Assembly (NCBI RefSeq): GCF_030064675.1
Contig: NZ_CP116413.1
Coordinates: 5,860,001-5,924,000 of the forward strand
Reading direction: 5' to 3'
Source of the DNA: Crossiella sp. CA-258035
Lineage (GTDB): Bacteria > Actinomycetota > Actinomycetes > Mycobacteriales > Pseudonocardiaceae
Length of the DNA stretch: 64,000 nt
Shown: positions 1-64,000 of the stretch, one piece after another
Position numbering within the stretch: position 1 is the stretch's first letter
Layout of the letters: each line of letters begins with the position of its first letter
Translations under genes and position numbers: made by a program
The notes under the pieces: generated by a model
What the model was told of the DNA's origin: nothing
Seen by the model: the letters and a program-made list of their open reading frames with translations, nothing else
The model's database searches: none

Positions 1-3000
1 GGCCACGGCGACCGAGGCGCCGAGTCCGGTCAGCTCGGCCACCAGGTCCTCGGCCCCCGCTGGGCCACGACGGCTGAGCAGCAACAGGTTGCGCACCCCG
101 CGCTCGGCCACCAGGTGCTTGGCCAGCACCGCGCCCAGGCCGCTGACGCCACCGGTGATCACCACGGTGCCGTTGTCGTCCCAGAGTTCCGCGGCGGTCT
201 CGGTGGCCGCGACCCTGGCCAGTCTGGCGGCCAGCACCTTGCCGCCGCGGATCGCCAGCTGCGGCTCGTCCCCGGCCAGTCCGGCCTGGATCGCGTCGGC
301 TGTCGCGGCCGGGTCGAGGTCGAGCAGCCGGAAGCGGCCGGGGTGCTCGGACTGCGCGGTGCGCACCAGGCCCCAGACCGCGGCGGCGGCCGGGTCGGCC
401 ACCTCGCCGGTGGCACCTCGGGTGACGAAGACCAGTTCGACGCCCGGGAACCGTTCGTCGGCAAGCCATTCCTTCAGCCGCGCGAGTGCGGCCGAGGTCA
501 GCTCGTGCGCGGCGGTGCGCGGGTCGGCGGAGGAGAACACCGGGTGCAGCACGGCGGTGGGCAGGTCGCCCTCGGCGAGTGCATAAAGATCGGCGGCGGG
601 CTCGACGCCCAGAATGCCAGACAGGCCAAGTGAATCGGGCGTGAGCAGGGCGAGACGGGCGTCCGTGCCTTGCCGCTGCTCGGTCTCCGTCCACTCCAGA
701 CGGTAGAGGTTGCCGGTGGCCACCGGCGCGGCGCCACTGGGCGCACGCAGCAGCAGCTCGCCCACCGAGGCGACCGGCGCGCCGTCCTGGTCGGCGATCT
801 CCAGCGAGATCCGGTCTCCCGCCGGGGTCAGCCGCACCCGCGCGGCTCTCGCGCCCGCCGCGTGCAGGTGGACATCGGACCAGTGGAAGGGCAGGCCGCC
901 GCGCACACTGTCGCCCAGCTCGGCGAAGTTGGCCGCGTGCAGGGCCGCGTCCAGCAGCACCGGGTGCAGGCCGAACTCACCGGCGTCACCGGCGACCTCG
1001 GCGGGCAGCTCGATCTCGGCGTAGACCTCGGTCCCGGACCGCCAGGCGGCCCGCAGGCCCTGGAAGGACGGGCCGTAGTTCACGCCCTCGCCTTCGACGG
1101 TGTACAGCGCGGACACGTCGATCGGCTCGGCCCCGGCGGGCAGCCATTCCCAGGTGGTCGCCTGGGTCTGACCGCGTTCCAGGATCGCGTTGGCGTGCTT
1201 GGTCCACGGGCCTTCGTCGTCGCCGTCCGGCCGGGAGTAGACCGCGACCTCGCGCAGCCCGTCCAGGTCGGGGCCGATGTGCAACTGGAGCTGCACGCCG
1301 CCGTCGGCGGGCAGGCGCAGGGCGGTCATCGTGGTCAGCTCGCGGACGTGGTCGCAGCCGACCTCGTCCCCGGCCCGGGTGACCAGCTCGATCAGGGCCG
1401 CGCCGGGCAACACCACCGCGGTGCCGACCCGGTGCCCGGCCAGCCAGGGCTGGTCGCGCACGGACAGCCGTCCGGTGAGCAGCGTGCCCTCGGCCCCGGC
1501 CAGCGACACGGTGGCCGCCAGCAGCGGGTGCCGGGCCGCGCCCAGACCGGCGGAGCGCACGTTGCCACTGTCCGCCTTGTAGCCGTCCCTGGGCCAGAAC
1601 CGCCTGCGCTGGAACGGATACGTGGGCAGGTCGATCAGCGTGGCGCCGCTGCCGGTGAAGAACTCCGGCCAGCGCACGGCGATCCCGTGCGTGTGCAGCA
1701 CGGTCAGCGCGGTGGTGACCGCCTCGGTCTCGCCGCGGTCCGGCCGCAGCACCGAGGTGATCGCGGGCGCGGGCTCGGCGGTGGCCAGGCAGCTCTCGGT
1801 CAGGGTGCCGATGGTGGTGTCCGGGCCGACGTCCAGGAACGCGCCGGCACCGTGGTTGTGCAGCCAGGACACCGCGTCGGCGAACCGCACGGTGGCGCGG
1901 ACCTGCCCCGCCCAGTACCCGGCGCTGCTCAGCTCGGCGACGCTGGCCTGCGCGCCGGTCACCGTGGAGATCACCGGGATGCGCGGCGGCTGCGGGGACA
2001 GGCCCTCGACCACGCGCTGGAACTCGGCCAGCACCGGGTCCATGTGCGCGGAGTGGAAGGCGTGCGAGACGTGCAGCTTGCGGGTCCGCCTGCCCTGCTC
2101 GGCGAACACCGCGGCGATCTCGGCCACCGCGTCCTCGTCCCCGGAGAGCACCACGTGCCGGGGCCCGTTCACCGCGGCCAGGCTGGCCTCGTGCTCGCGA
2201 CCTTCAAGCAGGGGACGGACTTCGGCCTCGGTGGCGTCCACCGCGATCATCGCGCCCCGGCTGGGCAGCTCCTGCATCAGCCGGGCCCGCGCGGCCACCA
2301 GCGTTGCCGCGTCAGGCAGGGAGAACACCCCGGCCACGTGCGCGGCGGCGATCTCACCGACGGAGTGTCCGGCCAGGAAGTCCGCGCTCACGCCCCAAAA
2401 CTCCAGCAGCCGGTACAGCGCCACCTCGACCGCGAAGATCGCCCGCTGGGCGTTCCCGGTGCGCGCCAACAGCTCCGCGTCCTCGCCCCAGATGATCTCA
2501 CGCAGGTCGTCGCCGAACTCGGCGAGCACCGCGTCAAAAGCCTCGGCGAAGACCGGGAAGCGGGCGTGCAGCTCGCGGCCCATGGCCAGCCGCTGCGAGC
2601 CCTGTCCGGCGAAGAGCACGGCCAGCTTCGGCCGCTCGTGCACAACGTTCCCGGCGGTCTCGCCCTCGGCCAGCGCGGTCAGACCAGCGCGAGCGGCTTC
2701 CAGGTCAGCCACCACCAGGGCGGCCCGGTGCTCGAACGAGGACCGGGCGACCGCGAGCGAGTAGGCCAGGTCCGCGGCCTGCGGCGGTTGGCCGGATGCC
2801 AGCAGGGACAACAGGTTCGCGGCCTGCTCGCGCAGCGCCTCGGCGGTGCGGCCGGAGACCAGCAGCGGCAGCGGTCCCGCCACTGGCTCGGCGGCGGGAG
2901 CCTCCTCCTCGGCCGGGGGCTGCTCGACGATCACGTGCGCGTTGGTGCCGCTGAGCCCGAAGGAGGACACGCCGGCCCGGCGCGGTTCACCGGTCTCCGG

Positions 3001-4257
3001 CCAGGGCTGGGCCTCGGTCAGCAGCCGGATGTCACCTGCCGACCAGTCGACCTGGGTGGTCGGTGTGGCCACGTGCAAGGTCTGCGGGGCAACGCCGTGC
3101 CGGATGGCCTGCACCATCTTGATCACACCGGCGACACCGGCCGCGGACTGGGTGTGCCCGAGGTTGGACTTGATCGAGCCGAGCAGCAGCGGCCGCTCCC
3201 GGTCCTGCCCGTAGACCGCCAGCAGCGCCTCGGCCTCCACCGGGTCGCCCAGCGGGGTGCCGGTGCCGTGCGCCTCCACCACGTCCACCTGCCGGGCGGA
3301 CAGCCGCGCGTCCAGCAGGGCCTGCTCGATGACCCGCTGCTGGGACGGGCCGTTCGGGGCGGTCAGCCCGTTGGACGCGCCGTCGGAGTTGACCGCGGAC
3401 CCGCTGACCACGGCGAGCACCCGGTGCCCGTTGCGGCGCGCGTCGGAGAGGCGTTCCAGCATCAGCACGCCGACGCCCTCGGACCAGCCGGTGCCGTCGG
3501 CGTCGTCGGAGAAGGAGCGGCAGTAGCCGTCAGCGGCCAGGCCGCCCTGCTTGTTGAACTCGGTGATGGTGCCAGGACTGGACATCACCGTCACGCCACC
3601 GGCCAGCGCCAGCGAGCACTCCCCCGCGCGCAGCGCCCTGGCCGCCAGGTGCAGCGTCACCAGCGAGGTCGAGCAGGCGGTGTCCACCGTCAGCGTCGGC
3701 CCGACCAGGCCGAAGACGTAGGCCAGCCGCCCGGACAGCACGCTGGAGGTGGTGCCGGTCAGCGCGTAGCCGCCGACGTTGTCCCGCGGGCCGAGCCGGT
3801 AGTCCTGCGGGATCGCGCCGACGAACACGCCGGTGCGGGAGCCCTTGAGCGACAACGGGTCCAGCCGGGCCCGCTCCATCGCCTCCCAGGAGACCTCCAG
3901 CAGCAGCCGCTGCTGCGGGTCCATGGCCAGCGCCTCGCGCGGGGAGATGCCGAAGAACTCCGGGTCGAACATCGGCGCGTCGTAGAGGAAACCGCCGCTG
4001 ATCGGCGAGGCGGAGGCGCCCTCGTCCAGGTACCAGCCACGGTCGGTCGGCAGCCCACCGACGCCGTCGGCGGAGGACTCCACCAGCCGCCACAGGTCTT
4101 CGGGTGAGGCGATGCCGCCGGGATAGCGGCAGGCCATCCCGATGATGGCGATCGGCTCGTGCGAGGCCGCCTCCAGCTCGTGCACCCTGCGCCGGGTCCG
4201 TTGCAGATCCGCGCTGGCGCGCTTGAGGTAGTCGCGGAGTTTCTGTTCGTTGTCCAT
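1..4257 (-). CDS. Type I modular polyketide synthase, KS-AT-DH-KR, truncated by the window edge
   Basis: The reading frame is open from ATG 4257 to base 1 (1419 residues) and runs off the left edge. Residues 1-30 form a charged helical N-terminal docking segment ([20 protein letters not shown]). The KS domain (about 33-460) has Cys195 in DTACSTS, His330 in EAHGTGT and His368 in NLGH. The AT (about 560-880) has Ser632 in GHSVG and a HAFH motif at 732-735, which is typical of malonyl-CoA selection. The DH (about 905-1170) has His942 and Asp1103. The KR starts near 1360 with TGGVSGLG and is cut off. No ER lies between DH and KR, so this module should leave a double bond, the usual polyene pattern. 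The docking segment implies an upstream PKS protein. The gene has its own upstream box and is separated from the aminotransferase by a hairpin. Confidence 0.97.
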
Positions 4258-4349
4258 CGGCACCTGGATCAGTCGGGGACTCGGTGAGTTACCACTCCGC
4301 GTCGAGTCACAAGGGTGGAATCCGGTGCCTGGAGTCTCACGCAGTGACT

Positions 4350-4365
4350 GAGCGGAAATCCCTAG
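4350..4365 (-). promoter_or_regulatory. PimM-like PAS-LuxR box upstream of the PKS gene
   Basis: Read on the minus strand the site is CTAGGGATTTCCGCTC. It matches the published PimM consensus CTVGGGAWWTCCCBAG at 13 of 16 positions. It lies about 93-108 bp upstream of the PKS start, between that start and the hairpin at 4401-4443. A PimM-like gene is encoded at 22396-23082. Binding is inferred. Confidence 0.6.
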
Positions 4366-4400
4366 TCTCCGCAGCCGGGAAGTCCTGGTGCGCAGACAAC

Positions 4401-4443
4401 GGCACACCGCCGCGGCCCTGGATCAGGACCGCGGCGGTGTGCC
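4401..4443 (-). terminator. Perfect 15-bp hairpin after the aminotransferase gene
   Basis: GGCACACCGCCGCGG (4401-4415) pairs perfectly with 4429-4443 across a 13-nt loop. It starts 13 bp past the aminotransferase stop codon, and the PKS is transcribed in the same direction beyond it. It probably ends the sugar-gene transcript, so the PKS would use its own promoter in 4258-4400. Confidence 0.75.
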
Positions 4444-4455
4444 GGAGGGATCGGG

Positions 4456-5628
4456 TCAGGCCTCGGCGGCCACCGGAACAGCCGCGTACTCAGCGGCCGA
4501 GCGGGTCACCGAGTCGACCACCACCTGGACATCCGCCTCGCTCATGCCCTGGTGCAGCGGCAACAGGATCGAGGTCTCGGCCGCTTCCTCGGTGCCGGGC
4601 AGGACCAGGTCGACGGCCCCGTAGATCGGCACCCGGTGCAGCGGCGGGTAGCGGAAGGTGGTGTAGACCCCGGCCGCCAGCAGGTCGGCCGCGATCTTGT
4701 CGCGCAGCGCGGAGTCGCACTGGATCCAGTAGAAGTAACCGGAGGTGGTGTGCCCGGCGGGCAGCGGTGGCGGGGTGCGCACGCCGGGCACCTCGGCCAG
4801 CAGCCGGTCGTAGGCGGCGGCGATCTCCACCCGCCGCGCGACGAAGCCGGGCAGCTTGCGCAGCTGCACGCTGCCGATCGCGCCGGTGATGTCGTTGCCG
4901 ATGATCCGGCGGCCGAACTCCTCGACCTCCAGGTCCCACCAGCGCTGCGCCCGCGCCTTGGACTTGACGAACCCGCTGGCCGACTTGCCCAGCCCGAAGT
5001 AGGCCAGCCGCCGGGCCCTGGCCGCCAGCTCGGGGTCCTTGGCGTAGAACATGCCGCCGTCCCCGGTGACCAGGATCTTCATCGCGTCGAAGCTCCACAC
5101 CGCGATGTCGCCGAAGGTCCCGCACGCCTGACCGTCCACAGTGGACGACACCGCGCAGGCAGCGTCCTCGATCAGCACGATCCCCCGGTCCCGGCACAGC
5201 GTGGCCACGGCTTCGATGTCGCCGGGGTAGCCGCCGAAGTGCAGGGTCAGCACGGCCTTGGTGTCCGGGGTGAGCGCCGCCGCGATGTGCTCGGCGGTGG
5301 GGTTCATGGTGTGCGGGTCCACATCGCAGAACACCGGCCGCGCACCGGAGGCGGCCACCGCGTTGCCCGCGGCGACGAAGTGGGCCGAGGGCAGCACCAC
5401 GTCGTCACCGGGGCCCAGCCCGAGCAGTTCGATGGCCAGGAACAGGCCGGCCGTGGCGCAGTTGATGAAGAACACCTGCTCGGCAGGCACGTCCAGGTGG
5501 GCGGCGAACTCGGCCTCGAACGCCTGCGCGCGCTGCCCGTACCCCAGCCAGTTGCTCTCGAACACCTCGGCGACCACCGCCGCCTCGTCCGCCCCCAGCG
5601 TCGGCTGGAACACGTTGATCTTGGCCAT
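4456..5628 (-). CDS. NDP-hexose aminotransferase (DegT/DnrJ/EryC1 family), probably C4-specific
   Basis: This 390-residue PLP enzyme should transaminate a nucleotide-bound keto-deoxysugar. The PLP lysine is K184 in SFDAMKILVTGDGG, and the EDAAC motif that binds the cofactor ring precedes it. The SFDAMK context and the C-terminal YPPLHRVPIY segment resemble, from memory, the spinosyn forosamine 4-aminotransferase SpnR more than the 3-aminotransferases DesV/EryCI. The start is ATG 5628, preceded by AGGAGGAGCTG. The neighbouring dimethyltransferase and 2,3-dehydratase suggest a 4-dimethylamino-2,6-dideoxyhexose. A mycosamine-type (NysDII) role on the GDP-sugar made by the dehydratase at 20.1 kb is the main alternative. 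The C4 assignment is inference. Confidence 0.9.
   Translation of the reverse strand: MAKINVFQPTLGADEAAVVAEVFESNWLGYGQRAQAFEAEFAAHLDVPAEQVFFINCATAGLFLAIELLGLGPGDDVVLPSAHFVAAGNAVAASGARPVFCDVDPHTMNPTAEHIAAALTPDTKAVLTLHFGGYPGDIEAVATLCRDRGIVLIEDAACAVSSTVDGQACGTFGDIAVWSFDAMKILVTGDGGMFYAKDPELAARARRLAYFGLGKSASGFVKSKARAQRWWDLEVEEFGRRIIGNDITGAIGSVQLRKLPGFVARRVEIAAAYDRLLAEVPGVRTPPPLPAGHTTSGYFYWIQCDSALRDKIAADLLAAGVYTTFRYPPLHRVPIYGAVDLVLPGTEEAAETSILLPLHQGMSEADVQVVVDSVTRSAAEYAAVPVAAEA
5134..5146. repeat. 13-bp palindrome copy 1 (inside the aminotransferase gene)
   Basis: GTCCACAGTGGAC, one of five perfect copies in this window. Confidence 0.9.
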
Positions 5629-5665
5629 CAGCTCCTCCTACCTGAGCAACCCAACCCCACCCGGC

Positions 5666-5767
5666 GTGTTGGCCGTTGTCGTACGGTGTGTTGGCCGTTC
5701 TTGGACGGTGTGTTGGCCGAAGTGGCGTACCAGTTCGGCCAACACTGTGTACGACAACGGCCAACAC
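5666..5767. repeat. Inverted array of a 22-bp repeat, 3 forward and 2 reverse units
   Basis: The core GTGTTGGCCG starts at 5666, 5688 and 5710, exactly 22 bp apart. Its complement CGGCCAACAC occurs at 5736-5745 and 5758-5767, also 22 bp apart. The first forward unit (5666-5685) can pair almost fully with the last reverse unit, so a transcript would fold into a long hairpin. The array fills the gap between the dimethyltransferase stop and the aminotransferase start. The same family recurs at 10308-10537. Confidence 0.95.
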
Positions 5768-5782
5768 GGCGTGGGGGTGGGG

Positions 5783-6508
5783 TCAGCGCGGCGCGGTGGC
5801 GATGAAAAGGCCCCGACCGGTGGGCGGACCGGGGTGGTACTGCACCGTGAGGCCCGCGGACTCGAACGCCTCGGTGTACTCGCTGATGTGGAACAGCGAC
5901 AGCACGTCCAGCTCGGTGAAGCTCTCCACCCCGTCGGCGTCGGCGACCGTGTAGTGGATGGTCATCCGGCTGGTCTTGCCGTCCCGGACGGTGTGCGAGA
6001 CGCGGGTGATGGCCTGCTCCTCGGTCTGGTAGGCCGAGGCGGTGAAGTAGCCGGGCAGGAAGGTCTCCGGCGTCCACCACGGTTCCACGATCACCACGCC
6101 GCCCGGCTCCAGGTGCGCGGCCATCCGGCTGAGCACCTTCTTCAGCTCGTCCACCGAGGTCGGATAGGCGATGCTGTAACACATGCAGACGATCGCGTCG
6201 TAGCGGCGGCCGAGGTCGAACTCGCGCATGTCGGCCACGTGGATGGTCGCGCTGGGCACCTTGGCCTCGGCCACCTCGGCCATCCCGGCGGAGAGCTCGA
6301 CGCCGTCAGCGGTGTCGAAGTGCTTGGCCAGGGTGGCCAGGTGGTTGCCGGTGCCGCAGGCCACGTCCAGCAGGCTGGTGGCATCCGGCTTCAGCTCGCG
6401 GATCTGACCGGCCAGCAGCTCGGCCTCGGCGTGCCAGTCCTTGCCGTTGCGGTTGCCGTAGATCGCGTCGTAGATCGCCGCTTGGCGGCGGCCGTACTCG
6501 GTGCCCAT
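5783..6508 (-). CDS. NDP-aminosugar N,N-dimethyltransferase (DesVI/TylM1/SpnS-like)
   Basis: This 241-residue class I SAM-dependent methyltransferase has motif I LLDVACGTGNHL near residues 46-57. It also has the family hallmarks YDAIYG near the N-terminus, CMCYSIAY mid-protein and a GLFIATA C-terminus. DesVI, TylM1 and SpnS, of similar length, dimethylate the amino group of an NDP-deoxyhexose. The ATG at 6508 lies 32 bp after the glycosyltransferase stop, in the run GT2-AKR-GT1-methyltransferase. The next gene is the aminotransferase that would provide its substrate. C3 or C4 position specificity cannot be read from the sequence. Confidence 0.9.
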   Translation of the reverse strand: MGTEYGRRQAAIYDAIYGNRNGKDWHAEAELLAGQIRELKPDATSLLDVACGTGNHLATLAKHFDTADGVELSAGMAEVAEAKVPSATIHVADMREFDLGRRYDAIVCMCYSIAYPTSVDELKKVLSRMAAHLEPGGVVIVEPWWTPETFLPGYFTASAYQTEEQAITRVSHTVRDGKTSRMTIHYTVADADGVESFTELDVLSLFHISEYTEAFESAGLTVQYHPGPPTGRGLFIATAPR

Positions 6509-6540
6509 GGGTCGTCTCTTTCGTCTCGGGTGGTCCGGGG

Positions 6541-7800
6541 TCAGCCGGTGCGCCGCTGGTGCTGCCGGACCCGCTCTTCCAGCAGTGGCACCAGTTCCAC
6601 CGGGTACGGCAGGCTTCGCAGCTCCTGCTGGAAACGGGCCGCGCCCGCGCGGAACCCGGGTTCGGTCAGCAGCCGGGTCACCGCCTGCTTGGCCTTCTCC
6701 GGGGTGAACTCCTCGGCGCCGAGCACCAGCCCGTTGCCGGTGGCGGCCACCCCGCGCGCCACGTTGTGCTCGCCCCAGTTGGGCACCGGGCAGAGCAGCT
6801 GCGGGACCTCGTGCACGCCCGCGGTCATCACCGAGCCCTCACCCGCGTGGTTGATGATCACCGAGCAGGTCGGCAGGATCTGGCTCAGTGGCACGTAGTC
6901 CACGATCCGCAGGTTCTCCGGCGGGTTCTCGATCGGCTTGGTCTTGTCCAGGGTGACCACCAGCTCGATGTCCAGCTCACACAGCGCGCGCACGGTGTCC
7001 TCGAAGCTGGAACCGCTGACCTGGAACAGCATCCGGCCGCGGCCGGAGGTGCCGAAGGTCATCACCACCCGCGGCCGCTCGGGCGCGGTGGTGGCCCAGT
7101 CCTGGGTGACCGCGCCGCCGTTGTAGGGGGCCCAACGCATCGGCAGGTAGTCGATGTCGGTGGGGATGCGCCAGTCCGCGGGCCGCTGGTCGATGCTGAA
7201 CTCACCGAGGATCTGGGTCTCGCTGAACTCCAGCCCGTACGGCTCCAGCATGGGCGCCATCATCCAGTCCAGCGAGCCCTCGATGATCATGTCGCCGGTG
7301 TTCTCGCGGCGGGAGAACCGCTCCCAGATCCAGCCCACGTTGTCCTGGCCCCACAACAACCTGCCGTGCGGGGTGCCGGTCGCCTCGGCGGCCACCGCGG
7401 CCTGGATGCACAGCGGGTCCCACAGCACCAGGTCCGGTTTCCAGTCCCGGCACAGCTGCACCAGCTCGTCCAGATCGGGCGTGTGCAAGGAAAGCGCGCC
7501 GACCAGGGTCAGCCAGGCCTGGTGCCAGGGCTCATCCGGCTCGAAGCCGCGGATGGCCAGGTCGTTGTCCAGCTCCTCCAGGTCGTGCAGGTTCGCGTTG
7601 AACTCCAGCATGGCCTGCATGCGCTCGTTCTCGCAGGAACCGAAGGCGACCGCGTTCAGGCCGCTCTGCCCGACCTCGTGCGCCATCGACGGGTGCACCG
7701 CGACCCGCACCTGGTGGCACTGCGCCTGCAGCGACCAGGCCAGCGGCACCATCGGGTAGACATGGGCCGCAGCCGGGAAGCTGACGAAGAGAACCCGCAC
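6541..7800 (-). CDS. Macrolide aminosugar glycosyltransferase (EryCIII/DesVII/SpnP type)
   Basis: This 419-residue GT1-family enzyme has the opening MRVLFVSFPAAAHVYPMVPLAW and the segment GTPHGRLLWG, both shared with EryCIII. Its C-terminal half has the nucleotide-binding loop INHAGEGSVMTAGVHEVPQLL. It should transfer the dimethylaminosugar to the macrolactone. Members of this subfamily (EryCIII, DesVII) usually need a P450-like helper (EryCII, DesVIII). No such helper lies next to it or elsewhere in the window, so the helper may lie to the left or be unnecessary. The start is GTG 7800, preceded by GAGGACGGAG. Confidence 0.9.
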   Translation of the reverse strand: MRVLFVSFPAAAHVYPMVPLAWSLQAQCHQVRVAVHPSMAHEVGQSGLNAVAFGSCENERMQAMLEFNANLHDLEELDNDLAIRGFEPDEPWHQAWLTLVGALSLHTPDLDELVQLCRDWKPDLVLWDPLCIQAAVAAEATGTPHGRLLWGQDNVGWIWERFSRRENTGDMIIEGSLDWMMAPMLEPYGLEFSETQILGEFSIDQRPADWRIPTDIDYLPMRWAPYNGGAVTQDWATTAPERPRVVMTFGTSGRGRMLFQVSGSSFEDTVRALCELDIELVVTLDKTKPIENPPENLRIVDYVPLSQILPTCSVIINHAGEGSVMTAGVHEVPQLLCPVPNWGEHNVARGVAATGNGLVLGAEEFTPEKAKQAVTRLLTEPGFRAGAARFQQELRSLPYPVELVPLLEERVRQHQRRTG

Positions 7801-7824
7801 AGCCGAACTCCGTCCTCAGTAGAC

Positions 7825-8811
7825 TTACCAGGCCCACGCTTCGGGGCCGGGGCCGCCGTTGCCGACGGGTGGGAAGATCAGGTCCAGTTCGTCCAGCAGC
7901 GCCTGGGGCAGCGTCAGCTCCAGCGCGTTGAGCGCGCCGGTCAGCTGGGCTTGTGTGCGCGGCCCGATCACCGGCGCGGTCACCCCGGGCCGGTTCAGCA
8001 CCCAGGCCAGGCCCACCTCGGCCGGGTCCAGGTCGTGGCTCTCGCACAGCTTCTCGTAGGCGGCCACCACGTCGGCGTGCTTGGCCATGGCCACCTGGGC
8101 CCGGCCCTGCGCGGTCTTCACCGCGGTGCCCTCGGCCAGTTTCCGCGTCGCGCCGGAGAGCAGTCCGCCGTGCAGCGGCGACCAGGGCAGCACGGCCAGG
8201 CCGTACTTCTGCGCGGCCGGGATCAGCTCCAGCTCCACCGTCCTGGTGACCAGGTTGTAGACGCAGCTCTCCGCGACCAGGCCGAGGAAGTTGCGTTCCC
8301 TGGCGCTGGCCTGGGCCTCCACCAGGTGCCAGCCGGCGAAGTTGGAGGACCCGACGTAGCGGACCTTGCCCTGCCACACCAGGGTTTCCATCGCCTGCCA
8401 CACCTCCTCCCAGGGCGCGGACCGGTCGATGTGGTGCATGTAGTACACGTCGATCCAGTCCGTGCCCAGCCGCCGCAGCGACTGCTCGCAGGAGGCGATG
8501 ATGTTGCGCGCGGACAGGCCGGAGTCATTCGGCAGGTCGGTCATCGGGTTGCCGACCTTGGTGCCCAGCACCACTTTTTCCCGGCGGTTGCCACCGAGGG
8601 CGAACCACTCGCCGAGCAGTTCCTCGGTGTAGCCCTTGTGCTTCTGCCAGCCGTACTGGTTGGCGGTGTCCAGGAAGTTGATCCCGCGCTCCAGCGCCAG
8701 GTCCAGCAGCGCGAAGGCCTCCTCGGTGGTGGTGCGCACCCCCAGGTTCAGCGTGCCGAAGCAGAGCGGACTGATCCGCAACGCGGTGCGGCCCAACGTG
8801 GTGTACTCCAT
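7825..8811 (-). CDS. Aldo-keto reductase, NDP-hexose 2,3-enoyl/3-keto reductase type
   Basis: This 328-residue NADPH-dependent AKR has the catalytic residues in order: Asp and Tyr in FLDTANQYG, Lys in LGTKVG and His in YYMHHID. The C-terminus ends in GPGPEAWAW, a tail characteristic of deoxysugar AKRs such as EryBII and TylCII. In those pathways the enzyme reduces the product of the NDP-hexose 2,3-dehydratase to give a 2,6-dideoxysugar. That dehydratase is encoded at 10551-11990. The start ATG 8811 is preceded by GGAGGAGCC. Confidence 0.88.
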   Translation of the reverse strand: MEYTTLGRTALRISPLCFGTLNLGVRTTTEEAFALLDLALERGINFLDTANQYGWQKHKGYTEELLGEWFALGGNRREKVVLGTKVGNPMTDLPNDSGLSARNIIASCEQSLRRLGTDWIDVYYMHHIDRSAPWEEVWQAMETLVWQGKVRYVGSSNFAGWHLVEAQASARERNFLGLVAESCVYNLVTRTVELELIPAAQKYGLAVLPWSPLHGGLLSGATRKLAEGTAVKTAQGRAQVAMAKHADVVAAYEKLCESHDLDPAEVGLAWVLNRPGVTAPVIGPRTQAQLTGALNALELTLPQALLDELDLIFPPVGNGGPGPEAWAW

Positions 8812-8832
8812 GGCTCCTCCTCCGGCCCGCGC

Positions 8833-10233
8833 TCAGGTGGTGGACCGGGTCGGCTGCTCGGCGAGCTCGCCCTTGAGCAGCTGGAGCAGCAGCTCCGCGG
8901 CCCGCTCCCGGCCACCGGCGGCCTGCTGCACCTTGGCGATCCGCTCGGCGTTGGCCCGGAACGAGGGCTCGATCAGCACCCTGGTCAGTTTGGCGGTGAT
9001 GTCCGCGGGCTCGATCAGGTGCGGGCGGCGCACGGTCAGGCTGACGCCGAAGTGCTCGCCGCGGGTGGCGATGTCGTGGCAGTCGGCGAACATCGGCCGG
9101 GTCACCATCGGCTTGCCGAAGTACAGGCTCTCGTGGAAGCCGTTGCTGCCGGCGTGGGTGAAGAAGACCTTGACGCTGGGGTGGGCCAGCACGTCGTACT
9201 GGGAGGGCAGCCAGGACTCGATGCGCAGGTTCGACGGCAGGTCCGCGGGCAGCAGCTGGTGCCGCTCCTTGGGCAGGTTCCACAGCACGTGGTGGCGGCC
9301 CTCCAGGTTCCTGGCCACCTGCACGATCCCGGCCACGTCGGCGCGGCTGAGCCTGGCCAGCGTGCCGAGTCCGATGTAGACAACGGAGTCGTGCTGGTCC
9401 AGCCATTCCCCCACCTCGGTGCGGCCGGGCACCTCCGGCAGCGGCGGCAGCATCGCGCCGGTGAGCTCCAGCCGTTCCGGCTTCGGGAACGGGAAGTCCA
9501 CCTCCGCCACCGAGAACGCCATGACCATCTTGGAGTCGGTGACCTGTCCGTCGGTGCGCATCGCCTCGCGGGTGATACCGCACTCGATCTGCAGCTTGAC
9601 ATATTCCTGGAGGTGCGGCCGCATCTTCGGCCCCATGTACATGGCCAAGGTGCGCAGGCCAAAAACCATGTTGCGCAGCTTCTGGAGCGGGTTCATCGGG
9701 TAGGGCAGCCCGGTGTTCGGGCGCGGAAAACCCTTGGGCAGGTGCGACTTCGCCAGCAGCGGCACCCAGGAGGCGTAGGAGTGGCTGGGCAGGAAGGGCA
9801 GGGTGGCCACGAACGGGATGCCGCGCGCGATGGCCAGCGAGGTGGCGAAGCTGCTGGCGCTCTCGATCACCATCAGCGCGGGCTTGAGCTCGTCCACCGC
9901 CGCGGTCAGCTTGCGGTACTCCTCGGCCATCAGCTTGGGCTGCATGACCATCCGCAGCGACTCCCGGTGCGAGACGAACCGCTTCCGGCTGGAGAACCGG
10001 GAATATGCCCCATCGTCCATTGTGGACAGTGACAGTTCCGGCGCGCCCCTGCCGAGCGAGGCGAAGGACAACCCGCGCTCCTCGATCTGGCCGCGCCGCG
10101 ACTCGTCGGTGGCGTACCAGACATCGGGCACCCCCCGATCGGCCAGTTCACCGGCCAGCACCAGCATCGGGTTCAGCAACCCGCTCTCCGGCCTGCTGAC
10201 GAACAACACGGGCCGCCGGTCATCCGCACTCAT
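8833..10233 (-). CDS. Glycosyltransferase resembling polyene mycosaminyltransferases (NysDI/AmphDI type)
   Basis: This 466-residue GT-B enzyme starts RPVLFVSRPESGLLNPMLVLAG and has the donor-binding block FFTHAGSNGFHESLYFGKPM near residues 370-390. The N-terminal pattern recalls the polyene glycosyltransferases that attach GDP-derived mycosamine, from memory of those families. The GDP-mannose 4,6-dehydratase at 20.1 kb could supply its donor. I chose ATG 10233, preceded by GGGAAGGTG, and not the longer open frame, whose extra codons run into the repeat array. It is the first gene of the four-gene sugar run. Confidence 0.87.
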   Translation of the reverse strand: MSADDRRPVLFVSRPESGLLNPMLVLAGELADRGVPDVWYATDESRRGQIEERGLSFASLGRGAPELSLSTMDDGAYSRFSSRKRFVSHRESLRMVMQPKLMAEEYRKLTAAVDELKPALMVIESASSFATSLAIARGIPFVATLPFLPSHSYASWVPLLAKSHLPKGFPRPNTGLPYPMNPLQKLRNMVFGLRTLAMYMGPKMRPHLQEYVKLQIECGITREAMRTDGQVTDSKMVMAFSVAEVDFPFPKPERLELTGAMLPPLPEVPGRTEVGEWLDQHDSVVYIGLGTLARLSRADVAGIVQVARNLEGRHHVLWNLPKERHQLLPADLPSNLRIESWLPSQYDVLAHPSVKVFFTHAGSNGFHESLYFGKPMVTRPMFADCHDIATRGEHFGVSLTVRRPHLIEPADITAKLTRVLIEPSFRANAERIAKVQQAAGGRERAAELLLQLLKGELAEQPTRSTT

Positions 10234-10307
10234 CCGCAGCACCTTCCCAGAGACGACACCAGTACGTTCTCCCACACCCCAACCCGGAAAACCCCCAGTC
10301 CCCACCC

Positions 10308-10537
10308 GTGTTGGCCGATCTCGCACGCAGTGTTGGCCGATCTCGCACGGTGTGTTGGCCGATCTCGCACGGTGTGTTGGCCGAAGTACGACCGTGTGTT
10401 GGCCACACTGGGACCCCAGGATGGCCGGGCTGCGACGCCGTCGTCCGCTGCCCTACCGGTTCGGCCAACACCACGTACGACAACGGCCAACACTCGGTAC
10501 GAAAACGGCCAACACGCCGTACCAGTTCGGCCAACAC
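10308..10537. repeat. Inverted array of the same 22-bp repeat, 5 forward and 4 reverse units
   Basis: Forward cores GTGTTGGCC(G/A) start at 10308, 10330, 10352, 10374 and 10396. Reverse cores start at 10462, 10484, 10506 and 10528. Every step is exactly 22 bp. A 56-bp unrelated spacer (10406-10461) separates the arms. The array takes up nearly all of the 317-bp gap between the 2,3-dehydratase stop and the GT2 start. I see no credible gene in this gap, since open frames through it merely translate the repeat. Confidence 0.96.
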
Positions 10538-10550
10538 GGTGGGGTGGGGG

Positions 10551-11990
10551 TTAGCGGAGGCCGCGGAGGCAGGCGATGAGGCTGCGCGCTTCGACGTTGA
10601 CGTAGCGGCTGTGCTGGAGCAGGCCGTTGAGCTGGTGCAGGGTGAGCCAGCGGTAGTCGGGCAGTTCGTCGCCGCCGAAGTCGGGGGCCACCTCGATGAC
10701 CATGTACCGGTTGCGCGCGTGGTAGAACCGGCCGCCCTCCTCCGAGAGCACGGTGTCGAACAGGATCCGGCCGGGTTCGGCGCTGAGCACGTGGTCCAGG
10801 AACGGCGGTCGGTGCTGCTCCATGCCCAGCTTGGTGTAGGTCTCCGGGCTGCACTGCACGGTGGAGGCCAGCTCGACCACGTCCAGGTAGCCCGGTTCGA
10901 CCCTGGCGTTGACCAGCGCGTGCAGCACCCCGTCGACGTTCTTCACCAGCATGGCCACCACGCCCAGGCCGTGCGGCTGGATCAGCGGCTGGGTCCAGCC
11001 GGAGACCTCGCGGCTGTTCGTCTTGACCCGCACCGCCATCACGCTGAAGAAGCCACCGCTCTCGTGGTGGATCTCCCGCTCGGTGTGCCGCCAGTTCCGC
11101 ACCGAGCGCAGCGGGATCAGCTCGGTGCTGATCTGGTGCTCGGACTGCCGGGAGGTGATCCAGCTCAGCACCTCCGCACTGGAGGAGATGCTGCCGGCGT
11201 AGGCGTCGCAGGAGCGCGCGATCGCCTCGGCCAGCCCGTCGCCGACGGTGTCGTGCGCGCCCTCGAAGCCCGCGGGCATGCAGGACAGCACGGTCCGGGC
11301 GTCCATGTTCACCGCGTCGTCGTGCGCCAGCAACGCGTTGAGCTGCCCAAGGGTGACCCACTGGAAGTCGTCCAACAGCTCGACCTCGGTGTCCACCTCG
11401 ACGATCATGTTGCGGTTGCGCTTGCGGTAGAACCAGGTGCCCTGCTCGGACTGGAGCACATCGGCCAGCACCCGGTGCTGGGCGAAGTCGCGGAAGTAGT
11501 CCAGGTACGGCACCGCGGCCCCGCCGTGCGCCTGGGTGTAGTTGCTGCGGGTGGCCTGCACGGTCGGGGACAGCTGCACGCCGTTGACGTTGCCCGGTTC
11601 CTGCTTGGCCTGCATCAGGCAGTGCAGCACCCCGTCGAACTCCTTGACCAGGATGCCCAGGATGCCGATCTCCGGCTGGTTGATGATCGGCTGGGTCCAG
11701 CTGCCGACCGACCCCGAGCTGGTCTCCACGCTCAGGCCCTGCACGCTGAAGAACCGGCCGGTGTCGTGCTGGATGTTGCCGGTGAGCCGGTCGAAGCCCC
11801 ACCGGTCCAGCTCGTCGAACGCGATCACCTCGACCTCGTGCGTCTGCACCTGGGCGCGCTCGTCCATCCAGGCCAGCACATCGCCCGGCGTGTGCCGGGT
11901 GCCCGCGACCTCACAGGCCGAGCGGGCCAGCCGATGGCGCAGGACCTGGTCCGGCTTGCGCAGGGGCGGGGTTCCGGTCCGACTGCTCAT
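10551..11990 (-). CDS. NDP-hexose 2,3-dehydratase (TylX3/SpnO/EvaA family)
   Basis: This 479-residue protein has the internal duplication typical of the family. The first copy has FFSVQGLSVET and SWTQPIINQP, and the second has FFSVMAVRVKT and GWTQPLIQP. Family members remove the C2 hydroxyl from dTDP-4-keto-6-deoxyglucose, the committed step to 2-deoxysugars. The start is ATG 11990, because GCGAGGAGCCGTT precedes it. The longer open frame would run through the upstream operator and into asnB. The 74-bp gap to asnB carries a regulatory box, so the gene probably has its own promoter. Confidence 0.93.
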   Translation of the reverse strand: MSSRTGTPPLRKPDQVLRHRLARSACEVAGTRHTPGDVLAWMDERAQVQTHEVEVIAFDELDRWGFDRLTGNIQHDTGRFFSVQGLSVETSSGSVGSWTQPIINQPEIGILGILVKEFDGVLHCLMQAKQEPGNVNGVQLSPTVQATRSNYTQAHGGAAVPYLDYFRDFAQHRVLADVLQSEQGTWFYRKRNRNMIVEVDTEVELLDDFQWVTLGQLNALLAHDDAVNMDARTVLSCMPAGFEGAHDTVGDGLAEAIARSCDAYAGSISSSAEVLSWITSRQSEHQISTELIPLRSVRNWRHTEREIHHESGGFFSVMAVRVKTNSREVSGWTQPLIQPHGLGVVAMLVKNVDGVLHALVNARVEPGYLDVVELASTVQCSPETYTKLGMEQHRPPFLDHVLSAEPGRILFDTVLSEEGGRFYHARNRYMVIEVAPDFGGDELPDYRWLTLHQLNGLLQHSRYVNVEARSLIACLRGLR

Positions 11991-12045
11991 AACGGCTCCT
12001 CGCGCCATCGGCTGCATGCTCACTGCCGTTGGTACACGCGCTGGG

Positions 12046-12061
12046 GTAGGGACTTCCCCAG
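12046..12061 (-). promoter_or_regulatory. PimM-like box upstream of the 2,3-dehydratase gene
   Basis: The plus strand reads GTAGGGACTTCCCCAG, 14 of 16 against the PimM consensus, counting the inner T-for-W change as a mismatch. It lies 56-71 bp upstream of ATG 11990 and just past the asnB stop codon. Confidence 0.65.
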
Positions 12062-12064
12062 AGT

Positions 12065-13912
12065 TCAGCCCAGCTCCAGCCGCGGCCGGTACACCTCGAT
12101 CCAGGAGGCCGCGTCCAGCACCCGGTCCAGGCTCTCCCGCACCACCTCGGGCATGGCGGCCGGATCCACGCTCATCGTCTCCTCGACCCACTTGCGGTTC
12201 ATGATCTCGAAGACCGGGTGGTCCTTGCCCGCCAACAGTTCCTTGGCCATCCGCTGGAGCTCGGCGGCGTAACGCGGGTCCTGGGTGGCCGGGTACGGGC
12301 TCTTCACCCGCTGCGCGACGCTCTCCGGCAGCAGCGGCCCGGTGGCCGCGCGCAGCAGGCTCTTCTCCCTGCGGTCAAAGGTCATCATGTCCCACGGCAC
12401 GCTGTAGACCTGTTCCACCAGGCGGTGGTCGCAGAAGGGCACCCGCACCTCCAGCCCGACCGCCATGCTGATCCGGTCCTTGCGGTCCAGCAGCAGCGGC
12501 AGGAACCGGGTGATGTGCAGGTACTTCAGCACCTTGGTGGCGTGCTCGTCATCGTCGTCGCCGTCGAAGCGGTCGATCTCGGCGACCGCGGTGCGGTACT
12601 GGTCCTGGATGTAGGTCTCCAGGTCCAGGTTCGCGGAGAGCCGGTCGTTGAAGATCTCGTCGACCTCGGCCTCGGCCAGCATCTCCACCAGCGGCATCAT
12701 CCACGGGAAGATGCCGGACTCGCGGATGGCCGGGATGTGGAACCACGGGTACCCGGCGAACACCTCGTCCGCGCCCTCGCCGGAGAGCGCCACCGTGGAG
12801 TGCTCCCGGATCGCCTTGAACAGTTGGTACAGCGAGACGTCCACGTCCGCGATGCCGATCGGGAACCCGCGCGCCTGCACCACCGCGGCCCTGGTTTCCG
12901 GGTCCAGCATGGCATCCGGGGACAGCACGATGTCCCGGTGCTCGGCGCCGACGTGCGCGGCCACCTCCCTGGCGTACGGCGAGTCCGGGGTGCCGCGCAT
13001 GGAGTCGGGCTGGAAGTTGTCGGTCAGGCCGGTGAAGTCCACGGTGAAGCTGCGCGCCCGCTCGCCCTGCTCCGCCAGTTCCCGCGCGGCCACCGCGGTC
13101 AGCGAGCTGGAGTCCAGGCCGCCGGAGAGCAGCACGCAGCGCGGCACGTCGGAGACCAGCTGGCGGCGCACGATGTCGCCGAGCAGGTCCCGCACCTCGC
13201 TGATGGTGGTGTCCAGGTCGGCGGTGTGCTCGCGCGGGGTCAGCTTCCAGTAGACCCGCTCGCGCAGCCCGCCGCGGTCCAGCAGCACCAGTCCGCCGGG
13301 TCGCACCTCACGCATCCCGGCCCACACGCCGTGCCCGGGGGTCTTGCAGGCGCCGAACATCTCGCGCATGCCTTCGAGGTTGATCACCGTCTCGGCCTCG
13401 GGGTGCGCCAGGATGGCCCTGGACTCCGAGCCGAAGAGCAGCCCGCCGCCGGTCGGGTAGTAGTACAGCGGCTTGATGCCGAGCCGGTCGCGCACCAGCA
13501 CCAGCCGGTCCGACCGGGCGTCCCAGATGCCGAAGGCGTACATGCCGTTGAGCTTCTCGGCGAACTCCGGGCCCCACTCCAGGTAGGCGCGCAGCACCAC
13601 CTCGGTGTCGCTGGCGGTGGTGAACCGGTGGCCGCGGGCGCGCAGTTCGTCGCGCAGCTCGACGTAGTTGTAGACCTCGCCGCTGTAGGTCAGCGCCACC
13701 TCGCCGTCGGGGGTGTCCACGGTCATCGGCTGCTTGCCACCGGCCAGGTCGATGATCGCCAGGCGGCGGTGGCCGAAGGCGACGTGCCTGCGGACCCACG
13801 CGCCGCCGTCGTCGGGGCCACGACAGCACATCGTGTCCGTCATCGCCTCCAGGGCCTGCCGCTCCTGGGTCAGGTCACGGTCGAATGCGATCCAGCCGGT
13901 GATTCCGCACAT
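12065..13912 (-). CDS. Asparagine synthetase B-like glutamine amidotransferase
   Basis: This 615-residue protein has a class II glutaminase domain starting MCGITGW (Cys2 is the nucleophile), with RRLAIIDL and YSGEVYN. An ATP-pyrophosphatase domain follows, with the PPi loop LLSGGLDSSSL and SGEGADE. The start is ATG 13912, which puts Cys2 at the processed N-terminus. It would convert a carboxylate to a carboxamide using glutamine and ATP. Inside a macrolide cluster, precedent includes PscA-type amidation of polyene carboxyls (AB-400, rimocidin amides) and malonamate starter formation by OxyD. A housekeeping asparagine role is less likely here because of the cluster-type box upstream. Confidence 0.92.
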   Translation of the reverse strand: MCGITGWIAFDRDLTQERQALEAMTDTMCCRGPDDGGAWVRRHVAFGHRRLAIIDLAGGKQPMTVDTPDGEVALTYSGEVYNYVELRDELRARGHRFTTASDTEVVLRAYLEWGPEFAEKLNGMYAFGIWDARSDRLVLVRDRLGIKPLYYYPTGGGLLFGSESRAILAHPEAETVINLEGMREMFGACKTPGHGVWAGMREVRPGGLVLLDRGGLRERVYWKLTPREHTADLDTTISEVRDLLGDIVRRQLVSDVPRCVLLSGGLDSSSLTAVAARELAEQGERARSFTVDFTGLTDNFQPDSMRGTPDSPYAREVAAHVGAEHRDIVLSPDAMLDPETRAAVVQARGFPIGIADVDVSLYQLFKAIREHSTVALSGEGADEVFAGYPWFHIPAIRESGIFPWMMPLVEMLAEAEVDEIFNDRLSANLDLETYIQDQYRTAVAEIDRFDGDDDDEHATKVLKYLHITRFLPLLLDRKDRISMAVGLEVRVPFCDHRLVEQVYSVPWDMMTFDRREKSLLRAATGPLLPESVAQRVKSPYPATQDPRYAAELQRMAKELLAGKDHPVFEIMNRKWVEETMSVDPAAMPEVVRESLDRVLDAASWIEVYRPRLELG

Positions 13913-14007
13913 GCGAAAGCCTCCACCACGCTCGGGAACAGGAAAGACGACATCCAGCGCTCGCCGGATGCCGGCGGCCGCATCGATGCAGTGGTACCGG
14001 CGCAGGT

Positions 14008-14023
14008 CTAGTGACTTCCCCAG
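14008..14023 (-). promoter_or_regulatory. PimM-like box upstream of the asnB-like gene
   Basis: The plus strand reads CTAGTGACTTCCCCAG, 14 of 16 against the PimM consensus, with both outer half-sites (CTAG and CCAG) intact. It lies about 96-111 bp upstream of ATG 13912, in the 196-bp gap after the LuxR gene. Confidence 0.65.
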
Positions 14024-14108
14024 TGTTGCGGGATACACCAGTCGCCGACGGGGCCGCGAGCGGCCGGTTCCGGCCGTCCCGCCACCCCCGTCGGCGTCTC
14101 CTTCGCAG

Positions 14109-16937
14109 TCAGCCGACCGGTCCGCCGGAGGGTCGCGCGGCCACCCTGAGCGCGTCCGCGAGCTGTGCCCGCCGCTCGATGCCCAGCTTGCGATAAGAGC
14201 TGGTCAGGTGCTTCTCCACGGCCCTGCGGCTGATCTCCAGCCGGGTCGCGATCTCGTGGTTGCCCAGGCCGCGCACGGCCAGCTCGGCCACCGTCGCCTC
14301 GGTCCTGGTCAGCCGCGAAACCGAGGCCGGAGTGCTCGGGCTGAGCACCGGGTCGGGACGCTGGCGAGTTCTCGTCAGGACGCTTTCTTCTGCCCCTGAG
14401 GACTCCAGGAGCTGCTCGGCCAGCCGCATCCCGTGCGCCAGCACCCGCTCCCCCTCAGCCGGTGAGGTGGTGCGCATCCGCTTGCCCAGCCGCCGCAGCG
14501 TCCAGGACAGCTCGGTGCGGTTGCCGGTCTGCCGGAAGGTCTCCGCGGCCTGGCGCAGGTGCTCGATCCCGCGCGGGCCGGGGGTGAGCAGGCCGAGCAC
14601 GTGGCTGGCCCGGCCGATCCCGTTGGGCGAGCCCCAGGCCACCGCCCGGCGCAGGTGCTCCTCGGCCAGCGCGACCGCCTCGCTCCGCTGCCCGAGCCGG
14701 TGGTGCAGCCCGGCGGCCAGGCACAGCCAGGGCAGCACCGCCTGGTTGCGCCAGCCCGCCCGCTCCAGCCGGTTGCCGCCGTCGAGCACCTGGGCCAGCG
14801 CGCCCTCGTGGTCACCGGCGCCCTCGGCCAGCGCGCCGCGCATGGTGCGCCGCAACGTGTACATCCGCAGGTCGGTCTCCGAACCGGTGATCTCCAGCGC
14901 CCGCTTGGCCAGCTCCACGTCGCGGGTGACCATGGCGACCGCGCCCAGCGCCAGCGCCGAGGTCACGATCATCTCCTGGGTGTCCCCGCCGACCAGGTCC
15001 ACCGCGTTGATCGCGGTCTCCTTGGCCCTGGCCACCTCGCCCCGGCCCAGCAGGGTGAAGGCGAGCTGCGCCTGCACCAGGGACTGGAACGCCGGCGGCG
15101 CGGGCCTGCGGGTGTGCGCCAGCACCGCCTCCAGCCAGGAGGAGGCCGCGTCGCCCTGGTCGGCGGCCAGCAGCACCGCGGGCAGGATCTGCATGAACGA
15201 GCTGATCTGCACCGAGCTGGCGGGCACCTGCGCGACGATCTGGCGGGCCATCCTGGCCACCTCGGCGCAGTGCACCTCCCCGGTCAGCGTCACCGCCTCC
15301 AGCAGCACCACCCGCAGCTCGCGCTCGGCCGGACAGGCCCGGCTGCCGTCAAAACCCAGCTCCCGCAACCGGTTTCCCGCCGTGGCCAGCAGTTTGCCGT
15401 CGGTCATCCCGGCCTGCCGCCAGCGCGCTTCCAGCCGCAACGCCACGTTTCGCTCGTGCCCGCTGAGCGCGCATTCCGGGCCGAGCCTGCCGCGCACCTC
15501 GCGCAGCAGCTCGGCCAGCTGCGGGTCGTAGCCGGAGACCCGCAACGGCATCCAGGACAGTGCCTCGGCCCGGCTGCGGTCATCCGGCAGCAGCCGGGCG
15601 GCCTGCACCAGGTGCTGTTTGGCCGCCGCGGGCCAGGCGTCCAGCTCGGTGGCGGCCAGCTCCAGCAGCAGTTCCGCGCGGCGGCCGTCATCCGGCGGCG
15701 AGTCCAGCAGCGCCCGCCGGAAGTAGCGGACCGCGGTCTCCGGCGCGCCGCGCCTGCGCGCGGAGACCGCGGCCGCCTTGAGCAGGTCCAGCCCCCTGCG
15801 GTCGTGCATGCCGTCCACCTGGACCAGCTGCCCGGCCACCTCCTCCGGGCCGGCCCCGCACTCCTCCAGGTGGTCGGCGGCCGCGCGGTGCAGCCGGGAG
15901 CTCTCCGCGGAGCCGATGACCTCCGAGACCACCTTGGTCAGCGCGGGGGTGGGCACCAGCCTGCCCACCACCTCCTCCACCGCGCCGCCCATCCGGCGCA
16001 GCACGCTCTCCGCGGTGCGGCACTCGGCGGGGGTCAGCTCGCTGAGCCTGGCCAGCAGCACATCGGTGGCCTGCTCGCCCAGGATCACCATCGCGGTGGC
16101 GAAGGCCGAGACCACCCGGTCCCGGCGCAGCAGGCCGCGCAGCTGCTCCCGGCGCAGCGACCCGGCCAGCTCGCGCATCCGCGGCACATCCGGCGACTGA
16201 CCCCACAACCGTTGTCCCGCAGCGCGATCGAGCAGGGCCAGCAAGGACTTCGGCACCCCGCCGGTGACCTCGTGGCAGACCGCGGCGAAGGCCGGGTCGC
16301 AGTCCGCGCCGAAGCGCTGCGCGGCCAGGGTGGCGGTGGTGGCCGGGGTGAAGGCCCGCGACTCCAGCCGGTACTCCGCCGAGTCCAGGATCTCCTGCAC
16401 CAGGGGGGCCCGCTCGCACACCGCGTCCGGCGCGGTCACCGCCAGCAGCAGCCTGGCCCCGCGCAGCCGGGTGGCCAGGAAGGCCAGCGCGCGCAGCGAT
16501 GCCTCGTCCACCCAGTGCAGGTCGTCCACCACCGTGACCACGGTCCGGTCGCCGCTGAGCCGTTTCAGCGTGGCGTGCAGCCCGTGCACAAAACAGCTCA
16601 GCGAACCCGGCCCGAGCTCGCTGTCCTGGTCCAGCCCGCCGTTGAGGATGGCCGAGAGCATGCCGTGCGAGGTGTCCCCCGGCTCACCGCCCCGCGACAC
16701 CAGCGGGTTCACCAGCTGCCGCACCACGCCGACGGCCAGGTCCCGTTCCGACTCCGCCGCGCTGGCCTTGAGCACCATCGCGCCCTCGGCCTGGGCCAGC
16801 TCGGCCAGCGCCCGCGCCAGCGCGGTGCGGCCGGTGCCCGCCGGTCCGCCGATGTGCAGCACGGCGCCGCGGCCGGACTCGACCTCCTGCACCGCCGCGC
16901 GCAGCATCCGCAGCTCCGGCCCGCGTTCCCGCAGCAT
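14109..16937 (-). CDS. LAL-type LuxR family transcriptional regulator
   Basis: This large ATPase regulator (942 residues from ATG) has a Walker A loop GGPAGTGRTAL near residues 30-40 and a Walker B VVTVVDDLHWVD near 140. A long helical TPR-like middle follows. The C-terminal LuxR helix-turn-helix spans about 880-935 (ATVAELAVRGLGNHEIATRLEISRRAVEKHL). LAL proteins of this size are the usual pathway activators of macrolide and polyene clusters. The upstream LAL gene ends in TGA at 16943-16941. The next bases read GTGATG, so GTG 16940 or ATG 16937 may start this gene and translation is probably coupled. Confidence 0.95.
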   Translation of the reverse strand: MLRERGPELRMLRAAVQEVESGRGAVLHIGGPAGTGRTALARALAELAQAEGAMVLKASAAESERDLAVGVVRQLVNPLVSRGGEPGDTSHGMLSAILNGGLDQDSELGPGSLSCFVHGLHATLKRLSGDRTVVTVVDDLHWVDEASLRALAFLATRLRGARLLLAVTAPDAVCERAPLVQEILDSAEYRLESRAFTPATTATLAAQRFGADCDPAFAAVCHEVTGGVPKSLLALLDRAAGQRLWGQSPDVPRMRELAGSLRREQLRGLLRRDRVVSAFATAMVILGEQATDVLLARLSELTPAECRTAESVLRRMGGAVEEVVGRLVPTPALTKVVSEVIGSAESSRLHRAAADHLEECGAGPEEVAGQLVQVDGMHDRRGLDLLKAAAVSARRRGAPETAVRYFRRALLDSPPDDGRRAELLLELAATELDAWPAAAKQHLVQAARLLPDDRSRAEALSWMPLRVSGYDPQLAELLREVRGRLGPECALSGHERNVALRLEARWRQAGMTDGKLLATAGNRLRELGFDGSRACPAERELRVVLLEAVTLTGEVHCAEVARMARQIVAQVPASSVQISSFMQILPAVLLAADQGDAASSWLEAVLAHTRRPAPPAFQSLVQAQLAFTLLGRGEVARAKETAINAVDLVGGDTQEMIVTSALALGAVAMVTRDVELAKRALEITGSETDLRMYTLRRTMRGALAEGAGDHEGALAQVLDGGNRLERAGWRNQAVLPWLCLAAGLHHRLGQRSEAVALAEEHLRRAVAWGSPNGIGRASHVLGLLTPGPRGIEHLRQAAETFRQTGNRTELSWTLRRLGKRMRTTSPAEGERVLAHGMRLAEQLLESSGAEESVLTRTRQRPDPVLSPSTPASVSRLTRTEATVAELAVRGLGNHEIATRLEISRRAVEKHLTSSYRKLGIERRAQLADALRVAARPSGGPVG

Positions 16938-16940
16938 CAC

Positions 16941-19502
16941 TCAGCACCTGCTCACGGCGGCGCCCAGGCGCGCGAGCAGCTCGTCCCGCCCGCGCACGGC
17001 CAGCTTCCGGTAGACCTTGGTCAGCCGCAGCTCCACCGTGCGCCGGGTGACGCCCAGCTCGGCGGCGACCTCGCCGTTGGCCTTGCCGCCCAGCACCAGC
17101 AGCACCACCTCGCGCTCCACCGGGGTCAGCGCGGCCAGCGGATCGGCGGCGGGCGCCCGATCGTCCGGCTGCGCGGGCAGGTCCGGGATCTCCAGCCCGA
17201 TCGCGCGGAAGGCGGCCAGCGCCCCCTCCCCCGGCAGGGCCAGCGCGTCGGCCACGCCCCACCGCTCCAGCACCGCGTCCTCCTCGGCGCGCAGCGCCAG
17301 CGCCTCCTCGGTGGCGCCCAGCAGCTGGTGCGCCAGCGAGGCGCCGAAGCGCCACGGGAGCAGCACCGGGTTGCGCCAGCCCCGGCTGAGCAGCACCCGG
17401 CCGCACTCCTCGAAGAGCACCAGCGCCCGGTCCGGCTCGCCGCCGACCAGCAGCAGCTCGGCGCGGGCGAAGAGCAGGAAGCTCCAGCCGACCCCGTGGT
17501 CGGCCGGCTGCGCGGACTGCCGATAAGCCAGCTGCCGGGCCGCGTCCAGCCTGCCGAGGCGGATGTTGGCCATGATCTCGGCCGCGGTCAGCCGGGAGCC
17601 CAGCGCCGGGTGCCAGGACTCCGGCGGCAGCTCCAGCTTGGCCGCCTCGACCCCGGCCAGCGCGTGCTCGGCCTCGCCGCTGCGCCGCAGGATGAGCCCG
17701 GCCTGGGCCAGCAGCGCCTGCGCGGCGGCCGCCCTGGCCCCGCGCCTGCGGGCCAGCCGCACCACCGACTCGTACCCGGCGTAGGCCTCGCCGAACTCAT
17801 CGGCGCACATCAGCGCGCGGGCCGCGGCGAAGCGGCACATCAGCGGCGCGCCGCTGTCCTCGGCCAGCGCGGTCCTGGCCAGCTCCAGCACCCTGGGCCG
17901 GTCCTCGGCCCGGCTGGCCAGCTGCCAGGCCAGCACCGCGGCCTCGGCCCCGTCCCGCGGGACCGGCGGTGGCGCGGGCAGCACCGCGGCCGGGGTCTCC
18001 AGGTCGGGGCCCGCCTCGTCCTGGGCCAGCCAGCCCAGCGCGGCCAGCGGGGTGAGCTGGGCGCGCGGCCGGGTGGCGGCCGCCTCGCGGTGCACGTCGG
18101 AGACCAGCCTGCGGGTGGTCTCCGCGTCGCCCCGGCTCAGCAGCAGGTCGGCCGCCTCGACCACCGGGCTCCAGGTGTCCAGGCCGGTGTGCCGGATGAG
18201 CACCTGCCGGAGCCTGCCGTCGCTGGCCTCCGGCAGGTCCACCACCTCAAGGCCGGCCAGCCGGATGAGCAGCCGGGCGCGGGCGGCCTCGGCCATCGGC
18301 TCGCGCAGGGCGCGCCGCAGGGCCGCTACCGCCGCGGCCCGCTTGCCCTCCCTGAGCAGGCATTCCGACGCCTCGGCGAAGACCTCGCCCACCCACTGCT
18401 GCCCGGCCACCGGCACGCCACCGAGCAGCTCGGCCACTGTGAGCGCTCCCATTTCGACCGCGCGACCCAGTTCGGCCGCGCGCATGCCCAAGGCGGCACG
18501 CTCCGCGGCGTCCCGTCCGGAGAAGGCGTCCACCGCCACCGAGGGGCAGGCCAGCCGGGGTGTGCCGCCGCCGACCACCAGTCCGGCGTCGACCAGGATC
18601 TCCAGCGCGTCCAGCACCCCGGCCGAACGCGGCTGGGCCAGCGCGGCGGTCATCTCGAAGCCGAAGTCCCGGCCACCGACGGCCATCGCGCGCAGCAGGG
18701 CCACCGCGTCCAGCGGCAGCGTGCGCACCACCCTGGTGATCCGCTCCGACCAGTCCCGCCGCGCGACCTCGTAGACCTCGGTCAGCCGGGGCGGGGTCAG
18801 CGGCTGGCCGGTGGCGGCGAAGTGCCCGGCCACCGCGGCCGCCACCGCGGGCCTGCCCATGGCCGCCCGCGCGGTCGCCCGCGCCACCGCCTCCTCCACC
18901 GGGTGGCCGGTGGCCTTGGTCAGCAGGTCGGCGATGTCCCGCACGGAGAACGGCGGCAGCCGCAGCTGGATCGGCGCGGCGGCGTCCACCACCCGCTCCA
19001 GCGGGCCGTGCGCCGAGCCCAGCAACAGGATCGGCGTCTCCGGCGCCCGGCCGGCCATCTCGGCGAACCAGTTCCGGGACCAGCGGTCCGCCCAGTGCAG
19101 GTCGTCCACGGCCACCAGCAGCGGCCTGCCCGCGGCCAGCGCGGTGAACTCCCGGCACAGCAACGCGTTGAGGTCGCTCGCGCACGGGGCGCGCTCGCAG
19201 CTGACCGCGAGGTCGGCGATCCGCTCCGGCGGGAGCAGCTCGGAGAGCAGCCTGGTCACCACCGCGTACGGAATCTCCGACTCCGAGGGTGGGCACGGCG
19301 CTAACGTCACACCGAGTCCCAGTGAACGCGCGCGGCTGACCGCGTGCCGCAACAGGAACGAGCGACCCGAACCTATCGGGCCACTGACACCGGCAATGTT
19401 CGATTGACCTGCTTCCAGTTCGTCAACCAACTCATCCAGAACGCTGACCGCCGAAGTATCACTTGCTGACTCGTCCTCGACGACGAGGTGGACAAGGCTC
19501 AT
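16941..19502 (-). CDS. Second LAL-type LuxR family transcriptional regulator
   Basis: This 853-residue protein starts at ATG 19502 (MSLVHLVVEDESAS). It has a Walker A-like loop GPIGSGRSF near residue 42 and a Walker B LLVAVDDLHWAD near 137. The LuxR helix-turn-helix at the C-terminus (about 790-845) includes LTPVEREVVLLVLGGKANGEV. The glycine-serine form of the P-loop is slightly unusual but keeps GxxGxGRS. The gene is first of a two-gene LAL operon and diverges from the GDP-mannose dehydratase across a 627-bp gap. The open frame upstream of 19502 has no family similarity. Confidence 0.94.
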   Translation of the reverse strand: MSLVHLVVEDESASDTSAVSVLDELVDELEAGQSNIAGVSGPIGSGRSFLLRHAVSRARSLGLGVTLAPCPPSESEIPYAVVTRLLSELLPPERIADLAVSCERAPCASDLNALLCREFTALAAGRPLLVAVDDLHWADRWSRNWFAEMAGRAPETPILLLGSAHGPLERVVDAAAPIQLRLPPFSVRDIADLLTKATGHPVEEAVARATARAAMGRPAVAAAVAGHFAATGQPLTPPRLTEVYEVARRDWSERITRVVRTLPLDAVALLRAMAVGGRDFGFEMTAALAQPRSAGVLDALEILVDAGLVVGGGTPRLACPSVAVDAFSGRDAAERAALGMRAAELGRAVEMGALTVAELLGGVPVAGQQWVGEVFAEASECLLREGKRAAAVAALRRALREPMAEAARARLLIRLAGLEVVDLPEASDGRLRQVLIRHTGLDTWSPVVEAADLLLSRGDAETTRRLVSDVHREAAATRPRAQLTPLAALGWLAQDEAGPDLETPAAVLPAPPPVPRDGAEAAVLAWQLASRAEDRPRVLELARTALAEDSGAPLMCRFAAARALMCADEFGEAYAGYESVVRLARRRGARAAAAQALLAQAGLILRRSGEAEHALAGVEAAKLELPPESWHPALGSRLTAAEIMANIRLGRLDAARQLAYRQSAQPADHGVGWSFLLFARAELLLVGGEPDRALVLFEECGRVLLSRGWRNPVLLPWRFGASLAHQLLGATEEALALRAEEDAVLERWGVADALALPGEGALAAFRAIGLEIPDLPAQPDDRAPAADPLAALTPVEREVVLLVLGGKANGEVAAELGVTRRTVELRLTKVYRKLAVRGRDELLARLGAAVSRC

Positions 19503-20129
19503 GGTGACCCCTATCCGGGTTCTGCAACCGACAGAAGGCAAGCCCCACCCAGCTCCGAGCACTATTCGTGATCGGCGGCCGACACATCCGCATCCCTCGA
19601 ACCCGCTGCCCTTAGTACGGTTTGGAGTTCGCACTCTCCATGACCGGCGACGACCAGCAAAGACCCATATCAAGTATATTGAAGCCGGTCCTGGGGTTTT
19701 GCAGAAAATTTGAGCTGCGCTTGATCCAGGAACTCGCTGGTTTCGAAGAGGGCAGCCCTGGAGTTACGTGCTGATGACAGGTTCCCGCCAGCTCGCGGCC
19801 GGTACGGCCCGTTCCCGCCCCGGCGGAACAGAAACCTCGATTCCAGGATCCTTTGGCCACAGCCGGTCTCACTCCTAGCAGTTTCCCGGTCCCGGCCAGC
19901 CGAGACTCGCCTGCGACGGCCACCTCTCCCCGGGATGCGCGGACCCCGGCGATAACCCGACGCCGGGGCCGCGCCTCCCCCATCCGCCGAGGCAGCCGGG
20001 GCCGTCGCAAGATCCACATCATCTAGCCATTTCCAAGTGCCGCAACTGTTTCATTAGTCCGAAGAGCGGGTGAGTCACCCTGATGGTCCACTCGCGACAC
20101 CGCACTTGTGACCGCATCAAGGAGACCGC
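19503..20129. other. 627-bp divergent intergenic region with an AT-rich patch
   Basis: No convincing gene is visible; open frames on the minus strand lack family features or a good ribosome binding site. The region separates the LAL operon from the GDP-mannose dehydratase. It contains an AT-rich stretch near 19661-19720, rare in this window, suggesting promoter DNA. Two weak partial matches to the PimM box occur at 19875-19890 (11/16) and 20023-20038 (10/16); I do not call them sites. Confidence 0.6.
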
Positions 20130-21161
20130 GTGTGTAGGCGAGCGCTGATCACTGGAGTTACCGGACAGGACGGCTCCTACCTGGCCGAGTACCTGCTGGA
20201 GCAGGGATACCAGGTGTGGGGCCTGATCCGTGGGCAGTCCAACCCGCGCAAGTCGCGGGTGAGCAGGCTGGTCAAGGACCTGTCGTTCGTGGACGGGGAC
20301 CTGCTCGACCAGGGCAGCCTGATCTCGGCGGTGGACATGGTCCAGCCGGACGAGGTCTACAACCTGGGCGCGATCTCCTTCGTGCCGCTGTCCTGGCAGC
20401 AGGCCGAGCTGGTCACCGAGGTCAACGGCATGGGCGCGCTGCGCATGCTGGAGGCGATCCGGCTGGTCTGCGGCCTGGACAAGTCCCGGACCGGCGGCAA
20501 CGACCAGATCCGGTTCTACCAGGCCTCCTCCTCGGAGATGTTCGGCAAGGTGGCCGAGACCCCGCAGAGCGAGACCACCATCTTCCACCCCCGCAGCCCC
20601 TACGGCGTGGCCAAGGCCTACGGCCACTTCATCACCAAGAACTACCGCGAGTCCTTCGGCATGTACGGGGTCTCCGGCATCCTGTTCAACCACGAGTCGC
20701 CCCGCCGCGGCGCCGAGTTCGTCACCCGCAAGATCTCCCTCGCGGTGGCCCAGATCAAGCTCGGCCTGCAGAAGGAGCTGCGCCTTGGCAACCTGGACGC
20801 GGTGCGCGACTGGGGTTTCGCCGGGGACTACGTGCGGGCCATGCACCTGATGCTGCAGCAGGACGAGCCCACCGACTACGTCATCGGCACCGGCCGGATG
20901 CATTCGGTGAAGGACGCGGTCCGGATCGCCTTCGAGGCGGTGGACCTGGACTGGCGCGACTACGTGGTCATCGACCCCGAACTGGTGCGCCCCGCCGAGG
21001 TGGAGACCCTGTGCGCGGATGCCAGCCGGGCCCAGGTGGAACTCGGCTGGAAGCCCAGCGTGGACTTCACCGAACTGATGAACATGATGGTGGAGTCCGA
21101 TCTCCGCTCGGCCACCAGGAACAACCAGATCGAGGAACTGCTGCCCGCCGCTGGCTGGTAG
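20130..21161 (+). CDS. GDP-mannose 4,6-dehydratase
   Basis: This 343-residue extended SDR has the Rossmann motif ITGVTGQDGSYLAEYL at residues 7-22. The catalytic serine-glutamate segment is YQASSSEMFG, and Tyr and Lys lie in SPYGVAKAYGH. The NHESPRRG substrate loop is characteristic of Gmd enzymes. It makes GDP-4-keto-6-deoxymannose, the precursor of mycosamine, D-rhamnose or perosamine. The start is GTG 20130, with AAGGAGACC upstream. Polyene clusters carry the same enzyme (NysDIII) for mycosamine. Here it sits among genes of a dTDP-type pathway, so the cluster may use two sugar-nucleotide pools. Confidence 0.95.
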   Translation: MCRRALITGVTGQDGSYLAEYLLEQGYQVWGLIRGQSNPRKSRVSRLVKDLSFVDGDLLDQGSLISAVDMVQPDEVYNLGAISFVPLSWQQAELVTEVNGMGALRMLEAIRLVCGLDKSRTGGNDQIRFYQASSSEMFGKVAETPQSETTIFHPRSPYGVAKAYGHFITKNYRESFGMYGVSGILFNHESPRRGAEFVTRKISLAVAQIKLGLQKELRLGNLDAVRDWGFAGDYVRAMHLMLQQDEPTDYVIGTGRMHSVKDAVRIAFEAVDLDWRDYVVIDPELVRPAEVETLCADASRAQVELGWKPSVDFTELMNMMVESDLRSATRNNQIEELLPAAGW

Positions 21162-21175
21162 TCCGCAGTACTCCC

Positions 21176-21207
21176 GGCGCGCCGGCGGACCCACCCGCCG
21201 GCGCGCC
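21176..21207 (+). terminator. Hairpin after the GDP-mannose dehydratase gene
   Basis: A perfect 13-bp GC-only stem (GGCGCGCCGGCGG at 21176-21188 pairs with 21195-21207) closes a 6-nt loop. It lies 15 bp past the stop codon. Confidence 0.75.
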
Positions 21208-21272
21208 GTTGTGTTGTCAGCCGAACGAAGGACAAGGGACGACAAAGGCTGTCCGACTTCGGACACACGACC

Positions 21273-21303
21273 GGGCCGGTACGACAGCGGGTCGTACCGG
21301 CCC
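21273..21303 (-). terminator. Hairpin after the DUF5988-like gene
   Basis: A perfect 13-bp stem (GGGCCGGTACGAC at 21273-21285 pairs with 21291-21303) closes a 5-nt loop. It sits 17 bp past the stop of the minus-strand small gene and also faces the converging dehydratase gene. Confidence 0.7.
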
Positions 21304-21319
21304 TGATCGGCAGATCACT

Positions 21320-21526
21320 TCATTCCGCGATCTTCGTGCTCCCGCACCAGGTGTAGACCGGCAGGTTCTCCTCGCCGATCCGACGGTTCTGGCCGTGGTA
21401 GGCGAAGTGCTCGTACCCCGCCCCGAATGCCACCTTGATTTTCTCGTCGAGCCGGTCCACGTGCCAGACCTGCTCAATCCTGGACTGCTCGACCGGACCG
21501 CCGGACAAAAAGATTCGAGTGCTCAT
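21320..21526 (-). CDS. Small DUF5988-like protein of unknown function
   Basis: This 68-residue soluble protein opens with an LSGGP motif, has GYEHF near residue 37 and ends in a W-x-G-x-T-K-I-A-E tail. That layout recalls the DUF5988 family of actinomycete secondary-metabolite loci, from memory. The ATG at 21526 has a strong GAGGAGG site 9 nt upstream. A PimM-like box lies 47-62 bp upstream, so the gene is probably expressed with the cluster. Its function is unknown. Confidence 0.75.
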   Translation of the reverse strand: MSTRIFLSGGPVEQSRIEQVWHVDRLDEKIKVAFGAGYEHFAYHGQNRRIGEENLPVYTWCGSTKIAE

Positions 21527-21572
21527 CTTTCGATGCCTCCTCTGGGTTATCTTTATTGTGCGACATTCGTCA

Positions 21573-21588
21573 CTAGGGAAATCGCCAA
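21573..21588 (-). promoter_or_regulatory. PimM-like box upstream of the DUF5988-like gene
   Basis: The plus strand reads CTAGGGAAATCGCCAA, 14 of 16 against the PimM consensus with a perfect left half-site. It lies 47-62 bp upstream of ATG 21526, inside the 84-bp gap after the thioesterase stop. Confidence 0.65.
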
Positions 21589-21610
21589 AGGACGCGGTCC
21601 TGGAGTTTCG

Positions 21611-22393
21611 TCACACCGCCGTGCGGCCTGCGGCCAGCGCCCGGGTCAGCTGGGCGCGCACCGCGTCCTGGTGCTCGGCGAGGAAGAAGTGGCCGCCGGG
21701 GTACACCTCGACCCGGAACTCGCCCTCGGTGTGCCCGCGCCATGCCTCCGCCTCGGCCATGGTGGTCTTCGGGTCGGCGTCTCCGGTGAGCACGGTGATC
21801 GGCGTGCGCAGCCGGCGGTCGGCCGGGGCCCGGTAGGTCTCGATGGCCCGGTAGTCGTTGCGCAGCGCGGGCAGGCTCATCCGCAGGATCTCCTCATCGG
21901 CCAGCACCGCGCCGGAGGTCCCGTTGAGAGTGGCCATCTCGGCGATGATCGCGTCATCGCCGAGCAGATGAACCCGTTCCGGCCGGGTGGTCGAGGGAGC
22001 CCGCCGCCCGGAGGCGACCAGCTCCACCGCACCGGCGCCCGCGCGCTCCAGCCGGAGCGCGAGCTCGAAACCGATCGCCGCGCCCATGCTGTGCCCGAAC
22101 AACACCGTCGGTTTGGGCGTCAACCGGGCAAGCTCATCGGCAATGTGGTCAGCCAGTCTCTCAATATCCGGGACACCTTGATCGCGCAGCCGGTCCTGCC
22201 GGCCCGGATACTGGATCGCGACCACGTCGACCGCGGGCGCGAGCTTCTGGGATACCGGGTAGTAGAAGCTGGCCGAACCCCCGGCGTGCGGTAAGCACAC
22301 CAGTCTGGTACTACTTGCCGCCGAGGGGTGGAACCGTCGGATCCACTGGGTCGTCTCGGTATCGGCTATCGCCACGGGCGTTCCCTTCGTCAT
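21611..22393 (-). CDS. Type II thioesterase (NysE/PimI-like)
   Basis: This 260-residue alpha/beta hydrolase has LVCLPHAGGSASFYYP near residues 31-46, Ser102 in GHSMG, Asp in TGDADPKT and a C-terminal GGHFFL histidine. Such discrete thioesterases clear misprimed acyl groups from PKS carrier domains. ATG 22393 begins 2 bp after the stop of the PAS-LuxR gene, so the two are probably co-transcribed. A slightly longer in-frame start would overlap the regulator. Confidence 0.93.
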   Translation of the reverse strand: MTKGTPVAIADTETTQWIRRFHPSAASSTRLVCLPHAGGSASFYYPVSQKLAPAVDVVAIQYPGRQDRLRDQGVPDIERLADHIADELARLTPKPTVLFGHSMGAAIGFELALRLERAGAGAVELVASGRRAPSTTRPERVHLLGDDAIIAEMATLNGTSGAVLADEEILRMSLPALRNDYRAIETYRAPADRRLRTPITVLTGDADPKTTMAEAEAWRGHTEGEFRVEVYPGGHFFLAEHQDAVRAQLTRALAAGRTAV

Positions 22394-22395
22394 GT

Positions 22396-23082
22396 TCACT
22401 TGACGTAGCTGGGCAGCACCCGGGGTGGCCACGAACCCACCCCGAACAGGCCCATAGAATACGCCTTGGAAACCAGCGCGGGACGGTTCTTCGCCTTCAA
22501 CCGGCGCAACAGCGTGGTCACGTGGTATTCGACGCCGCCCCGGCTCAGGTGGAGCATGGAGGCGAGCTGCACGGTGGAAATCCCGGCCGCCACGCCTTCC
22601 AGAATGCGCGCGTCCATGTCCGTGAGCAGCTTCCGGCTCGATGACAGCATGTGACCACTGCGGTCGCTGGCCTCCGGGCGCACGATGACCATGATGCGCT
22701 GCACCTTGCCACCCTCGCCTGCCACCGCCACCCCGGTCAGCTCACCGCTGAAGTCCGGCTCGCCGCTGCGCAGGCCCGCGATCTGGCTGGTGAACCGGGT
22801 CTTCTGCCCGTCGAGCAGTCGGCCGAGGCCCTGCGTGACGCTTTCCCGCACGCTGGCGTGCAGCAGCTCCACGAACGTTCGCCCGCAGGTGTCGCCCGCA
22901 GACCTGCCAAAGAGACGAAGGAGCTTCGCGTTGGCCTCGATGACCCGGAGTGACGAGTCCAGCGTCGCCACACAGATTCCGGACTGGTCGAAGAGAGACC
23001 TGACTATTTCCTGCGCGTCGTCAACCTTCCGCATTCCGCTAACCGACTCATGCAAAGCCGTCGCCGCCACGTCAGCACTCAT
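22396..23082 (-). CDS. PAS-LuxR transcriptional regulator (PimM/AmphRIV/NysRIV-like)
   Basis: This 228-residue protein has an N-terminal PAS domain (about 30-130), including SLRVIEANAKLLRLFGRSAGD and CGRTFVELLHASVRE. A LuxR helix-turn-helix (about 155-215) follows, with DARILEGVAAGIST and GGVEYHVTTLLRRLK. The whole layout, down to the AYSMG and WPP tail, matches PimM, the polyene pathway activator. ATG 23082 follows GGGAGGA by 9 nt. Four PimM-like boxes in this cluster are its likely targets. It is transcribed with the thioesterase gene. Confidence 0.94.
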   Translation of the reverse strand: MSADVAATALHESVSGMRKVDDAQEIVRSLFDQSGICVATLDSSLRVIEANAKLLRLFGRSAGDTCGRTFVELLHASVRESVTQGLGRLLDGQKTRFTSQIAGLRSGEPDFSGELTGVAVAGEGGKVQRIMVIVRPEASDRSGHMLSSSRKLLTDMDARILEGVAAGISTVQLASMLHLSRGGVEYHVTTLLRRLKAKNRPALVSKAYSMGLFGVGSWPPRVLPSYVK

Positions 23083-23559
23083 CGGATGATCAGTCCTCCC
23101 GTTGAGAGATTGTGATCCAAACCCGCCCGGCACCTTCACCCGGTTGGGTGGCCCCTTACGGAATGGATCGTCTGTGGCCACCCAAGTCATGTCAACGAGA
23201 GTCCAACAGCCTGTCTTAACACTGTGGTCCGCAGGCGGAGCAGGTTCGGACCGTGCGGACCCCCGCAATGACCTGGAGCAATGCGGCCAGTTGGCGGTAG
23301 CCGGACCGGCGACCACCGGCCAATTCGACCGGTTTTGTGACCGAACGCAGCCGACAATCACCCGCAGTAGCCGGATAGGCGGCCTTCTCCGATGATTGCG
23401 AATGGAAGTACTACATTTCCTGTCATCCACACCCGCACGGCACCTCAACTGGACCTCAAGAGCGGGCAGTCACCGATTTGACTAATTCTTGAGGTAGGGA
23501 CATAACCGCGGTGTCGATAAGGTGCCTGGCGATTTCCGGACGCGGTCTAGGCTGGGCTG
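23083..23559. other. 477-bp divergent gap at the right edge of the biosynthetic cluster
   Basis: The gap lies between the PAS-LuxR gene and the SGNH hydrolase. No gene, repeat or clear operator is visible. The open frame that extends the regulator upstream lacks domain similarity. Gene content changes here from pathway genes to general metabolism, so I take this as the cluster boundary. Confidence 0.6.
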
Positions 23560-24708
23560 GTGATCACCCGACCCATCACCGCGGACCTGGTGCGCGGCGC
23601 GCTGGAACTGGAGCGCACCGAGCACGGTCTCCGGCCGCACCGCCTGCCGGCCCGCGCCCGCGCGCAGTGCGCCGACGGCCAGCTGGCCATGGCCGAGGCC
23701 CAGCCTTCCGGTGTCCGCCTGGTCTTCCGCACCACCGCCACGGCCATCGAGCTGGACACCCTGCGCACCACGATGGCCTACCAGGGCGCGCCCCCGCGGC
23801 CCGACGGCGTCTACGACCTGCTCGTCGACGGCGAGCTGACCGCGAAGGCGAGCACCACCGGCGGCAACACCGTGCTGATCGACCTGGCCACCGGCACCAC
23901 CCAGGCCCAGCAGGGTCCGGTCGGCACGGTCCGCTTCGGAGGACTGCCCGAGCGCGCCAAGCAGGTGGAGATCTGGCTGCCGCACAACGAGCTGACCGAG
24001 CTGGCCGACCTGCGCACCGACGCCCCGATCGAGCCCGTGCCACCGCAGGGCCGCACCTGGCTGCACCACGGCAGCTCGATCAGCCACGGCTCCAACGCGG
24101 CCAGCCCCACCGGCACCTGGCCCGCGCTGGCCGCGGCGAGCGCGGGCGTGCAACTGGTCAACCTCGGTTTCAGCGGCAGCGCCCTGCTGGACCCGTTCAC
24201 CGCGCGCACCCTGCGCGACACCCCGGCCGAGGTGATCAGCCTCAAGCTGGGCATCAACCTGGTCAACCTCGACCTGATGCGGCTGCGCGCCTTCGGCCCC
24301 GCGGTGCACGGCTTCCTGGACACCATCCGCGAGGGCCACCCGGAGACCCCGCTGCTGGTGGTCTCCCCCATCCTGTGCCCGATCCACGAGCACACCCCCG
24401 GCCCCGGCATGCCCGACTTCAGCACCGGCCAGGTCCTCTTCCACGCCACCGGCGAACCCGCCCCCGGCAGGCTGACGCTCACCGTCATCCGCGCGGAACT
24501 GGCCCGCATCGTCGAGCAGCGCCAGGCCGAGGACGCCAACCTGCACTACCTGGACGGCCGCGAGCTCTACGGCGAAGCCGACTTCGCCGAGCTGCCGCTG
24601 CCCGACCGGCTGCACCCGGACGCCGCCACCCACCGCCGCATCGGGGCCCGCTTCGCCGCACTGGCCTTCGGCCCCGGCGGCCCGCTGAGCAACGGAGCCG
24701 CACGGTGA
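23560..24708 (+). CDS. SGNH/GDSL-family hydrolase, cytoplasmic
   Basis: This 382-residue protein has an N-terminal beta-rich segment (about 1-160) of the kind seen in carbohydrate esterases. The SGNH domain begins at WLHHGSSISHG (block I serine). The catalytic Asp-His pair is in DRLHPD near the C-terminus. It should hydrolyse an ester, perhaps acyl groups on sugars. There is no signal peptide. The ATG at 23560 lacks an obvious strong binding site. The stop overlaps the next gene as GTGA. Confidence 0.85.
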   Translation: MITRPITADLVRGALELERTEHGLRPHRLPARARAQCADGQLAMAEAQPSGVRLVFRTTATAIELDTLRTTMAYQGAPPRPDGVYDLLVDGELTAKASTTGGNTVLIDLATGTTQAQQGPVGTVRFGGLPERAKQVEIWLPHNELTELADLRTDAPIEPVPPQGRTWLHHGSSISHGSNAASPTGTWPALAAASAGVQLVNLGFSGSALLDPFTARTLRDTPAEVISLKLGINLVNLDLMRLRAFGPAVHGFLDTIREGHPETPLLVVSPILCPIHEHTPGPGMPDFSTGQVLFHATGEPAPGRLTLTVIRAELARIVEQRQAEDANLHYLDGRELYGEADFAELPLPDRLHPDAATHRRIGARFAALAFGPGGPLSNGAAR

Positions 24709-25142
24709 CCGAACCGACCCACCGCGAACGCAACGCGATGATGATCGCCAAGATCCGCGAGACCGAACCGCAGCCCTGCACCGAGGGCCGCCACGTGCTC
24801 CGGGTGCTGTGCGTGCCCGGCCGCCGCACCGGCACGCCGCGCGAGGTGCCGCTGGCGGTGACCCAGCTGGACGGGCAGCGCTACGTCTGCTCGCCCAGCC
24901 GCCGCCGGGACTGGACCGCCAACCTGCTCGCCGCCGGTGCGTGCCGGATCGAGCAGGACCCGGGCCGGACCTATCGCGCGGAGCTGGTGGAAACGGACAT
25001 CGGGGCCACAGTCCTGGCCACCTATCTGGGCAACGTCCGGCCGGGCGGGGCGAACATGTGGCCGTTCCCGAAGGACGCGCCCGCCTCGGTGATCCGCGAG
25101 CACCTGACCGAGGTCGCGGTCATCCGCCTCATCCCGGCCTAG
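24705..25142 (+). CDS. F420-type nitroreductase/deazaflavin family protein (Ddn-like)
   Basis: This 145-residue protein carries GRRTGTPREVPL and RDWTANLLAAGACRIE, the split-barrel motifs of deazaflavin-dependent nitroreductases. The start is GTG 24705, overlapping the previous stop by 4 nt; the larger open frame through the hydrolase gene is a shadow. Its natural substrate cannot be inferred. It shares a transcript with the SGNH hydrolase and converges on DUF1330, with both stop codons inside one CTAG at 25139-25142. Confidence 0.85.
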   Translation: MTEPTHRERNAMMIAKIRETEPQPCTEGRHVLRVLCVPGRRTGTPREVPLAVTQLDGQRYVCSPSRRRDWTANLLAAGACRIEQDPGRTYRAELVETDIGATVLATYLGNVRPGGANMWPFPKDAPASVIREHLTEVAVIRLIPA

Positions 25143-25438
25143 GCTCGCCTGCCCTCGACGAAGAGCATCCGCAGCTCGATCGAGCCCTCCCGGAACTTCA
25201 CCGCCTCCTGGTACTCCGGCGAGTCGTGCCATTCGCGCAGCCGCGCCATGTCCGGGAACTCCAGCACCGTGACCACCCGGTCCGGCGAGGGCCAGCTGCC
25301 TGCCGCCACCTCCGGCGTCTGCCCCTGCACCAGGTAGCGGCCGCCGTAGCGGTGGATCGACGGTTCGGCCAGCGCGCGGTACTTCAGCGCGCCCTCCTCG
25401 TCCAGCTGCACGGCGTCCACCAGCACATACGCGGGCAT
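25139..25438 (-). CDS. DUF1330 family protein
   Basis: This 99-residue dimeric alpha/beta-barrel type protein has YGGRYLVQGQTPEV and the WHDSPEYQ motif of DUF1330. The function of the family is not established. ATG 25438 follows GGGAGCAGG. The gene diverges from a tetR gene across 86 bp that contain a short palindrome, so it may be its target. Confidence 0.88.
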   Translation of the reverse strand: MPAYVLVDAVQLDEEGALKYRALAEPSIHRYGGRYLVQGQTPEVAAGSWPSPDRVVTVLEFPDMARLREWHDSPEYQEAVKFREGSIELRMLFVEGRRA

Positions 25439-25460
25439 GCCTGCTCCCAAGGTCGTTTAC

Positions 25461-25473
25461 TACACGGTGTGTA
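25461..25473. promoter_or_regulatory. Candidate TetR operator
   Basis: TACAC-GGT-GTGTA is an inverted repeat with 5-bp arms. It lies 23 bp upstream of the DUF1330 start and 52 bp upstream of the divergent tetR start. Such placement is typical of autoregulated TetR operators. The arms are short. Confidence 0.4.
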
Positions 25474-25524
25474 CCTTTGACACGCCGGATACTACGGGAA
25501 CGCAGTAGAGTGTCAACGGTGCCG

Positions 25525-26229
25525 ATGACCACGGACCAGCCGCCCACCCGGCGGGAGCGGCTGCGCGCGGAGACCATCCGGGAGATCACCACCATCGCGC
25601 TGGCGCAGATGGCCGAGGGCGGGCCGGGCGCGATCTCGCTGCGCGGCATCGCGCGCGAGATGGGCATGACCGCCAGGGCCATCTACAGCTACTTCCCGAC
25701 CAGGGACGACCTGGTCACCGCGTTGATCGGCGGCTTGAGCGAGTCGCTGGCCGGCGCGCTGGAGTCCGCGCGGGACGCGGTACCGGCCAGCGAACCCGGC
25801 AACCGGCTGCTCGCCTGGGGCGAGGCCCTGCGGGCGTGGGCGGTGGCCAACCCGGCGGGCTTCCGGCTGGTCTACGGCGACCCGGTGCCCGGCTACCAGC
25901 CACCGCCCGGCGGACCGGCCGAACAGGCCGCGCGGCGGATCTGCGCCGGGCTCAACCAGCTGGTCGCCGAGGTCGGGCGGCCCAGGGCGGCGGACCAGGT
26001 GGACTGGTCGGCCTTCCCACCCGGGTACGCGGCCAAGGTGCGCGCGGACGTGCCCGAGGTCTCGCCCGCGGTGGTCTCGCTCGCGCTGCGGGTCTGGGGG
26101 CGGCTGCACGGGCTGGTCACGCTGGAGGTCTTCGGGCACCTGGGTTCGGTGTCCGCCGACCCGGCCGCGCTCTACCGGGCCGACCTGCTCGACCTGCTCG
26201 ACTCGGTGGGCGCCGATGTTCCTCGATGA
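25525..26229 (+). CDS. TetR family transcriptional regulator
   Basis: This 234-residue protein has an N-terminal helix-turn-helix (about 15-60: ISLRGIAREMGMTARAIYSYF). Its C-terminal ligand-binding domain is of the WHG type (TetR_C_33). ATG 25525 is chosen because the 16 upstream codons are poorly TetR-like; GTG 25519 is an alternative. It likely represses itself and the divergent DUF1330 gene. It overlaps the next gene by 14 nt. Confidence 0.9.
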   Translation: MTTDQPPTRRERLRAETIREITTIALAQMAEGGPGAISLRGIAREMGMTARAIYSYFPTRDDLVTALIGGLSESLAGALESARDAVPASEPGNRLLAWGEALRAWAVANPAGFRLVYGDPVPGYQPPPGGPAEQAARRICAGLNQLVAEVGRPRAADQVDWSAFPPGYAAKVRADVPEVSPAVVSLALRVWGRLHGLVTLEVFGHLGSVSADPAALYRADLLDLLDSVGADVPR

Positions 26230-26689
26230 GCAGCGGACCTGGGCGCTGCTGCGCGAGCTGGACACCGCCGAGCACCCCCGCGACTACAACAGCACCGCCA
26301 ACCGGGGCCGGTTCGAGCAGCTGGTGACCCGGGTGGAGGCGAGCTTCGGCCACTGCTCGGTCGAGCGCGAGGCGCAGTGGGTTCCGCACCACGGCACCAT
26401 CGTCATCCCGGCCGAGGCGACCGCCTCCACCGAGCACCTCACCCTCACCGTCTCCAACTTCGGCTCGCTGGTGGCGGTGACCCTGGGCAACCCGGGCAGC
26501 CACGACCAGGAAGAGGAGGACGTGCTCTTCGAGCAGGCCGACCGCGATCGCATCGGCGCGGCGCTGGCCGCCCTCGGCTACCACGCCATCTCCGAGCACC
26601 TGCTGTGGCAGACCTACGACGGGGCCGCCCCGCACCACAGCCGCCACGGGCGGTTCAGCTGGTGGGACCGCTTCTTCGACTACCTGTGA
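26216..26689 (+). CDS. Conserved hypothetical protein
   Basis: This 157-residue acidic protein is probably soluble, with no signal peptide or membrane segment. It has a central beta-rich part (HLTLTVSNFGSLVAVTLGNPG) and an aromatic C-terminus (FSWWDRFFDYL). I do not recognise the family. Its ATG is inside the end of the tetR gene, so it is co-translated with it. Its last 35 nt overlap the converging MFS gene. Confidence 0.75.
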   Translation: MFLDEQRTWALLRELDTAEHPRDYNSTANRGRFEQLVTRVEASFGHCSVEREAQWVPHHGTIVIPAEATASTEHLTLTVSNFGSLVAVTLGNPGSHDQEEEDVLFEQADRDRIGAALAALGYHAISEHLLWQTYDGAAPHHSRHGRFSWWDRFFDYL

Positions 26690-27962
26690 CCGGGCGGAAG
26701 GCCGGATCCCGGCCGAGCAGCAGCGTGCACCCCGCCGCGAGCAGCATGAACCCGGCGATGACCAGCATCCCGGCCCGGTAGTCCCCGGTCAGGTCGCGCA
26801 GCCAGCCGGTCAGGTAAGGGGCGAGGAAGCCGGAGGTGTTGGCCAGCGAGGCGATCACCGCGATGCCGCCGCTGGCCGCCGCCCCGGTCAGGAACGCGCC
26901 GGGCAGCTGCCACCACACCGGCAGGGTGATGAACGCGCCCACCGTGGTGACCGTGATCGCCAGCATGACCAGCACCGGCGAGTCCAGGTACAACGCGAGG
27001 CCCAGCGCCAGCGCGGCCGGGACCAGCGGGACGGCGATGTGCCGGATGCGCTCGCCGGTCCGGTCGGAGTGGCGGGCGTACCACCACATGGACAGCGCCG
27101 CCGCGGCCGAGGGCGCCGCGGCCACCAGGCCGATCTTGACAGTGGAAAGATCGCCGCGCAGACCGGCCACGATCTGCGGCAGGAAGAAGGTCAGCGCGTA
27201 CAGCCCGCCGCTGATGCCGAAGCCGATCAGCGCGATGAGGTAGACCCGCCGGTCCCGCAGGGCCGCGCGCAGCGAGCTCCGGCCGTGCCCGGCCACGTCC
27301 TCCCGGTCGGCGTCCAGCGCGGCGCGCAGCGCGGTCGCCTCCTCGGCGGGCAGCCAGCGGGCGGTCTCCGGGCGGTCCGGCAGCAGCACCAGCACCAGTC
27401 CACTGAGCAGCAGTGCGGGCAGGCCCTCGGCCAGCAGCATGAACCGCCAGCCGGCCAGCTCGATCAGCAGTGTGGACAGCGGGGTGCCGACGGCCACGGT
27501 GACCGGGACGGCCAGCATGAACAGCGCGGTGACCTGGCCGCGCTCGCGCCGGGGGAAGAACTCGGTGAGGTAGAGGATCATGCCGGGCAGGAACCCGGCC
27601 TCGCACACCCCGAGCAGGAACCGGAGCAGGTAGAAGCCGGTCTCGTCCTGGATGAACGCGGTGCCGGTGGCGCACAGGCCCCAGCCCAGGGTGATCACCG
27701 CGATCCACCGGCGCGCGCCGACCCGGCGCAGCACCTGGTTGCTGGGCAGCTCGAACAGCGTGTAGCCGACGAACAGCAGTCCCGCGCCCAGGCCGAAGAC
27801 GGTGCTGCTGAAGCCGAGCTCGGCGTTCATCCGCACCGCGGCCACACCGACGTTGACCCGGTCCAGGTAGTTGACGAAGTACAGCACCGCCAGGAACGGC
27901 AGCAGCCGCCAGCGGGCCCGGCCGATCGCGCGGGTGAGCGGGTCTGGCGTCAGTGCACGCAG
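26655..27962 (-). CDS. MFS transporter, anion:cation symporter (ACS) family
   Basis: About 435 residues with 12 predicted membrane segments. It carries the ACS features YFVNYLDRVNVGVAA in helix 1 and the RRVGARRW loop after helix 2. Relatives move organic anions such as sugar acids, and the mammalian sialin is in the same superfamily branch. No ATG, GTG or TTG is usable near the expected N-terminus. The candidates are CTG 27962, placed 9 nt after GGAAGG, and CTG 27953, which overlaps the VOC stop as CTGA. It is the last gene of the nanA-gntR-voc operon. Confidence 0.85.
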   Translation of the reverse strand: MRALTPDPLTRAIGRARWRLLPFLAVLYFVNYLDRVNVGVAAVRMNAELGFSSTVFGLGAGLLFVGYTLFELPSNQVLRRVGARRWIAVITLGWGLCATGTAFIQDETGFYLLRFLLGVCEAGFLPGMILYLTEFFPRRERGQVTALFMLAVPVTVAVGTPLSTLLIELAGWRFMLLAEGLPALLLSGLVLVLLPDRPETARWLPAEEATALRAALDADREDVAGHGRSSLRAALRDRRVYLIALIGFGISGGLYALTFFLPQIVAGLRGDLSTVKIGLVAAAPSAAAALSMWWYARHSDRTGERIRHIAVPLVPAALALGLALYLDSPVLVMLAITVTTVGAFITLPVWWQLPGAFLTGAAASGGIAVIASLANTSGFLAPYLTGWLRDLTGDYRAGMLVIAGFMLLAAGCTLLLGRDPAFRPVTGSRRSGPTS

Positions 27963-28378
27963 AACTCGTTGCCTTCCACATCGGCCATGGTCACGAAGTA
28001 CTGCCCGCGCTCGCGTCCGGTGCGCGCCACCGTCCCGCCACGCGCGCACAACCGCGCCACCAGCGCGTCCACCTTGGCGATCTTCTCAGCCAGCTCGTCG
28101 CCGGGCGCGGTGGCCTGGATGTCCAGGTGCAGCCGGTTCTTGCCCTGTTTCTCCTCCGGCACGCCGAGGAAGCAGATCCGGCCGTCGCCGCCCGGCTCGA
28201 CCACCGAGGCGAACTCGGCCACCTCCTCGGCCGGGAAACCCTTGGCCCGCTGGAACTCCAGCCAGCTGGGCTGCCCGTCCGGCGGGTCCTGGACGCGGTA
28301 GTCCAAGGCGCAGGCCCAGAACTCGGCCATCAGGTCCGGGTTCCGGCAGTCGACGACCACCTGGAAGGCGCGTGGCAT
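27950..28378 (-). CDS. VOC superfamily (glyoxalase-like) protein
   Basis: This 142-residue protein has two beta-alpha-beta-beta-beta modules starting AFQVVVDCRNPDLMAEFWACAL and NRLHLDIQA. It ends DVEGNEFCVH, with the conserved DPEGNEFC-type metal-binding glutamate. The Glyoxalase_6-type fold does not indicate a substrate. It lies 18 bp after gntR in the same operon. Confidence 0.85.
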   Translation of the reverse strand: MPRAFQVVVDCRNPDLMAEFWACALDYRVQDPPDGQPSWLEFQRAKGFPAEEVAEFASVVEPGGDGRICFLGVPEEKQGKNRLHLDIQATAPGDELAEKIAKVDALVARLCARGGTVARTGRERGQYFVTMADVEGNEFCVH

Positions 28379-28396
28379 ACCGCCAGCATTCCACGA

Positions 28397-29110
28397 TCAG
28401 CCCGAGCGCAGCTGGGCCACCCTCGTGTCCAGGTTGCGGAAGTGCTCGGTCATCGCGGCCGCCGCGCGGTCGGCATCCCGCTTGCGCAGCGCGGTCACGA
28501 TGGCCCGGTGCCTGCGCACGGTCTGCATCGGGTTGGGGTCGGTGACGCCCAGGCGGTGGTTGACCCGGTGGAAGACGTCCCAGAACGCGCGCAGCAGCTG
28601 GGTCAGCAGCGCGTTGTCCAGGCAGCGGTAGAGCACCTCGTGGAACTCGCGGTCCTGCTCGGCGAAGGTCTCCCCGCTCTTGGCCCGCTCGCTCATCCGC
28701 TTGGTGACCTCGTCCAGCCCGGCCAGGTCGGCGGCCGGGATGATCTCGGCCACCCGGCGGATCAGCACCCCCTCCAGCGCCTCGCGCACCTCGACGATCT
28801 CCTCCATCGAGCGCAGGTCGCGGCCGATGTCGTGCAGCACCCGGAAGGTCAGCCCGTCGGCCAGCGGATCGAGGGACAGCCGGCCGACGTAGGTGCCGAA
28901 GCCGTGCCGGATCTCCACGATGTCCAGTGCCTGCAAGGCTTTCAGCGCCTCGCGCACGGAGTTGCGGCTCACCCCGAAGGTCTCGACCAGCTCGGTCTCG
29001 GTGGGCAGCGGGTCACCCGACTTCAGGCCGCGGCTGAGGATCAGCCCGGTGATCTCGTCCCGGATCGCCCGGTTCATCCGGGTGGCCAGCCTGGGCTCCT
29101 GCTGCGTCAC
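28397..29110 (-). CDS. GntR regulator, FadR subfamily; likely sialic-acid/sugar-responsive repressor
   Basis: This 237-residue regulator has a winged helix (about 10-75: PLPTETELVETFGVSRNSVREALKAL). The all-helical FCD effector domain follows. The start is GTG 29110, preceded by AGGAGG at 7 nt; an upstream ATG lies on the wrong side of that site. It is co-transcribed with the nanA-like gene. Corynebacterial NanR, which controls sialic acid genes, is also a FadR-type GntR. The shared element at 30107-30123 and 43334-43350 is its probable operator. Confidence 0.9.
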   Translation of the reverse strand: MTQQEPRLATRMNRAIRDEITGLILSRGLKSGDPLPTETELVETFGVSRNSVREALKALQALDIVEIRHGFGTYVGRLSLDPLADGLTFRVLHDIGRDLRSMEEIVEVREALEGVLIRRVAEIIPAADLAGLDEVTKRMSERAKSGETFAEQDREFHEVLYRCLDNALLTQLLRAFWDVFHRVNHRLGVTDPNPMQTVRRHRAIVTALRKRDADRAAAAMTEHFRNLDTRVAQLRSG

Positions 29111-29137
29111 GATTGGACCTCCTGCATCCAGCAAACC

Positions 29138-30052
29138 TTAGAGCAGACCGGCCTGCGCCAGGTGGGCGCGCACCGCGGCGCGCTCGGTGTCGTTCAGCGG
29201 GATCATCGGTTCGCTGGTGACCGGGTTGGCGATCACGCCGAGCGCGGCCAGGCCCTCCTTGAACGCGCCGATCGCCGAGGAGTAGCGGCCCATCCGGCCG
29301 TCGCCGACGTGGATCAGCTGGAAGAGCTTGCGCAGCCGCAGTTGTTCGGCGCGGGCGGCGTCCCAGTCGCCCCGGGCGGCCGCCTGGTAGAGGCGGACGT
29401 AGCCGTGCGGGTCCAGGTTGCCGATGCCCGGCACCAGGCCGTGCGCGCCCAGGAACAGTCCGAGGTCGGCCAGGGTCTCCGAGCCGGAGTAGCAGTGGAA
29501 GACCGAGCGGTCGGTGCGTTCCAGCACCGCGCGCAGGCCGTCCAGGTCGCCGCTGGAGTCCTTGAGCCCGGCCAACGTGCCGTCCTCGGCCAGCTCCTCC
29601 ACCACCTCCACCGGCAGCTTGCTGCCCACCGAGGCCGGGATGTCGTAGGCCAGCAGCGGCAGGTCGACCGCGGCCCGGATGGCCCGGAAGTGGCCGGGGA
29701 ACTCGCTGGGGTGGGTGGGCGCGTAGAACGGCGCGGTGGCCACCAGCGCGTCCGCGCCGAGTGCCTTGGCCGCGCGGGCGTGCTCCAGCACCCGGGGCGT
29801 GGTGGTGTCGATGATCCCGGCCAGCACCGGCACCTGGCCCGCGGCCACTCCGGCGACCACTTCCAGCGCTCGCTGGCGGAGCTGGTCGGGCAGGTAGGCG
29901 ACCTCGCCGGTGGAGCCGGTGACGAACAGCCCGTGTACGCCGGCGTCGAGCAGGTGGGCGGTGAGGCGTTCCAGCGAGGGCACGTCCAGGTCGCGCTGGC
30001 TGGTCAGCGGGGTGCACACGGGTGGCACGACACCGCCGTGGAGCTGGGTCAC
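29138..30052 (-). CDS. DHDPS/N-acetylneuraminate lyase family aldolase
   Basis: This 304-residue class I aldolase has the GSTGE motif (VTGSTGEVAYL), YDIPASVG with the catalytic tyrosine, and GLKDSSGD with the Schiff-base lysine. The GSTGE form and the genomic setting favour N-acetylneuraminate lyase (Neu5Ac to ManNAc and pyruvate) over lysine synthesis. 2-Keto-3-deoxy sugar acid aldolase or dehydratase activity remains possible. The start is GTG 30052, with GGGAGAAG upstream. It is the first gene of the nanA-gntR-voc-MFS operon, divergent from the beta-galactosidase. Confidence 0.85.
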   Translation of the reverse strand: MTQLHGGVVPPVCTPLTSQRDLDVPSLERLTAHLLDAGVHGLFVTGSTGEVAYLPDQLRQRALEVVAGVAAGQVPVLAGIIDTTTPRVLEHARAAKALGADALVATAPFYAPTHPSEFPGHFRAIRAAVDLPLLAYDIPASVGSKLPVEVVEELAEDGTLAGLKDSSGDLDGLRAVLERTDRSVFHCYSGSETLADLGLFLGAHGLVPGIGNLDPHGYVRLYQAAARGDWDAARAEQLRLRKLFQLIHVGDGRMGRYSSAIGAFKEGLAALGVIANPVTSEPMIPLNDTERAAVRAHLAQAGLL

Positions 30053-30106
30053 GAGCTTCTCCCTTGCGGAGCGGAACCGGTGGGGCCTACGGTCGCCTGA
30101 CATCCT

Positions 30107-30123
30107 ACGTCCGATGTCCAATG
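30107..30123. promoter_or_regulatory. Candidate GntR/NanR operator, copy 1
   Basis: The plus strand reads ACGTCCGATGTCCAATG. It differs at one base from 43334-43350. An outer inverted repeat, GACATC (upstream) with GATGTC, overlaps it. It lies in the divergent gap of the nanA operon and the GH42 gene, so one site could control both. Confidence 0.65.
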
Positions 30124-30143
30124 TCCAGCCAGTGCGAGGTCCC

Positions 30144-32144
30144 GTGAGCTCAGTGGTGCGCGACCGGCTCGGCCGGTTCGCCTTCGGCGCCGACTACAAC
30201 CCGGAGCAGTGGCCGGAGGAGGTCCAGGACGAGGACGTGGCGCTGATGCGCGCGGCCGGGGTGAGCCTGGTGTCGGTGGGCATCTTCAGCTGGGCGGTGG
30301 CCGAGCCGGAGCCGGGCCGGTACCAGTTGGACTGGCTGGACCGGGTGCTGGACCGGTTGGCCGCCAACGGGATCGGCGCCTGCCTGGCCACCATGACCGC
30401 CTCCCCGCCGCCCTGGCTGGCGCACCGGCACCCGGAGACGCTGCCCCGCCGCGCGGACGGCACCCTGCTCTCCCCCGGCGCGCGGCAGCACTACTGCCCG
30501 TCCAGCCCGGTCTACCGCGCCTGCGCCGCCGAGCTGGTGGAGACCCTGGCCACCCGCTACGCCGGGCATCCCGCGCTGGCCATGTGGCACGTGAACAACG
30601 AGTACGGCTGCCACGTACCGGAGTGCTTCTGCGACGTCTCGGCCGCCGCCTTCCGCGGCTGGCTGGCCGAGCGCTACCAGGGCGTCGACGGACTGAACGA
30701 GGCGTGGTCCACCACGTTCTGGTCGCAGCGCTACCACGAGCTGGCCGAGGTGCGCCCGCCGCGCACCGCGCCGACCTTCCCGAATCCCGCGCAGGTGCTG
30801 GACTACAAGCGGTTCTCCTCACACGCGCTGCTGGAGTGCTTCCTGCTGGAGAAGGAGATCCTGCGCCGGGTCACCCCGGAGGTGCCGGTGACCACGAACT
30901 TCGTCGGGGCCTGGCACCGGATCGACGTGGCCTCCTGGGCACCGCACCTGGACGTGGTCTCCTACGACTCCTACCCAGACCCGCACGACCCGGACACCGT
31001 GGTGCAGGCCGCTTTCGCCTACGACCAGATGCGCGCGCTGCACGGGAAACCGTGGCTGCTGCTGGAACAGGCGCCCAGCGCGGTGAACTGGCGCACCCGC
31101 AACGCGCCCAAGGCGCCCGGTCAGATGCGGCTGTGGAGCTACCAGGCGGTGGCCAGGGGCGCGGACGCGGTGATGTACTTCCAGTGGCGGCAGTCCCGCG
31201 GCGGCGCGGAACGCTTCCACTCCGCGATGGTGCCGCACGCCGGTCCGAGCGCCCGCGCACACCGGGAGACCGCCGCGCTCGGCGCGGAGCTGGCCCGGCT
31301 GGAACCGTTGCTGGGCAGCGGAACCGACGCTTCGGTGGCACTGCTGGCGGACTGGTGCAGCGGCTGGGCGGTGCAGGGCAGCGCGCTGCCCTCGGCCGAT
31401 CTGTCCTTCGAGGACACCAACCTGGCCCACTACCGTCCACTGTGGACTGCCGGGATCGCGGTGGACGTGGTGTCGGCGCAGGCCGACCTGAGCCGCTACC
31501 GGCTGCTCGTGGTGCCCAGCCTCTACCTGGTGGACCAGCCGGTCGCCGCCCGGCTGGTGGAGTACGTGCGCGCGGGCGGGCACCTGGTGCTGTCCTTCTT
31601 CTCCGGCATCGCAGACAGCGCGGACCGGGTGCACCTGGGCGGCTACCCCGGCCCGTTCCGCGAGTTGCTCGGGCTCACCGTGGCGGAGTTCTGGCCGCTG
31701 CCTGCCGACGGCGTGATCGCGCTGGAGTCCGGTGGCACCGGCCGGATCTGGTCGGAGTGGATCACCCCGGCGGGCGCGGAGGTGCTGGACCGCTTCGCCA
31801 AGGGCGAGCTGACCGGACTCCCGGCGATCACCCGGCACGCCTTCGGCGCGGGGGTGGCGACCTACCTGGGCACCCGGCCGGATGAGGCAGGCATGGCCGA
31901 GGTGCTCGGCCGGGCACTGGCCGACGCGGGTGTCGAACCGGTGCTGGCCGGGCTGCCTGCGGGAGTGGAGGTGGCCGAGCGCCGTGGTGACCAGCGGTGG
32001 CTGTTCCTGTTGAACCACAACACTTCCGAGGTGACCGTGCCGGTGCCCGGGGGCGCGGTGGACGGCCTGACCGGCGAGCCGCTCGGCACGGCGGAACGGC
32101 TCGCCGGTCGCGGTGTGCTGGTGGCGCGGCTGCCCCTGGCCTGA
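30144..32144 (+). CDS. GH42 beta-galactosidase, cytoplasmic
   Basis: About 666 residues with the GH42 opening GADYNPEQWPEEVQDEDVALM. The acid/base Glu is in MWHVNNEYGC and the nucleophile Glu in WLLLEQAPSAVNW. The beta-galactosidase trimerisation domain follows (about 390-590). No signal peptide is present, so it acts on imported galactosides. The start is uncertain: GTG 30144 lies close behind GAGGT, while ATG 30114 would overlap the putative operator. In this locus it would remove galactose exposed after desialylation. Confidence 0.92.
   Translation: MSSVVRDRLGRFAFGADYNPEQWPEEVQDEDVALMRAAGVSLVSVGIFSWAVAEPEPGRYQLDWLDRVLDRLAANGIGACLATMTASPPPWLAHRHPETLPRRADGTLLSPGARQHYCPSSPVYRACAAELVETLATRYAGHPALAMWHVNNEYGCHVPECFCDVSAAAFRGWLAERYQGVDGLNEAWSTTFWSQRYHELAEVRPPRTAPTFPNPAQVLDYKRFSSHALLECFLLEKEILRRVTPEVPVTTNFVGAWHRIDVASWAPHLDVVSYDSYPDPHDPDTVVQAAFAYDQMRALHGKPWLLLEQAPSAVNWRTRNAPKAPGQMRLWSYQAVARGADAVMYFQWRQSRGGAERFHSAMVPHAGPSARAHRETAALGAELARLEPLLGSGTDASVALLADWCSGWAVQGSALPSADLSFEDTNLAHYRPLWTAGIAVDVVSAQADLSRYRLLVVPSLYLVDQPVAARLVEYVRAGGHLVLSFFSGIADSADRVHLGGYPGPFRELLGLTVAEFWPLPADGVIALESGGTGRIWSEWITPAGAEVLDRFAKGELTGLPAITRHAFGAGVATYLGTRPDEAGMAEVLGRALADAGVEPVLAGLPAGVEVAERRGDQRWLFLLNHNTSEVTVPVPGGAVDGLTGEPLGTAERLAGRGVLVARLPLA
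31435..31447. repeat. 13-bp palindrome copy 2 (inside the GH42 gene)
   Basis: GTCCACTGTGGAC. Its codon frame differs from the other four copies, so the motif is kept at the DNA level. Confidence 0.9.
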
Positions 32145-32219
32145 AGCTGCCACCGGCTGTACCAGCCCCGCCGCTCGCCCCACCCTGGACCGGTCGGGAG
32201 TTGACGGAGGGGCGATCCA

Positions 32220-32411
32220 GTGGCCGGTCGGTGGAGGTGGCTGCTCGCGGTCGCCGTTGGCGCGGCCGCGCTCGGTGGCTGCACTTCAGCTCCCACCGGC
32301 GTGACCTCAGCTGACGCGGTGCCCCACCTGGAGTCGTTCGTCGAGGGCTCCGCGCCGCATGGCGGGCCGGGCCTGGCACCTCCGCGAGGACCCCTTGCCC
32401 CACCCGGCTGA
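32220..32411 (+). CDS. Short putative lipoprotein
   Basis: A 63-codon frame starts at GTG 32220 after a strong GGAGGGG site at about 8 nt. It encodes a charged N-terminus, a hydrophobic stretch (LLAVAVGAAALGGC) and a lipobox cysteine at about residue 21, then about 40 Ser/Pro/Gly-rich residues. It could be a real small lipoprotein or the truncated remnant of a longer one. Nothing indicates a function. It ends 4 bp before the converging SARP gene. Confidence 0.5.
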   Translation: MAGRWRWLLAVAVGAAALGGCTSAPTGVTSADAVPHLESFVEGSAPHGGPGLAPPRGPLAPPG

Positions 32412-32415
32412 CCAG

Positions 32416-33156
32416 TCAGGCCACCGCCAGCACCCGCTGCCGGGCCGCCTGCAACTCCCGCCCCGGCGGAATCTGCAGCTCCTCCCACAGCAGCCCCTTG
32501 ATCTGCCGGTACGCCGCGAGCGCGTCCGCCCGCCGCCCGGCCCGCTCCAGCGTGCTCACCAGCCGCGCCCACACCTGCTCGTCGTAGGGCTGCGCGGCCA
32601 CCGACTGGCGCAGCACCACCACCGCCTCCGGGTACCGCTTCCTGGCCAGCAGCGCGGTCACCAGGCCGGAGCGGCCGCGGTCCCGCAGCTCGGTCAGCCG
32701 GGTCTGCTCGGCCAGCGCGCACATGCCCAGGGAGCTGAACGGGGTGCCCCGCCACAGCCGCAGCGCGCTGTCGAACCCGGTGGCGGCCGCGTCGTGGTCG
32801 CCGTCGGCCAGCGCCCGGTGGCCTGCCGCGAGCAGGGTCTCGAACTCGGTGACGTCCAGGGTGGCGCGGCCGGGGTTGAGCCGGTAGGCGCCGCGGGTGC
32901 TGTCGATGCTGAGCGCGCCGAGCGGGACGAGCCGCTTGCGCCACTGGCAGACGAACGCGCGCAGGTTGACCGAGGCCGAGGGTGGCGGCCGGTCACCCCA
33001 CAGCGCCTCTACCAAGCGGTCGGTGGGGCACCATTGGCCGCGCCAGAGCGCCAGCGCGGTCAGCAGGGTCTGCGGGCGGGCGGAGAGCAGCGGCAGCGGC
33101 CGGTCCGCGTGCCACAGCTCCAGGTGGCCGAACAGCCGGAGCACGGTCTTGTCCAT
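32416..33156 (-). CDS. SARP-family regulator (OmpR-type HTH plus BTAD)
   Basis: This 246-residue protein has a winged-helix DNA-binding domain (about 1-95) followed by the all-helical BTAD (about 98-240). There is no ATPase or membrane segment. The start is ATG 33156, preceded by GAAAGGG. It diverges from a second SARP gene that carries a transmembrane extension. The pair may regulate the neighbouring glycan genes, the shared 159-bp promoter region, or both. Confidence 0.9.
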   Translation of the reverse strand: MDKTVLRLFGHLELWHADRPLPLLSARPQTLLTALALWRGQWCPTDRLVEALWGDRPPPSASVNLRAFVCQWRKRLVPLGALSIDSTRGAYRLNPGRATLDVTEFETLLAAGHRALADGDHDAAATGFDSALRLWRGTPFSSLGMCALAEQTRLTELRDRGRSGLVTALLARKRYPEAVVVLRQSVAAQPYDEQVWARLVSTLERAGRRADALAAYRQIKGLLWEELQIPPGRELQAARQRVLAVA

Positions 33157-33287
33157 GTGGGCCCTTTCTCCATCGGGGGCCATCACCTTGCGCGGACGGG
33201 GTACAGCGGGCGTTCAGGGAGAGTTCTGCCGGGCACCAGAGGTGTCCGGAGCACTACTGGTAGTCACGGTGCGGGTCTGGCAAGCTC

Positions 33288-33301
33288 TGACCGCGAGGTC
33301 A
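33288..33301. promoter_or_regulatory. Palindrome in the divergent SARP promoter region
   Basis: TGACCGCGAGGTCA has 5-bp arms (TGACC/GGTCA) and lies 14 bp before GTG 33316. It could be an operator or a chance palindrome overlapping the leader. Confidence 0.35.
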
Positions 33302-33315
33302 GCGAGGGGGCGGGT

Positions 33316-34953
33316 GTGCTGTTCAGGGTGTTCGGGGTGCTGGAGGTGCACGGGCCGGACGGGGTGCTGGAGTTCGCCGCGGACAAGCCCCGCCGGATGC
33401 TCTCCGCCCTGCTGCTGCACGCCAACCGCTGGGTGCCCGACCACGAGCTGGTCGAGGCGATCTGGCCGGCCGGCGCGCCGGTGTCGGCGGCGGGCAACGT
33501 CAAGACCTACGCCAGCCAGGTGCGCAAGCTGCTCGCCCCGTTCGACACCCAGCCCGGCCGGTTGGAACGACGGCCGGGGGCCTACCGGCTCACCGTGGCC
33601 CGCGCCGAGCTGGACACCATGGTCTTCGAGGACCGGATCGGCCAGGCGGAGGCGGTGCTCGGCGCGGACCCGGCGCGGGCCGCCGAGCTGGTCACCGAGG
33701 CGCTGGCGCTGTGGCGCGGCGAGCCGTTCGACTCCCTCGCGGTGGAGGCGGCCGAGGTCGAGCAGGCCCGGCTGACCGAGCTGCGCTGGTCGGCCCGGCA
33801 CACCCTGGCCGACGCGCTGGTCGCGGCGGGCAGGCACCGGGAGGCGATCGGCCTGCTGCGCGCGATGACCACCGAGGACCCGCTCAAGGAACCGACCTGG
33901 CTGCGCCTGCTGGCCGCGCTGGACGCCGGTGGGCGACGGGCCGAGGCGCTGCTGGCCTACCAGGAGGCGCGCCGGGCCATCGTGACCGAGCTGGGTATCG
34001 AGCCGGGCGCGGCCCTGCGCGAGGCGTACCAGCGGGTGCTGGTGACCGACCCGCCCACCGCGCCGGACTGGCAGGCCGCCACTCCGCCACCCGCGCGACC
34101 CGCCGCCGCGCAAGCTCCCGCCAGCCCCGCCGACCCAGCCACCCCCACCGCCCCGCAGGCTCCCGCCGCCCCGCCACCCGAGCCACCACCCCCGCCTGCC
34201 AGGTCGCGGCTGCGGCGGTCGCGGTGGATCGTGGCCGCCTCGCTCGCGCTGACCGCGGTGCTGGCCGCGGGCGTGCTGACCGCGATCCGCTGGTGGCCGG
34301 ACAACTCTCCCCAGCCGGCCACCGCCGCGGAGCGGTTCGGCTGGGGCCAGCCGGTGCACGCCGCGGAGTTCCGCACCGGCCTCGACGACGGCTGGACCGC
34401 GGTGGGCCCGCGGCCGGGGCAGCACGGCAAGGGCAGGCAGATCCCCGAGCGGGTCAGCGTGCGCGACGACGTGCTGACCATCACCGGCGACGCCAACGGC
34501 GACACCGGCTACCTCGCCCGCGACGAGGGTTCCTTCCGCACCCGCTGGGAGGCGCGGGTGCGAGTGCCCGCGGGCTGCGCCTGCTACCGCCCGCTGCTCA
34601 CCCTGTGGCCGGTCAAGAACGACTTCCCGGCGGGCGGCGAGATCGTCTTCCTGGAGGTGTTCGACCCGGAGCGGCAGACCGCGCACTTCTTCCTGGCCGA
34701 TGAGAACACCAAGGACAACCGGTACACCGCGTCGCGCGCGGTCGACATGACGAAGTGGAACCACTTCGCGGTCGAGTGGACCGAGAACGAGCTCACCGGC
34801 TACATCAACGGCGAGAAGTGGTTCCACACCGCGCAGCGGGACAAGCTGCCGCCGAGGCCGATGCGCCCGACCATCAAGCTGGACGCGACCATGACCACCG
34901 AGTTCCGGCCGGCCACCATGGAGGTGGACTGGATCCGCGAGTACCGGAGCTAG
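33316..34953 (+). CDS. Membrane-spanning SARP with an extracytoplasmic GH16-like domain
   Basis: A 545-residue protein with four parts. Residues 1-95 form an OmpR-type winged helix and 98-245 a BTAD, as in SARPs. Residues 250-300 are a Pro/Ala-rich linker. A single membrane segment at about 302-322 (WIVAASLALTAVLAAGVLTA) precedes a C-terminal GH16-like beta-sandwich (about 335-545), which includes WNHFAVEWTENELTGYING. The GH16 catalytic motif E-x-D-x-x-E reads EIVFLE here (E442, V444, E447), so the middle Asp is lost. That suggests glycan sensing, not hydrolysis, as in ToxR/CadC-type one-component regulators. The start is GTG 33316 after GAGGGGG. It converges on the sialidase gene with overlapping stops (CTAG). 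Confidence 0.88.
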   Translation: MLFRVFGVLEVHGPDGVLEFAADKPRRMLSALLLHANRWVPDHELVEAIWPAGAPVSAAGNVKTYASQVRKLLAPFDTQPGRLERRPGAYRLTVARAELDTMVFEDRIGQAEAVLGADPARAAELVTEALALWRGEPFDSLAVEAAEVEQARLTELRWSARHTLADALVAAGRHREAIGLLRAMTTEDPLKEPTWLRLLAALDAGGRRAEALLAYQEARRAIVTELGIEPGAALREAYQRVLVTDPPTAPDWQAATPPPARPAAAQAPASPADPATPTAPQAPAAPPPEPPPPPARSRLRRSRWIVAASLALTAVLAAGVLTAIRWWPDNSPQPATAAERFGWGQPVHAAEFRTGLDDGWTAVGPRPGQHGKGRQIPERVSVRDDVLTITGDANGDTGYLARDEGSFRTRWEARVRVPAGCACYRPLLTLWPVKNDFPAGGEIVFLEVFDPERQTAHFFLADENTKDNRYTASRAVDMTKWNHFAVEWTENELTGYINGEKWFHTAQRDKLPPRPMRPTIKLDATMTTEFRPATMEVDWIREYRS

Positions 34954-37859
34954 CGGAGCTGGGTGAAGGTGATGGTCTCGTACGGTCCGCGCACCCCCGT
35001 CTCGTACAGCAGACCCACCGTGGACCCGTTGAGCCGCACCAGGTCCGAGTAGGCGGCCGGGGCTTCGGAGACCCGGTGCAGCTGCCACCAGGTCCGGCCG
35101 TGGTCGGTGCTGGCCCGGACCGACATCGCCCGGCGGGCGGCCGGGTCGGCGGGTCCGGAGTACAGCAGCAGACCGGGATCGTCCGTCTGAAGCACGCTGC
35201 CCTGCACCCTCGGGCCTTCGATCGTCCTTTGTGGACGGTAAGGCGAGCTCAGGGTGCGGCCGCCGTCGTGGCTGACCGCGTCCAGCCTGCCCGCGAGCGT
35301 GCCCTGGTTGCGGCTGGAGAAGTACAGGCGGCCGTCCGGCAGCTGGGCGACGGTGGTCTCGTTGGCCGCGATCTGAGTGTCGGCGCGGTCCTCGGTGAAG
35401 CCGATCCGCCAGGTGTGGCCGCCGTCGTCGCTGAGCAGGGCGTGCCCGCCGTGGTACTTCTGCTCGGCGCCGGTGTCCGCCGAGCCGGACGGTGGCGCGC
35501 TGGAGTGGTTGGCGGGCACCACGATCCGGCCCTGCCGGGTGGTGATCGCGTGGCCGGGGCCGGTGGCGTACCAGCGCCAGTCCGGCTTCTTCGCCGCCGA
35601 GGTGATCTCCCGTTCCGGCGTCCAGCTGCGGCCGTTGTCCCTGCTGCGCTGGAGGAACACCCGCCGGGTGTCGGCCGGGGCCACCGCGCCGGTCATGATC
35701 TCCCGTTCGGTGACCGGGCCGTTGCGGGTGGTCAGCAGCAGGACTTCGCCGCCGGGCAGCGCCACCGGGGCCGGGTTGCCCGCGGTGGCCTCGCCGTTGC
35801 GGGAGACCACCGACAGCGGTCCCCAGGTGCAGCCGCCGTCGCTGGAGCGGCGCAGCACCACGTGGATCGCGCCGGTGTCGCCCGCGGAGTGCACCCGGCC
35901 CTCGGCGAAGGCCAGCACCTCGCCGGAGCTTGCCCGCACCACCGCGGGGATGCGGAAGGTGTGGTAGCCCTCGGTGCCGGCGGTGTAGGGCACGGAGGTG
36001 CAGGGGGTGGGCTGGATGGAGTCCAGAGGCAGCCGGAGCACCTGACCGTCCGGCAGGTCGGCGTTGCTCAGCCGGAGGCGGTCCAGTTCGGCCTTGGTCA
36101 GCGCGCGGGTGTGCAGCCGGACCTCGTCCAGCGCGCCGTCGAAGCGCTGCGTGTGGTCCAGGCGCTGGCCCAGCACGAGTTGGAAGGACACCCGCTGGGT
36201 CACCGAGCCCGCCACCGCGGCGGCCGAACCGGCCTGCACACCGTCCACCCAGAGCAGCAGCCGTCCCGCCGACCGTTGCAGCGCAACGTGGTGCCACTGG
36301 TTGTCGTCGTGGGCATTGGCGGTGGCCACCGAGCTGCTGCCGCTGGGCGTGGTGATCCGGGCGACCAGCCGCTTGTTCGCCGGTTCGGCGCGCAGCCACA
36401 GCTGCGGCGCGCTCTCCCCCATGCCGCCCAGCCACAGCAGGACCTGTTCGCGCTGGGTCCCGCCGTAGCGGAACCAGGTGCTGAAGGTCAGCTCGCCGTC
36501 GCCGGGCAGCCGGGCGCGGTCGTAGGGCACCCGCAGGTAGTCGTCCGCGCCGTCCAGTTCCAGGGCTTTGCCGAACCTGCCTGCGGTGAGCGCGGGACCG
36601 CCGATCGCGTTGGCGTGCTTGTGGATCCGGGACGTGTCGGGAGTGGCCGGACCGGCCGGGTTGCGCCAGCCGAGGTCGTCCTCGGTGAAGCGGGTGAACC
36701 GGATCTCGTCCCTGGCGTCGACCTTGCCGCCCTCGTACAGCAACCCGATCCGGGCGCTGGGCGTCGACGGGTCGCTGAGCTGCACCAGGTCGGAGTAGCC
36801 GGACCAGTCCGAGGTGATCCGGGTGCCCTGTTCGGCGTTCTCCCAGCTGCGGCCGTGGTCGTAGGAGGAGCGGATGGTCATCCACCGGCGGCGGTCGGTG
36901 TCGGCGGGCGCGGAGAACAGCAGCCGGTCCGGGCGGCCGGTGCGTTCCAGCCGCAGCACCGCGCCCTGCACGGTGGGCATGACCAGGTCCGGGATGGCCT
37001 GGAACCGCTGGCTGAAGGTGGCACCGCCGTCCTTGCTGATCGCGAAGCTGTGGTTGCCGACCGCGCTGCCGCCCTGTTCCCGCGCCCCGGCGTAGATCGA
37101 GCCGTCGGCCAGCTCGGTGACGGTGAGCTCCTGTGGTTTCAACGGGAACGGCCCGCCGGGCGGGAACGTGATGCTGTCCACCGCGCCGACCTGCCAGGTC
37201 TTGCCGTGGTCGTCGCTGTAGACCAGGGCGGCCTCGTTGGCCACCGACTTGCTGCTGCCCCGGTCGCTGGTCTCGCCGCACACGCCGAAGACCAGGCGTC
37301 CCTTGTGCGGGCCCCGGGTGAGCTGGATGCCGTGGCCGGGACCGGTGGCGTACCAGTAGTCCCAGGCAGGCAGCTTGACCTGGGCGCTCATCTCCACCGG
37401 CGCCGACCAGGTGAGCCCGTCGTCGTCGCTGTGCTGCACGTGCGGGGTGCGTTTGCACGGCACGTCACAGGGTTTGTCGTCGGTGCGGCCCTTGTTGTAG
37501 CTGGTGAACAGGAAGATCCGGCCGGTGTCGTGGTCCACCACCGGCACCGGGTTGCCGTGGGTGTCCCCCTTGCCCTCGTTGACCAGCCGCAGCGGCGACC
37601 AGGTCTGCCCGCCGTCGGTGGAGCGTTTGAGCACCACGTCGATGTCGCCGGTGTCCCCGCAGTTGAGCACCCGGCCCTCGGCGAAGGCCAGCAGCGAGCC
37701 CTGCGCGGTGCGCACCACGGCGGGGATGCGGAAGCAGTGGTAGCCGGTTTCGTTGGCGGCCTTGAACAACGCCTGCTCGACCGGTTGCGCGGCCGCGACC
37801 GGTGCGGTCAGTCCGGCCAGGAGCAGGAGTAACAGGGAGAACAACGCTGTCACGCGCAC
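34950..37859 (-). CDS. Secreted sialidase with two GH33 domains flanking a LamG-like domain
   Basis: This 969-residue protein has an N-terminal signal peptide (LFSLLLLLLAGLTAPVAAA). The first GH33 domain (about 30-400) starts YHCFRIPAVV and the second (about 630-965) starts YHTFRIPAVV; FRIP holds the first arginine of the triad. Both have several Asp boxes (STDGGQTW, SDDGGHTW and similar). A concanavalin/LamG-like domain (about 430-600: LELDGADDYLRVPYD, WHHVALQ) lies between them. It would release terminal sialic acid from glycans outside the cell. Tandem catalytic domains are unusual. It is the last gene of the transporter operon; its start is GTG 37859, after GAGGAAA. Confidence 0.93.
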   Translation of the reverse strand: MRVTALFSLLLLLLAGLTAPVAAAQPVEQALFKAANETGYHCFRIPAVVRTAQGSLLAFAEGRVLNCGDTGDIDVVLKRSTDGGQTWSPLRLVNEGKGDTHGNPVPVVDHDTGRIFLFTSYNKGRTDDKPCDVPCKRTPHVQHSDDDGLTWSAPVEMSAQVKLPAWDYWYATGPGHGIQLTRGPHKGRLVFGVCGETSDRGSSKSVANEAALVYSDDHGKTWQVGAVDSITFPPGGPFPLKPQELTVTELADGSIYAGAREQGGSAVGNHSFAISKDGGATFSQRFQAIPDLVMPTVQGAVLRLERTGRPDRLLFSAPADTDRRRWMTIRSSYDHGRSWENAEQGTRITSDWSGYSDLVQLSDPSTPSARIGLLYEGGKVDARDEIRFTRFTEDDLGWRNPAGPATPDTSRIHKHANAIGGPALTAGRFGKALELDGADDYLRVPYDRARLPGDGELTFSTWFRYGGTQREQVLLWLGGMGESAPQLWLRAEPANKRLVARITTPSGSSSVATANAHDDNQWHHVALQRSAGRLLLWVDGVQAGSAAAVAGSVTQRVSFQLVLGQRLDHTQRFDGALDEVRLHTRALTKAELDRLRLSNADLPDGQVLRLPLDSIQPTPCTSVPYTAGTEGYHTFRIPAVVRASSGEVLAFAEGRVHSAGDTGAIHVVLRRSSDGGCTWGPLSVVSRNGEATAGNPAPVALPGGEVLLLTTRNGPVTEREIMTGAVAPADTRRVFLQRSRDNGRSWTPEREITSAAKKPDWRWYATGPGHAITTRQGRIVVPANHSSAPPSGSADTGAEQKYHGGHALLSDDGGHTWRIGFTEDRADTQIAANETTVAQLPDGRLYFSSRNQGTLAGRLDAVSHDGGRTLSSPYRPQRTIEGPRVQGSVLQTDDPGLLLYSGPADPAARRAMSVRASTDHGRTWWQLHRVSEAPAAYSDLVRLNGSTVGLLYETGVRGPYETITFTQLR

Positions 37860-37877
37860 GGCGGGTTTCCTCTCGGC

Positions 37878-38834
37878 TCACAGCTCCGGGTGGACACAGC
37901 GGTAGGTGTGCTCGCCGAGGACGGTGAGCGGGGGCAGTTCGGCGGCGCACTCGGCGGTGGCCTTCCAGCAGCGGGTGCGGAAGTTGCAGCCGCTGGGCGG
38001 GTTGGTGGCCGAGGGCACCGGTCCATTGAGGACGATCGGCTCGACGGCGTGCCGCAGGCTCGGCGTGGCCGAGAACAGCGCGCGCATGTAGGGGTGGCGG
38101 GCGGCGGCGGGCACCGCGGCGGCCGGGGCGCGTTCCACGATCCGGCCCAGGTACATGGTGACGATGTGGTCGCTCATCCGCTGCACGGTCTGGATGTCGT
38201 GCGAGACGAACACCATGGCCAAACCGAGCCGTTCGCGCAGCTCCACCAGCAGGTTGAGGATCTGCGCGCGCACGGACACGTCCAGCGCCGAGGTCGGTTC
38301 GTCGGCGACCAGCAGCGCGGGCCGCAGCGCCAGTGCCCGCGCGATGGCCACCCGCTGCCGCTGCCCGCCGGAGAGCTGGCCGGGCACCGCGTCCGCCACG
38401 CTGTCCGGCAGGCCCACCAACGACATCAGCTCGCGCACCCGGTCGGCGCGTTCGGCGGGAGGGCCCTCGCGGTGCACGTCCAGCGGATCGCGGATGATCT
38501 TGGCGATCGGCAGGCGGCGGTTGAGCGCGGTGGCCGGGTCCTGGAAGATCATGCCCACATCACGCCCGAACTTGCTGGCGCGTGCGGTCGCGGTCATCTG
38601 CCACAGCGACTCGCCGCGGTAGCGCACGGTGCCCTGGGTGGGCCGTTGCAGGCCGACGATCACCTTGGCCAGCGTGGACTTCCCGCAGCCGGACTCGCCG
38701 ACCACGCCGATGGTCTGCCCGGCGGCCAGGGTGAGGCTGGCGTCGGTTAGCGCGTAGACGTGATCGTGGCCGAACAGTCGGGCGGCGCGGATCCGGTGCA
38801 CCACATGGACGCCGTCGAGTTCCAGCAGGCTCAT
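37878..38834 (-). CDS. ABC transporter ATPase, Opp/Dpp family (SiaI-like)
   Basis: This 318-residue protein has Walker [10 protein letters not shown], the LSGGQRQR signature and Walker [15 protein letters not shown]-terminal cysteine cluster ([14 protein letters not shown]) is typical of DppF/OppF. It pairs with the ATPase half of the fusion protein upstream, which it overlaps by 4 nt (ATGA). The sialidase gene starts 18 bp downstream. The sialic acid assignment rests on gene order and neighbours. Confidence 0.92.
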
Positions 38835-40735
38835 CGCGCCTCCAGCAGCTCGGTCCGCTCCGCCGGGAAGTGGCAGGCGATGAGGTGGTCTGCCTGGTCG
38901 CCGATCCGCTCCGGCGGTTCCCGGTGGCAGACCGCGCGGGCGGCCGGGCAGCGGTCGGCGAAGCGGCAGCCGGGCGCGAAGTCGGCCGGCGAGGGCACCA
39001 CACCCTTGATCTGGGTCAAGGTTTCCCGTTTGTCCTCAAGGGAAAGCACCGCGGAGAGCAGGCCGCGGGTGTAGTGGTGCCGAGGTGAGCCGACGATCTG
39101 CGCCGTCGCGCCGAGCTCGGCGACCTGGCCGCCGTACATCACCACCACCCGGTCGGCGATCTCGGAGACCAGCGCGAGGTCGTGCGAGACCAGGATCAGC
39201 GCGAAGCCCAGCTCGGCCCGCAACCGCAACAACAACTGCACGATCTGGGCCTGCACGGTGACGTCCAGCGCGGTGGTCGGCTCATCGGCCACGATCAGCC
39301 CAGGACTGCGGGAAAGCGCCATCGCGATGAGCACCCGCTGCCGCTGCCCGCCGGAGAGCTCGTGCGGGTAGGCGCCCAGTGTCCTTTGCGGATCGAGGTT
39401 GACCAGTTCGAGCAGCTCGGCCGGGGAGCGGGTGCCGCCCCGGCGGGTGAACTGCTTGAGCTGGCTGCGAATGGTCATCGCCGGGTTGAGCGAGCTGAGC
39501 GCGTCCTGGTAGATCATCGCCAGGTCCTGGCCGAGGTAGCGGCGGCGCTGCCGGGGCGTCAGGCCGAGCAGGTTCTCCCCGGCGAAGCGGATCTCCCCGG
39601 AGACGCGGGCGTTGTCCGGCAGCAGGCCCATGATGGCCAGCGAGGTCAGCGACTTGCCGCAGCCGGACTCGCCGATCAGGCCGAGCACCTCACCGGCGCG
39701 CACCGTGAACGACACCTCGTCGACCACGTTGACCCCGTTGTGCCGGTCCGGGAAGGAGATCGCGAGCTTGGACACGGCCAGCACGGTCTCCCGGTCGGCC
39801 AGGTCGCGGGCGCGCCGGTGCAGCCGCTCCCCCGCCTCGCGCAGTCCCTCGATCGGCAGCACCGGCTCGGCACCGGCCGGTTCTTCGCTGGTGGCAACGG
39901 CTTTCGCCACCTGACCGGCCTGCGCGCGCCGGGCCGAGGGGGTGGCCCAGGCATCCGAGATGCCCTCGGAGAGCACGTTCAGCGCGAGCACGGTGACCAG
40001 GATGAGCAGGCCGGGGAACAGGGTGGCCCACCAGCCGCCGGTGAGCACCAGGTCCTTGCCGTTGGCCAGCACCGAGCCCCAGGACGGGTCCGGCTGCTGG
40101 ATGCCCGCGCCGATGAAGGACAGCGATGCCTCGAACACGATCGCGTCGGCCACCATCACCGTGCAGAACACCAGCACCGGCGCGGCGCAGTTGACCGCGA
40201 CGTGCTTGAGCAGGATGTAGGCCCGGCGGGCGCCGATGATCCGTTCCGCGGCCACGTAGTCCTCGCGGTACTGGGCCAGCACGTTCGCCCGCACCACCCG
40301 CGCCACCGAGGGCGTGTTCAGGAAGGCGATGGCCAGGACCAGCACCTCGATGCCGCGGCCGAACACCGCGACCAGCACCGCGGCCAGCGCGATGCCGGGG
40401 AAGGCCATCACCACGTCCAGGACCCGCATCGCGGTCTCGTCCAGCGCGCGCCGCGAGGTGGCGGTGACCGCGCCGATCACCGCACCGGCCACCAGGGCCA
40501 GCGCGGTGGCGCCCAGGCCGATGGCCAGCGACCAGCGGGCGCCGTGCAGCAGCCGGGCGAAGATGTCCCGCCCGGCGGAGTCGGTGCCGAACCAGTGTTC
40601 CGCACTCGGCCGGGCCACCGCGGCGCCGGTCAGGTAGGGGTCCCCGGCGATGAGCGGGGCGAGCAGGGCCAGCAGTGCCAACAGGACCAGCACCGCGAGG
40701 GCGAGCAGGGACGGGAGCTTGAGGCGGCGCGTCAC
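38831..40735 (-). CDS. ABC transporter permease-ATPase fusion, Opp/Dpp family (SiaG-like)
   Basis: This 634-residue protein joins a DppC-like permease (about 1-270, five to six membrane segments) to a DppD-like ATPase (about 310-634). The permease has the EAA-type loop AAERIIGARRAYILLKHV. The ATPase has Walker [25 protein letters not shown] and the terminal cysteine motif CRFADRCPAARAVC. The same fusion occurs in the corynebacterial sialic acid transporter SiaEFGI, from memory. It overlaps the genes on both sides by 4 nt. Confidence 0.92.
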   Translation of the reverse strand: MTRRLKLPSLLALAVLVLLALLALLAPLIAGDPYLTGAAVARPSAEHWFGTDSAGRDIFARLLHGARWSLAIGLGATALALVAGAVIGAVTATSRRALDETAMRVLDVVMAFPGIALAAVLVAVFGRGIEVLVLAIAFLNTPSVARVVRANVLAQYREDYVAAERIIGARRAYILLKHVAVNCAAPVLVFCTVMVADAIVFEASLSFIGAGIQQPDPSWGSVLANGKDLVLTGGWWATLFPGLLILVTVLALNVLSEGISDAWATPSARRAQAGQVAKAVATSEEPAGAEPVLPIEGLREAGERLHRRARDLADRETVLAVSKLAISFPDRHNGVNVVDEVSFTVRAGEVLGLIGESGCGKSLTSLAIMGLLPDNARVSGEIRFAGENLLGLTPRQRRRYLGQDLAMIYQDALSSLNPAMTIRSQLKQFTRRGGTRSPAELLELVNLDPQRTLGAYPHELSGGQRQRVLIAMALSRSPGLIVADEPTTALDVTVQAQIVQLLLRLRAELGFALILVSHDLALVSEIADRVVVMYGGQVAELGATAQIVGSPRHHYTRGLLSAVLSLEDKRETLTQIKGVVPSPADFAPGCRFADRCPAARAVCHREPPERIGDQADHLIACHFPAERTELLEAR

Positions 40736-41688
40736 GAGTGGCTCCGCAGGCGTGGGTTGGCGATCAGGTAGAGGATGTCGACGATCAGGTTGACCAGCAC
40801 GAAGCCCAGCGCGATCGTGATCACGAAGCCTTGCACCTTCGCGGTGTCACCGTCGGTGACCGCCTGGATCATGTTCTGCCCCATGCCCGGCAGCGCGAAC
40901 ATGGTCTCGATGACCACCGCGCCGCCGAGCAGGTAGCCCAGCCGCAGGCCGAGCACGGTGAGCGGGGTGACCATCGCGTTGCGCAACACGTTGCGCCCCA
41001 CCACGACCACCGGCGGCAGCCCGCCGCCGCGGGCGGTGCGCACGTAGTCCTTGTCCAGCTCCTCCACCATCGAGGTGCGGATGATCCTGGTCAGCTGGGC
41101 GGCCACCGGCAGCGCGAGGGACACCGCGGGCAGCGCCATCGAGTTCAGCCAGCCACCGAGGGAGTCGGCCGGGCTGATGTAGCCGCTGGTGGGAAACAAG
41201 CCTTGGCCGACGGCCAGCCACTGCACCAGCAGCAACGCGATCCAGAACGCGGGCGCGGCCACCCCGGCCAGCGTGACCAGCCGGATCAGCTGGTCCGGCC
41301 AGCGGTCCCGGAACAGCGCCGAGAGCACGCCCAGCGGCACCGCCAGCAGCAGGCTGATCACCAAGCCCAGCAAGGTGAGTTGCACGGTGAGCGGCAGCGC
41401 GGTGGTGATGGTCTCGGCCACCGACTGCTTGGTGATCAGGCTGGTGCCGAAGTCACCGTGCAGCAGCAGCCAGACGAAGCGCAGGTACTGCACCGGCAAC
41501 GGGTCCAGCAGCCCGTTCTCCCGCCGGAACCGCTCCAGCTGCTCCGGGGTCGCGTTGGCCCCGTCGAAGGCGGCCAGCGCCGGGTCCACCGGGGAGAAGC
41601 GCATCACCACGAACACGAACAGGGTGACGCCGAGCAGCAGCGGCACCAGCGCCAGCAGCCGCCCGAGCAGCATCCGCAGCACGATCAA
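40732..41688 (-). CDS. ABC transporter permease, DppB family (SiaF-like)
   Basis: This 318-residue integral membrane protein has six segments. It has the DppB N-terminal signature (LLLGVTLFVFVVMRFSPVDP) and the coupling loop LDKDYVRTARGGGLPP. It forms the channel with the permease half of the fusion protein. It starts 12 bp after the binding-protein stop. Confidence 0.92.
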   Translation of the reverse strand: MIVLRMLLGRLLALVPLLLGVTLFVFVVMRFSPVDPALAAFDGANATPEQLERFRRENGLLDPLPVQYLRFVWLLLHGDFGTSLITKQSVAETITTALPLTVQLTLLGLVISLLLAVPLGVLSALFRDRWPDQLIRLVTLAGVAAPAFWIALLLVQWLAVGQGLFPTSGYISPADSLGGWLNSMALPAVSLALPVAAQLTRIIRTSMVEELDKDYVRTARGGGLPPVVVVGRNVLRNAMVTPLTVLGLRLGYLLGGAVVIETMFALPGMGQNMIQAVTDGDTAKVQGFVITIALGFVLVNLIVDILYLIANPRLRSHS

Positions 41689-41700
41689 GGCAGCCTCCGC

Positions 41701-43308
41701 TCAGCCGGTCGGCTTGGCCTGGTTGAGGTTGAGCCCCGGGTAGCCCTGGGCGCGGACCCCGCCGAGGGTCCGGGGATCCCACGCGGTCCCGTTCTGGGTG
41801 AAGACGATCGGGTACACCACGGCCTGGTCGGCGAGCAGGTCCAGCGCCTGCTTGACCAGCGCCGCGCGCTCACCGTCCGAGCCGGTGGCCGAGGCCCGGT
41901 CGAGCAGTCGCGACAGCTCTTCTGCCTGCGGCCCCTTCCACTTGGCGTACTTGGGTGCCACGCCGGAGCCCGCGTAGTAGTAGCGGATGAGCAGGTCGGG
42001 GTCGTTGCCGAACTGCTCGGCGTTCTGCGTGGTGGCCACCACCTGGAAGTCCGCGCCGCTGTCCAGCTTGGAGAACAGCGCCTTGGTGTCCTGCGCGTCC
42101 ACTGTGGACTGAACGCCGACGGCGTCCCAGCCCTCCTTGAGCACGTTGACGCAGTCGGCGACCAGGGTGGTGTTGGTGGCGAGCAGGGTGATCCGCAGGT
42201 CGCCGACCCCGGCCTGCCGCAACAGTTCCCGCGCCTTGCCCGGGTCGTAGCCGAGGTCGTTGGCGGCGGGCTGGGCGACGAGCTTGGGGTTGATGAAGGA
42301 GGTGCCAGCGGTGCCCTTGCCGCGGAGTCCAACCTCGATCATCTTCTTCTTGTCGATGGCGTGGTGCAGGGCCTGGCGCACCAGCTTGTTGTCAAAGGGC
42401 GGCCGCGCGGTGTTGAACATCAGCCACAGGTTGTTGCCGCCGTCGGCGAACTCCACCGTCCGCCCGTCCGCGCGCAGCTGGTCGGCGTTGGCCGCCGGGA
42501 TGTTCTCCACGATCTGCACCGCGGGCCGCGCCCCGGAGATCTTGGCCACCCGGGGCGCGGCCTCCACGATGGAGTTCCACAGCATCCGGCGGTACACCGC
42601 GGGCCGCGGCCCGTTGTAGCCGTCGAAGCGCTCGAACCTGGTGTGCGACAACGGGGCCTGCTCCACCACCCGGTACGGCCCCGACCCCACCACCTTGCCG
42701 GCCACCGCGTCCTGCCACCGGCCCTCGAAGACGTGCCTGGGCACGATCTTCACCGTCTGGATCCGTTGCAGCGCATAGTGGAACGGCCCGGCCAGCAGGA
42801 ACTCCACCGAGTGCTCCCCGGTCTTGCGGACCTCCTTGAGCCAGGGCGTGAGGAAGGTCCGGACCAGCACGTTCTCTCCTGGGTCCAGCGCCCTGGCATA
42901 GGTGAACACGACGTCGTCGGCGGTGACCGGCCGCCCGTCGTGCCACTGCGCGCCCGCCCGCAGCTCGAAGGCGAGCCGGGTGCCGGTGGCCTCGGGCAAT
43001 GCCTTGGCCAGCGCCGGATACGGCTCGCGGGTGAGCGGGTCGCCCTCCACCAGCGCCTCGTAGCAGTGCAGCATCGCGGCCATGGCGAAGGCCGAGGCGG
43101 TCTGCAACGGGTCCCAGGTCTGGTTGTTGCCGTAGCCCACCACCGCGGTCAGCGACTCCTTGGTGTCGCCGGTGGAGTTGGTGGAGGCGGGTCCGCCACA
43201 GGCGCCCAGGGCCGAGGAGAAGGCCGCGGCCGCGCCGGCGAGTCCGGTGAGGCGCAACAGATCCCGCCGGCTCAACGGCTGACCGGATCCGAACCGAGTC
43301 GTGGACAC
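41701..43308 (-). CDS. ABC transporter substrate-binding lipoprotein, SBP_bac_5 family (SiaE-like)
   Basis: This 535-residue protein starts at GTG 43308 with GAGGAGG upstream. The N-terminus combines a twin-arginine-like SRRDLLRL with a hydrophobic run ending in the lipobox LGAC. It is therefore probably a lipoprotein, possibly Tat-exported. The rest is a cluster-C oligopeptide-type binding fold (SRTLEPGGWQ-class DPGENV and LAGPFHYALQ segments). This family carries peptides, nickel and also oligosaccharides or sialic acid. First gene of the transporter-sialidase operon, it lies 26 bp downstream of the putative GntR site. Confidence 0.92.
   Translation of the reverse strand: MSTTRFGSGQPLSRRDLLRLTGLAGAAAAFSSALGACGGPASTNSTGDTKESLTAVVGYGNNQTWDPLQTASAFAMAAMLHCYEALVEGDPLTREPYPALAKALPEATGTRLAFELRAGAQWHDGRPVTADDVVFTYARALDPGENVLVRTFLTPWLKEVRKTGEHSVEFLLAGPFHYALQRIQTVKIVPRHVFEGRWQDAVAGKVVGSGPYRVVEQAPLSHTRFERFDGYNGPRPAVYRRMLWNSIVEAAPRVAKISGARPAVQIVENIPAANADQLRADGRTVEFADGGNNLWLMFNTARPPFDNKLVRQALHHAIDKKKMIEVGLRGKGTAGTSFINPKLVAQPAANDLGYDPGKARELLRQAGVGDLRITLLATNTTLVADCVNVLKEGWDAVGVQSTVDAQDTKALFSKLDSGADFQVVATTQNAEQFGNDPDLLIRYYYAGSGVAPKYAKWKGPQAEELSRLLDRASATGSDGERAALVKQALDLLADQAVVYPIVFTQNGTAWDPRTLGGVRAQGYPGLNLNQAKPTG
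42097..42109. repeat. 13-bp palindrome copy 3 (inside the binding-protein gene)
   Basis: GTCCACTGTGGAC on the plus strand, encoding Ser-Thr-Val-Asp on the minus strand with the rare ACA codon. Confidence 0.9.
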
Positions 43309-43333
43309 CCGGCCTCCTCTGCTCTGAGATAGG

Positions 43334-43350
43334 ACGTCCCATGTCCAATG
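43334..43350. promoter_or_regulatory. Candidate GntR/NanR operator, copy 2
   Basis: The plus strand reads ACGTCCCATGTCCAATG, 16 of 17 identical to 30107-30123. It contains the palindrome GGACGTCC at its left edge (43332-43339). It lies 26-42 bp upstream of the binding-protein start. Confidence 0.65.
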
Positions 43351-43383
43351 ACTGGGCAACCATAGGGCGCGACCCCTGGCCGG

Positions 43384-44532
43384 TCAAGGTTTCCGGGCAG
43401 CGCCCAGGTTGACCAGCAGTCCCACCCCGGTGACCGCCGCGGCGACAAGTCCCAGCCGGGCCGGGGTGAGCTGCTCCTGGAGCAGTCCGCCCGCCGCGCC
43501 GCCCAGTGCCACGCCGAGGTAGATGGCGGAGTTGTTCAACCCCAGCAACAGGGCCGAGGCACTGGGCGCGCGCTCGACGAACCGGCTCTGCTGCGGCACC
43601 ACCGGCAGCGACACGCACACACCCCAGCCCACCGCCCAGACCACGGCGACCACCAGGTCGTCGACGGCCAGCGGACTCAGCGCGAGCAGCACGGCGGCCG
43701 CGGCCAGGCCGCCGGTGACCACGTGCCGCGGCGGGTAGCGGTCGGCGAGCCGGCCGGCCACCGTGTTGCCGACCATGTTGCCCACTCCCCAGGCCAGCAG
43801 CACCACGGTCAGCGCGGTGGCCGAGCCGCCGGTGGCCCCGGCCAGCGCCGGGGAGATGTAGGTGTAGAGCACGTGCGTGCCGGCCAGGGTCAGCGTGGTG
43901 ACCGCGAGCAGGCCGAACACCCACGGTTCGCGCAGCGGAGCCAGCCGGGCGCGCAGCCGGTCCGCGGGCAGCGCGATCGGCGGCAGCGACCGGGCCACGC
44001 CGAGCGCGGCCAGCACGCCGAGCCCGGCCACCGCCCACAGGGTCAGCCGCCAGTCCGCGCCGCCGATCAAGGTGCCCGCGGGCAGCCCGAAGGCGATGGC
44101 CAGGGTCAGCCCGCCCATCACCACCGCCAGCGCCCGGCCGCGGCGTTCCGGCGGGGCGATCGCGGCCGCGGCACTGAACGCGGCTGCGCCGATCAGCCCG
44201 GCCCCGACCGCGGTGAGCACCCTGGCCAGCAGCACGGTCAGGTAGTCGGGACCGAGCGCGGTGGCGATGTTGCCCACGGTGAACACCGCCAGCGCCAGCA
44301 GCAGCGCCTTCCGCCGGTCCAGCCCGCTGGTCAGCGCGCCCAGCACCGGCGCGGACACCGCGAAGGCCAGCGCGAACCCGGTGACCAGCTGCCCGGCCGC
44401 GGCCAGGCCGACCTGGAGGTCGGCGGCGATCTGCGGCAGCAGCCCGGCGATGATGAAGCCGTCGGTGCCCACCGCGAACAGCGCGGTCGCCAGCGGCAGC
44501 AGCTGGGCGAACAGCGGTTTCTGCTTGTCCAA
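43384..44532 (-). CDS. MFS transporter of the AraJ/drug:H+ antiporter type
   Basis: About 382 residues with 12 membrane segments. The opening is PLATALFAVGTDGFIIAGLLPQIAADL and the loop after helix 2 is SGLDRRKALL, as in arabinose/chloramphenicol efflux relatives. The likely start is TTG 44532, about 9 nt after AAGGA. Longer frames extend into the divergent regulator gene. It probably exports a small molecule and may be controlled by the AfsR-like protein next to it. Confidence 0.85.
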   Translation of the reverse strand: MDKQKPLFAQLLPLATALFAVGTDGFIIAGLLPQIAADLQVGLAAAGQLVTGFALAFAVSAPVLGALTSGLDRRKALLLALAVFTVGNIATALGPDYLTVLLARVLTAVGAGLIGAAAFSAAAAIAPPERRGRALAVVMGGLTLAIAFGLPAGTLIGGADWRLTLWAVAGLGVLAALGVARSLPPIALPADRLRARLAPLREPWVFGLLAVTTLTLAGTHVLYTYISPALAGATGGSATALTVVLLAWGVGNMVGNTVAGRLADRYPPRHVVTGGLAAAAVLLALSPLAVDDLVVAVVWAVGWGVCVSLPVVPQQSRFVERAPSASALLLGLNNSAIYLGVALGGAAGGLLQEQLTPARLGLVAAAVTGVGLLVNLGAARKP

Positions 44533-44589
44533 GTCCTCACGTCCTTCTTCGGTGTGCCTGCCCGGCCACCCTGCGCGCCGCGACTTGCC

Positions 44590-44611
44590 ACTCGCTGTCC
44601 ACTCGCTGTCC
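44590..44611 (+). promoter_or_regulatory. Tandem 11-bp direct repeat, candidate SARP binding site
   Basis: ACTCGCTGTCC occurs twice in immediate succession (44590-44600 and 44601-44611). It lies 17 bp upstream of the AfsR-like gene's start and in the shared divergent promoter region with the MFS gene. SARPs bind direct repeats spaced 11 bp or a multiple of it, near the -35 region. This fits autoregulation or control of the transporter. Confidence 0.55.
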
Positions 44612-44628
44612 GCGGGTACGGTGGGCAG

Positions 44629-47600
44629 GTGCGGTTCGGGGTGCTGGGTCCACTCGCGGTGTGGACCGCCGAGGGCACACCCGTCCCGGTCCCCGGTCCC
44701 GAGGTGCGCGCCCTGCTGGCCGCGCTGCTGGCCCGCGAGGGCGAGTGGACGCCGGTGCCCGCCCTGATCGACGACCTGTGGCAGTCGGACCTCCCGGCGA
44801 ACCCGGTCAACGCGCTGCAGATCCGCGTCTCCCGCCTGCGCCGCGCCCTGGACGCCGCCGAACCGGGCGCCCGCGCCCTGATCGAGTACCGCGCGGACAG
44901 CTACCGCCTGCAAGCCCCCACCGACGCCGCCGAGTTCCAGGCCCTGCTCCGCCGCGCGCGCACCGCCGCCCCGCACTCCCGCGCCGCCCACCTGACCGAG
45001 GCCCTGGCCCGGTGGCGCGGCCCGGCCCTGCCCGAGTTCGCCGAGGCCCCCTTCGCCGCCCCGGTGCGCCAGCGCTGGCAGGAGCTACGGCTGACCGCCG
45101 TCGCCGACCTGGCCGAAGCACGCCTGGCCCTTGGCGAGCAGCACACCGTGCTGGCCGAGCTCGCCGAGTGGGTGCGCCGCCACCCTGCCCACGAACGCCT
45201 GCGCGCCAGCCACCTGCGGGCCCTGTACCTGGCCGGCCGCCAGCCCGAGGCCCTGGCCGGTTACGCCGAGTTCCGCGCCTGCCTGACAGACCAGGGCTTG
45301 GACCCCAGCCCGGCGCTGACCGCACTGCACCAGGCGATCCTCACCCGAGACCCCGCCCTGACCCCCGAGCCGGTCCGCCACCCCGGCAACCTCCCCGCCC
45401 CGGTCACCGAGCTGATCGGCCGCGAGACCAACCTCGCCGACCTGCGCAAAGCCCTCGCCAGCGCCCGCCTGGTCACCCTCACCGGCCCCGGCGGCGTGGG
45501 CAAGACCCGCCTGGCCCTGGCCGCCGCGGCCGAACACACCGAACCCGACGGCGCCTGGCTGGTCGAACTCGCCGGTGTGCGCGCCGCCGACCCGCTGGCC
45601 GAGGCGGTGATGACCGTGCTCGGCATCCGGGAGAACACCATGCTCGGCCCCATCCCCGCCGCCGACCCGCTGGACCACCACCACCGCCTCACCGCCTACC
45701 TGGCAGGCAAGCGACTCCTGCTCCTGCTGGACAACTGCGAACACCTCCCCGACGAGGTCGCCACCCTGTCCCGCGCCCTCCTGCACGCCGCCCCCGGCCT
45801 GCGCATCCTCACCACCAGCCGCGAACCCCTGTCCACCCCCGGCGAACTGGTCCACCCCGTCGCCCCCCTGGACCTCCCCGCCGACCACGAAGACCCGCTC
45901 CAGTCCAGCGCCGTCCGCCTCTTCCACGCCCGAGCCCAGGACGCCGACCCCGCCTTCACCCTCACCCCCGCCAACACCCCCGCGGTCATCGCCCTGGTCC
46001 GCGACCTGGACGGCCTCCCCCTGGCCCTGGAACTAGCCGCTGCCAAGATCCGCTCCCTTGGCGTGCACCAGCTCGCCGCCCGCCTGGACGACCGCTTCCG
46101 CCTGCACGCCACCGGAAACCGAGGCAACCCAGCCCGCCAGCGCACCCTGCACGCGTTGCTGGACTGGAGCTGGGACCTGCTCACCGACCCGGAACGAGTG
46201 GTGCTGCGCCGCCTGGCAGTGCTCGACGGCGGCACCCTGCCCGCGATCGAAGCGATCTGCGCCGACACCCCGCTACCAGGGACCGAAGCCTCTGGCCCCG
46301 GCCCGGCCGTCGCGGCGCACGAGGTCGCCGAGGTGCTCTCCCGCCTCGTCGACCGCTCGATGGTCACCGTGGTCGACGGCGGCGCGCGCTACCGCCTGCT
46401 GCACACCGTCGCCGCCTACGCCCGGGCCCGCCTGACCGACGCCGGCGAGGCGAAAGCCGTGCGCGCCAGGCACTCCCACCACTACCTCACCCTGGCCGAG
46501 ACCACCCCCAGCGCCGACCTGGCCGCCCTGGACGCCGAACGCGGCAACTTCCAGTGCGCCCTGGACACCGCCGTCGCCCAGGAGCACGCCGCCCACGCCC
46601 TGCGCCTGGCCGACGCCCTGGCCTGGTACTGGCTGCGGCGCGGCCGCGTGCGCCAGGCCGCCCGCTGGTGCGCCGACGCGCTCGCGCTGCCCGGCCCGCC
46701 CTCGGCCGCGCGAGCCCGGGTGCGCTGCTGGGCCGCGGGCATCGCGATCGTCGCCGACCTCGAACCCGACCAGGCAGCCAGCGCTCGCACCGCCCTCACC
46801 GCCTTCGACGACCTAGACGACCCGGTGGGCGAGGCCATGGCGCACTGGTTCCTCGCCTACGTCCTGCTGCACTCCGGCGACCTGGACACCAGCGAGGAGC
46901 TAACCACCCGCGCCGCGACCGCCTTCCGCGCCCTCGGCCACTCCTGGGGCCTGGCCGTCACCACCTGCGTGCAGGCCAACCACGCCCTGACCCGCGGCGA
47001 CCTGACCACCGCGCACACCCACGCCGAAGCCGCGGTCGCCCTGTTCCGCGCCGTCGGCGACCGCGGCGGCGAACTGCTCACCACCTACCCGCGCGCCACC
47101 CTCGCCGAACTGCACGGCGACCACGACCTGGCCGAGCGGCTGCACCGCGACGGCCTCGCCCTGGCCGAAGACCTCGGCATGTGGGCCGAGGCCGCCGACC
47201 GCCTGTGCGGCCTCGGTCGCATCGCGCTGCTCCGCGGCGACCACCACACCGCCCGCGACCTGCTCACCCGGGCAGGTGAACTGGCCACCGAACGCGGCTT
47301 CAAACCCGGCCAGGTGCACGTCGCCCTCACCCAGGGCCAGCTCGCCCGCCGCACCGGCGACTTCACCGAGGCCGAACAGCACCTCAGCCAAGCCGCCGCC
47401 TGGTACCGCCGCACCGGCCGCGCCCCCGGCTACACCACCGTCCTCACCGAGCTGGGCCACCTGGCCAACCACCAGGGCGACCCCGCCCAAGCCAGAACCC
47501 ACCACGCCCAGGCCCTGACCTTCGCCCGCCACCTGGGCAACCCGCACGCCGAAGCCACCGCCCTGGAAGGCCTGGCAGCCACCCACCTCCCTGACGCCCC

Positions 47601-47769
47601 AACGGAATCCGCCCGCTTGCTGGGCACGGCCCACCGCTTGCGCGAGCGCACCGGAACTCCGCTCGCCGACCGCAGCGACCTGGACCAGATCACCGCTGCG
47701 ACCCGGGATGCCTTGGGAGAGCAGGCATTCGCGCTCGCGTTCAGCAACGGTTCCACCGCGCCCGGCTGA
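44629..47769 (+). CDS. AfsR-like SARP with NB-ARC ATPase and TPR domains
   Basis: This 1046-residue regulator has an OmpR-type winged helix (about 1-90) and a BTAD (about 95-240). An NB-ARC/AAA domain follows with Walker A LTGPGGVGKTRLA near 285 and Walker B LLLLLDNCEHL near 365. The C-terminal half is TPR-like helical repeats (about 640-1000). AfsR-type proteins activate secondary-metabolite or transport genes in response to phosphorylation or partner binding. The start is GTG 44629, immediately after GGGCAG. A tandem 11-bp repeat precedes the gene. Confidence 0.93.
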   Translation: MRFGVLGPLAVWTAEGTPVPVPGPEVRALLAALLAREGEWTPVPALIDDLWQSDLPANPVNALQIRVSRLRRALDAAEPGARALIEYRADSYRLQAPTDAAEFQALLRRARTAAPHSRAAHLTEALARWRGPALPEFAEAPFAAPVRQRWQELRLTAVADLAEARLALGEQHTVLAELAEWVRRHPAHERLRASHLRALYLAGRQPEALAGYAEFRACLTDQGLDPSPALTALHQAILTRDPALTPEPVRHPGNLPAPVTELIGRETNLADLRKALASARLVTLTGPGGVGKTRLALAAAAEHTEPDGAWLVELAGVRAADPLAEAVMTVLGIRENTMLGPIPAADPLDHHHRLTAYLAGKRLLLLLDNCEHLPDEVATLSRALLHAAPGLRILTTSREPLSTPGELVHPVAPLDLPADHEDPLQSSAVRLFHARAQDADPAFTLTPANTPAVIALVRDLDGLPLALELAAAKIRSLGVHQLAARLDDRFRLHATGNRGNPARQRTLHALLDWSWDLLTDPERVVLRRLAVLDGGTLPAIEAICADTPLPGTEASGPGPAVAAHEVAEVLSRLVDRSMVTVVDGGARYRLLHTVAAYARARLTDAGEAKAVRARHSHHYLTLAETTPSADLAALDAERGNFQCALDTAVAQEHAAHALRLADALAWYWLRRGRVRQAARWCADALALPGPPSAARARVRCWAAGIAIVADLEPDQAASARTALTAFDDLDDPVGEAMAHWFLAYVLLHSGDLDTSEELTTRAATAFRALGHSWGLAVTTCVQANHALTRGDLTTAHTHAEAAVALFRAVGDRGGELLTTYPRATLAELHGDHDLAERLHRDGLALAEDLGMWAEAADRLCGLGRIALLRGDHHTARDLLTRAGELATERGFKPGQVHVALTQGQLARRTGDFTEAEQHLSQAAAWYRRTGRAPGYTTVLTELGHLANHQGDPAQARTHHAQALTFARHLGNPHAEATALEGLAATHLPDAPTESARLLGTAHRLRERTGTPLADRSDLDQITAATRDALGEQAFALAFSNGSTAPG

Positions 47770-47933
47770 GCGAACCCACCCGGGCCAGCGGAGAACAGGT
47801 GCGGCAGACAGGTCGCATCCGCTCCGGCGGCCGACGTCGCACCGGCTCCGATGCCAGCGGCCACTCACGGTGCGGTGGTTGTCCAGCCCGGCTGCACCTC
47901 ATTCTACGGCGACGCAGCTGGGGCAAGCGCGGT

Positions 47934-47971
47934 TTATCCACAGGGAGGCGGGCTGTGGCGAGTTGTCCACA
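47934..47971. promoter_or_regulatory. Pair of perfect DnaA boxes
   Basis: TTATCCACA (47934-47942) and TTGTCCACA (47963-47971) are both consensus DnaA boxes, in the same orientation, 29 bp from start to start. They lie in the 223-bp gap between the AfsR-like gene and the SRPBCC-PBP gene, both of which end there. No other gene is visible in this gap. No replication genes are nearby. Confidence 0.6.
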
Positions 47972-47992
47972 GGGCGGTGCGGAGTGGGTTGC

Positions 47993-49426
47993 TCAGCGCT
48001 CGACGATGGTGAAACCGTGGGGCACGGCCTTGGCGAGGAACAGCGGCGCCTTGCCCTGGGCCGGACGTGCGGAACGCCAGAGTGCGGACTCGCGTTGCTC
48101 GCGCATCGCCGCCGACACGGCGCCCAGGTCGAAGTCCCGGCGGAGGGCGCCGCTGGAGGCGAGCATGTGGATGGCCTCGTAGATCGATTCGGTGATGCTG
48201 GACAGCGGTGCGGCAGTGGCGCCGAAGCGGTTCCGGTAGCGGTGAAGAAAGGCGGTGTTGGTTGCGGAGTCGACCTCTTGGAAGTAGCTGAACGCGCTGT
48301 ACACGCCCTGGGCGGCGACGCCGCCGGTCAGCTCGCGGGTGGACTCGTCGAAGGCCATGGACAGCGTCCGGCAGCGGGACCGCAGGCCCGCGGCATGGCT
48401 CTGGCGCTCGAAGTGGGCTTCGTCGGAGCCGACGAAGGTGGAGATCACCAGGCTGGCGCCGGTGCTGATGATCTCCTCGATGACGTCGGCGAAGTCCTTG
48501 GTGCCCAAGGGTTTGTACCGTTCGGCGACCACTGAGCCGCCGAGCCGTTCGATGATGCGGCGGGCCTCGCGGTTGCACACGCGCGGCCAGACGTAGTCAT
48601 CGCCGCACAGGAAGGTGCGGCCGCCGGTCTCGGCGACCAGCGCGGGCAGCGCGGCACGCAACTGGGCGGAGGGCCGCTCCCCCAGGCGCACCACGTTGGG
48701 CGAGTAGCGGCCGCCCTCGTTGATCGGCGTGTGCACGAGCAGGACACCCAGCCGCCGGGCCCAGCGGGCCAGGGCGGGGAACACAGCGGAGGTGCAGTTG
48801 GTGATCACCACCCGGCAGCCGTCGGCGTGGACCAGGCGACGGAGCTGTTCGGCGCCGATGTCGGGCGAGCTGGCGTCGTCGCGGACCACGACCTGGAGCT
48901 GGCAGCCGTCCACGCCGCCGTCGGCGTTGACCTCGTCGGCGGCCATCCTGGCCAGGTTCTCACTCGGCCCGCCGAAGATGCTGGCCGGGCCGGACTTGCT
49001 GACCAGCACGCCGATCCGGATCGTGCGCGGTCCGGCCAGCTCCTCGAGGGGGTCGTAACCGCGCTGCCGCAGCAACCAGGTGACCGCGTCGTCCGGCACC
49101 TCGACGCCGAGGCGGACGGTGGTGCCGCGACCGCCGTTGGTCAGGGTCATGGTGCAGGAGACCCGGCCGGGCCAGGGCACCTGCTGCTCGATGACGATCT
49201 TGTGCGGTGGGTCCAGGTAGGCGATGCGGCCCACGGCCTCGATGGTCGGGCTCTGCGGGTCGGATGGGTTGACCGGGAGCTCGAAGCGGACCAGTCCGCC
49301 GACCATGAACGCGTCGTAGTCCGCGCCGAAGAGCCAGCCTGCCGCTTTGTCCTGTCCCAGCAGTCCGAAGACATCCCCCGGTGGCAGGGCGACGTCCCGC
49401 TGCTGCGTCAGTACGAGGTTCCCCAC
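47993..49426 (-). CDS. Fusion of an SRPBCC (AHSA1-type) domain with an AmiC/UrtA-like periplasmic-binding-protein domain
   Basis: This 477-residue protein has two parts. Residues 1-125 resemble a START/SRPBCC ligand-binding domain (ALPPGDVFGLLGQDKAAGWLFG, IEAVGRIAYLDPPHKI). Residues 135-477 are a type I periplasmic-binding fold of the AmiC/UrtA kind (IRIGVLVSKSGPASIFGGPSENLARMAADEVN). There is no signal peptide, so the binding-protein half is cytoplasmic, like AmiC, the amide sensor of Pseudomonas. It overlaps the arsR stop by 19 nt and diverges from an amidase gene. A role in sensing an amide and controlling ArsR activity is plausible but inferred. Confidence 0.85.
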   Translation of the reverse strand: MGNLVLTQQRDVALPPGDVFGLLGQDKAAGWLFGADYDAFMVGGLVRFELPVNPSDPQSPTIEAVGRIAYLDPPHKIVIEQQVPWPGRVSCTMTLTNGGRGTTVRLGVEVPDDAVTWLLRQRGYDPLEELAGPRTIRIGVLVSKSGPASIFGGPSENLARMAADEVNADGGVDGCQLQVVVRDDASSPDIGAEQLRRLVHADGCRVVITNCTSAVFPALARWARRLGVLLVHTPINEGGRYSPNVVRLGERPSAQLRAALPALVAETGGRTFLCGDDYVWPRVCNREARRIIERLGGSVVAERYKPLGTKDFADVIEEIISTGASLVISTFVGSDEAHFERQSHAAGLRSRCRTLSMAFDESTRELTGGVAAQGVYSAFSYFQEVDSATNTAFLHRYRNRFGATAAPLSSITESIYEAIHMLASSGALRRDFDLGAVSAAMREQRESALWRSARPAQGKAPLFLAKAVPHGFTIVER

Positions 49427-49791
49427 CTGCGCTGTTCCGCCTCCGGATCGCGGTGCTTCTCCGTGATCGTAGCGAGTCCGTCCAGCGACGCTCCGTACAG
49501 GGTGCTCAGGAACGCCACCACATCGTTGATCGGTTCGACCCGGAGGGAGTAGTAGCGGTACTTGCCCGCGGGGCGCTCCTGCACCATGCCGGCCTCGCGC
49601 AGCACCTTGAGCTGCATCGACACCGCAGTGCGGCCGATGTGGTCGATGTGCCCGGCCAGCTGGGTGACGGTCAGTTCGCCGTGCTCGCGCAGCAGGCTGA
49701 GCACGGTGCGACGGGTGTCGTCGGCCAACGCGTCAAATGCGGACGCACCACCGCCCACAGCAACCACCCACCATGCTCGCTCGGCCCCCAT
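49408..49791 (-). CDS. ArsR-family winged-helix regulator
   Basis: This 127-residue protein has a winged helix (about 15-95: FDALADDTRRTVLSLLREHGELTVTQLAGHI). The cysteine metal site of classical ArsR (ELCVCDL) is absent, so it senses something other than arsenite. The family is often paired with SRPBCC proteins. ATG 49791 follows GGGGCGG; other upstream in-frame starts exist. It likely represses its own operon and the divergent amidase operon. Confidence 0.85.
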   Translation of the reverse strand: MGAERAWWVVAVGGGASAFDALADDTRRTVLSLLREHGELTVTQLAGHIDHIGRTAVSMQLKVLREAGMVQERPAGKYRYYSLRVEPINDVVAFLSTLYGASLDGLATITEKHRDPEAEQRRWGTSY

Positions 49792-49904
49792 TACCGCCCC
49801 AATTTGATCACTGTAGGCGATCCACCCGGTAACCAGCAAGACAAGTGGGTGATTCTCCGGCACCCAACCGGCGCAGGGCGGTCAGCCAGTCGCGTCAAGA
49901 TCCA

Positions 49905-49933
49905 TTGACACGTAACGGTAGGCTCAATACGCT
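49905..49933 (+). promoter_or_regulatory. Sigma-70-type promoter of the amidase operon
   Basis: TTGACA (49905-49910) and TACGCT (49928-49933) are 17 bp apart. The -10 ends 48 bp before the amidase start. The -35 is a perfect consensus, rare in DNA this GC-rich. Confidence 0.65.
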
Positions 49934-49981
49934 TCGGTAACTCGGCGCGCCCACTACCGCAGACGGAGGGGATTTTCGGCC

Positions 49982-51541
49982 ATGGGAACAGTCCCTCCCA
50001 GTATCGAAGATCTCCGCGCGCTTGCCAAGCGTTACAACTTCACCCTCGACGACGCCGATCTGGAGTCCTTCCGCGGGCTGATGGCCCCCACGCTGGCCTC
50101 CTACGACGCGGTGGAGAAGCTCTACGCCGAACTCGCCCCGCCGATGCCCAGCCGCAGCTACGCCGTGCCCAGCCCGGCGGAGAACCCGCTCAACGCCTGG
50201 CAGCTCTACACCGAGCTGTCCACCCGCGAGGACGGCCCGCTGGCCGGGCGCAGGGTGGTCATCAAGGACAACATCGCGGTGGCCGGCGTGCCGATGGGCA
50301 ACGGCTCCCGCTCGTTACAAGGCTTCGTGCCGCGCGAGGACGCCACCGCGGTGCGCCGACTGCTCGACGCGGGCGCGACCATCGTCGGCAAGGGCACCTG
50401 CGAGGACCTCTGCTACTCCGCGGGCAGCCACACCGCCCACTCCGGCCCGGTGCGCAACCCGTGGGACCCCGAGCGCACCTCCGGCGGCTCCTCCTCCGGG
50501 CCCGCGGTGCTGGTGGCCACCGGCGAGGCCGACCTGGCCCTCGGCGGCGACCAGGGCGGCTCGATCCGCATCCCGGCCGCCTTCTGCGGCGTGGTCGGCC
50601 ACAAGCCCACCTACGGGCTGGTGCCCTGCACCGGCGCGTTCAGCATGGACAACACCCTCGACCACCTGGGCCCGATCACCCGCACCGTGCGCGATGCCGC
50701 GCTGATGCTGACCGCGCTGGCCGGGCACGACCCCGAGGACCCGCGCCAGGACTCCGCGCTCAAGCCGCGCGACTACCTCAAGCGCCTGGACGAGGGCGTC
50801 AAGGGCCTGCGGATCGGCCTGCTCACCGAGGGTTTCGACATCCCGGGGCTGTCCGAGCCCGGGGTCGACGACGCCGTCCGCAACGCCGCCCACGCCCTGG
50901 AACAGGCGGGCGCGCGGGTCACCCCGATCTCGGTGCCCTGGCACCGCACCGGCATGGCCGTCTGGACGGTCATCGCCACCGACGGCATCGCCTGGCAGAT
51001 GATCGAGGGCAACGGGATCGGCCGGAACTGGGCCGGGCGCTACGACCCCGAGCTGATCGCGCACTTCGGCCGCGGCCGCGCCGAGCACGCCGACGCCTTC
51101 TCCGAGACGGTCAAGCTGGTCACCCTCAACGGCGGCTACACCATCGACAAGTACCACGGCGCGCACTACGGCATGGCGCAGAACCTGGTGCCGCACCTGA
51201 TCAAGGGCTACGACCAGGCGCTGGCCGAGGTCGACGTGCTGGTGCTGCCCACCGCCCCGCACGTGCCCAAACCGCTGCCCGGCCCGGGGGCCAGCCGCGA
51301 GGAGTACGTGGTCGCCGCGCTGGGCCTGGTGCCCAACGTGGCCCCCTTCGACGCCAGCGGCCACCCCGCGATCGCGGTCCCGGCGGGCCGGGTGGACGGC
51401 CTGCCGGTGAGCATGATGATCGTCGGACCGCACCACCGCGACGACCTGTGCCTGCGCGTGGCCAGGGCCGTCGAGACCGCGCTGGGTGGCTTCCCGCCCG
51501 CACCCGCGCACGCCTTCGCCGCGACCAGGGAGCAGCCATGA
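49982..51541 (+). CDS. Amidase signature family hydrolase
   Basis: This 519-residue enzyme has the Ser-cisSer-Lys triad. Lys is in VVIKDNIAVAG, the Gly/Ser-rich loop is TSGGSSSGPA, and the nucleophile Ser is in GGDQGGSIRIPAAFCG. The N-terminal extension and overall length resemble nitrile-pathway and aliphatic/aryl amidases more than GatA. It hydrolyses an amide to an acid and ammonia. It is divergent from arsR and the SRPBCC-PBP gene, which may sense its substrate. A consensus promoter precedes it, and the next gene overlaps its stop as ATGA. Confidence 0.93.
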   Translation: MGTVPPSIEDLRALAKRYNFTLDDADLESFRGLMAPTLASYDAVEKLYAELAPPMPSRSYAVPSPAENPLNAWQLYTELSTREDGPLAGRRVVIKDNIAVAGVPMGNGSRSLQGFVPREDATAVRRLLDAGATIVGKGTCEDLCYSAGSHTAHSGPVRNPWDPERTSGGSSSGPAVLVATGEADLALGGDQGGSIRIPAAFCGVVGHKPTYGLVPCTGAFSMDNTLDHLGPITRTVRDAALMLTALAGHDPEDPRQDSALKPRDYLKRLDEGVKGLRIGLLTEGFDIPGLSEPGVDDAVRNAAHALEQAGARVTPISVPWHRTGMAVWTVIATDGIAWQMIEGNGIGRNWAGRYDPELIAHFGRGRAEHADAFSETVKLVTLNGGYTIDKYHGAHYGMAQNLVPHLIKGYDQALAEVDVLVLPTAPHVPKPLPGPGASREEYVVAALGLVPNVAPFDASGHPAIAVPAGRVDGLPVSMMIVGPHHRDDLCLRVARAVETALGGFPPAPAHAFAATREQP

Positions 51542-51810
51542 CCATCCTGCCCGAGCACGGGCTGCCCGCGGAGTTCGGCAGCCCCAGCCCCGAGCAGCTG
51601 CTCTTCTACTGGATGCCGGTGGAGGGCAGGCGGCACGCCATCTGCGGCGCGCACGGCTCGCACCGGCCGGGCCAGCCCGCGGACACCCTGTGCGGGCGCC
51701 AGGTCCTCACCCGCACCGCCTCTGAGCACGAGTGGATCCGCTGGGCGACCTGCGACGACTGCTGGCACATCGCCAAGACCGCGCAGGCCGCGCTGTCCCG
51801 CCGGACCTGA
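51538..51810 (+). CDS. Small zinc-finger-like protein coupled to the amidase
   Basis: This 90-residue protein opens with a hydrophobic/aromatic segment (LLFYWMPVEGRRHA). It has Cys residues in AICGAHGSH, TLCGR and a CDDCWH motif, and could bind one zinc ion. Similar small proteins are common in Pseudonocardiaceae. The ATG overlaps the amidase stop (ATGA), so translation is coupled. Its function is unknown. Confidence 0.7.
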   Translation: MTILPEHGLPAEFGSPSPEQLLFYWMPVEGRRHAICGAHGSHRPGQPADTLCGRQVLTRTASEHEWIRWATCDDCWHIAKTAQAALSRRT

Positions 51811-51824
51811 TCTCGAAAATGCCG

Positions 51825-51854
51825 TTGCGAGCGCCGAACACGGCGGTTTAGCGT
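51825..51854 (+). promoter_or_regulatory. Promoter of the 12-codon ORF unit
   Basis: TTGCGA (51825-51830) and TAGCGT (51849-51854) are 18 bp apart. Transcription would begin near 51861, giving a leader of about 25 nt before the TTG codon. Confidence 0.45.
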
Positions 51855-51885
51855 GGCGGTACACGAGAGAGGAGGTGGTCCAGCG

Positions 51886-51924
51886 TTGGATATCAACAGG
51901 ACTCGTGAGGTGGCTGTCCGCTAG
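51886..51924 (+). CDS. 12-codon ORF with a near-complete anti-SD match
   Basis: Codons from TTG 51886 read (M/L)DINRTREVAVR and stop at TAG 51924. The upstream AGGAGGTGGTCC (51870-51881) can pair with all 12 nt of the 16S rRNA 3' end, with one G-U wobble. The SD core GGAGG is about 10 nt from the TTG. A promoter-like sequence lies upstream and a highly structured RNA downstream, with no further gene on this strand for 660 bp. It could encode a tiny peptide or be a ribosome-binding element. I do not recognise a named family. Confidence 0.5.
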   Translation: MDINRTREVAVR

Positions 51925-51953
51925 GACCGCCTTCGGCTTCACTGAGCGAATTC

Positions 51954-52043
51954 CAGACAGCTACCGGCCCCCGGACCTCCGAGCCCAGTCCGACTCGGCC
52001 CACCCAGCTACCGGTGGGAGACAGGTCCGGGGGTTGCTGTCTG
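51954..52043 (+). ncRNA. Predicted three-way-junction RNA and bidirectional terminator
   Basis: Four helices can be drawn by eye. P1 is 51954-51961 with 52036-52043 (8 bp). P2 is 51968-51978 with 52023-52033 (11 bp). P3 is 51979-51983 with 51994-51998 (5 bp). P4 is 51999-52004 with 52013-52018 (6 bp). P3 and P4 are directly adjacent inside P2. The structure begins 30 nt after the mini-ORF stop and ends 2 bp before the converging membrane-protein stop. It could end transcription from both sides. Confidence 0.55.
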
Positions 52044-52044
52044 T

Positions 52045-52518
52045 CTAGAGGCCGCTCAGCGCGGCGCCTGCCACCAGCACACCGGCCGCGATCAGCCGGA
52101 ACAGCCGCGGCACCGTCTTCTCCGTCAGCAACGCGGCCAGCAGGTAGGCCACCGCGGCCAGCACCGCCATCTCCACCGAGGGCAGCGCCGGGGTGAATGC
52201 GAACAGGCCGCCGATCCGGCTGAGCAGGAACACCAGCACCGGCCCGAGCAGCGCGATGAAGGCGTTGCCCGCCACCTGGAGCATGCCCAGCAGCCACCAG
52301 CCCACCGTCACCGCCAGCAGCGTCACCACCCCGACCACGATCCCGGGGCTGGTCAGCGAGTCGACGGGCACCCAGCCGCTCGACGCGTCGCACGGCTCGC
52401 TCGGGCACGAGGAGGGCAGCAGCGGCAGCACCGCCAGCCACAGCAGCACCACCGAGGCCCCGACGGCCGCGGCCGCGGCGCAGCGGATGACCAGGCGCAG
52501 GGGTTGGGCTTCGACCAT
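52045..52518 (-). CDS. Small integral membrane protein of unknown function
   Basis: A 157-residue protein with four to five hydrophobic segments, for example ASVVLLWLAVLPLLP and VVTLLAVTVGWWLLGML. Two cysteines in a short extracellular-type loop (SSCPSEPCDA) could form a disulfide. The start is ATG 52518; the longer frame covers the divergent gene's leader. No family recognised. It diverges from the methyltransferase gene across 67 bp. Confidence 0.75.
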   Translation of the reverse strand: MVEAQPLRLVIRCAAAAAVGASVVLLWLAVLPLLPSSCPSEPCDASSGWVPVDSLTSPGIVVGVVTLLAVTVGWWLLGMLQVAGNAFIALLGPVLVFLLSRIGGLFAFTPALPSVEMAVLAAVAYLLAALLTEKTVPRLFRLIAAGVLVAGAALSGL

Positions 52519-52585
52519 GAACGAATCGTGGCAGAGTCCGGGCGTCGGCGTGCGCGCGCCGGGTTGCTCCGGCAGGGTTGAATTC

Positions 52586-53317
52586 ATGAACCGAGCGCTG
52601 GACGCCGATGAGCTGCAGAGCGAGTTCGACGCGCACGCCCGCCGCTACGACCTGCTGGTGGGCGCGAACCTCGGTTACCACCGGGACCTGCGCCGCGCCG
52701 CGAGCCGCCTCGGCCTGCGCGAACAGGGCGGCGGGCAGCGGGTGCTGGACCTGGGCTGCGGCACCGGCGCCTCCACCGCCGCCGTGCTGGCCGCCTACCC
52801 GCTGGCTACCGTGGTCGGCGCGGACGCCTCCGGCGGCATGCTGGCCGCCGCGCGCGGCAAGCCGTGGCCGGGCAGCGTGTCCTTCGTGCACGCCAGGGCC
52901 GAGCGGCTGGCCGCGGCCGGGGTGCGCGGGCCCTTCGACGCGATCTTCGCCGGGTACCTGCTGCGCAACGTCGCCGACCCGGACGCCGTGCTCACCGACC
53001 TGCTCGCGCTGCTGCGCCCCGGCGGCCACCTGGTGCTGCACGACTACACCCTGGACCGCCGACCGCTCAGCCGCCTGGTCTGGACCGCGGTGTGCTGGGG
53101 CGTGATCATCCCGGCCGGGCTGCTCACCACCGGGCGCACCGGCCTCTACCGCTACCTCTGGCGCAGCGTGCTGGACTTCGACCGGGTGGACGCGCTCCAG
53201 GACCGGCTGCGCCGCAACGGCTTCACCGAGGTCCGCGCCGGATCGGCCGGGGGCTGGCAACGCGGCGTCACGCACACCGTGCGCGGCCGCCGGGAACTCG
53301 ACGGAGGCACCGCATGA
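52586..53317 (+). CDS. SAM-dependent methyltransferase, UbiE-like (CrtT-type context)
   Basis: This 243-residue class I methyltransferase has motif I VLDLGCGTGAST near residues 53-64 and a C-terminal hydrophobic stretch (WTAVCWGVIIPAGLL) suggesting membrane contact. The order methyltransferase, FAD oxidoreductase, Rieske protein resembles the crtT-crtU end of actinomycete isorenieratene clusters. The carotenoid core genes (crtE, crtB, crtI, crtY) are absent from the window, so the substrate is uncertain. It overlaps the next gene as ATGA. Confidence 0.82.
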   Translation: MNRALDADELQSEFDAHARRYDLLVGANLGYHRDLRRAASRLGLREQGGGQRVLDLGCGTGASTAAVLAAYPLATVVGADASGGMLAAARGKPWPGSVSFVHARAERLAAAGVRGPFDAIFAGYLLRNVADPDAVLTDLLALLRPGGHLVLHDYTLDRRPLSRLVWTAVCWGVIIPAGLLTTGRTGLYRYLWRSVLDFDRVDALQDRLRRNGFTEVRAGSAGGWQRGVTHTVRGRRELDGGTA

Positions 53318-54855
53318 TCCCCCTGGGCACCGACCGGCGCGCGGTCAAACACCTGCCGCGCGGCAGCCGCGCCGACGTCAAGCACCTGCCTGCCCGGCCC
53401 AGGGTGGTGGTGGTCGGCGGCGGCATCGCCGGGCTGGCCGCGGCCACCGCGCTGTCGGACCGGGGCGTGCAGGTGGTGCTGCTGGAACGCGAGGCCTACC
53501 TCGGCGGGCGGGTCGGCGGCTGGCCGGTGACCCTGGCCGACGGCAGCGAAGCCACCATGACCCGGGGTTTCCACGCCTTCTTCCGCCAGTACTACAACCT
53601 GCGCCAGCTGCTGCGCCGCGCCGACCCCGAGCTGCGCGCGCTCACCCCGCTGACCGACTACCCGCTGCTGCACAGCAACGGCCACGCCGACACCTTCGCC
53701 GGGCTGCCCACCACCCCGCCGTGGAACGCCGCCGCGTTCGCCTTGCGCAGCCCCACCTTCACCTGGGCCGAACTGTCCACAGTGGACGGGCGAAGAGCGA
53801 TGACGCTGCTCGACGTGCGGGTGCCGGAGACCTACGCCGAGCTCGACCACATCGACGCGGTGGAGTTCCTGGACCGGATCGGCTTCCCGGTGGCGGCCAG
53901 GGACCTGGCCTTCGAGGTGTTCTCCCGCAGCTTCTTCAGCGATCCCCGGCTGCTGTCCGCGGCCGAACTGGCGGTGATGTTCCACATCTACTTCCTCGGC
54001 TCCAGCGAGGGCCTGGTCTTCGACGTGGCCGCCGACCCGTTCCCGCACGGCCTGTGGGAACCGTTGGGGCGCTACCTCTCCGGCCGCGGCGTGGACATCC
54101 GCACCGGCGTGCGGGTGGCCGCGGTGGAGCCCAGCGCCCGCCGCCGCTACGCGGTGCACCTGGCCGACTCACTGGCCCCGCTGGAGGCCGACGCGGTGGT
54201 GCTGGCCACCGATGTCGGCGGCCTGCGCACCATCGTCGGCGACTCCCCCGGCATCGCCACCGCGGACTGGCGCGGCACGGTCAGCAGGCTGCGCACCGCA
54301 CCCCGCTTCGGCGTGCTGCGCCTGTGGCTGGACCGGCCGGTGCGCGCCGACCGGGCAGGTTTCCTGGGCACCGCCGGGTTCGGGCCGTTGGACAACATCA
54401 GCGTGCTGGACCGCTACGAGCACCAGGCCAGGGACTGGGCGGCCCGCCGCGACGGCGCGGTGGTCGAACTGCACGCCTACGCCATCCCCGCGGACGCGGT
54501 GCTGGTCGACGTGCGCGCGGAACTGCTGGCCCAGCTGGGCAAGGTGTACCCGGAGACCGCGGACGCCCGGATCGTGGACGAGCGCTTCGAGATCCGCTCG
54601 GACTGCCCGCTGTTCCTGCCCGGCACCTACACCGAGCGGTTAACGGTGACCACTCCGGAGGACTTCCTGGTGGTGGCGGGCGACCACGTGCGCACCGGAC
54701 TACCGGTGGCGCTGATGGAACGCGCGGCCACCTCGGGCTTCCAGGCCGCCAACGCGGTGCTGGGCCAGTGGGACGTGCAGGGCCGGACGCTGTGGACGGT
54801 GCCCACCCAGGGCCGCAGCCCGCTGCTGCGCACACTGGCCCGCCGGTTGCGCTGA
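53314..54855 (+). CDS. FAD-dependent desaturase-like oxidoreductase (CrtU/phytoene desaturase superfamily)
   Basis: This 513-residue protein has the FAD-binding VVVVGGGIAGLAAATAL motif at about 31-47, preceded by about 28 less conserved residues. GRVGGW follows, and the substrate-domain MTRGFHAFFRQYYNLR resembles CrtU-type carotene desaturase/methylases. The C-terminal flavin motif is VVAGDHVRTGLPVALMERA. It is translationally coupled to the methyltransferase and converges on the Rieske gene. CrtU-like aromatisation of carotenoid rings is the best guess. Confidence 0.82.
   Translation: MIPLGTDRRAVKHLPRGSRADVKHLPARPRVVVVGGGIAGLAAATALSDRGVQVVLLEREAYLGGRVGGWPVTLADGSEATMTRGFHAFFRQYYNLRQLLRRADPELRALTPLTDYPLLHSNGHADTFAGLPTTPPWNAAAFALRSPTFTWAELSTVDGRRAMTLLDVRVPETYAELDHIDAVEFLDRIGFPVAARDLAFEVFSRSFFSDPRLLSAAELAVMFHIYFLGSSEGLVFDVAADPFPHGLWEPLGRYLSGRGVDIRTGVRVAAVEPSARRRYAVHLADSLAPLEADAVVLATDVGGLRTIVGDSPGIATADWRGTVSRLRTAPRFGVLRLWLDRPVRADRAGFLGTAGFGPLDNISVLDRYEHQARDWAARRDGAVVELHAYAIPADAVLVDVRAELLAQLGKVYPETADARIVDERFEIRSDCPLFLPGTYTERLTVTTPEDFLVVAGDHVRTGLPVALMERAATSGFQAANAVLGQWDVQGRTLWTVPTQGRSPLLRTLARRLR
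53775..53787. repeat. 13-bp palindrome copy 4 (inside the desaturase gene)
   Basis: GTCCACAGTGGAC, encoding Ser-Thr-Val-Asp. Confidence 0.9.
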
Positions 54856-54859
54856 GGGC

Positions 54860-55831
54860 TCAGCCGGGGAAGCGGCCGGTGCGGCGCAAGGCGTACCGCC
54901 GCTCGGCGTAGTCCAGGTCGTCCCGCCACAACCGTTCCGCCGCCCAGCGCATCACCGGCCGCACCACCGGCGCGGCGGCCCTGGCGAAGCGGAAACCGGG
55001 CCGGTCGGAGTGCGCGATGGTCGCCTCGATCACCGCGGTGCGGCCAGGGCCCAGTGGCGTGGCATGGGTTTCCACCACACTGCCGGTGCCCTCGCCCTCG
55101 ACGATGTGCATCACCACCGTGCGCGGCTCCGGGCAGGTGAAGGCCGCCAGCACCGGCACCCCGACCCGGCCGCCCAGCCTGAAGGTCACCTCGACCAGGA
55201 AGCGGTCCTCCTCCTCGTCGTGCTCCGGGGCGGAGACCACCCGCAGGTTGGCGAAGGAGTACGGGTGGAACCAGGCCCCGTGCCAGGGATCCAGCCGGTT
55301 GGCCACCACGTCCTCCGGCTCGCAACGGCCGAGCACGGTGGCCACCGCGGACAGCGCGCCGGCGGCGGGGCGTTGCGGCAGCACGGGTTCCGGCAGCGGT
55401 TCCTCGCCGCCGACGGAGTCCAGCCGGACCCAGGCCAGCACACCGTCGTCGTGCGCGGGAAACGGCTGCCAGCCCGGGAAACCTTCCGCGCCCAGGGCCA
55501 GCCCGTGCCAGCGGCACAACAGCTTCCCGCCGTGCACCGCGGCCTGGCACAGCGGCGCGCCCAGGTGCGGACACGAGCCGGGCGCGGCGTGCAGCGTGCC
55601 GTCGGTGCCGCGCCAGGCCACCACCTCGACCCCGGCGATGGTTCGACCGAACGGCCTAGTGGCGGGGACCTCCGTGCTGGCGGCCAGCACGAACCAGTTC
55701 CCGGCCGGCCGGGCCTGCGCGCGCTTGAGGGCGGCGGCGATCAGACCGGGCTTGGCCGCCCGCCAGGTCGGCTCCTGCTCCGGCCAGGCCGGGGTGTTCA
55801 GCAATCGCAACGGCAGACCACGGCGGGGCAT
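54860..55831 (-). CDS. Rieske [2Fe-2S] protein, DUF5914-like
   Basis: This 323-residue protein has the Rieske ligands in SCPHLGAP and LLCRWHG, within about residues 85-110. An aromatic-rich C-terminal domain includes RLDPWHGAWFHPYSFANL. The layout resembles DUF5914 proteins found beside CrtU-like desaturases, from memory. It would pass electrons in an oxidation or act as an oxygenase; a mononuclear iron triad is not obvious. It faces the desaturase gene with a 4-bp gap. Confidence 0.85.
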   Translation of the reverse strand: MPRRGLPLRLLNTPAWPEQEPTWRAAKPGLIAAALKRAQARPAGNWFVLAASTEVPATRPFGRTIAGVEVVAWRGTDGTLHAAPGSCPHLGAPLCQAAVHGGKLLCRWHGLALGAEGFPGWQPFPAHDDGVLAWVRLDSVGGEEPLPEPVLPQRPAAGALSAVATVLGRCEPEDVVANRLDPWHGAWFHPYSFANLRVVSAPEHDEEEDRFLVEVTFRLGGRVGVPVLAAFTCPEPRTVVMHIVEGEGTGSVVETHATPLGPGRTAVIEATIAHSDRPGFRFARAAAPVVRPVMRWAAERLWRDDLDYAERRYALRRTGRFPG

Positions 55832-55964
55832 ACTGCAACGCTAGTACGCACAGTGACATCCAGCGACCGCACGCGCGCATGTGGGTGGAATCCACTGTTT
55901 CTCCCGGCGGTGTGGTGCCCGCGCACATGGTCAGCGGGCCCCGACTTGCCTACCGTCGGAGTCC

Positions 55965-56720
55965 ATGACCACTCAACCAGGGCTGATCGGGCGCACCGCA
56001 CTGGTCACCGGCGCCGCCAGCGGCATCGGACTGGCCATCTCCAAGATGCTGGCCTGCGCGGGCGCGACCGTGCACCTGGTGGACAAGAACGGCCCGGCGG
56101 TGCACACCGCGGCCGAGGACTACGGCGGCGTGGCACACGAGATCGACCTCAGCGATCCCGCCGCGATCGACACTCTTCCGTCCACAGTGGACATTCTGGT
56201 GAACAACGCCGGCATGCAGCACGTGGCCGGGATCAGCGAGTTCCCGCCGGAGGTGTTCCGGTTGATGCAGGACGTGATGGTCACCGCGCCGTTCCTGATC
56301 CTGCGGAAGGTGTTGCCGCACATGTACCAGCGGCGGTGGGGGCGGGTGGTCAACATTTCGTCCGTGCACGGGCTGCGCGCCAGTCCGTTCAAGTCGGCTT
56401 ATGTCGCGGCCAAGCACGGGTTGGAGGGGTTGAGCAAGGTGGTCGCGCTGGAGGGGGCTCCGTACGGGGTTACCAGCAACTGCATCAACCCGGCTTATGT
56501 GCGGACGCCGTTGGTGGAGAAGCAGGTGACTGACCTTTCGCATGCGCATCGGATCAGTGAGGAGGAGGTGCTGACCGATGTCCTGCTGGATCGGACCGCG
56601 GTGAAGCGGCTGCTGGAGCCTGCGCAGGTGGCTGAGGCTGTGTTGTGGTTGTGCAGTCAGCAAAGCGGGCATCTCACCGGAATCTCCATCCCTATCGACG
56701 GCGGTTGGACTGCGCGGTGA
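55965..56720 (+). CDS. 3-Hydroxybutyrate dehydrogenase-like SDR
   Basis: This 251-residue classical SDR has TGAASGIG at 15-22, NNAG near 87 and the catalytic Ser-Tyr-Lys in NISSVHG and YVAAKHG. The C-terminal region CINPAYVRTPLVEKQ with a long HAHRISEEEV insert is characteristic of BdhA, which interconverts 3-hydroxybutyrate and acetoacetate with NAD. The ATG at 55965 gives the normal family length. The MHS transporter and PucR genes downstream suggest an organic acid uptake and oxidation unit. The 3' third uses noticeably more G/T-ending codons than its neighbours. Confidence 0.9.
   Translation: MTTQPGLIGRTALVTGAASGIGLAISKMLACAGATVHLVDKNGPAVHTAAEDYGGVAHEIDLSDPAAIDTLPSTVDILVNNAGMQHVAGISEFPPEVFRLMQDVMVTAPFLILRKVLPHMYQRRWGRVVNISSVHGLRASPFKSAYVAAKHGLEGLSKVVALEGAPYGVTSNCINPAYVRTPLVEKQVTDLSHAHRISEEEVLTDVLLDRTAVKRLLEPAQVAEAVLWLCSQQSGHLTGISIPIDGGWTAR
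56180..56192. repeat. 13-bp palindrome copy 5 (inside the SDR gene)
   Basis: GTCCACAGTGGAC, encoding Ser-Thr-Val-Asp. Confidence 0.9.
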
Positions 56721-56782
56721 GGGATTCGCGGGTGAGGTGCTCGCAGCGCGTTTGCTGTTACATTGGCGCGCTCCGCGCGCGG

Positions 56783-56877
56783 GATTTTTTCGCTCTTGAG
56801 TCGTGCGTTCGTGCCCCCGACACACGCGAAGCAAGCTTCGGAGTGTCGGGGGCACGAACCCACGACGCGAAAAAATC
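56783..56877. terminator. Long imperfect hairpin between the SDR and MHS transporter genes
   Basis: The left arm 56783-56823 pairs with 56843-56877. An 11-bp A/T-ended outer stem (GATTTTTTCGC) and a 24-bp inner stem with one mismatch are separated by a 6-nt bulge. The loop holds a second small hairpin (CGAAG/CTTCG). A separate GCGCGC-TCC-GCGCGC hairpin sits just upstream (56766-56780). The T-run and A-run ends give a bidirectional terminator shape. The 271-bp gap holds no convincing gene. Confidence 0.7.
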
Positions 56878-56991
56878 AACCCCACCGCTGAGTTAAGAGC
56901 CCGGCGTGTCGCTGGCGCGCCACGCCTCTCTTCGCGGATGGGGACTTTTACCCTCTTGCTCCCCTGCCCTCCCGATGACGTGAGGTGATCC

Positions 56992-58296
56992 ATGTCCCTG
57001 CCCACCGCCGCTCCCGCGCGGTCCTCCATCACTCGTATCGTTGGCGCCAGCATGATCGGCACCACCATCGAGTGGTACGACTTCTTCCTCTACGGCTCGG
57101 CTGCCGCGCTGGTGTTCAACACGCTGTTCTTCCCCACCTCCGACCCGCTCACCGGCACCCTGCTCGCCTTTGTCACCTACGCCATCGGGTTCATCGCCCG
57201 GCCGTTGGGCGGGATCGTGTTCGGGCACTTCGGGGACCGGCTCGGGCGCAAGAAACTGCTGGTGATCAGCCTGCTGATGATGGGAGGCGCGACCTTCCTG
57301 ATCGGTCTGCTGCCCACCTACGCCACCATCGGCGCGGCCGCTCCGCTGCTGCTCACCCTGCTGCGGCTGGTCCAGGGCTTCGCGCTCGGTGGCGAGTGGG
57401 GCGGGGCGGTGCTGATCGTCTCCGAGCACGGGGACCCGAAACGGCGTGGTTACTGGGCTTCCTGGCCGCAGGCCGGGGTGCCGGCAGGCAACCTGCTGGC
57501 CACCGCGGTGCTGGCGGTGCTGGCCGCGGTGCAGCCCGAGGCCGACTTCCTGGAGTGGGGCTGGCGGATCCCGTTCCTGCTCTCCGGCGCGCTGGTCGCG
57601 GTGGGGTTGTGGATCCGGCTGGCGGTGGCGGAGTCGCCGGTGTTCCTGGCAGCTCAGGCCAAGGCCGAGCAGACCGGTGAGCGCGAGGCCCCGCCGATCG
57701 TGCGGGTGTTGCGCGAGCACCGGCGCGAGGTGCTGGTGGCCATGGGGGCCCGGTTCGCCGAGAACGTCTGCTACTACATCCTCACCGCGTTCATCCTGGT
57801 CTACCTGACCGGACCGCTCGGCCTGCCCAAGTCCACCGGCCTGAACGCGGTGCTCATCGCCTCGGCCATCCACTTCGTCTCGATCCCGCTGTGGGGCGCG
57901 CTGTCGGACCGGCTCGGGCGCAAACCGGTGTACCTGTTCGGCGCGATCGGCACCGGGCTGTGGGGCTTCGCCTTCTTCGCCTTGCTGGACACCAAGTCCT
58001 TCTGGCTCATCACCCTGGGCACCACGGTCGGGCTGATCCTGCACGGCGCGATGTACGGGCCGCAGGCGGCGTTCTTCTCCGAGCTCTTCGGCACCAGGGT
58101 CCGCTACTCCGGCGCCTCGGTCGGCTACCAGCTGGCCTCCATCTTCGCCGGAGCGCTGGCCCCGCTGATCGCCACCGCCCTGTTGCAGCAGTTCGGCTCC
58201 TCGTTCCCGATCGCGGTGTACCTGTTCCTGGCTGCCGTGCTGACCACCGGCGCGGTGCTGCTCTCCCGCGAGACCAGGGGCGAGCAGCTCGGGTGA
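56992..58296 (+). CDS. MHS-family MFS transporter
   Basis: This 434-residue protein has 12 membrane segments and the metabolite:H+ symporter signature TTIEWYDFFLYGSAAAL in helix 1. It also has FGHFGDRLGRKK after helix 2 and GGEWGGAVLIVSEH in helix 4. Relatives import shikimate, proline/betaine or alpha-ketoglutarate. It overlaps the PucR gene as GTGA and follows the 3-hydroxybutyrate dehydrogenase gene, so a ketone-body or hydroxy-acid substrate is plausible. Confidence 0.92.
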   Translation: MSLPTAAPARSSITRIVGASMIGTTIEWYDFFLYGSAAALVFNTLFFPTSDPLTGTLLAFVTYAIGFIARPLGGIVFGHFGDRLGRKKLLVISLLMMGGATFLIGLLPTYATIGAAAPLLLTLLRLVQGFALGGEWGGAVLIVSEHGDPKRRGYWASWPQAGVPAGNLLATAVLAVLAAVQPEADFLEWGWRIPFLLSGALVAVGLWIRLAVAESPVFLAAQAKAEQTGEREAPPIVRVLREHRREVLVAMGARFAENVCYYILTAFILVYLTGPLGLPKSTGLNAVLIASAIHFVSIPLWGALSDRLGRKPVYLFGAIGTGLWGFAFFALLDTKSFWLITLGTTVGLILHGAMYGPQAAFFSELFGTRVRYSGASVGYQLASIFAGALAPLIATALLQQFGSSFPIAVYLFLAAVLTTGAVLLSRETRGEQLG

Positions 58297-60224
58297 GCGA
58301 GTCCGACCTGGCCCAGTTGCTCGGCCTGCTGGCCACCGGCGCCGAGGCCGAGCAACTGGCCCGGCCCCTTGCCACCGCACGGGAAACCGGCCTGCCCGCC
58401 GCGCGACTCCGCGTGCTGGCCGAGGCGACCGAGCACGCCCTGCGCATCCACCGCACCCTCGGCCAGCACCGGCGGCGGGAGGCCGAGCTGGCCGCGCTGT
58501 TCGACACCGCGGGCGACCTGGCCGCGCTGCGCGACGTGGACGCGGTGCTGCGCTCGATCGTGCGGCGGGCCAGGCTGCTGCTGGGCACCGACCTGGCCTA
58601 CCTGAGCCTCAACGACGAGACCGCGGGCGACACCTACATGCGGGTCACCGACGGCTCGATCTCGGTGCGGTTCCAGCAGGTCCGGCTCGGCATGGGCGAG
58701 GGCCTCGGCGGGCGGGTGGCGCACACCGCGGAGCCCGCGGCCACCGCCGGCTACCTCAGCGACACCCAGTTCGCGCACACCGCCGCCATCGACGCCGCGG
58801 TCGCCGACGAGGGCCTGGTGTCCATTCTCGGCGTTCCACTTCGCCTGGCGAACAGGGTCATCGGGGTGCTGTACGCAGGTGAACGGGACACCCGCTCGTT
58901 CACCCCGGAGGAGATCGCCTTGCTCACCAGCCTCGCCGACCACGCCGCCGTCGCCCTGGACACCGCCCGCCTGCTGGAGCAGACCCACACCCACCACGAG
59001 GCCCTGCGCCGGGCCGAGGCCGCGCACGACCGGCTCACCGATCTGGTGCTGCGCGGCGGCGACGTGCACGACGTCGCGGTCGCGGTGGCCGAGCTGCTCG
59101 GCGGCGGCATCGCCGTCCGCGACGCCGAGGGCGCGGTGCTGGCCCGCACCGGCACCGCCCCGCCCCGGGTGCCGGCCCAGGCGGTGGCCGAGGCCAGGGC
59201 CAGTGGCCGGGCGGTGCGCAGCGGCAGGCGCTGGGTGTGCGCGGTGCTGGCCGGGGCGGAGCTGCTCGGCACCATGGTGCTCACCGACCGCCCCGAGCTC
59301 ACCGAGGCCGACCAGCGGCTGTTCGAGCGCGCCGGGGTGGTCACCGCGCTGGTGCTGCTGCTGCGCCGCTCGGTGGCCGAGGCGGAGAACCGGGTCCGCG
59401 GCGAACTGCTCACCGACCTGCTTGCCGGCACCGCCGACCCGGACGCGCTGCTCGCCAGGGCGGCGCGGCTGGGGGTGGACCTGGGACGGCGGCAGGTGGT
59501 GCTGGTGGCGGAGAGCGCGCGGGAGCGGGTGGGGGTGGCGGCGGCCAGGGTGGCGCGGGCGGCGCAGGGGCTGGCGGCGGGGGCGGTGCTGCTGGTGCCC
59601 GGGGAGGATCCGGGGGCGGTGGCGCGGACGGTGGCGGCGGAGCTGGGGGCGGCGGTCGGCGGGCCGGTGACGGTGGGCGGGGCGGGGCCGGTGGTGGTGG
59701 CGGGCGGGGCAGGCGGGGGCGCGGCGGGTGGGGGCGCAACGGGTGGGGGCGCGATCGGTGGCGGCGGAGCGGGCGGAGGCGCGGCGGGTTCGGGGTTGGC
59801 GGGGTCGGGGCGGGGTGTGGCTGACGGGTTGGGCGGGCTTGGCGCGGCGCATCGCGAGGCGCAGCGGTGCCTGCGGGCGCTGCTCGCCCTCGGCCGCCGG
59901 GGCGAGGGCGCCGCCGTGGCCGAGCTCGGCTTCGTCGGCGTGCTGCTCGGCGACCGGGCCGACGTGGCCGGGTTCGTCCGCGACACCCTGGGCGCGGTGC
60001 TGGACTACGACGCCCGGCGGGGCACGGAGCTGGTGCGCACGCTCACCGAGTACTTCGGCCACGGGTGTTCGCCCGCGCGGACCAGGGAGGCGCTGCACGT
60101 GCACGTCAACACGGTCACCCAGCGGCTGGAGCGGGTGGCCGACCTGCTGGGCGCGGACTGGCAGGAACCGGCGCGGGCGCTGGAGGTCCAGCTGGCGTTA
60201 CGGCTGCACCGGTTGTCCGGCTGA
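58293..60224 (+). CDS. PucR-family regulator with GAF domain
   Basis: This 643-residue protein has an N-terminal helical part and a GAF domain (about 75-235: RDVDAVLRSIVRRARLLLGTDLAYLSL). A CdaR/GGDEF-like region follows, and the PucR helix-turn-helix is at the C-terminus (about 590-640: TREALHVHVNTVTQRLERV). A Gly/Ala-rich low-complexity tract of about 40 residues splits the CdaR-like region. The start GTG 58293 overlaps the transporter stop. It likely senses a small molecule and controls the transporter and dehydrogenase. Confidence 0.9.
   Translation: MSESDLAQLLGLLATGAEAEQLARPLATARETGLPAARLRVLAEATEHALRIHRTLGQHRRREAELAALFDTAGDLAALRDVDAVLRSIVRRARLLLGTDLAYLSLNDETAGDTYMRVTDGSISVRFQQVRLGMGEGLGGRVAHTAEPAATAGYLSDTQFAHTAAIDAAVADEGLVSILGVPLRLANRVIGVLYAGERDTRSFTPEEIALLTSLADHAAVALDTARLLEQTHTHHEALRRAEAAHDRLTDLVLRGGDVHDVAVAVAELLGGGIAVRDAEGAVLARTGTAPPRVPAQAVAEARASGRAVRSGRRWVCAVLAGAELLGTMVLTDRPELTEADQRLFERAGVVTALVLLLRRSVAEAENRVRGELLTDLLAGTADPDALLARAARLGVDLGRRQVVLVAESARERVGVAAARVARAAQGLAAGAVLLVPGEDPGAVARTVAAELGAAVGGPVTVGGAGPVVVAGGAGGGAAGGGATGGGAIGGGGAGGGAAGSGLAGSGRGVADGLGGLGAAHREAQRCLRALLALGRRGEGAAVAELGFVGVLLGDRADVAGFVRDTLGAVLDYDARRGTELVRTLTEYFGHGCSPARTREALHVHVNTVTQRLERVADLLGADWQEPARALEVQLALRLHRLSG
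59698..59815 (+). repeat. Low-complexity Gly/Ala-coding tract within the PucR gene
   Basis: The tract is almost pure G/C on one strand, with near-repeats such as GGTGGGGGCGC. It encodes GGAGGGAAGGGATGGG-type sequence at about residues 469-507. It lies between two conserved parts of the protein, so it looks like an expansion in a surface loop. Confidence 0.85.
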
Positions 60225-60429
60225 GCTGATCCGCAGCGGCGGCAGGGCGGTCCAGGTACGCCGGGCCTCGCCCCGGACCCTGGTCCCGCCACTCCGCGCG
60301 CCCGTGCACGCCGGGGAACAAGGGCGGGCGCAGCTGGCCGGGGCGGATCACGCTCGCGATCTTCACTGCTCGTCTCCCCCGCGGTTTGGGTTTGTCAGTC
60401 CATCCGGTTGACTTCACTCGTCACTGAAG

Positions 60430-61455
60430 TCACAGACTTGCCGGAACTTTCACCGCATGCCGATCGCACTCGACCCGTCGTCGCAGGAAGTACGCCACCG
60501 TCGCACCGCCCAGCGCCAAGCCCCAGAACGGGAAGAAGGTCATCGGGTTGACGATGAACTCGGTGAGCCCGACCCGGCCGACCATCCGGATGAACACCCC
60601 CAGCCCCGCCGCCGTCACGATCACCGCGACGCACGTGGCCGGGATGATCGCGACCAACGGGCGCACCCGCTTGCCCCGCAGCCCCGGCACCCAGAACGGG
60701 TAGACCTCGCCCCACCGGTACACCAGCCCCAGCGTGAGCAGCCCGCCCAGCGCGGCGAAGGTGCCCAGCCCCGCCCCCGCGATCCACAGCCCGTTCTCCT
60801 GCCCCTCCCGCAGGAACTCCTCGCTGATCAGCCCGAGGCTGAACCCGGCGAACCAGGCCCACCGGGTCACCGCGTAGGCCAGCGGGACCAGGAAGGCCAG
60901 GTAGGCGCACCACTTGCCCCAGCGGGCGGCCGCGGCGGGGGTGGCCGATGCAGGCACCGGACGCGGGCCGACGCCGCAGCTCAGGCAGGCGTCCGCGGTG
61001 CGGCGCTGGTAGTTCAGGGTCGCGGCCAGCCAGAGCAGCGCACCGAGCACGATGGCGAACTGGTTGAGGTTGGCGGTGTCGAACTTGTCCAGGTAGCTGA
61101 CCGGGGGCCAGCCGAAGGGCGCGCCGACGAGCACGATCGGCAGGTAGCCGACCAGCATCAGCACCCGGCCGTCGTTGAGGAACAGCGCCAGCGCGGCCGT
61201 GACCAGCCAGGCCAGGGTGAGCAGCAGCGGGCGGATCGCCTTGGTGCCCAAGGACATCAGCAGGGCCACCACGGTCGCGGTGGTCATGCCGATGGCGAGC
61301 AGTGGGGCGCTGGTCGCGGCCGGGACCGCGCCGAGGGCGGACAGCTGCGCGGACGGGTCGGCTGGCCCGAAGGGGTAGCCGGAAGCGCCGAACGCCCAGC
61401 TGAGCGCGAACACGGCGTACAGCGCTGACCAGATCGTGGCCGACCAGCGAATCAT
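60430..61455 (-). CDS. Polytopic membrane protein of unknown function
   Basis: A 341-residue protein with about eight to nine hydrophobic segments. It has a CLSC pair in a short loop after the fourth segment (about residue 160) and a basic C-terminus (FLRRRVECDRH). ATG 61455 follows AGGAG at 6 nt. No transporter signature recognised. It diverges from the P450 gene across 163 bp. The 205-bp gap after its stop holds only a short imperfect hairpin. Confidence 0.8.
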   Translation of the reverse strand: MIRWSATIWSALYAVFALSWAFGASGYPFGPADPSAQLSALGAVPAATSAPLLAIGMTTATVVALLMSLGTKAIRPLLLTLAWLVTAALALFLNDGRVLMLVGYLPIVLVGAPFGWPPVSYLDKFDTANLNQFAIVLGALLWLAATLNYQRRTADACLSCGVGPRPVPASATPAAAARWGKWCAYLAFLVPLAYAVTRWAWFAGFSLGLISEEFLREGQENGLWIAGAGLGTFAALGGLLTLGLVYRWGEVYPFWVPGLRGKRVRPLVAIIPATCVAVIVTAAGLGVFIRMVGRVGLTEFIVNPMTFFPFWGLALGGATVAYFLRRRVECDRHAVKVPASL

Positions 61456-61618
61456 GGTGTCTCCTGAGGTGGTGGGCGGTTGTGCCGCAACGGTGTCGCG
61501 GATCCGCGGCCCCGGGCTCACCCCCTGGCGCGAAACCGCTCCCTCGCGAGATGGAGAGACAGTTCCGCCGCTCAGGGCTAGCTTAGGTAGACAGACAACG
61601 TAATACGGAGGGGGAACC

Positions 61619-62830
61619 ATGACTGACACGGTGGACGTCCCGCTGTACATGACCCGGAACGGGTTCGCGCCGGCGGCCGAGCTGGCCGAGATGCGCGACA
61701 GCCGGTCGGTGCGCAAGGTCCCGTTCGCGGTCTTCGGCGCCAAGGGCGAGGCGTGGCTGATCACCCGGCAGGAGGACGTGCGGGCGGGCCTCGGCGACCA
61801 CACCCGGTTCAGCAACAACCCGGACATCCTCGGCGCGCGCCCACTGCCGCCGGGGCTGACCAGGGAAGAAGCGAACCGGATGCGCAAGGGCAACATCCTG
61901 TTCCTGGACCCGCCGGAGCACGGCCAGGTGCGCAGGCTGCTGATGTCGGAGTTCACCCAGCGCCGGATGCGGCGGCTGGAGGAGCGGATCGGGGTGATCG
62001 TCGAGGAGCACCTGGACCAGCTGGAGCGGCTCGGGCCGGGCGCGGACCTGGTGGCCAACTTCGCGCTGCCCATCCCCTCGCTGGTGATCTGCGAGCTGCT
62101 CGGCGTGCCCTACGCCGACCGCGCCGACTTCCAGGCCCGCAGCGCGCGGCAGATGAACGCGCTGCTGCCGGTGGAGGAGCGGATCGCGCTCAACCGCGAG
62201 GGCCAGGCCTACATGCACTCGCTGGTGACCAAGGCCAGGGCGAACCCCGGTGAGGACCTGATCGGCATGCTGGTCCGCGAGCACGGCGCGACCGTGGACG
62301 ACGACATGCTGGTCAACATCGCCTCGCTGCTGCTGCTCGCCGGGCACGAGACCACCGCGAACATGCTGGGCATCGGCACCTACGCCCTGCTCACCCACCC
62401 CGACCAGCTGGCCTGGCTGCGCGCCAACCCGGACCGGATGGACAACGCGGTGGAGGAGCTGATGCGCTTCCTCACCGTGGTCGCCGCCGGGGTGCCCCGG
62501 ATCGCGGTGCGGGACGTGGAGCTGCACGGGCAGCGGATTCCCGCGGGCGACATCGTGGTGTTCGTGCTCGCCTCGGCCAACCGCGACCCCGGGCAGCTGG
62601 ACCGCCCGGACGAGCTGCTGCTGGACCGCCCGCCGCGCCCGCACCTGGCCTTCGGGCACGGCGCGCACCACTGCCTCGGCGCGCCGCTGGCCAGGTCGGA
62701 GATGCGGGCCGCGTTCAGCGGGCTGCTGCGCCGGTTCCCCGGCCTGGCGCTGGCCGTGCCGCCGGAGCAGATCCGGTTCCAGCCGCACCAGGCCGTCTAC
62801 GGGGTCGCGGAGCTGCCGATCACCTGGTGA
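61619..62830 (+). CDS. Cytochrome P450
   Basis: This 403-residue soluble P450 has AGHETTA in helix I and EELMR in helix K. The heme loop is FGHGAHHCLGAPLAR, with the cysteine near residue 351. It is full length with all catalytic elements, so it is not an EryCII-type helper. No ferredoxin gene is adjacent. ATG 61619 follows GGAGGGGG. It lies 40 kb from the PKS and I do not assign it to that cluster. Its 3' end overlaps the GNAT gene by 34 nt. Confidence 0.93.
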   Translation: MTDTVDVPLYMTRNGFAPAAELAEMRDSRSVRKVPFAVFGAKGEAWLITRQEDVRAGLGDHTRFSNNPDILGARPLPPGLTREEANRMRKGNILFLDPPEHGQVRRLLMSEFTQRRMRRLEERIGVIVEEHLDQLERLGPGADLVANFALPIPSLVICELLGVPYADRADFQARSARQMNALLPVEERIALNREGQAYMHSLVTKARANPGEDLIGMLVREHGATVDDDMLVNIASLLLLAGHETTANMLGIGTYALLTHPDQLAWLRANPDRMDNAVEELMRFLTVVAAGVPRIAVRDVELHGQRIPAGDIVVFVLASANRDPGQLDRPDELLLDRPPRPHLAFGHGAHHCLGAPLARSEMRAAFSGLLRRFPGLALAVPPEQIRFQPHQAVYGVAELPITW

Positions 62831-63306
62831 TCGACCCGCACGGTGAGCACCCCGTCGGCGATGCTGCCGCGGCCGGGCAGGCCGTAGGAGTCGAGCAGGT
62901 GCCGCACCACGGCGTTGTCGGCGTAGGTGTGCAGGCAGACCGCGCGCACCCCGTCGGCGACCGCGGCCTTGGCCAGCCGCCGCAGCAGCGCCCGGCCAAG
63001 GCCCCTGCCCTGCCAGTCGTCGCGGACCAGGAAGGCCAGCTCGGCGGGGTCGGCGGCCTGGAACACGCTGCCCGCGCCCACCACCTCGGTCCCGGCCATG
63101 GCCAGCTGGGTGTGCGTGGCGTGCTGGCTGACCAGGCAGCCCAGCGCCCGCCCGCTGGTCTGCGGCGCGCCCAGGAACCGGCGGCGCAGCGTCTCCGCCG
63201 AACAGCGGCGGTGCAGCTCGACCAGGCCGTCCAGGTCCGGCGGGCGGGCCCGGCGCAGCAGCGCGGTGCGCCCGGCCAGCCGGATCAGCTCCGGTAAGTC
63301 GTCCAT
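62797..63306 (-). CDS. GNAT-family N-acetyltransferase
   Basis: This 169-residue protein has the acetyl-CoA loop DDWQGRGLGRALLRRLAKAA near residues 92-111 and the GNAT motif B (YADNAVVRHLLDSYG). The substrate is unknown. It converges on the P450 gene, and its last codons are antisense to the P450 C-terminus. Confidence 0.88.
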   Translation of the reverse strand: MDDLPELIRLAGRTALLRRARPPDLDGLVELHRRCSAETLRRRFLGAPQTSGRALGCLVSQHATHTQLAMAGTEVVGAGSVFQAADPAELAFLVRDDWQGRGLGRALLRRLAKAAVADGVRAVCLHTYADNAVVRHLLDSYGLPGRGSIADGVLTVRVDHQVIGSSATP

Positions 63307-63424
63307 GGCCCCCGATCCTGGGCGCGGCAGGTGACACCGGCGTTACCCGGCCGCGTGGGTTTCACCACCGTGCGCGGGGTGAGCGGGGAAAACCGTTTGC
63401 CGGGCACTTAAACTGGTCCGCAGT

Positions 63425-64000
63425 ATGGGTACGCCGCTTGTGAGCCCCTCGCTCACCGAACTCCACCACCGCCTCGCCGAGCTGATGCTGCGTGATCAGC
63501 GTCGGTTGCGCCGTCGTATCGAGGGGGCCCGCAAGCTGCGGGACGCCGACAAGCGCGCCGCGGTCACCGCGGAGATCGCCGGCGAGGTGGCCGCGGCGGA
63601 GCTCCGGCTGGAGAACCGGCGCAACTCCCGGCCCAAGATCAGCTATCCGGCGCAGCTGCCGGTCAGCCAGCGCAAGGACGAGATCCTGGCCGCGGTCCGC
63701 GACCACCAGGTGGTGATCGTCGCGGGCGAGACCGGCTCCGGCAAGACCACCCAGCTGCCCAAGATCTGCCTGGAGCTGGGCCGGGGCGTGCAGGGGCTGA
63801 TCGGGCACACCCAACCCCGACGGCTGGCCGCGCGCACGGTGGCCGAGCGGATCGCCGAGGAGCTGGGCACCTCGCTCGGCGAGACCGTCGGCTACCAGGT
63901 CCGCTTCACCGACCAGTCCAGCACGGACACCCTGGTCAAGCTGATGACCGACGGCATCCTGCTGGCCGAGATCCAGAACGACCGGACGCTGTCCCGCTAC
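63425..64000 (+). CDS. hrpA: ATP-dependent RNA helicase HrpA, N-terminal part, truncated by the window edge
   Basis: The frame from ATG 63425 is open to the window edge (192 codons). A charged helical N-terminus (LRDQRRLRRRIEGARKL) leads to the DEAH-family motif I GETGSGKTTQLPK near residues 102-114. Motif Ia TQPRRLAARTVAERIAEEL follows, then VGYQVRFTDQ, then TLVKLMTDGILL. This matches HrpA, a DEAH-box helicase linked to mRNA processing and ribosome rescue. It is transcribed away from the GNAT gene. Confidence 0.93.
   Translation, partial: MGTPLVSPSLTELHHRLAELMLRDQRRLRRRIEGARKLRDADKRAAVTAEIAGEVAAAELRLENRRNSRPKISYPAQLPVSQRKDEILAAVRDHQVVIVAGETGSGKTTQLPKICLELGRGVQGLIGHTQPRRLAARTVAERIAEELGTSLGETVGYQVRFTDQSSTDTLVKLMTDGILLAEIQNDRTLSRY

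Follow-up and report, generated by a model that had tools for sequence, protein, structure and literature searches.

A predicted membrane-spanning SARP with a GH16-fold sensor domain in Crossiella and other Pseudonocardiaceae

SARPs are the classical activators of antibiotic clusters, and the signals that reach them from outside are largely open. According to the available parts of the papers cited in this paragraph, SARPs are divided into small, medium (NB-ARC), large (TPR) and SARP-LAL regulators (PMC10972967, PMC12224297), SARPs bind direct repeats at 11 or 22 bp, those of AfsR being 11-bp direct repeats, and the -35 element of afsS is TTCAGC (PMC10936776). In the AfsK-AfsR and PknH-EmbR systems, Ser/Thr kinases phosphorylate SARP-type activators (PMC1262709). 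ToxR-like receptors, such as ToxR and the membrane-tethered OmpR-type activator CadC, carry a cytoplasmic OmpR-type DNA-binding domain, a linker, one helix and an extracytoplasmic sensor (PMC5430869), and RsgI6 of Clostridium thermocellum has one membrane-spanning segment and an extracellular GH10 domain of very low activity which still binds sugars (PMC4711584).

An uninterrupted open reading frame at 33316-34953 (+) in a 64,000-nucleotide stretch of Crossiella sp. CA-258035 (NZ_CP116413.1, positions 5,860,001 to 5,924,000; hereafter the window) encodes a single protein of 545 aa, in which a winged helix, a BTAD, a Pro-rich linker, one membrane helix and a GH16-fold domain follow each other from the N- to the C-terminus:

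33316..33609 (+): winged-helix (OmpR/SARP-type) DNA-binding domain, residues 1-98, by AfsR chain match, Trans_reg_C being sub-threshold
33610..34041 (+): BTAD, residues 99-242, PF03704 E 1.8e-31, 109.9 bits against a cut-off of 22.1
34051..34227 (+): Pro/Ala-rich linker with RSRLRRSR at its end, then a short pre-helix stretch, residues 246-304, from translation and pLDDT
34228..34287 (+): single transmembrane helix, about residues 305-324, mean Kyte-Doolittle 2.23
34333..34950 (+): GH16-fold sensor domain, residues 340-545, AlphaFold2 pLDDT 94.5 and pTM 0.91 from a 79-row alignment

The GTG start is preceded, with a gap of 5 nt, by an SD-like GAGGGGG (33304-33310), which sits within the stretch CGAGGGGGC common to the window and two other Crossiella genomes. 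Residues 14-248 were matched by the AfsR chain in the sequence search (E 5.9e-27), the Trans_reg_C score (20.7 against 26.2 bits) lay below the Pfam cut-off, and the Foldseek matches of the SARP half were AfsR and EmbR structures. The BTAD behind an OmpR-type winged helix that characterizes the SARP (AfsR/RedD) family is present, and the small SARPs share these two domains with AfsR, EmbR and the window protein. In the published classes the C-terminus is absent or consists of NB-ARC, TPR or LAL/AAA, whereas here it is a membrane helix and a GH16 fold, an arrangement outside those classes. No membrane-bound SARP was named in the open-access literature searched: in the available text of a 2024 SARP review the word membrane occurs a single time, where a figure legend names a histidine kinase, in that of a 2025 survey of 440 Streptomyces genomes it does not occur, and in those of PMC5819245 and PMC5300972 SARP and transmembrane words concern transporters or methods.

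Like the ToxR-like receptors, the protein joins an OmpR-type DNA-binding domain, a linker, a single helix and, with its outside location taken from the charge rule, an extracytoplasmic sensor in one chain; its output is a SARP with a BTAD, however, and its sensor a GH16 fold. To our knowledge, the known ToxR-like receptors have no BTAD; receptors of this type signal by dimerising, with no phosphorylation step. The 20 residues before the helix contain five K/R and the 20 after it two, and K/R are richer before the helix than after it in six of seven proteins, the seventh (L046) being equal (3 and 3). From this charge rule, together with hydropathy and the analogy with the kinases described below, we infer that the GH16-like domain is extracellular. 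These results bear out the sequence-only reading, which had described a single-frame winged helix, BTAD, Pro-rich linker, membrane segment and GH16-like domain, and they support its membrane-spanning SARP with the last domain outside, the placement following the charge rule.

The membrane helix was also considered as a generic SARP feature of the window's genome and rejected, as a strong helix after the BTAD was found in none of 40 of its 46 other SARP places; ten of those SARPs have weak hydrophobic stretches (1.64-1.91, against 2.23 in the window protein), eight of them after the BTAD. The full-length AlphaFold2 model is weak (pLDDT 69.9, pTM 0.40), with pLDDT below 50 for residues 246-342, and the domain arrangement cannot be read from it; the linker differs in length between homologues. 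In four pairwise comparisons the SARP part had dN/dS values of 0.21-0.29, the sensor had values of 0.18-0.47, and linker and helix together had values of 0.35-0.66; by these ratios the gene is under purifying selection.

The SARP-helix-GH16 protein recurs in three Pseudonocardiaceae genera, namely in four of five Crossiella genomes (it was not found in G016), in one of 24 genomes of genus g8 and in two of eight of genus g27. The copy of G086 is split inside the linker across two contig ends and is therefore counted as present, not as intact; the sensor part of the gene is 99% identical in Crossiella sp. SN42, and five other SARP fusions show 48-76% identity to the window protein. Since the same architecture is found in further genomes and genera, a frameshift or an assembly chimera of two genes is ruled out, and since the same Asp-to-Val change of the catalytic motif recurs with it, in each fused copy found (8/8), the observation goes beyond chance; the database check proposed with the sequence-only reading is thereby answered for both the architecture and the substitution. 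Among the matches listed (below 1e-36 and 1e-34), no further fused copy appeared in 397 genomes of the order and 396 of the phylum, where, with seven first-look candidates scored per genome and these limits, weaker fused copies may be missed. A sensor-domain match was present in at least 83 of 297 family genomes (up to nine candidates scored per genome), the fusion check in this search covering the fetched matches, and the unfetched ones including several open frames of 850-1076 aa. The order, phylum and family draws may overlap, and overlaps were left in. Matches occurred in 258 plasmid records, none with one place covering 80% of the protein.

The structure prediction called for in the earlier reading supported the fold of the sensor, whose model has the beta-jellyroll of GH16: the top three Foldseek matches are GH16 laminarinases (TMq 0.84-0.85, E from 1.8e-14), O-glycanases being found too, and the 79-row sensor profile finds a GH16 chain at E 7.9e-18. 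With PF00722 (GH16) the window protein stays below the cut-off (19.0 against 22.0 bits), and the L042 homologue passes it (22.7). Three sites within the domain are of interest:

34576..34584 (+): C421-x-C423 (sensor C82-x-C84), confined to regulator-fused copies, both Cys in 8/8 fused rows and neither in any of the 71 others
34639..34656 (+): E442-I-V444-F-L-E447, the GH16 E-x-D-x-x-E site with D replaced by V
34876..34878 (+): K521 (sensor K182) in place of Gln, K in 8/8 fused rows, Q in 71/71 others

The claim that EIVFLE keeps both glutamates and has lost the Asp to Val is correct. The alignment comprised 79 distinct domains, eight fused to a regulator and 71 non-fused, the latter without same-frame SARP, kinase or second-ectodomain matches at E 1e-3 (seven of the frames end at a locus edge). 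At the Asp site V is found in all eight fused rows and in none of the 71 others, which have 64 D and 7 N; the fused rows thus read E-x-V-x-x-E in place of the canonical catalytic motif, with both catalytic glutamates kept in all eight and the core Trp invariant. Besides, R86, N143, N159, P179 and K182 (sensor numbering) are present in 8/8 fused rows; among the 71 non-fused ones C82, C84, R86 and K182 are absent, N143 occurs once, and N159 and P179 occur four times each. A His present in 70 of the 71 is lost in six of the eight fused rows. With GH16 subfamily 3 (laminarinases, gut O-glycanases) the window sensor accordingly shares the fold and both catalytic glutamates, but it is without the Asp, has gained CxC, has Lys for Gln and is fused to a regulator. 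In a tree built without the signature columns the eight fused sensors lie on one side of a branch with support 99/94, two kinase-borne sensors being nested among the SARP-borne ones, and this single branch implies that the substitution and the fusion arose in one event rather than eight and persisted through long divergence. The GH16 domain with its altered active site is, judging from these residues, probably non-catalytic; some residual hydrolysis may persist, because both catalytic glutamates stay. Loss of the Asp in GH16 lowers activity and need not abolish it.

Two genomes, G108 and G055, have the same helix and GH16 sensor attached to a PknB-type Ser/Thr kinase domain (Pkinase E 1e-42), and these sensors also carry the V and CxC. 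That Ser/Thr kinases bear this module too speaks for a sensor role of the GH16 domain. Compared with the AfsK-AfsR and PknH-EmbR pairs, the window SARP directly carries a type of sensor that is found on kinases too.

In a survey of the SARP half (30 loci fetched, from 200 family genomes), a hydrophobic stretch right after the BTAD was seen at seven loci, five of the GH16 type, L158 and L161; one more locus, from G086, ends at a contig end ahead of the helix. The helix of L158 (hydropathy 2.61) is followed by a different ectodomain of about 300 residues, found in two settings:

L158:1420-3447 (G052), L174 (G120), L175 (G196): second ectodomain on SARPs
L009:3209-4963, L176-L188: second ectodomain, kinase versions

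This ectodomain was matched (E 1e-15) in 13 of 259 family genomes, on SARPs in three and with a kinase domain in ten; the kinase part of L187 lies outside the ectodomain's open frame, and G086 has a second, partial match (L189) near a kinase match. A GH16-like gene adjoins it in six of 17 loci (L174, L175, L176, L180, L181, L184). No Pfam, NCBIfam or PDB sequence match was obtained for it at the limits used, and we take it, as an impression, to resemble a clan-A glycosidase barrel. At L161:976-2277 (G131), a SARP continues into a possible membrane helix and then a bacterial Ig-like domain (Big_7 just below cut-off); RRRR precedes the hydrophobic stretch, whose value of 1.71 does not stand out from the 1.62-1.72 of stretches lying further along five other proteins.

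The membrane SARP gene lies among the following features of the window:

29910..32144 (+): GH42 beta-galactosidase, upstream neighbour, longest ORF with the true start probably later, PF02449 E 5.9e-150
32416..33186 (-): divergent soluble small SARP, start may be 33156, BTAD E 5.6e-29
33202..33228 (+): putative operator between the divergent SARP genes, with three TTCAG-like repeats spaced 11 bp apart
34950..37859 (-): sialidase-like protein, BNR repeats at both ends and LamG-like middle, BNR_2 E 9.8e-64

The sialidase gene is convergent with the membrane SARP gene and overlaps it by 4 nt. For the window itself, the position between a beta-galactosidase and a sialidase gene, divergent from a soluble SARP, was described correctly in the sequence-only reading; the expectation that this neighbourhood might recur failed, since no match to these neighbours was found around the regulator in the five homologous SARP-GH16 loci examined and the sialidase is matched (E 1e-40) in two of five Crossiella genomes, G000 and G086, both of the window's species. 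The sialidase and GH42 genes are thus ruled out as conserved context, and the sialic-acid context is particular to that species. The window at 26655-43359 resembles a sialic-acid use cluster, with a NanA-like DHDPS, a GntR/FCD regulator, an MFS protein, the BNR sialidase and a peptide-type ABC transporter.

Within Crossiella the gene pair recurs. The divergent soluble SARP is 77-78% identical, in the same arrangement, in G108 and G055, and the DNA homology of L042 (G108), 10533-13017 against window 34945-32429 at 79.7%, spans both SARP genes, the remaining L042 matches lying elsewhere in the window and not exceeding 442 bp. In these two genomes the pair stands among P450, B12-type radical SAM, alpha/beta hydrolase, SDR and aldo-keto reductase genes, with a terpene synthase-P450 gene in G055 only. 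G000 has this biosynthetic-type locus at 4.07 Mb, without the SARP pair. The locus (L198, that is G000:C1:4060000-4079900; L042; L044) encodes two B12-type radical SAM proteins and several P450s, and in G000, the genome of the window, as we read the open frames, RidA-like and ECF-sigma-like genes occupy the place of the pair. In L042 a GH5 cellulase with CBM6 is found about 2.6 kb past the soluble SARP; because this gene remains at the locus in G000, it is not part of what moves with the pair. In g8 the neighbours of the membrane SARP are TgpA/DUF58, fn3, RHS, M23 and EccD genes, and in G114 (g27) a WbsX-like gene (L052:1203-2927) lies about 20 bp downstream on the same strand, without a match at the G027 locus. 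At the loci examined no neighbour common to all three genera was seen.

The three TTCAG-like repeats of the shared promoter are all kept in G055, and the first two, not the third, in G108. They resemble the AfsR box at the sequence level. With up to one mismatch, the repeat pattern matches the window at 33202-33228 solely, a site after whose inspection the strict pattern was written, so its chance estimate is not independent. A looser pattern gave 19 matches in five Crossiella genomes, whereas its reversed control gave 4. Of the 19, three are the promoter of the pair itself (G000, G086, G055), the other 16 all fall outside the window and outside the fetched biosynthetic loci, and the other four of G000 recur in G086, which, being of the same species, adds little weight. 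Neither the sialidase region nor the scanned biosynthetic loci yielded such an operator, and a simple sigma-70 scan of 33100-33360 gave no promoter-like pair. As a candidate signature, the looser pattern so far marks no target beyond the SARP pair itself, and the conserved 11-bp TTCAG repeats suggest, as the simplest reading, that the pair is autoregulated. A near-match to the repeats occurs in two strains of the window's species (G000:C1:5640149-5640173 and G086:C45:36916-36940), about 3 kb from another SARP gene (G000:C1:5636881).

The reading we favour, and hold to be reasonably probable, is that of a transmembrane one-component regulator, a ToxR-like SARP with an altered GH16 sensor whose ligand drives SARP pairing on tandem 11-bp repeats. 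A flexible linker would join the cytoplasmic SARP (winged helix and BTAD) to a single membrane helix bearing the extracellular GH16 domain; this domain would bind a ligand, most likely a glycan or a glycan-like surface, and binding would change the pairing of the cytoplasmic SARP halves. Two halves would then lie next to each other on the tandem 11-bp repeats and recruit RNA polymerase in the manner of AfsR's soluble SARP domain, and the membrane SARP would autoregulate the pair and possibly control other genes. The layout suggests a simple path in which one protein connects a signal outside the cell with gene expression, and the modelled GH16 fold makes a glycan a plausible ligand. RsgI6 offers a parallel as a glycosidase-derived membrane sensor that is nearly inactive, but RsgI-type proteins, with an N-terminal RsgI domain, are anti-sigma factors working through a partner, SigI, whereas the window protein has sensor and transcription factor in one chain and a GH16 domain. 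No RsgI family match was found in it with Pfam/NCBIfam at E 0.1, its N-terminal half being a SARP.

The signal might instead pass by regulated proteolysis, in which sensing of a ligand or a stress by the ectodomain would lead to cleavage of the helix and release of the SARP half into the cytoplasm, as with RsgI-type fragments, a mode of activation that the sequence cannot distinguish from pairing at the membrane. Such release would suit the long low-confidence linker of the full-length model, and RsgI factors with sugar-binding or GH10 ectodomains signal via RseP cleavage in the helix (available text of PMC12203970, PMC4711584), but no protease gene was seen next to the SARP pair, and linker length, which varies among homologues, counts neither for nor against cleavage; we consider it rather unlikely. 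As to what the ectodomain does, the two glutamates and the Trp kept in all fused copies, and the full motif in 64 of 71 homologues on non-regulator proteins, would agree with a GH16 hydrolase that is still surface-anchored, the fused SARP merely reporting on it or anchoring it. The Asp-to-Val change in every fused copy against Asp or Asn in all others, the replacement of an otherwise invariant Gln by Lys and the frequent loss of the His speak against it, and little credence is given to this reading.

The CxC motif, exclusive to the fused copies, makes a redox or metal sensor possible in place of a glycan sensor; the Cys pair could equally be a structural disulphide, and R86, V105, N143, N159, P179 and K182 are also fixed, suggesting a remodelled cleft (a position taken from GH16 homology), which renders this alternative improbable. 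The placement of the pair between the sialidase and GH42 genes in the window's species would fit a switch for glycan foraging, particular to this species, that acts on the sialidase, transporter and GH42 genes next to it. However, the pair lies elsewhere in two other Crossiella genomes, both without a sialidase match, the operator pattern is confined within the window to the gap between the two SARP genes, and the GntR/FCD regulator beside the NanA-like gene is the more usual candidate, so that we hold a dedicated switch of this kind to be a slim prospect.

Beyond the favoured ToxR-like SARP, we propose tentatively, with slightly less than even confidence, that actinomycetes have a class of modular membrane SARPs which parallels the ToxR-like receptors and whose enzyme-derived ectodomains are traded with Ser/Thr kinases, and that the GH16 unit, the divergent SARP and the operator form a mobile two-gene cassette. 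If so, the GH16-type cassette could put different gene sets under an extracellular signal, antibiotic-type biosynthesis or glycan use according to the species. A SARP with an extracellular sensor of its own, lying in two genomes within the P450/radical-SAM biosynthetic-type locus, would link an environmental molecule directly, and in a testable way, to secondary metabolism and could provide a handle for waking silent clusters. The proteins described here also show a GH16 fold with an altered catalytic site put to new use as a sensor joined to two different outputs, and the second ectodomain is shared likewise.

Among GH16-like proteins elsewhere, one from the window's genome, encoded at L009:4967-6850, looks secreted and combines F5/8C, alginate lyase and GH16-like domains; its gene is convergent with the kinase gene carrying the second ectodomain. 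Some genomes of genus g5 (e.g. L017, L019, L023, L026, L029, L033, L082) have at least nine GH16-like matches, nine being scored per genome; many of the g5 proteins have one N-terminal hydrophobic stretch, and in seven g5 loci a second tandem GH16-like copy has N replacing the catalytic D.
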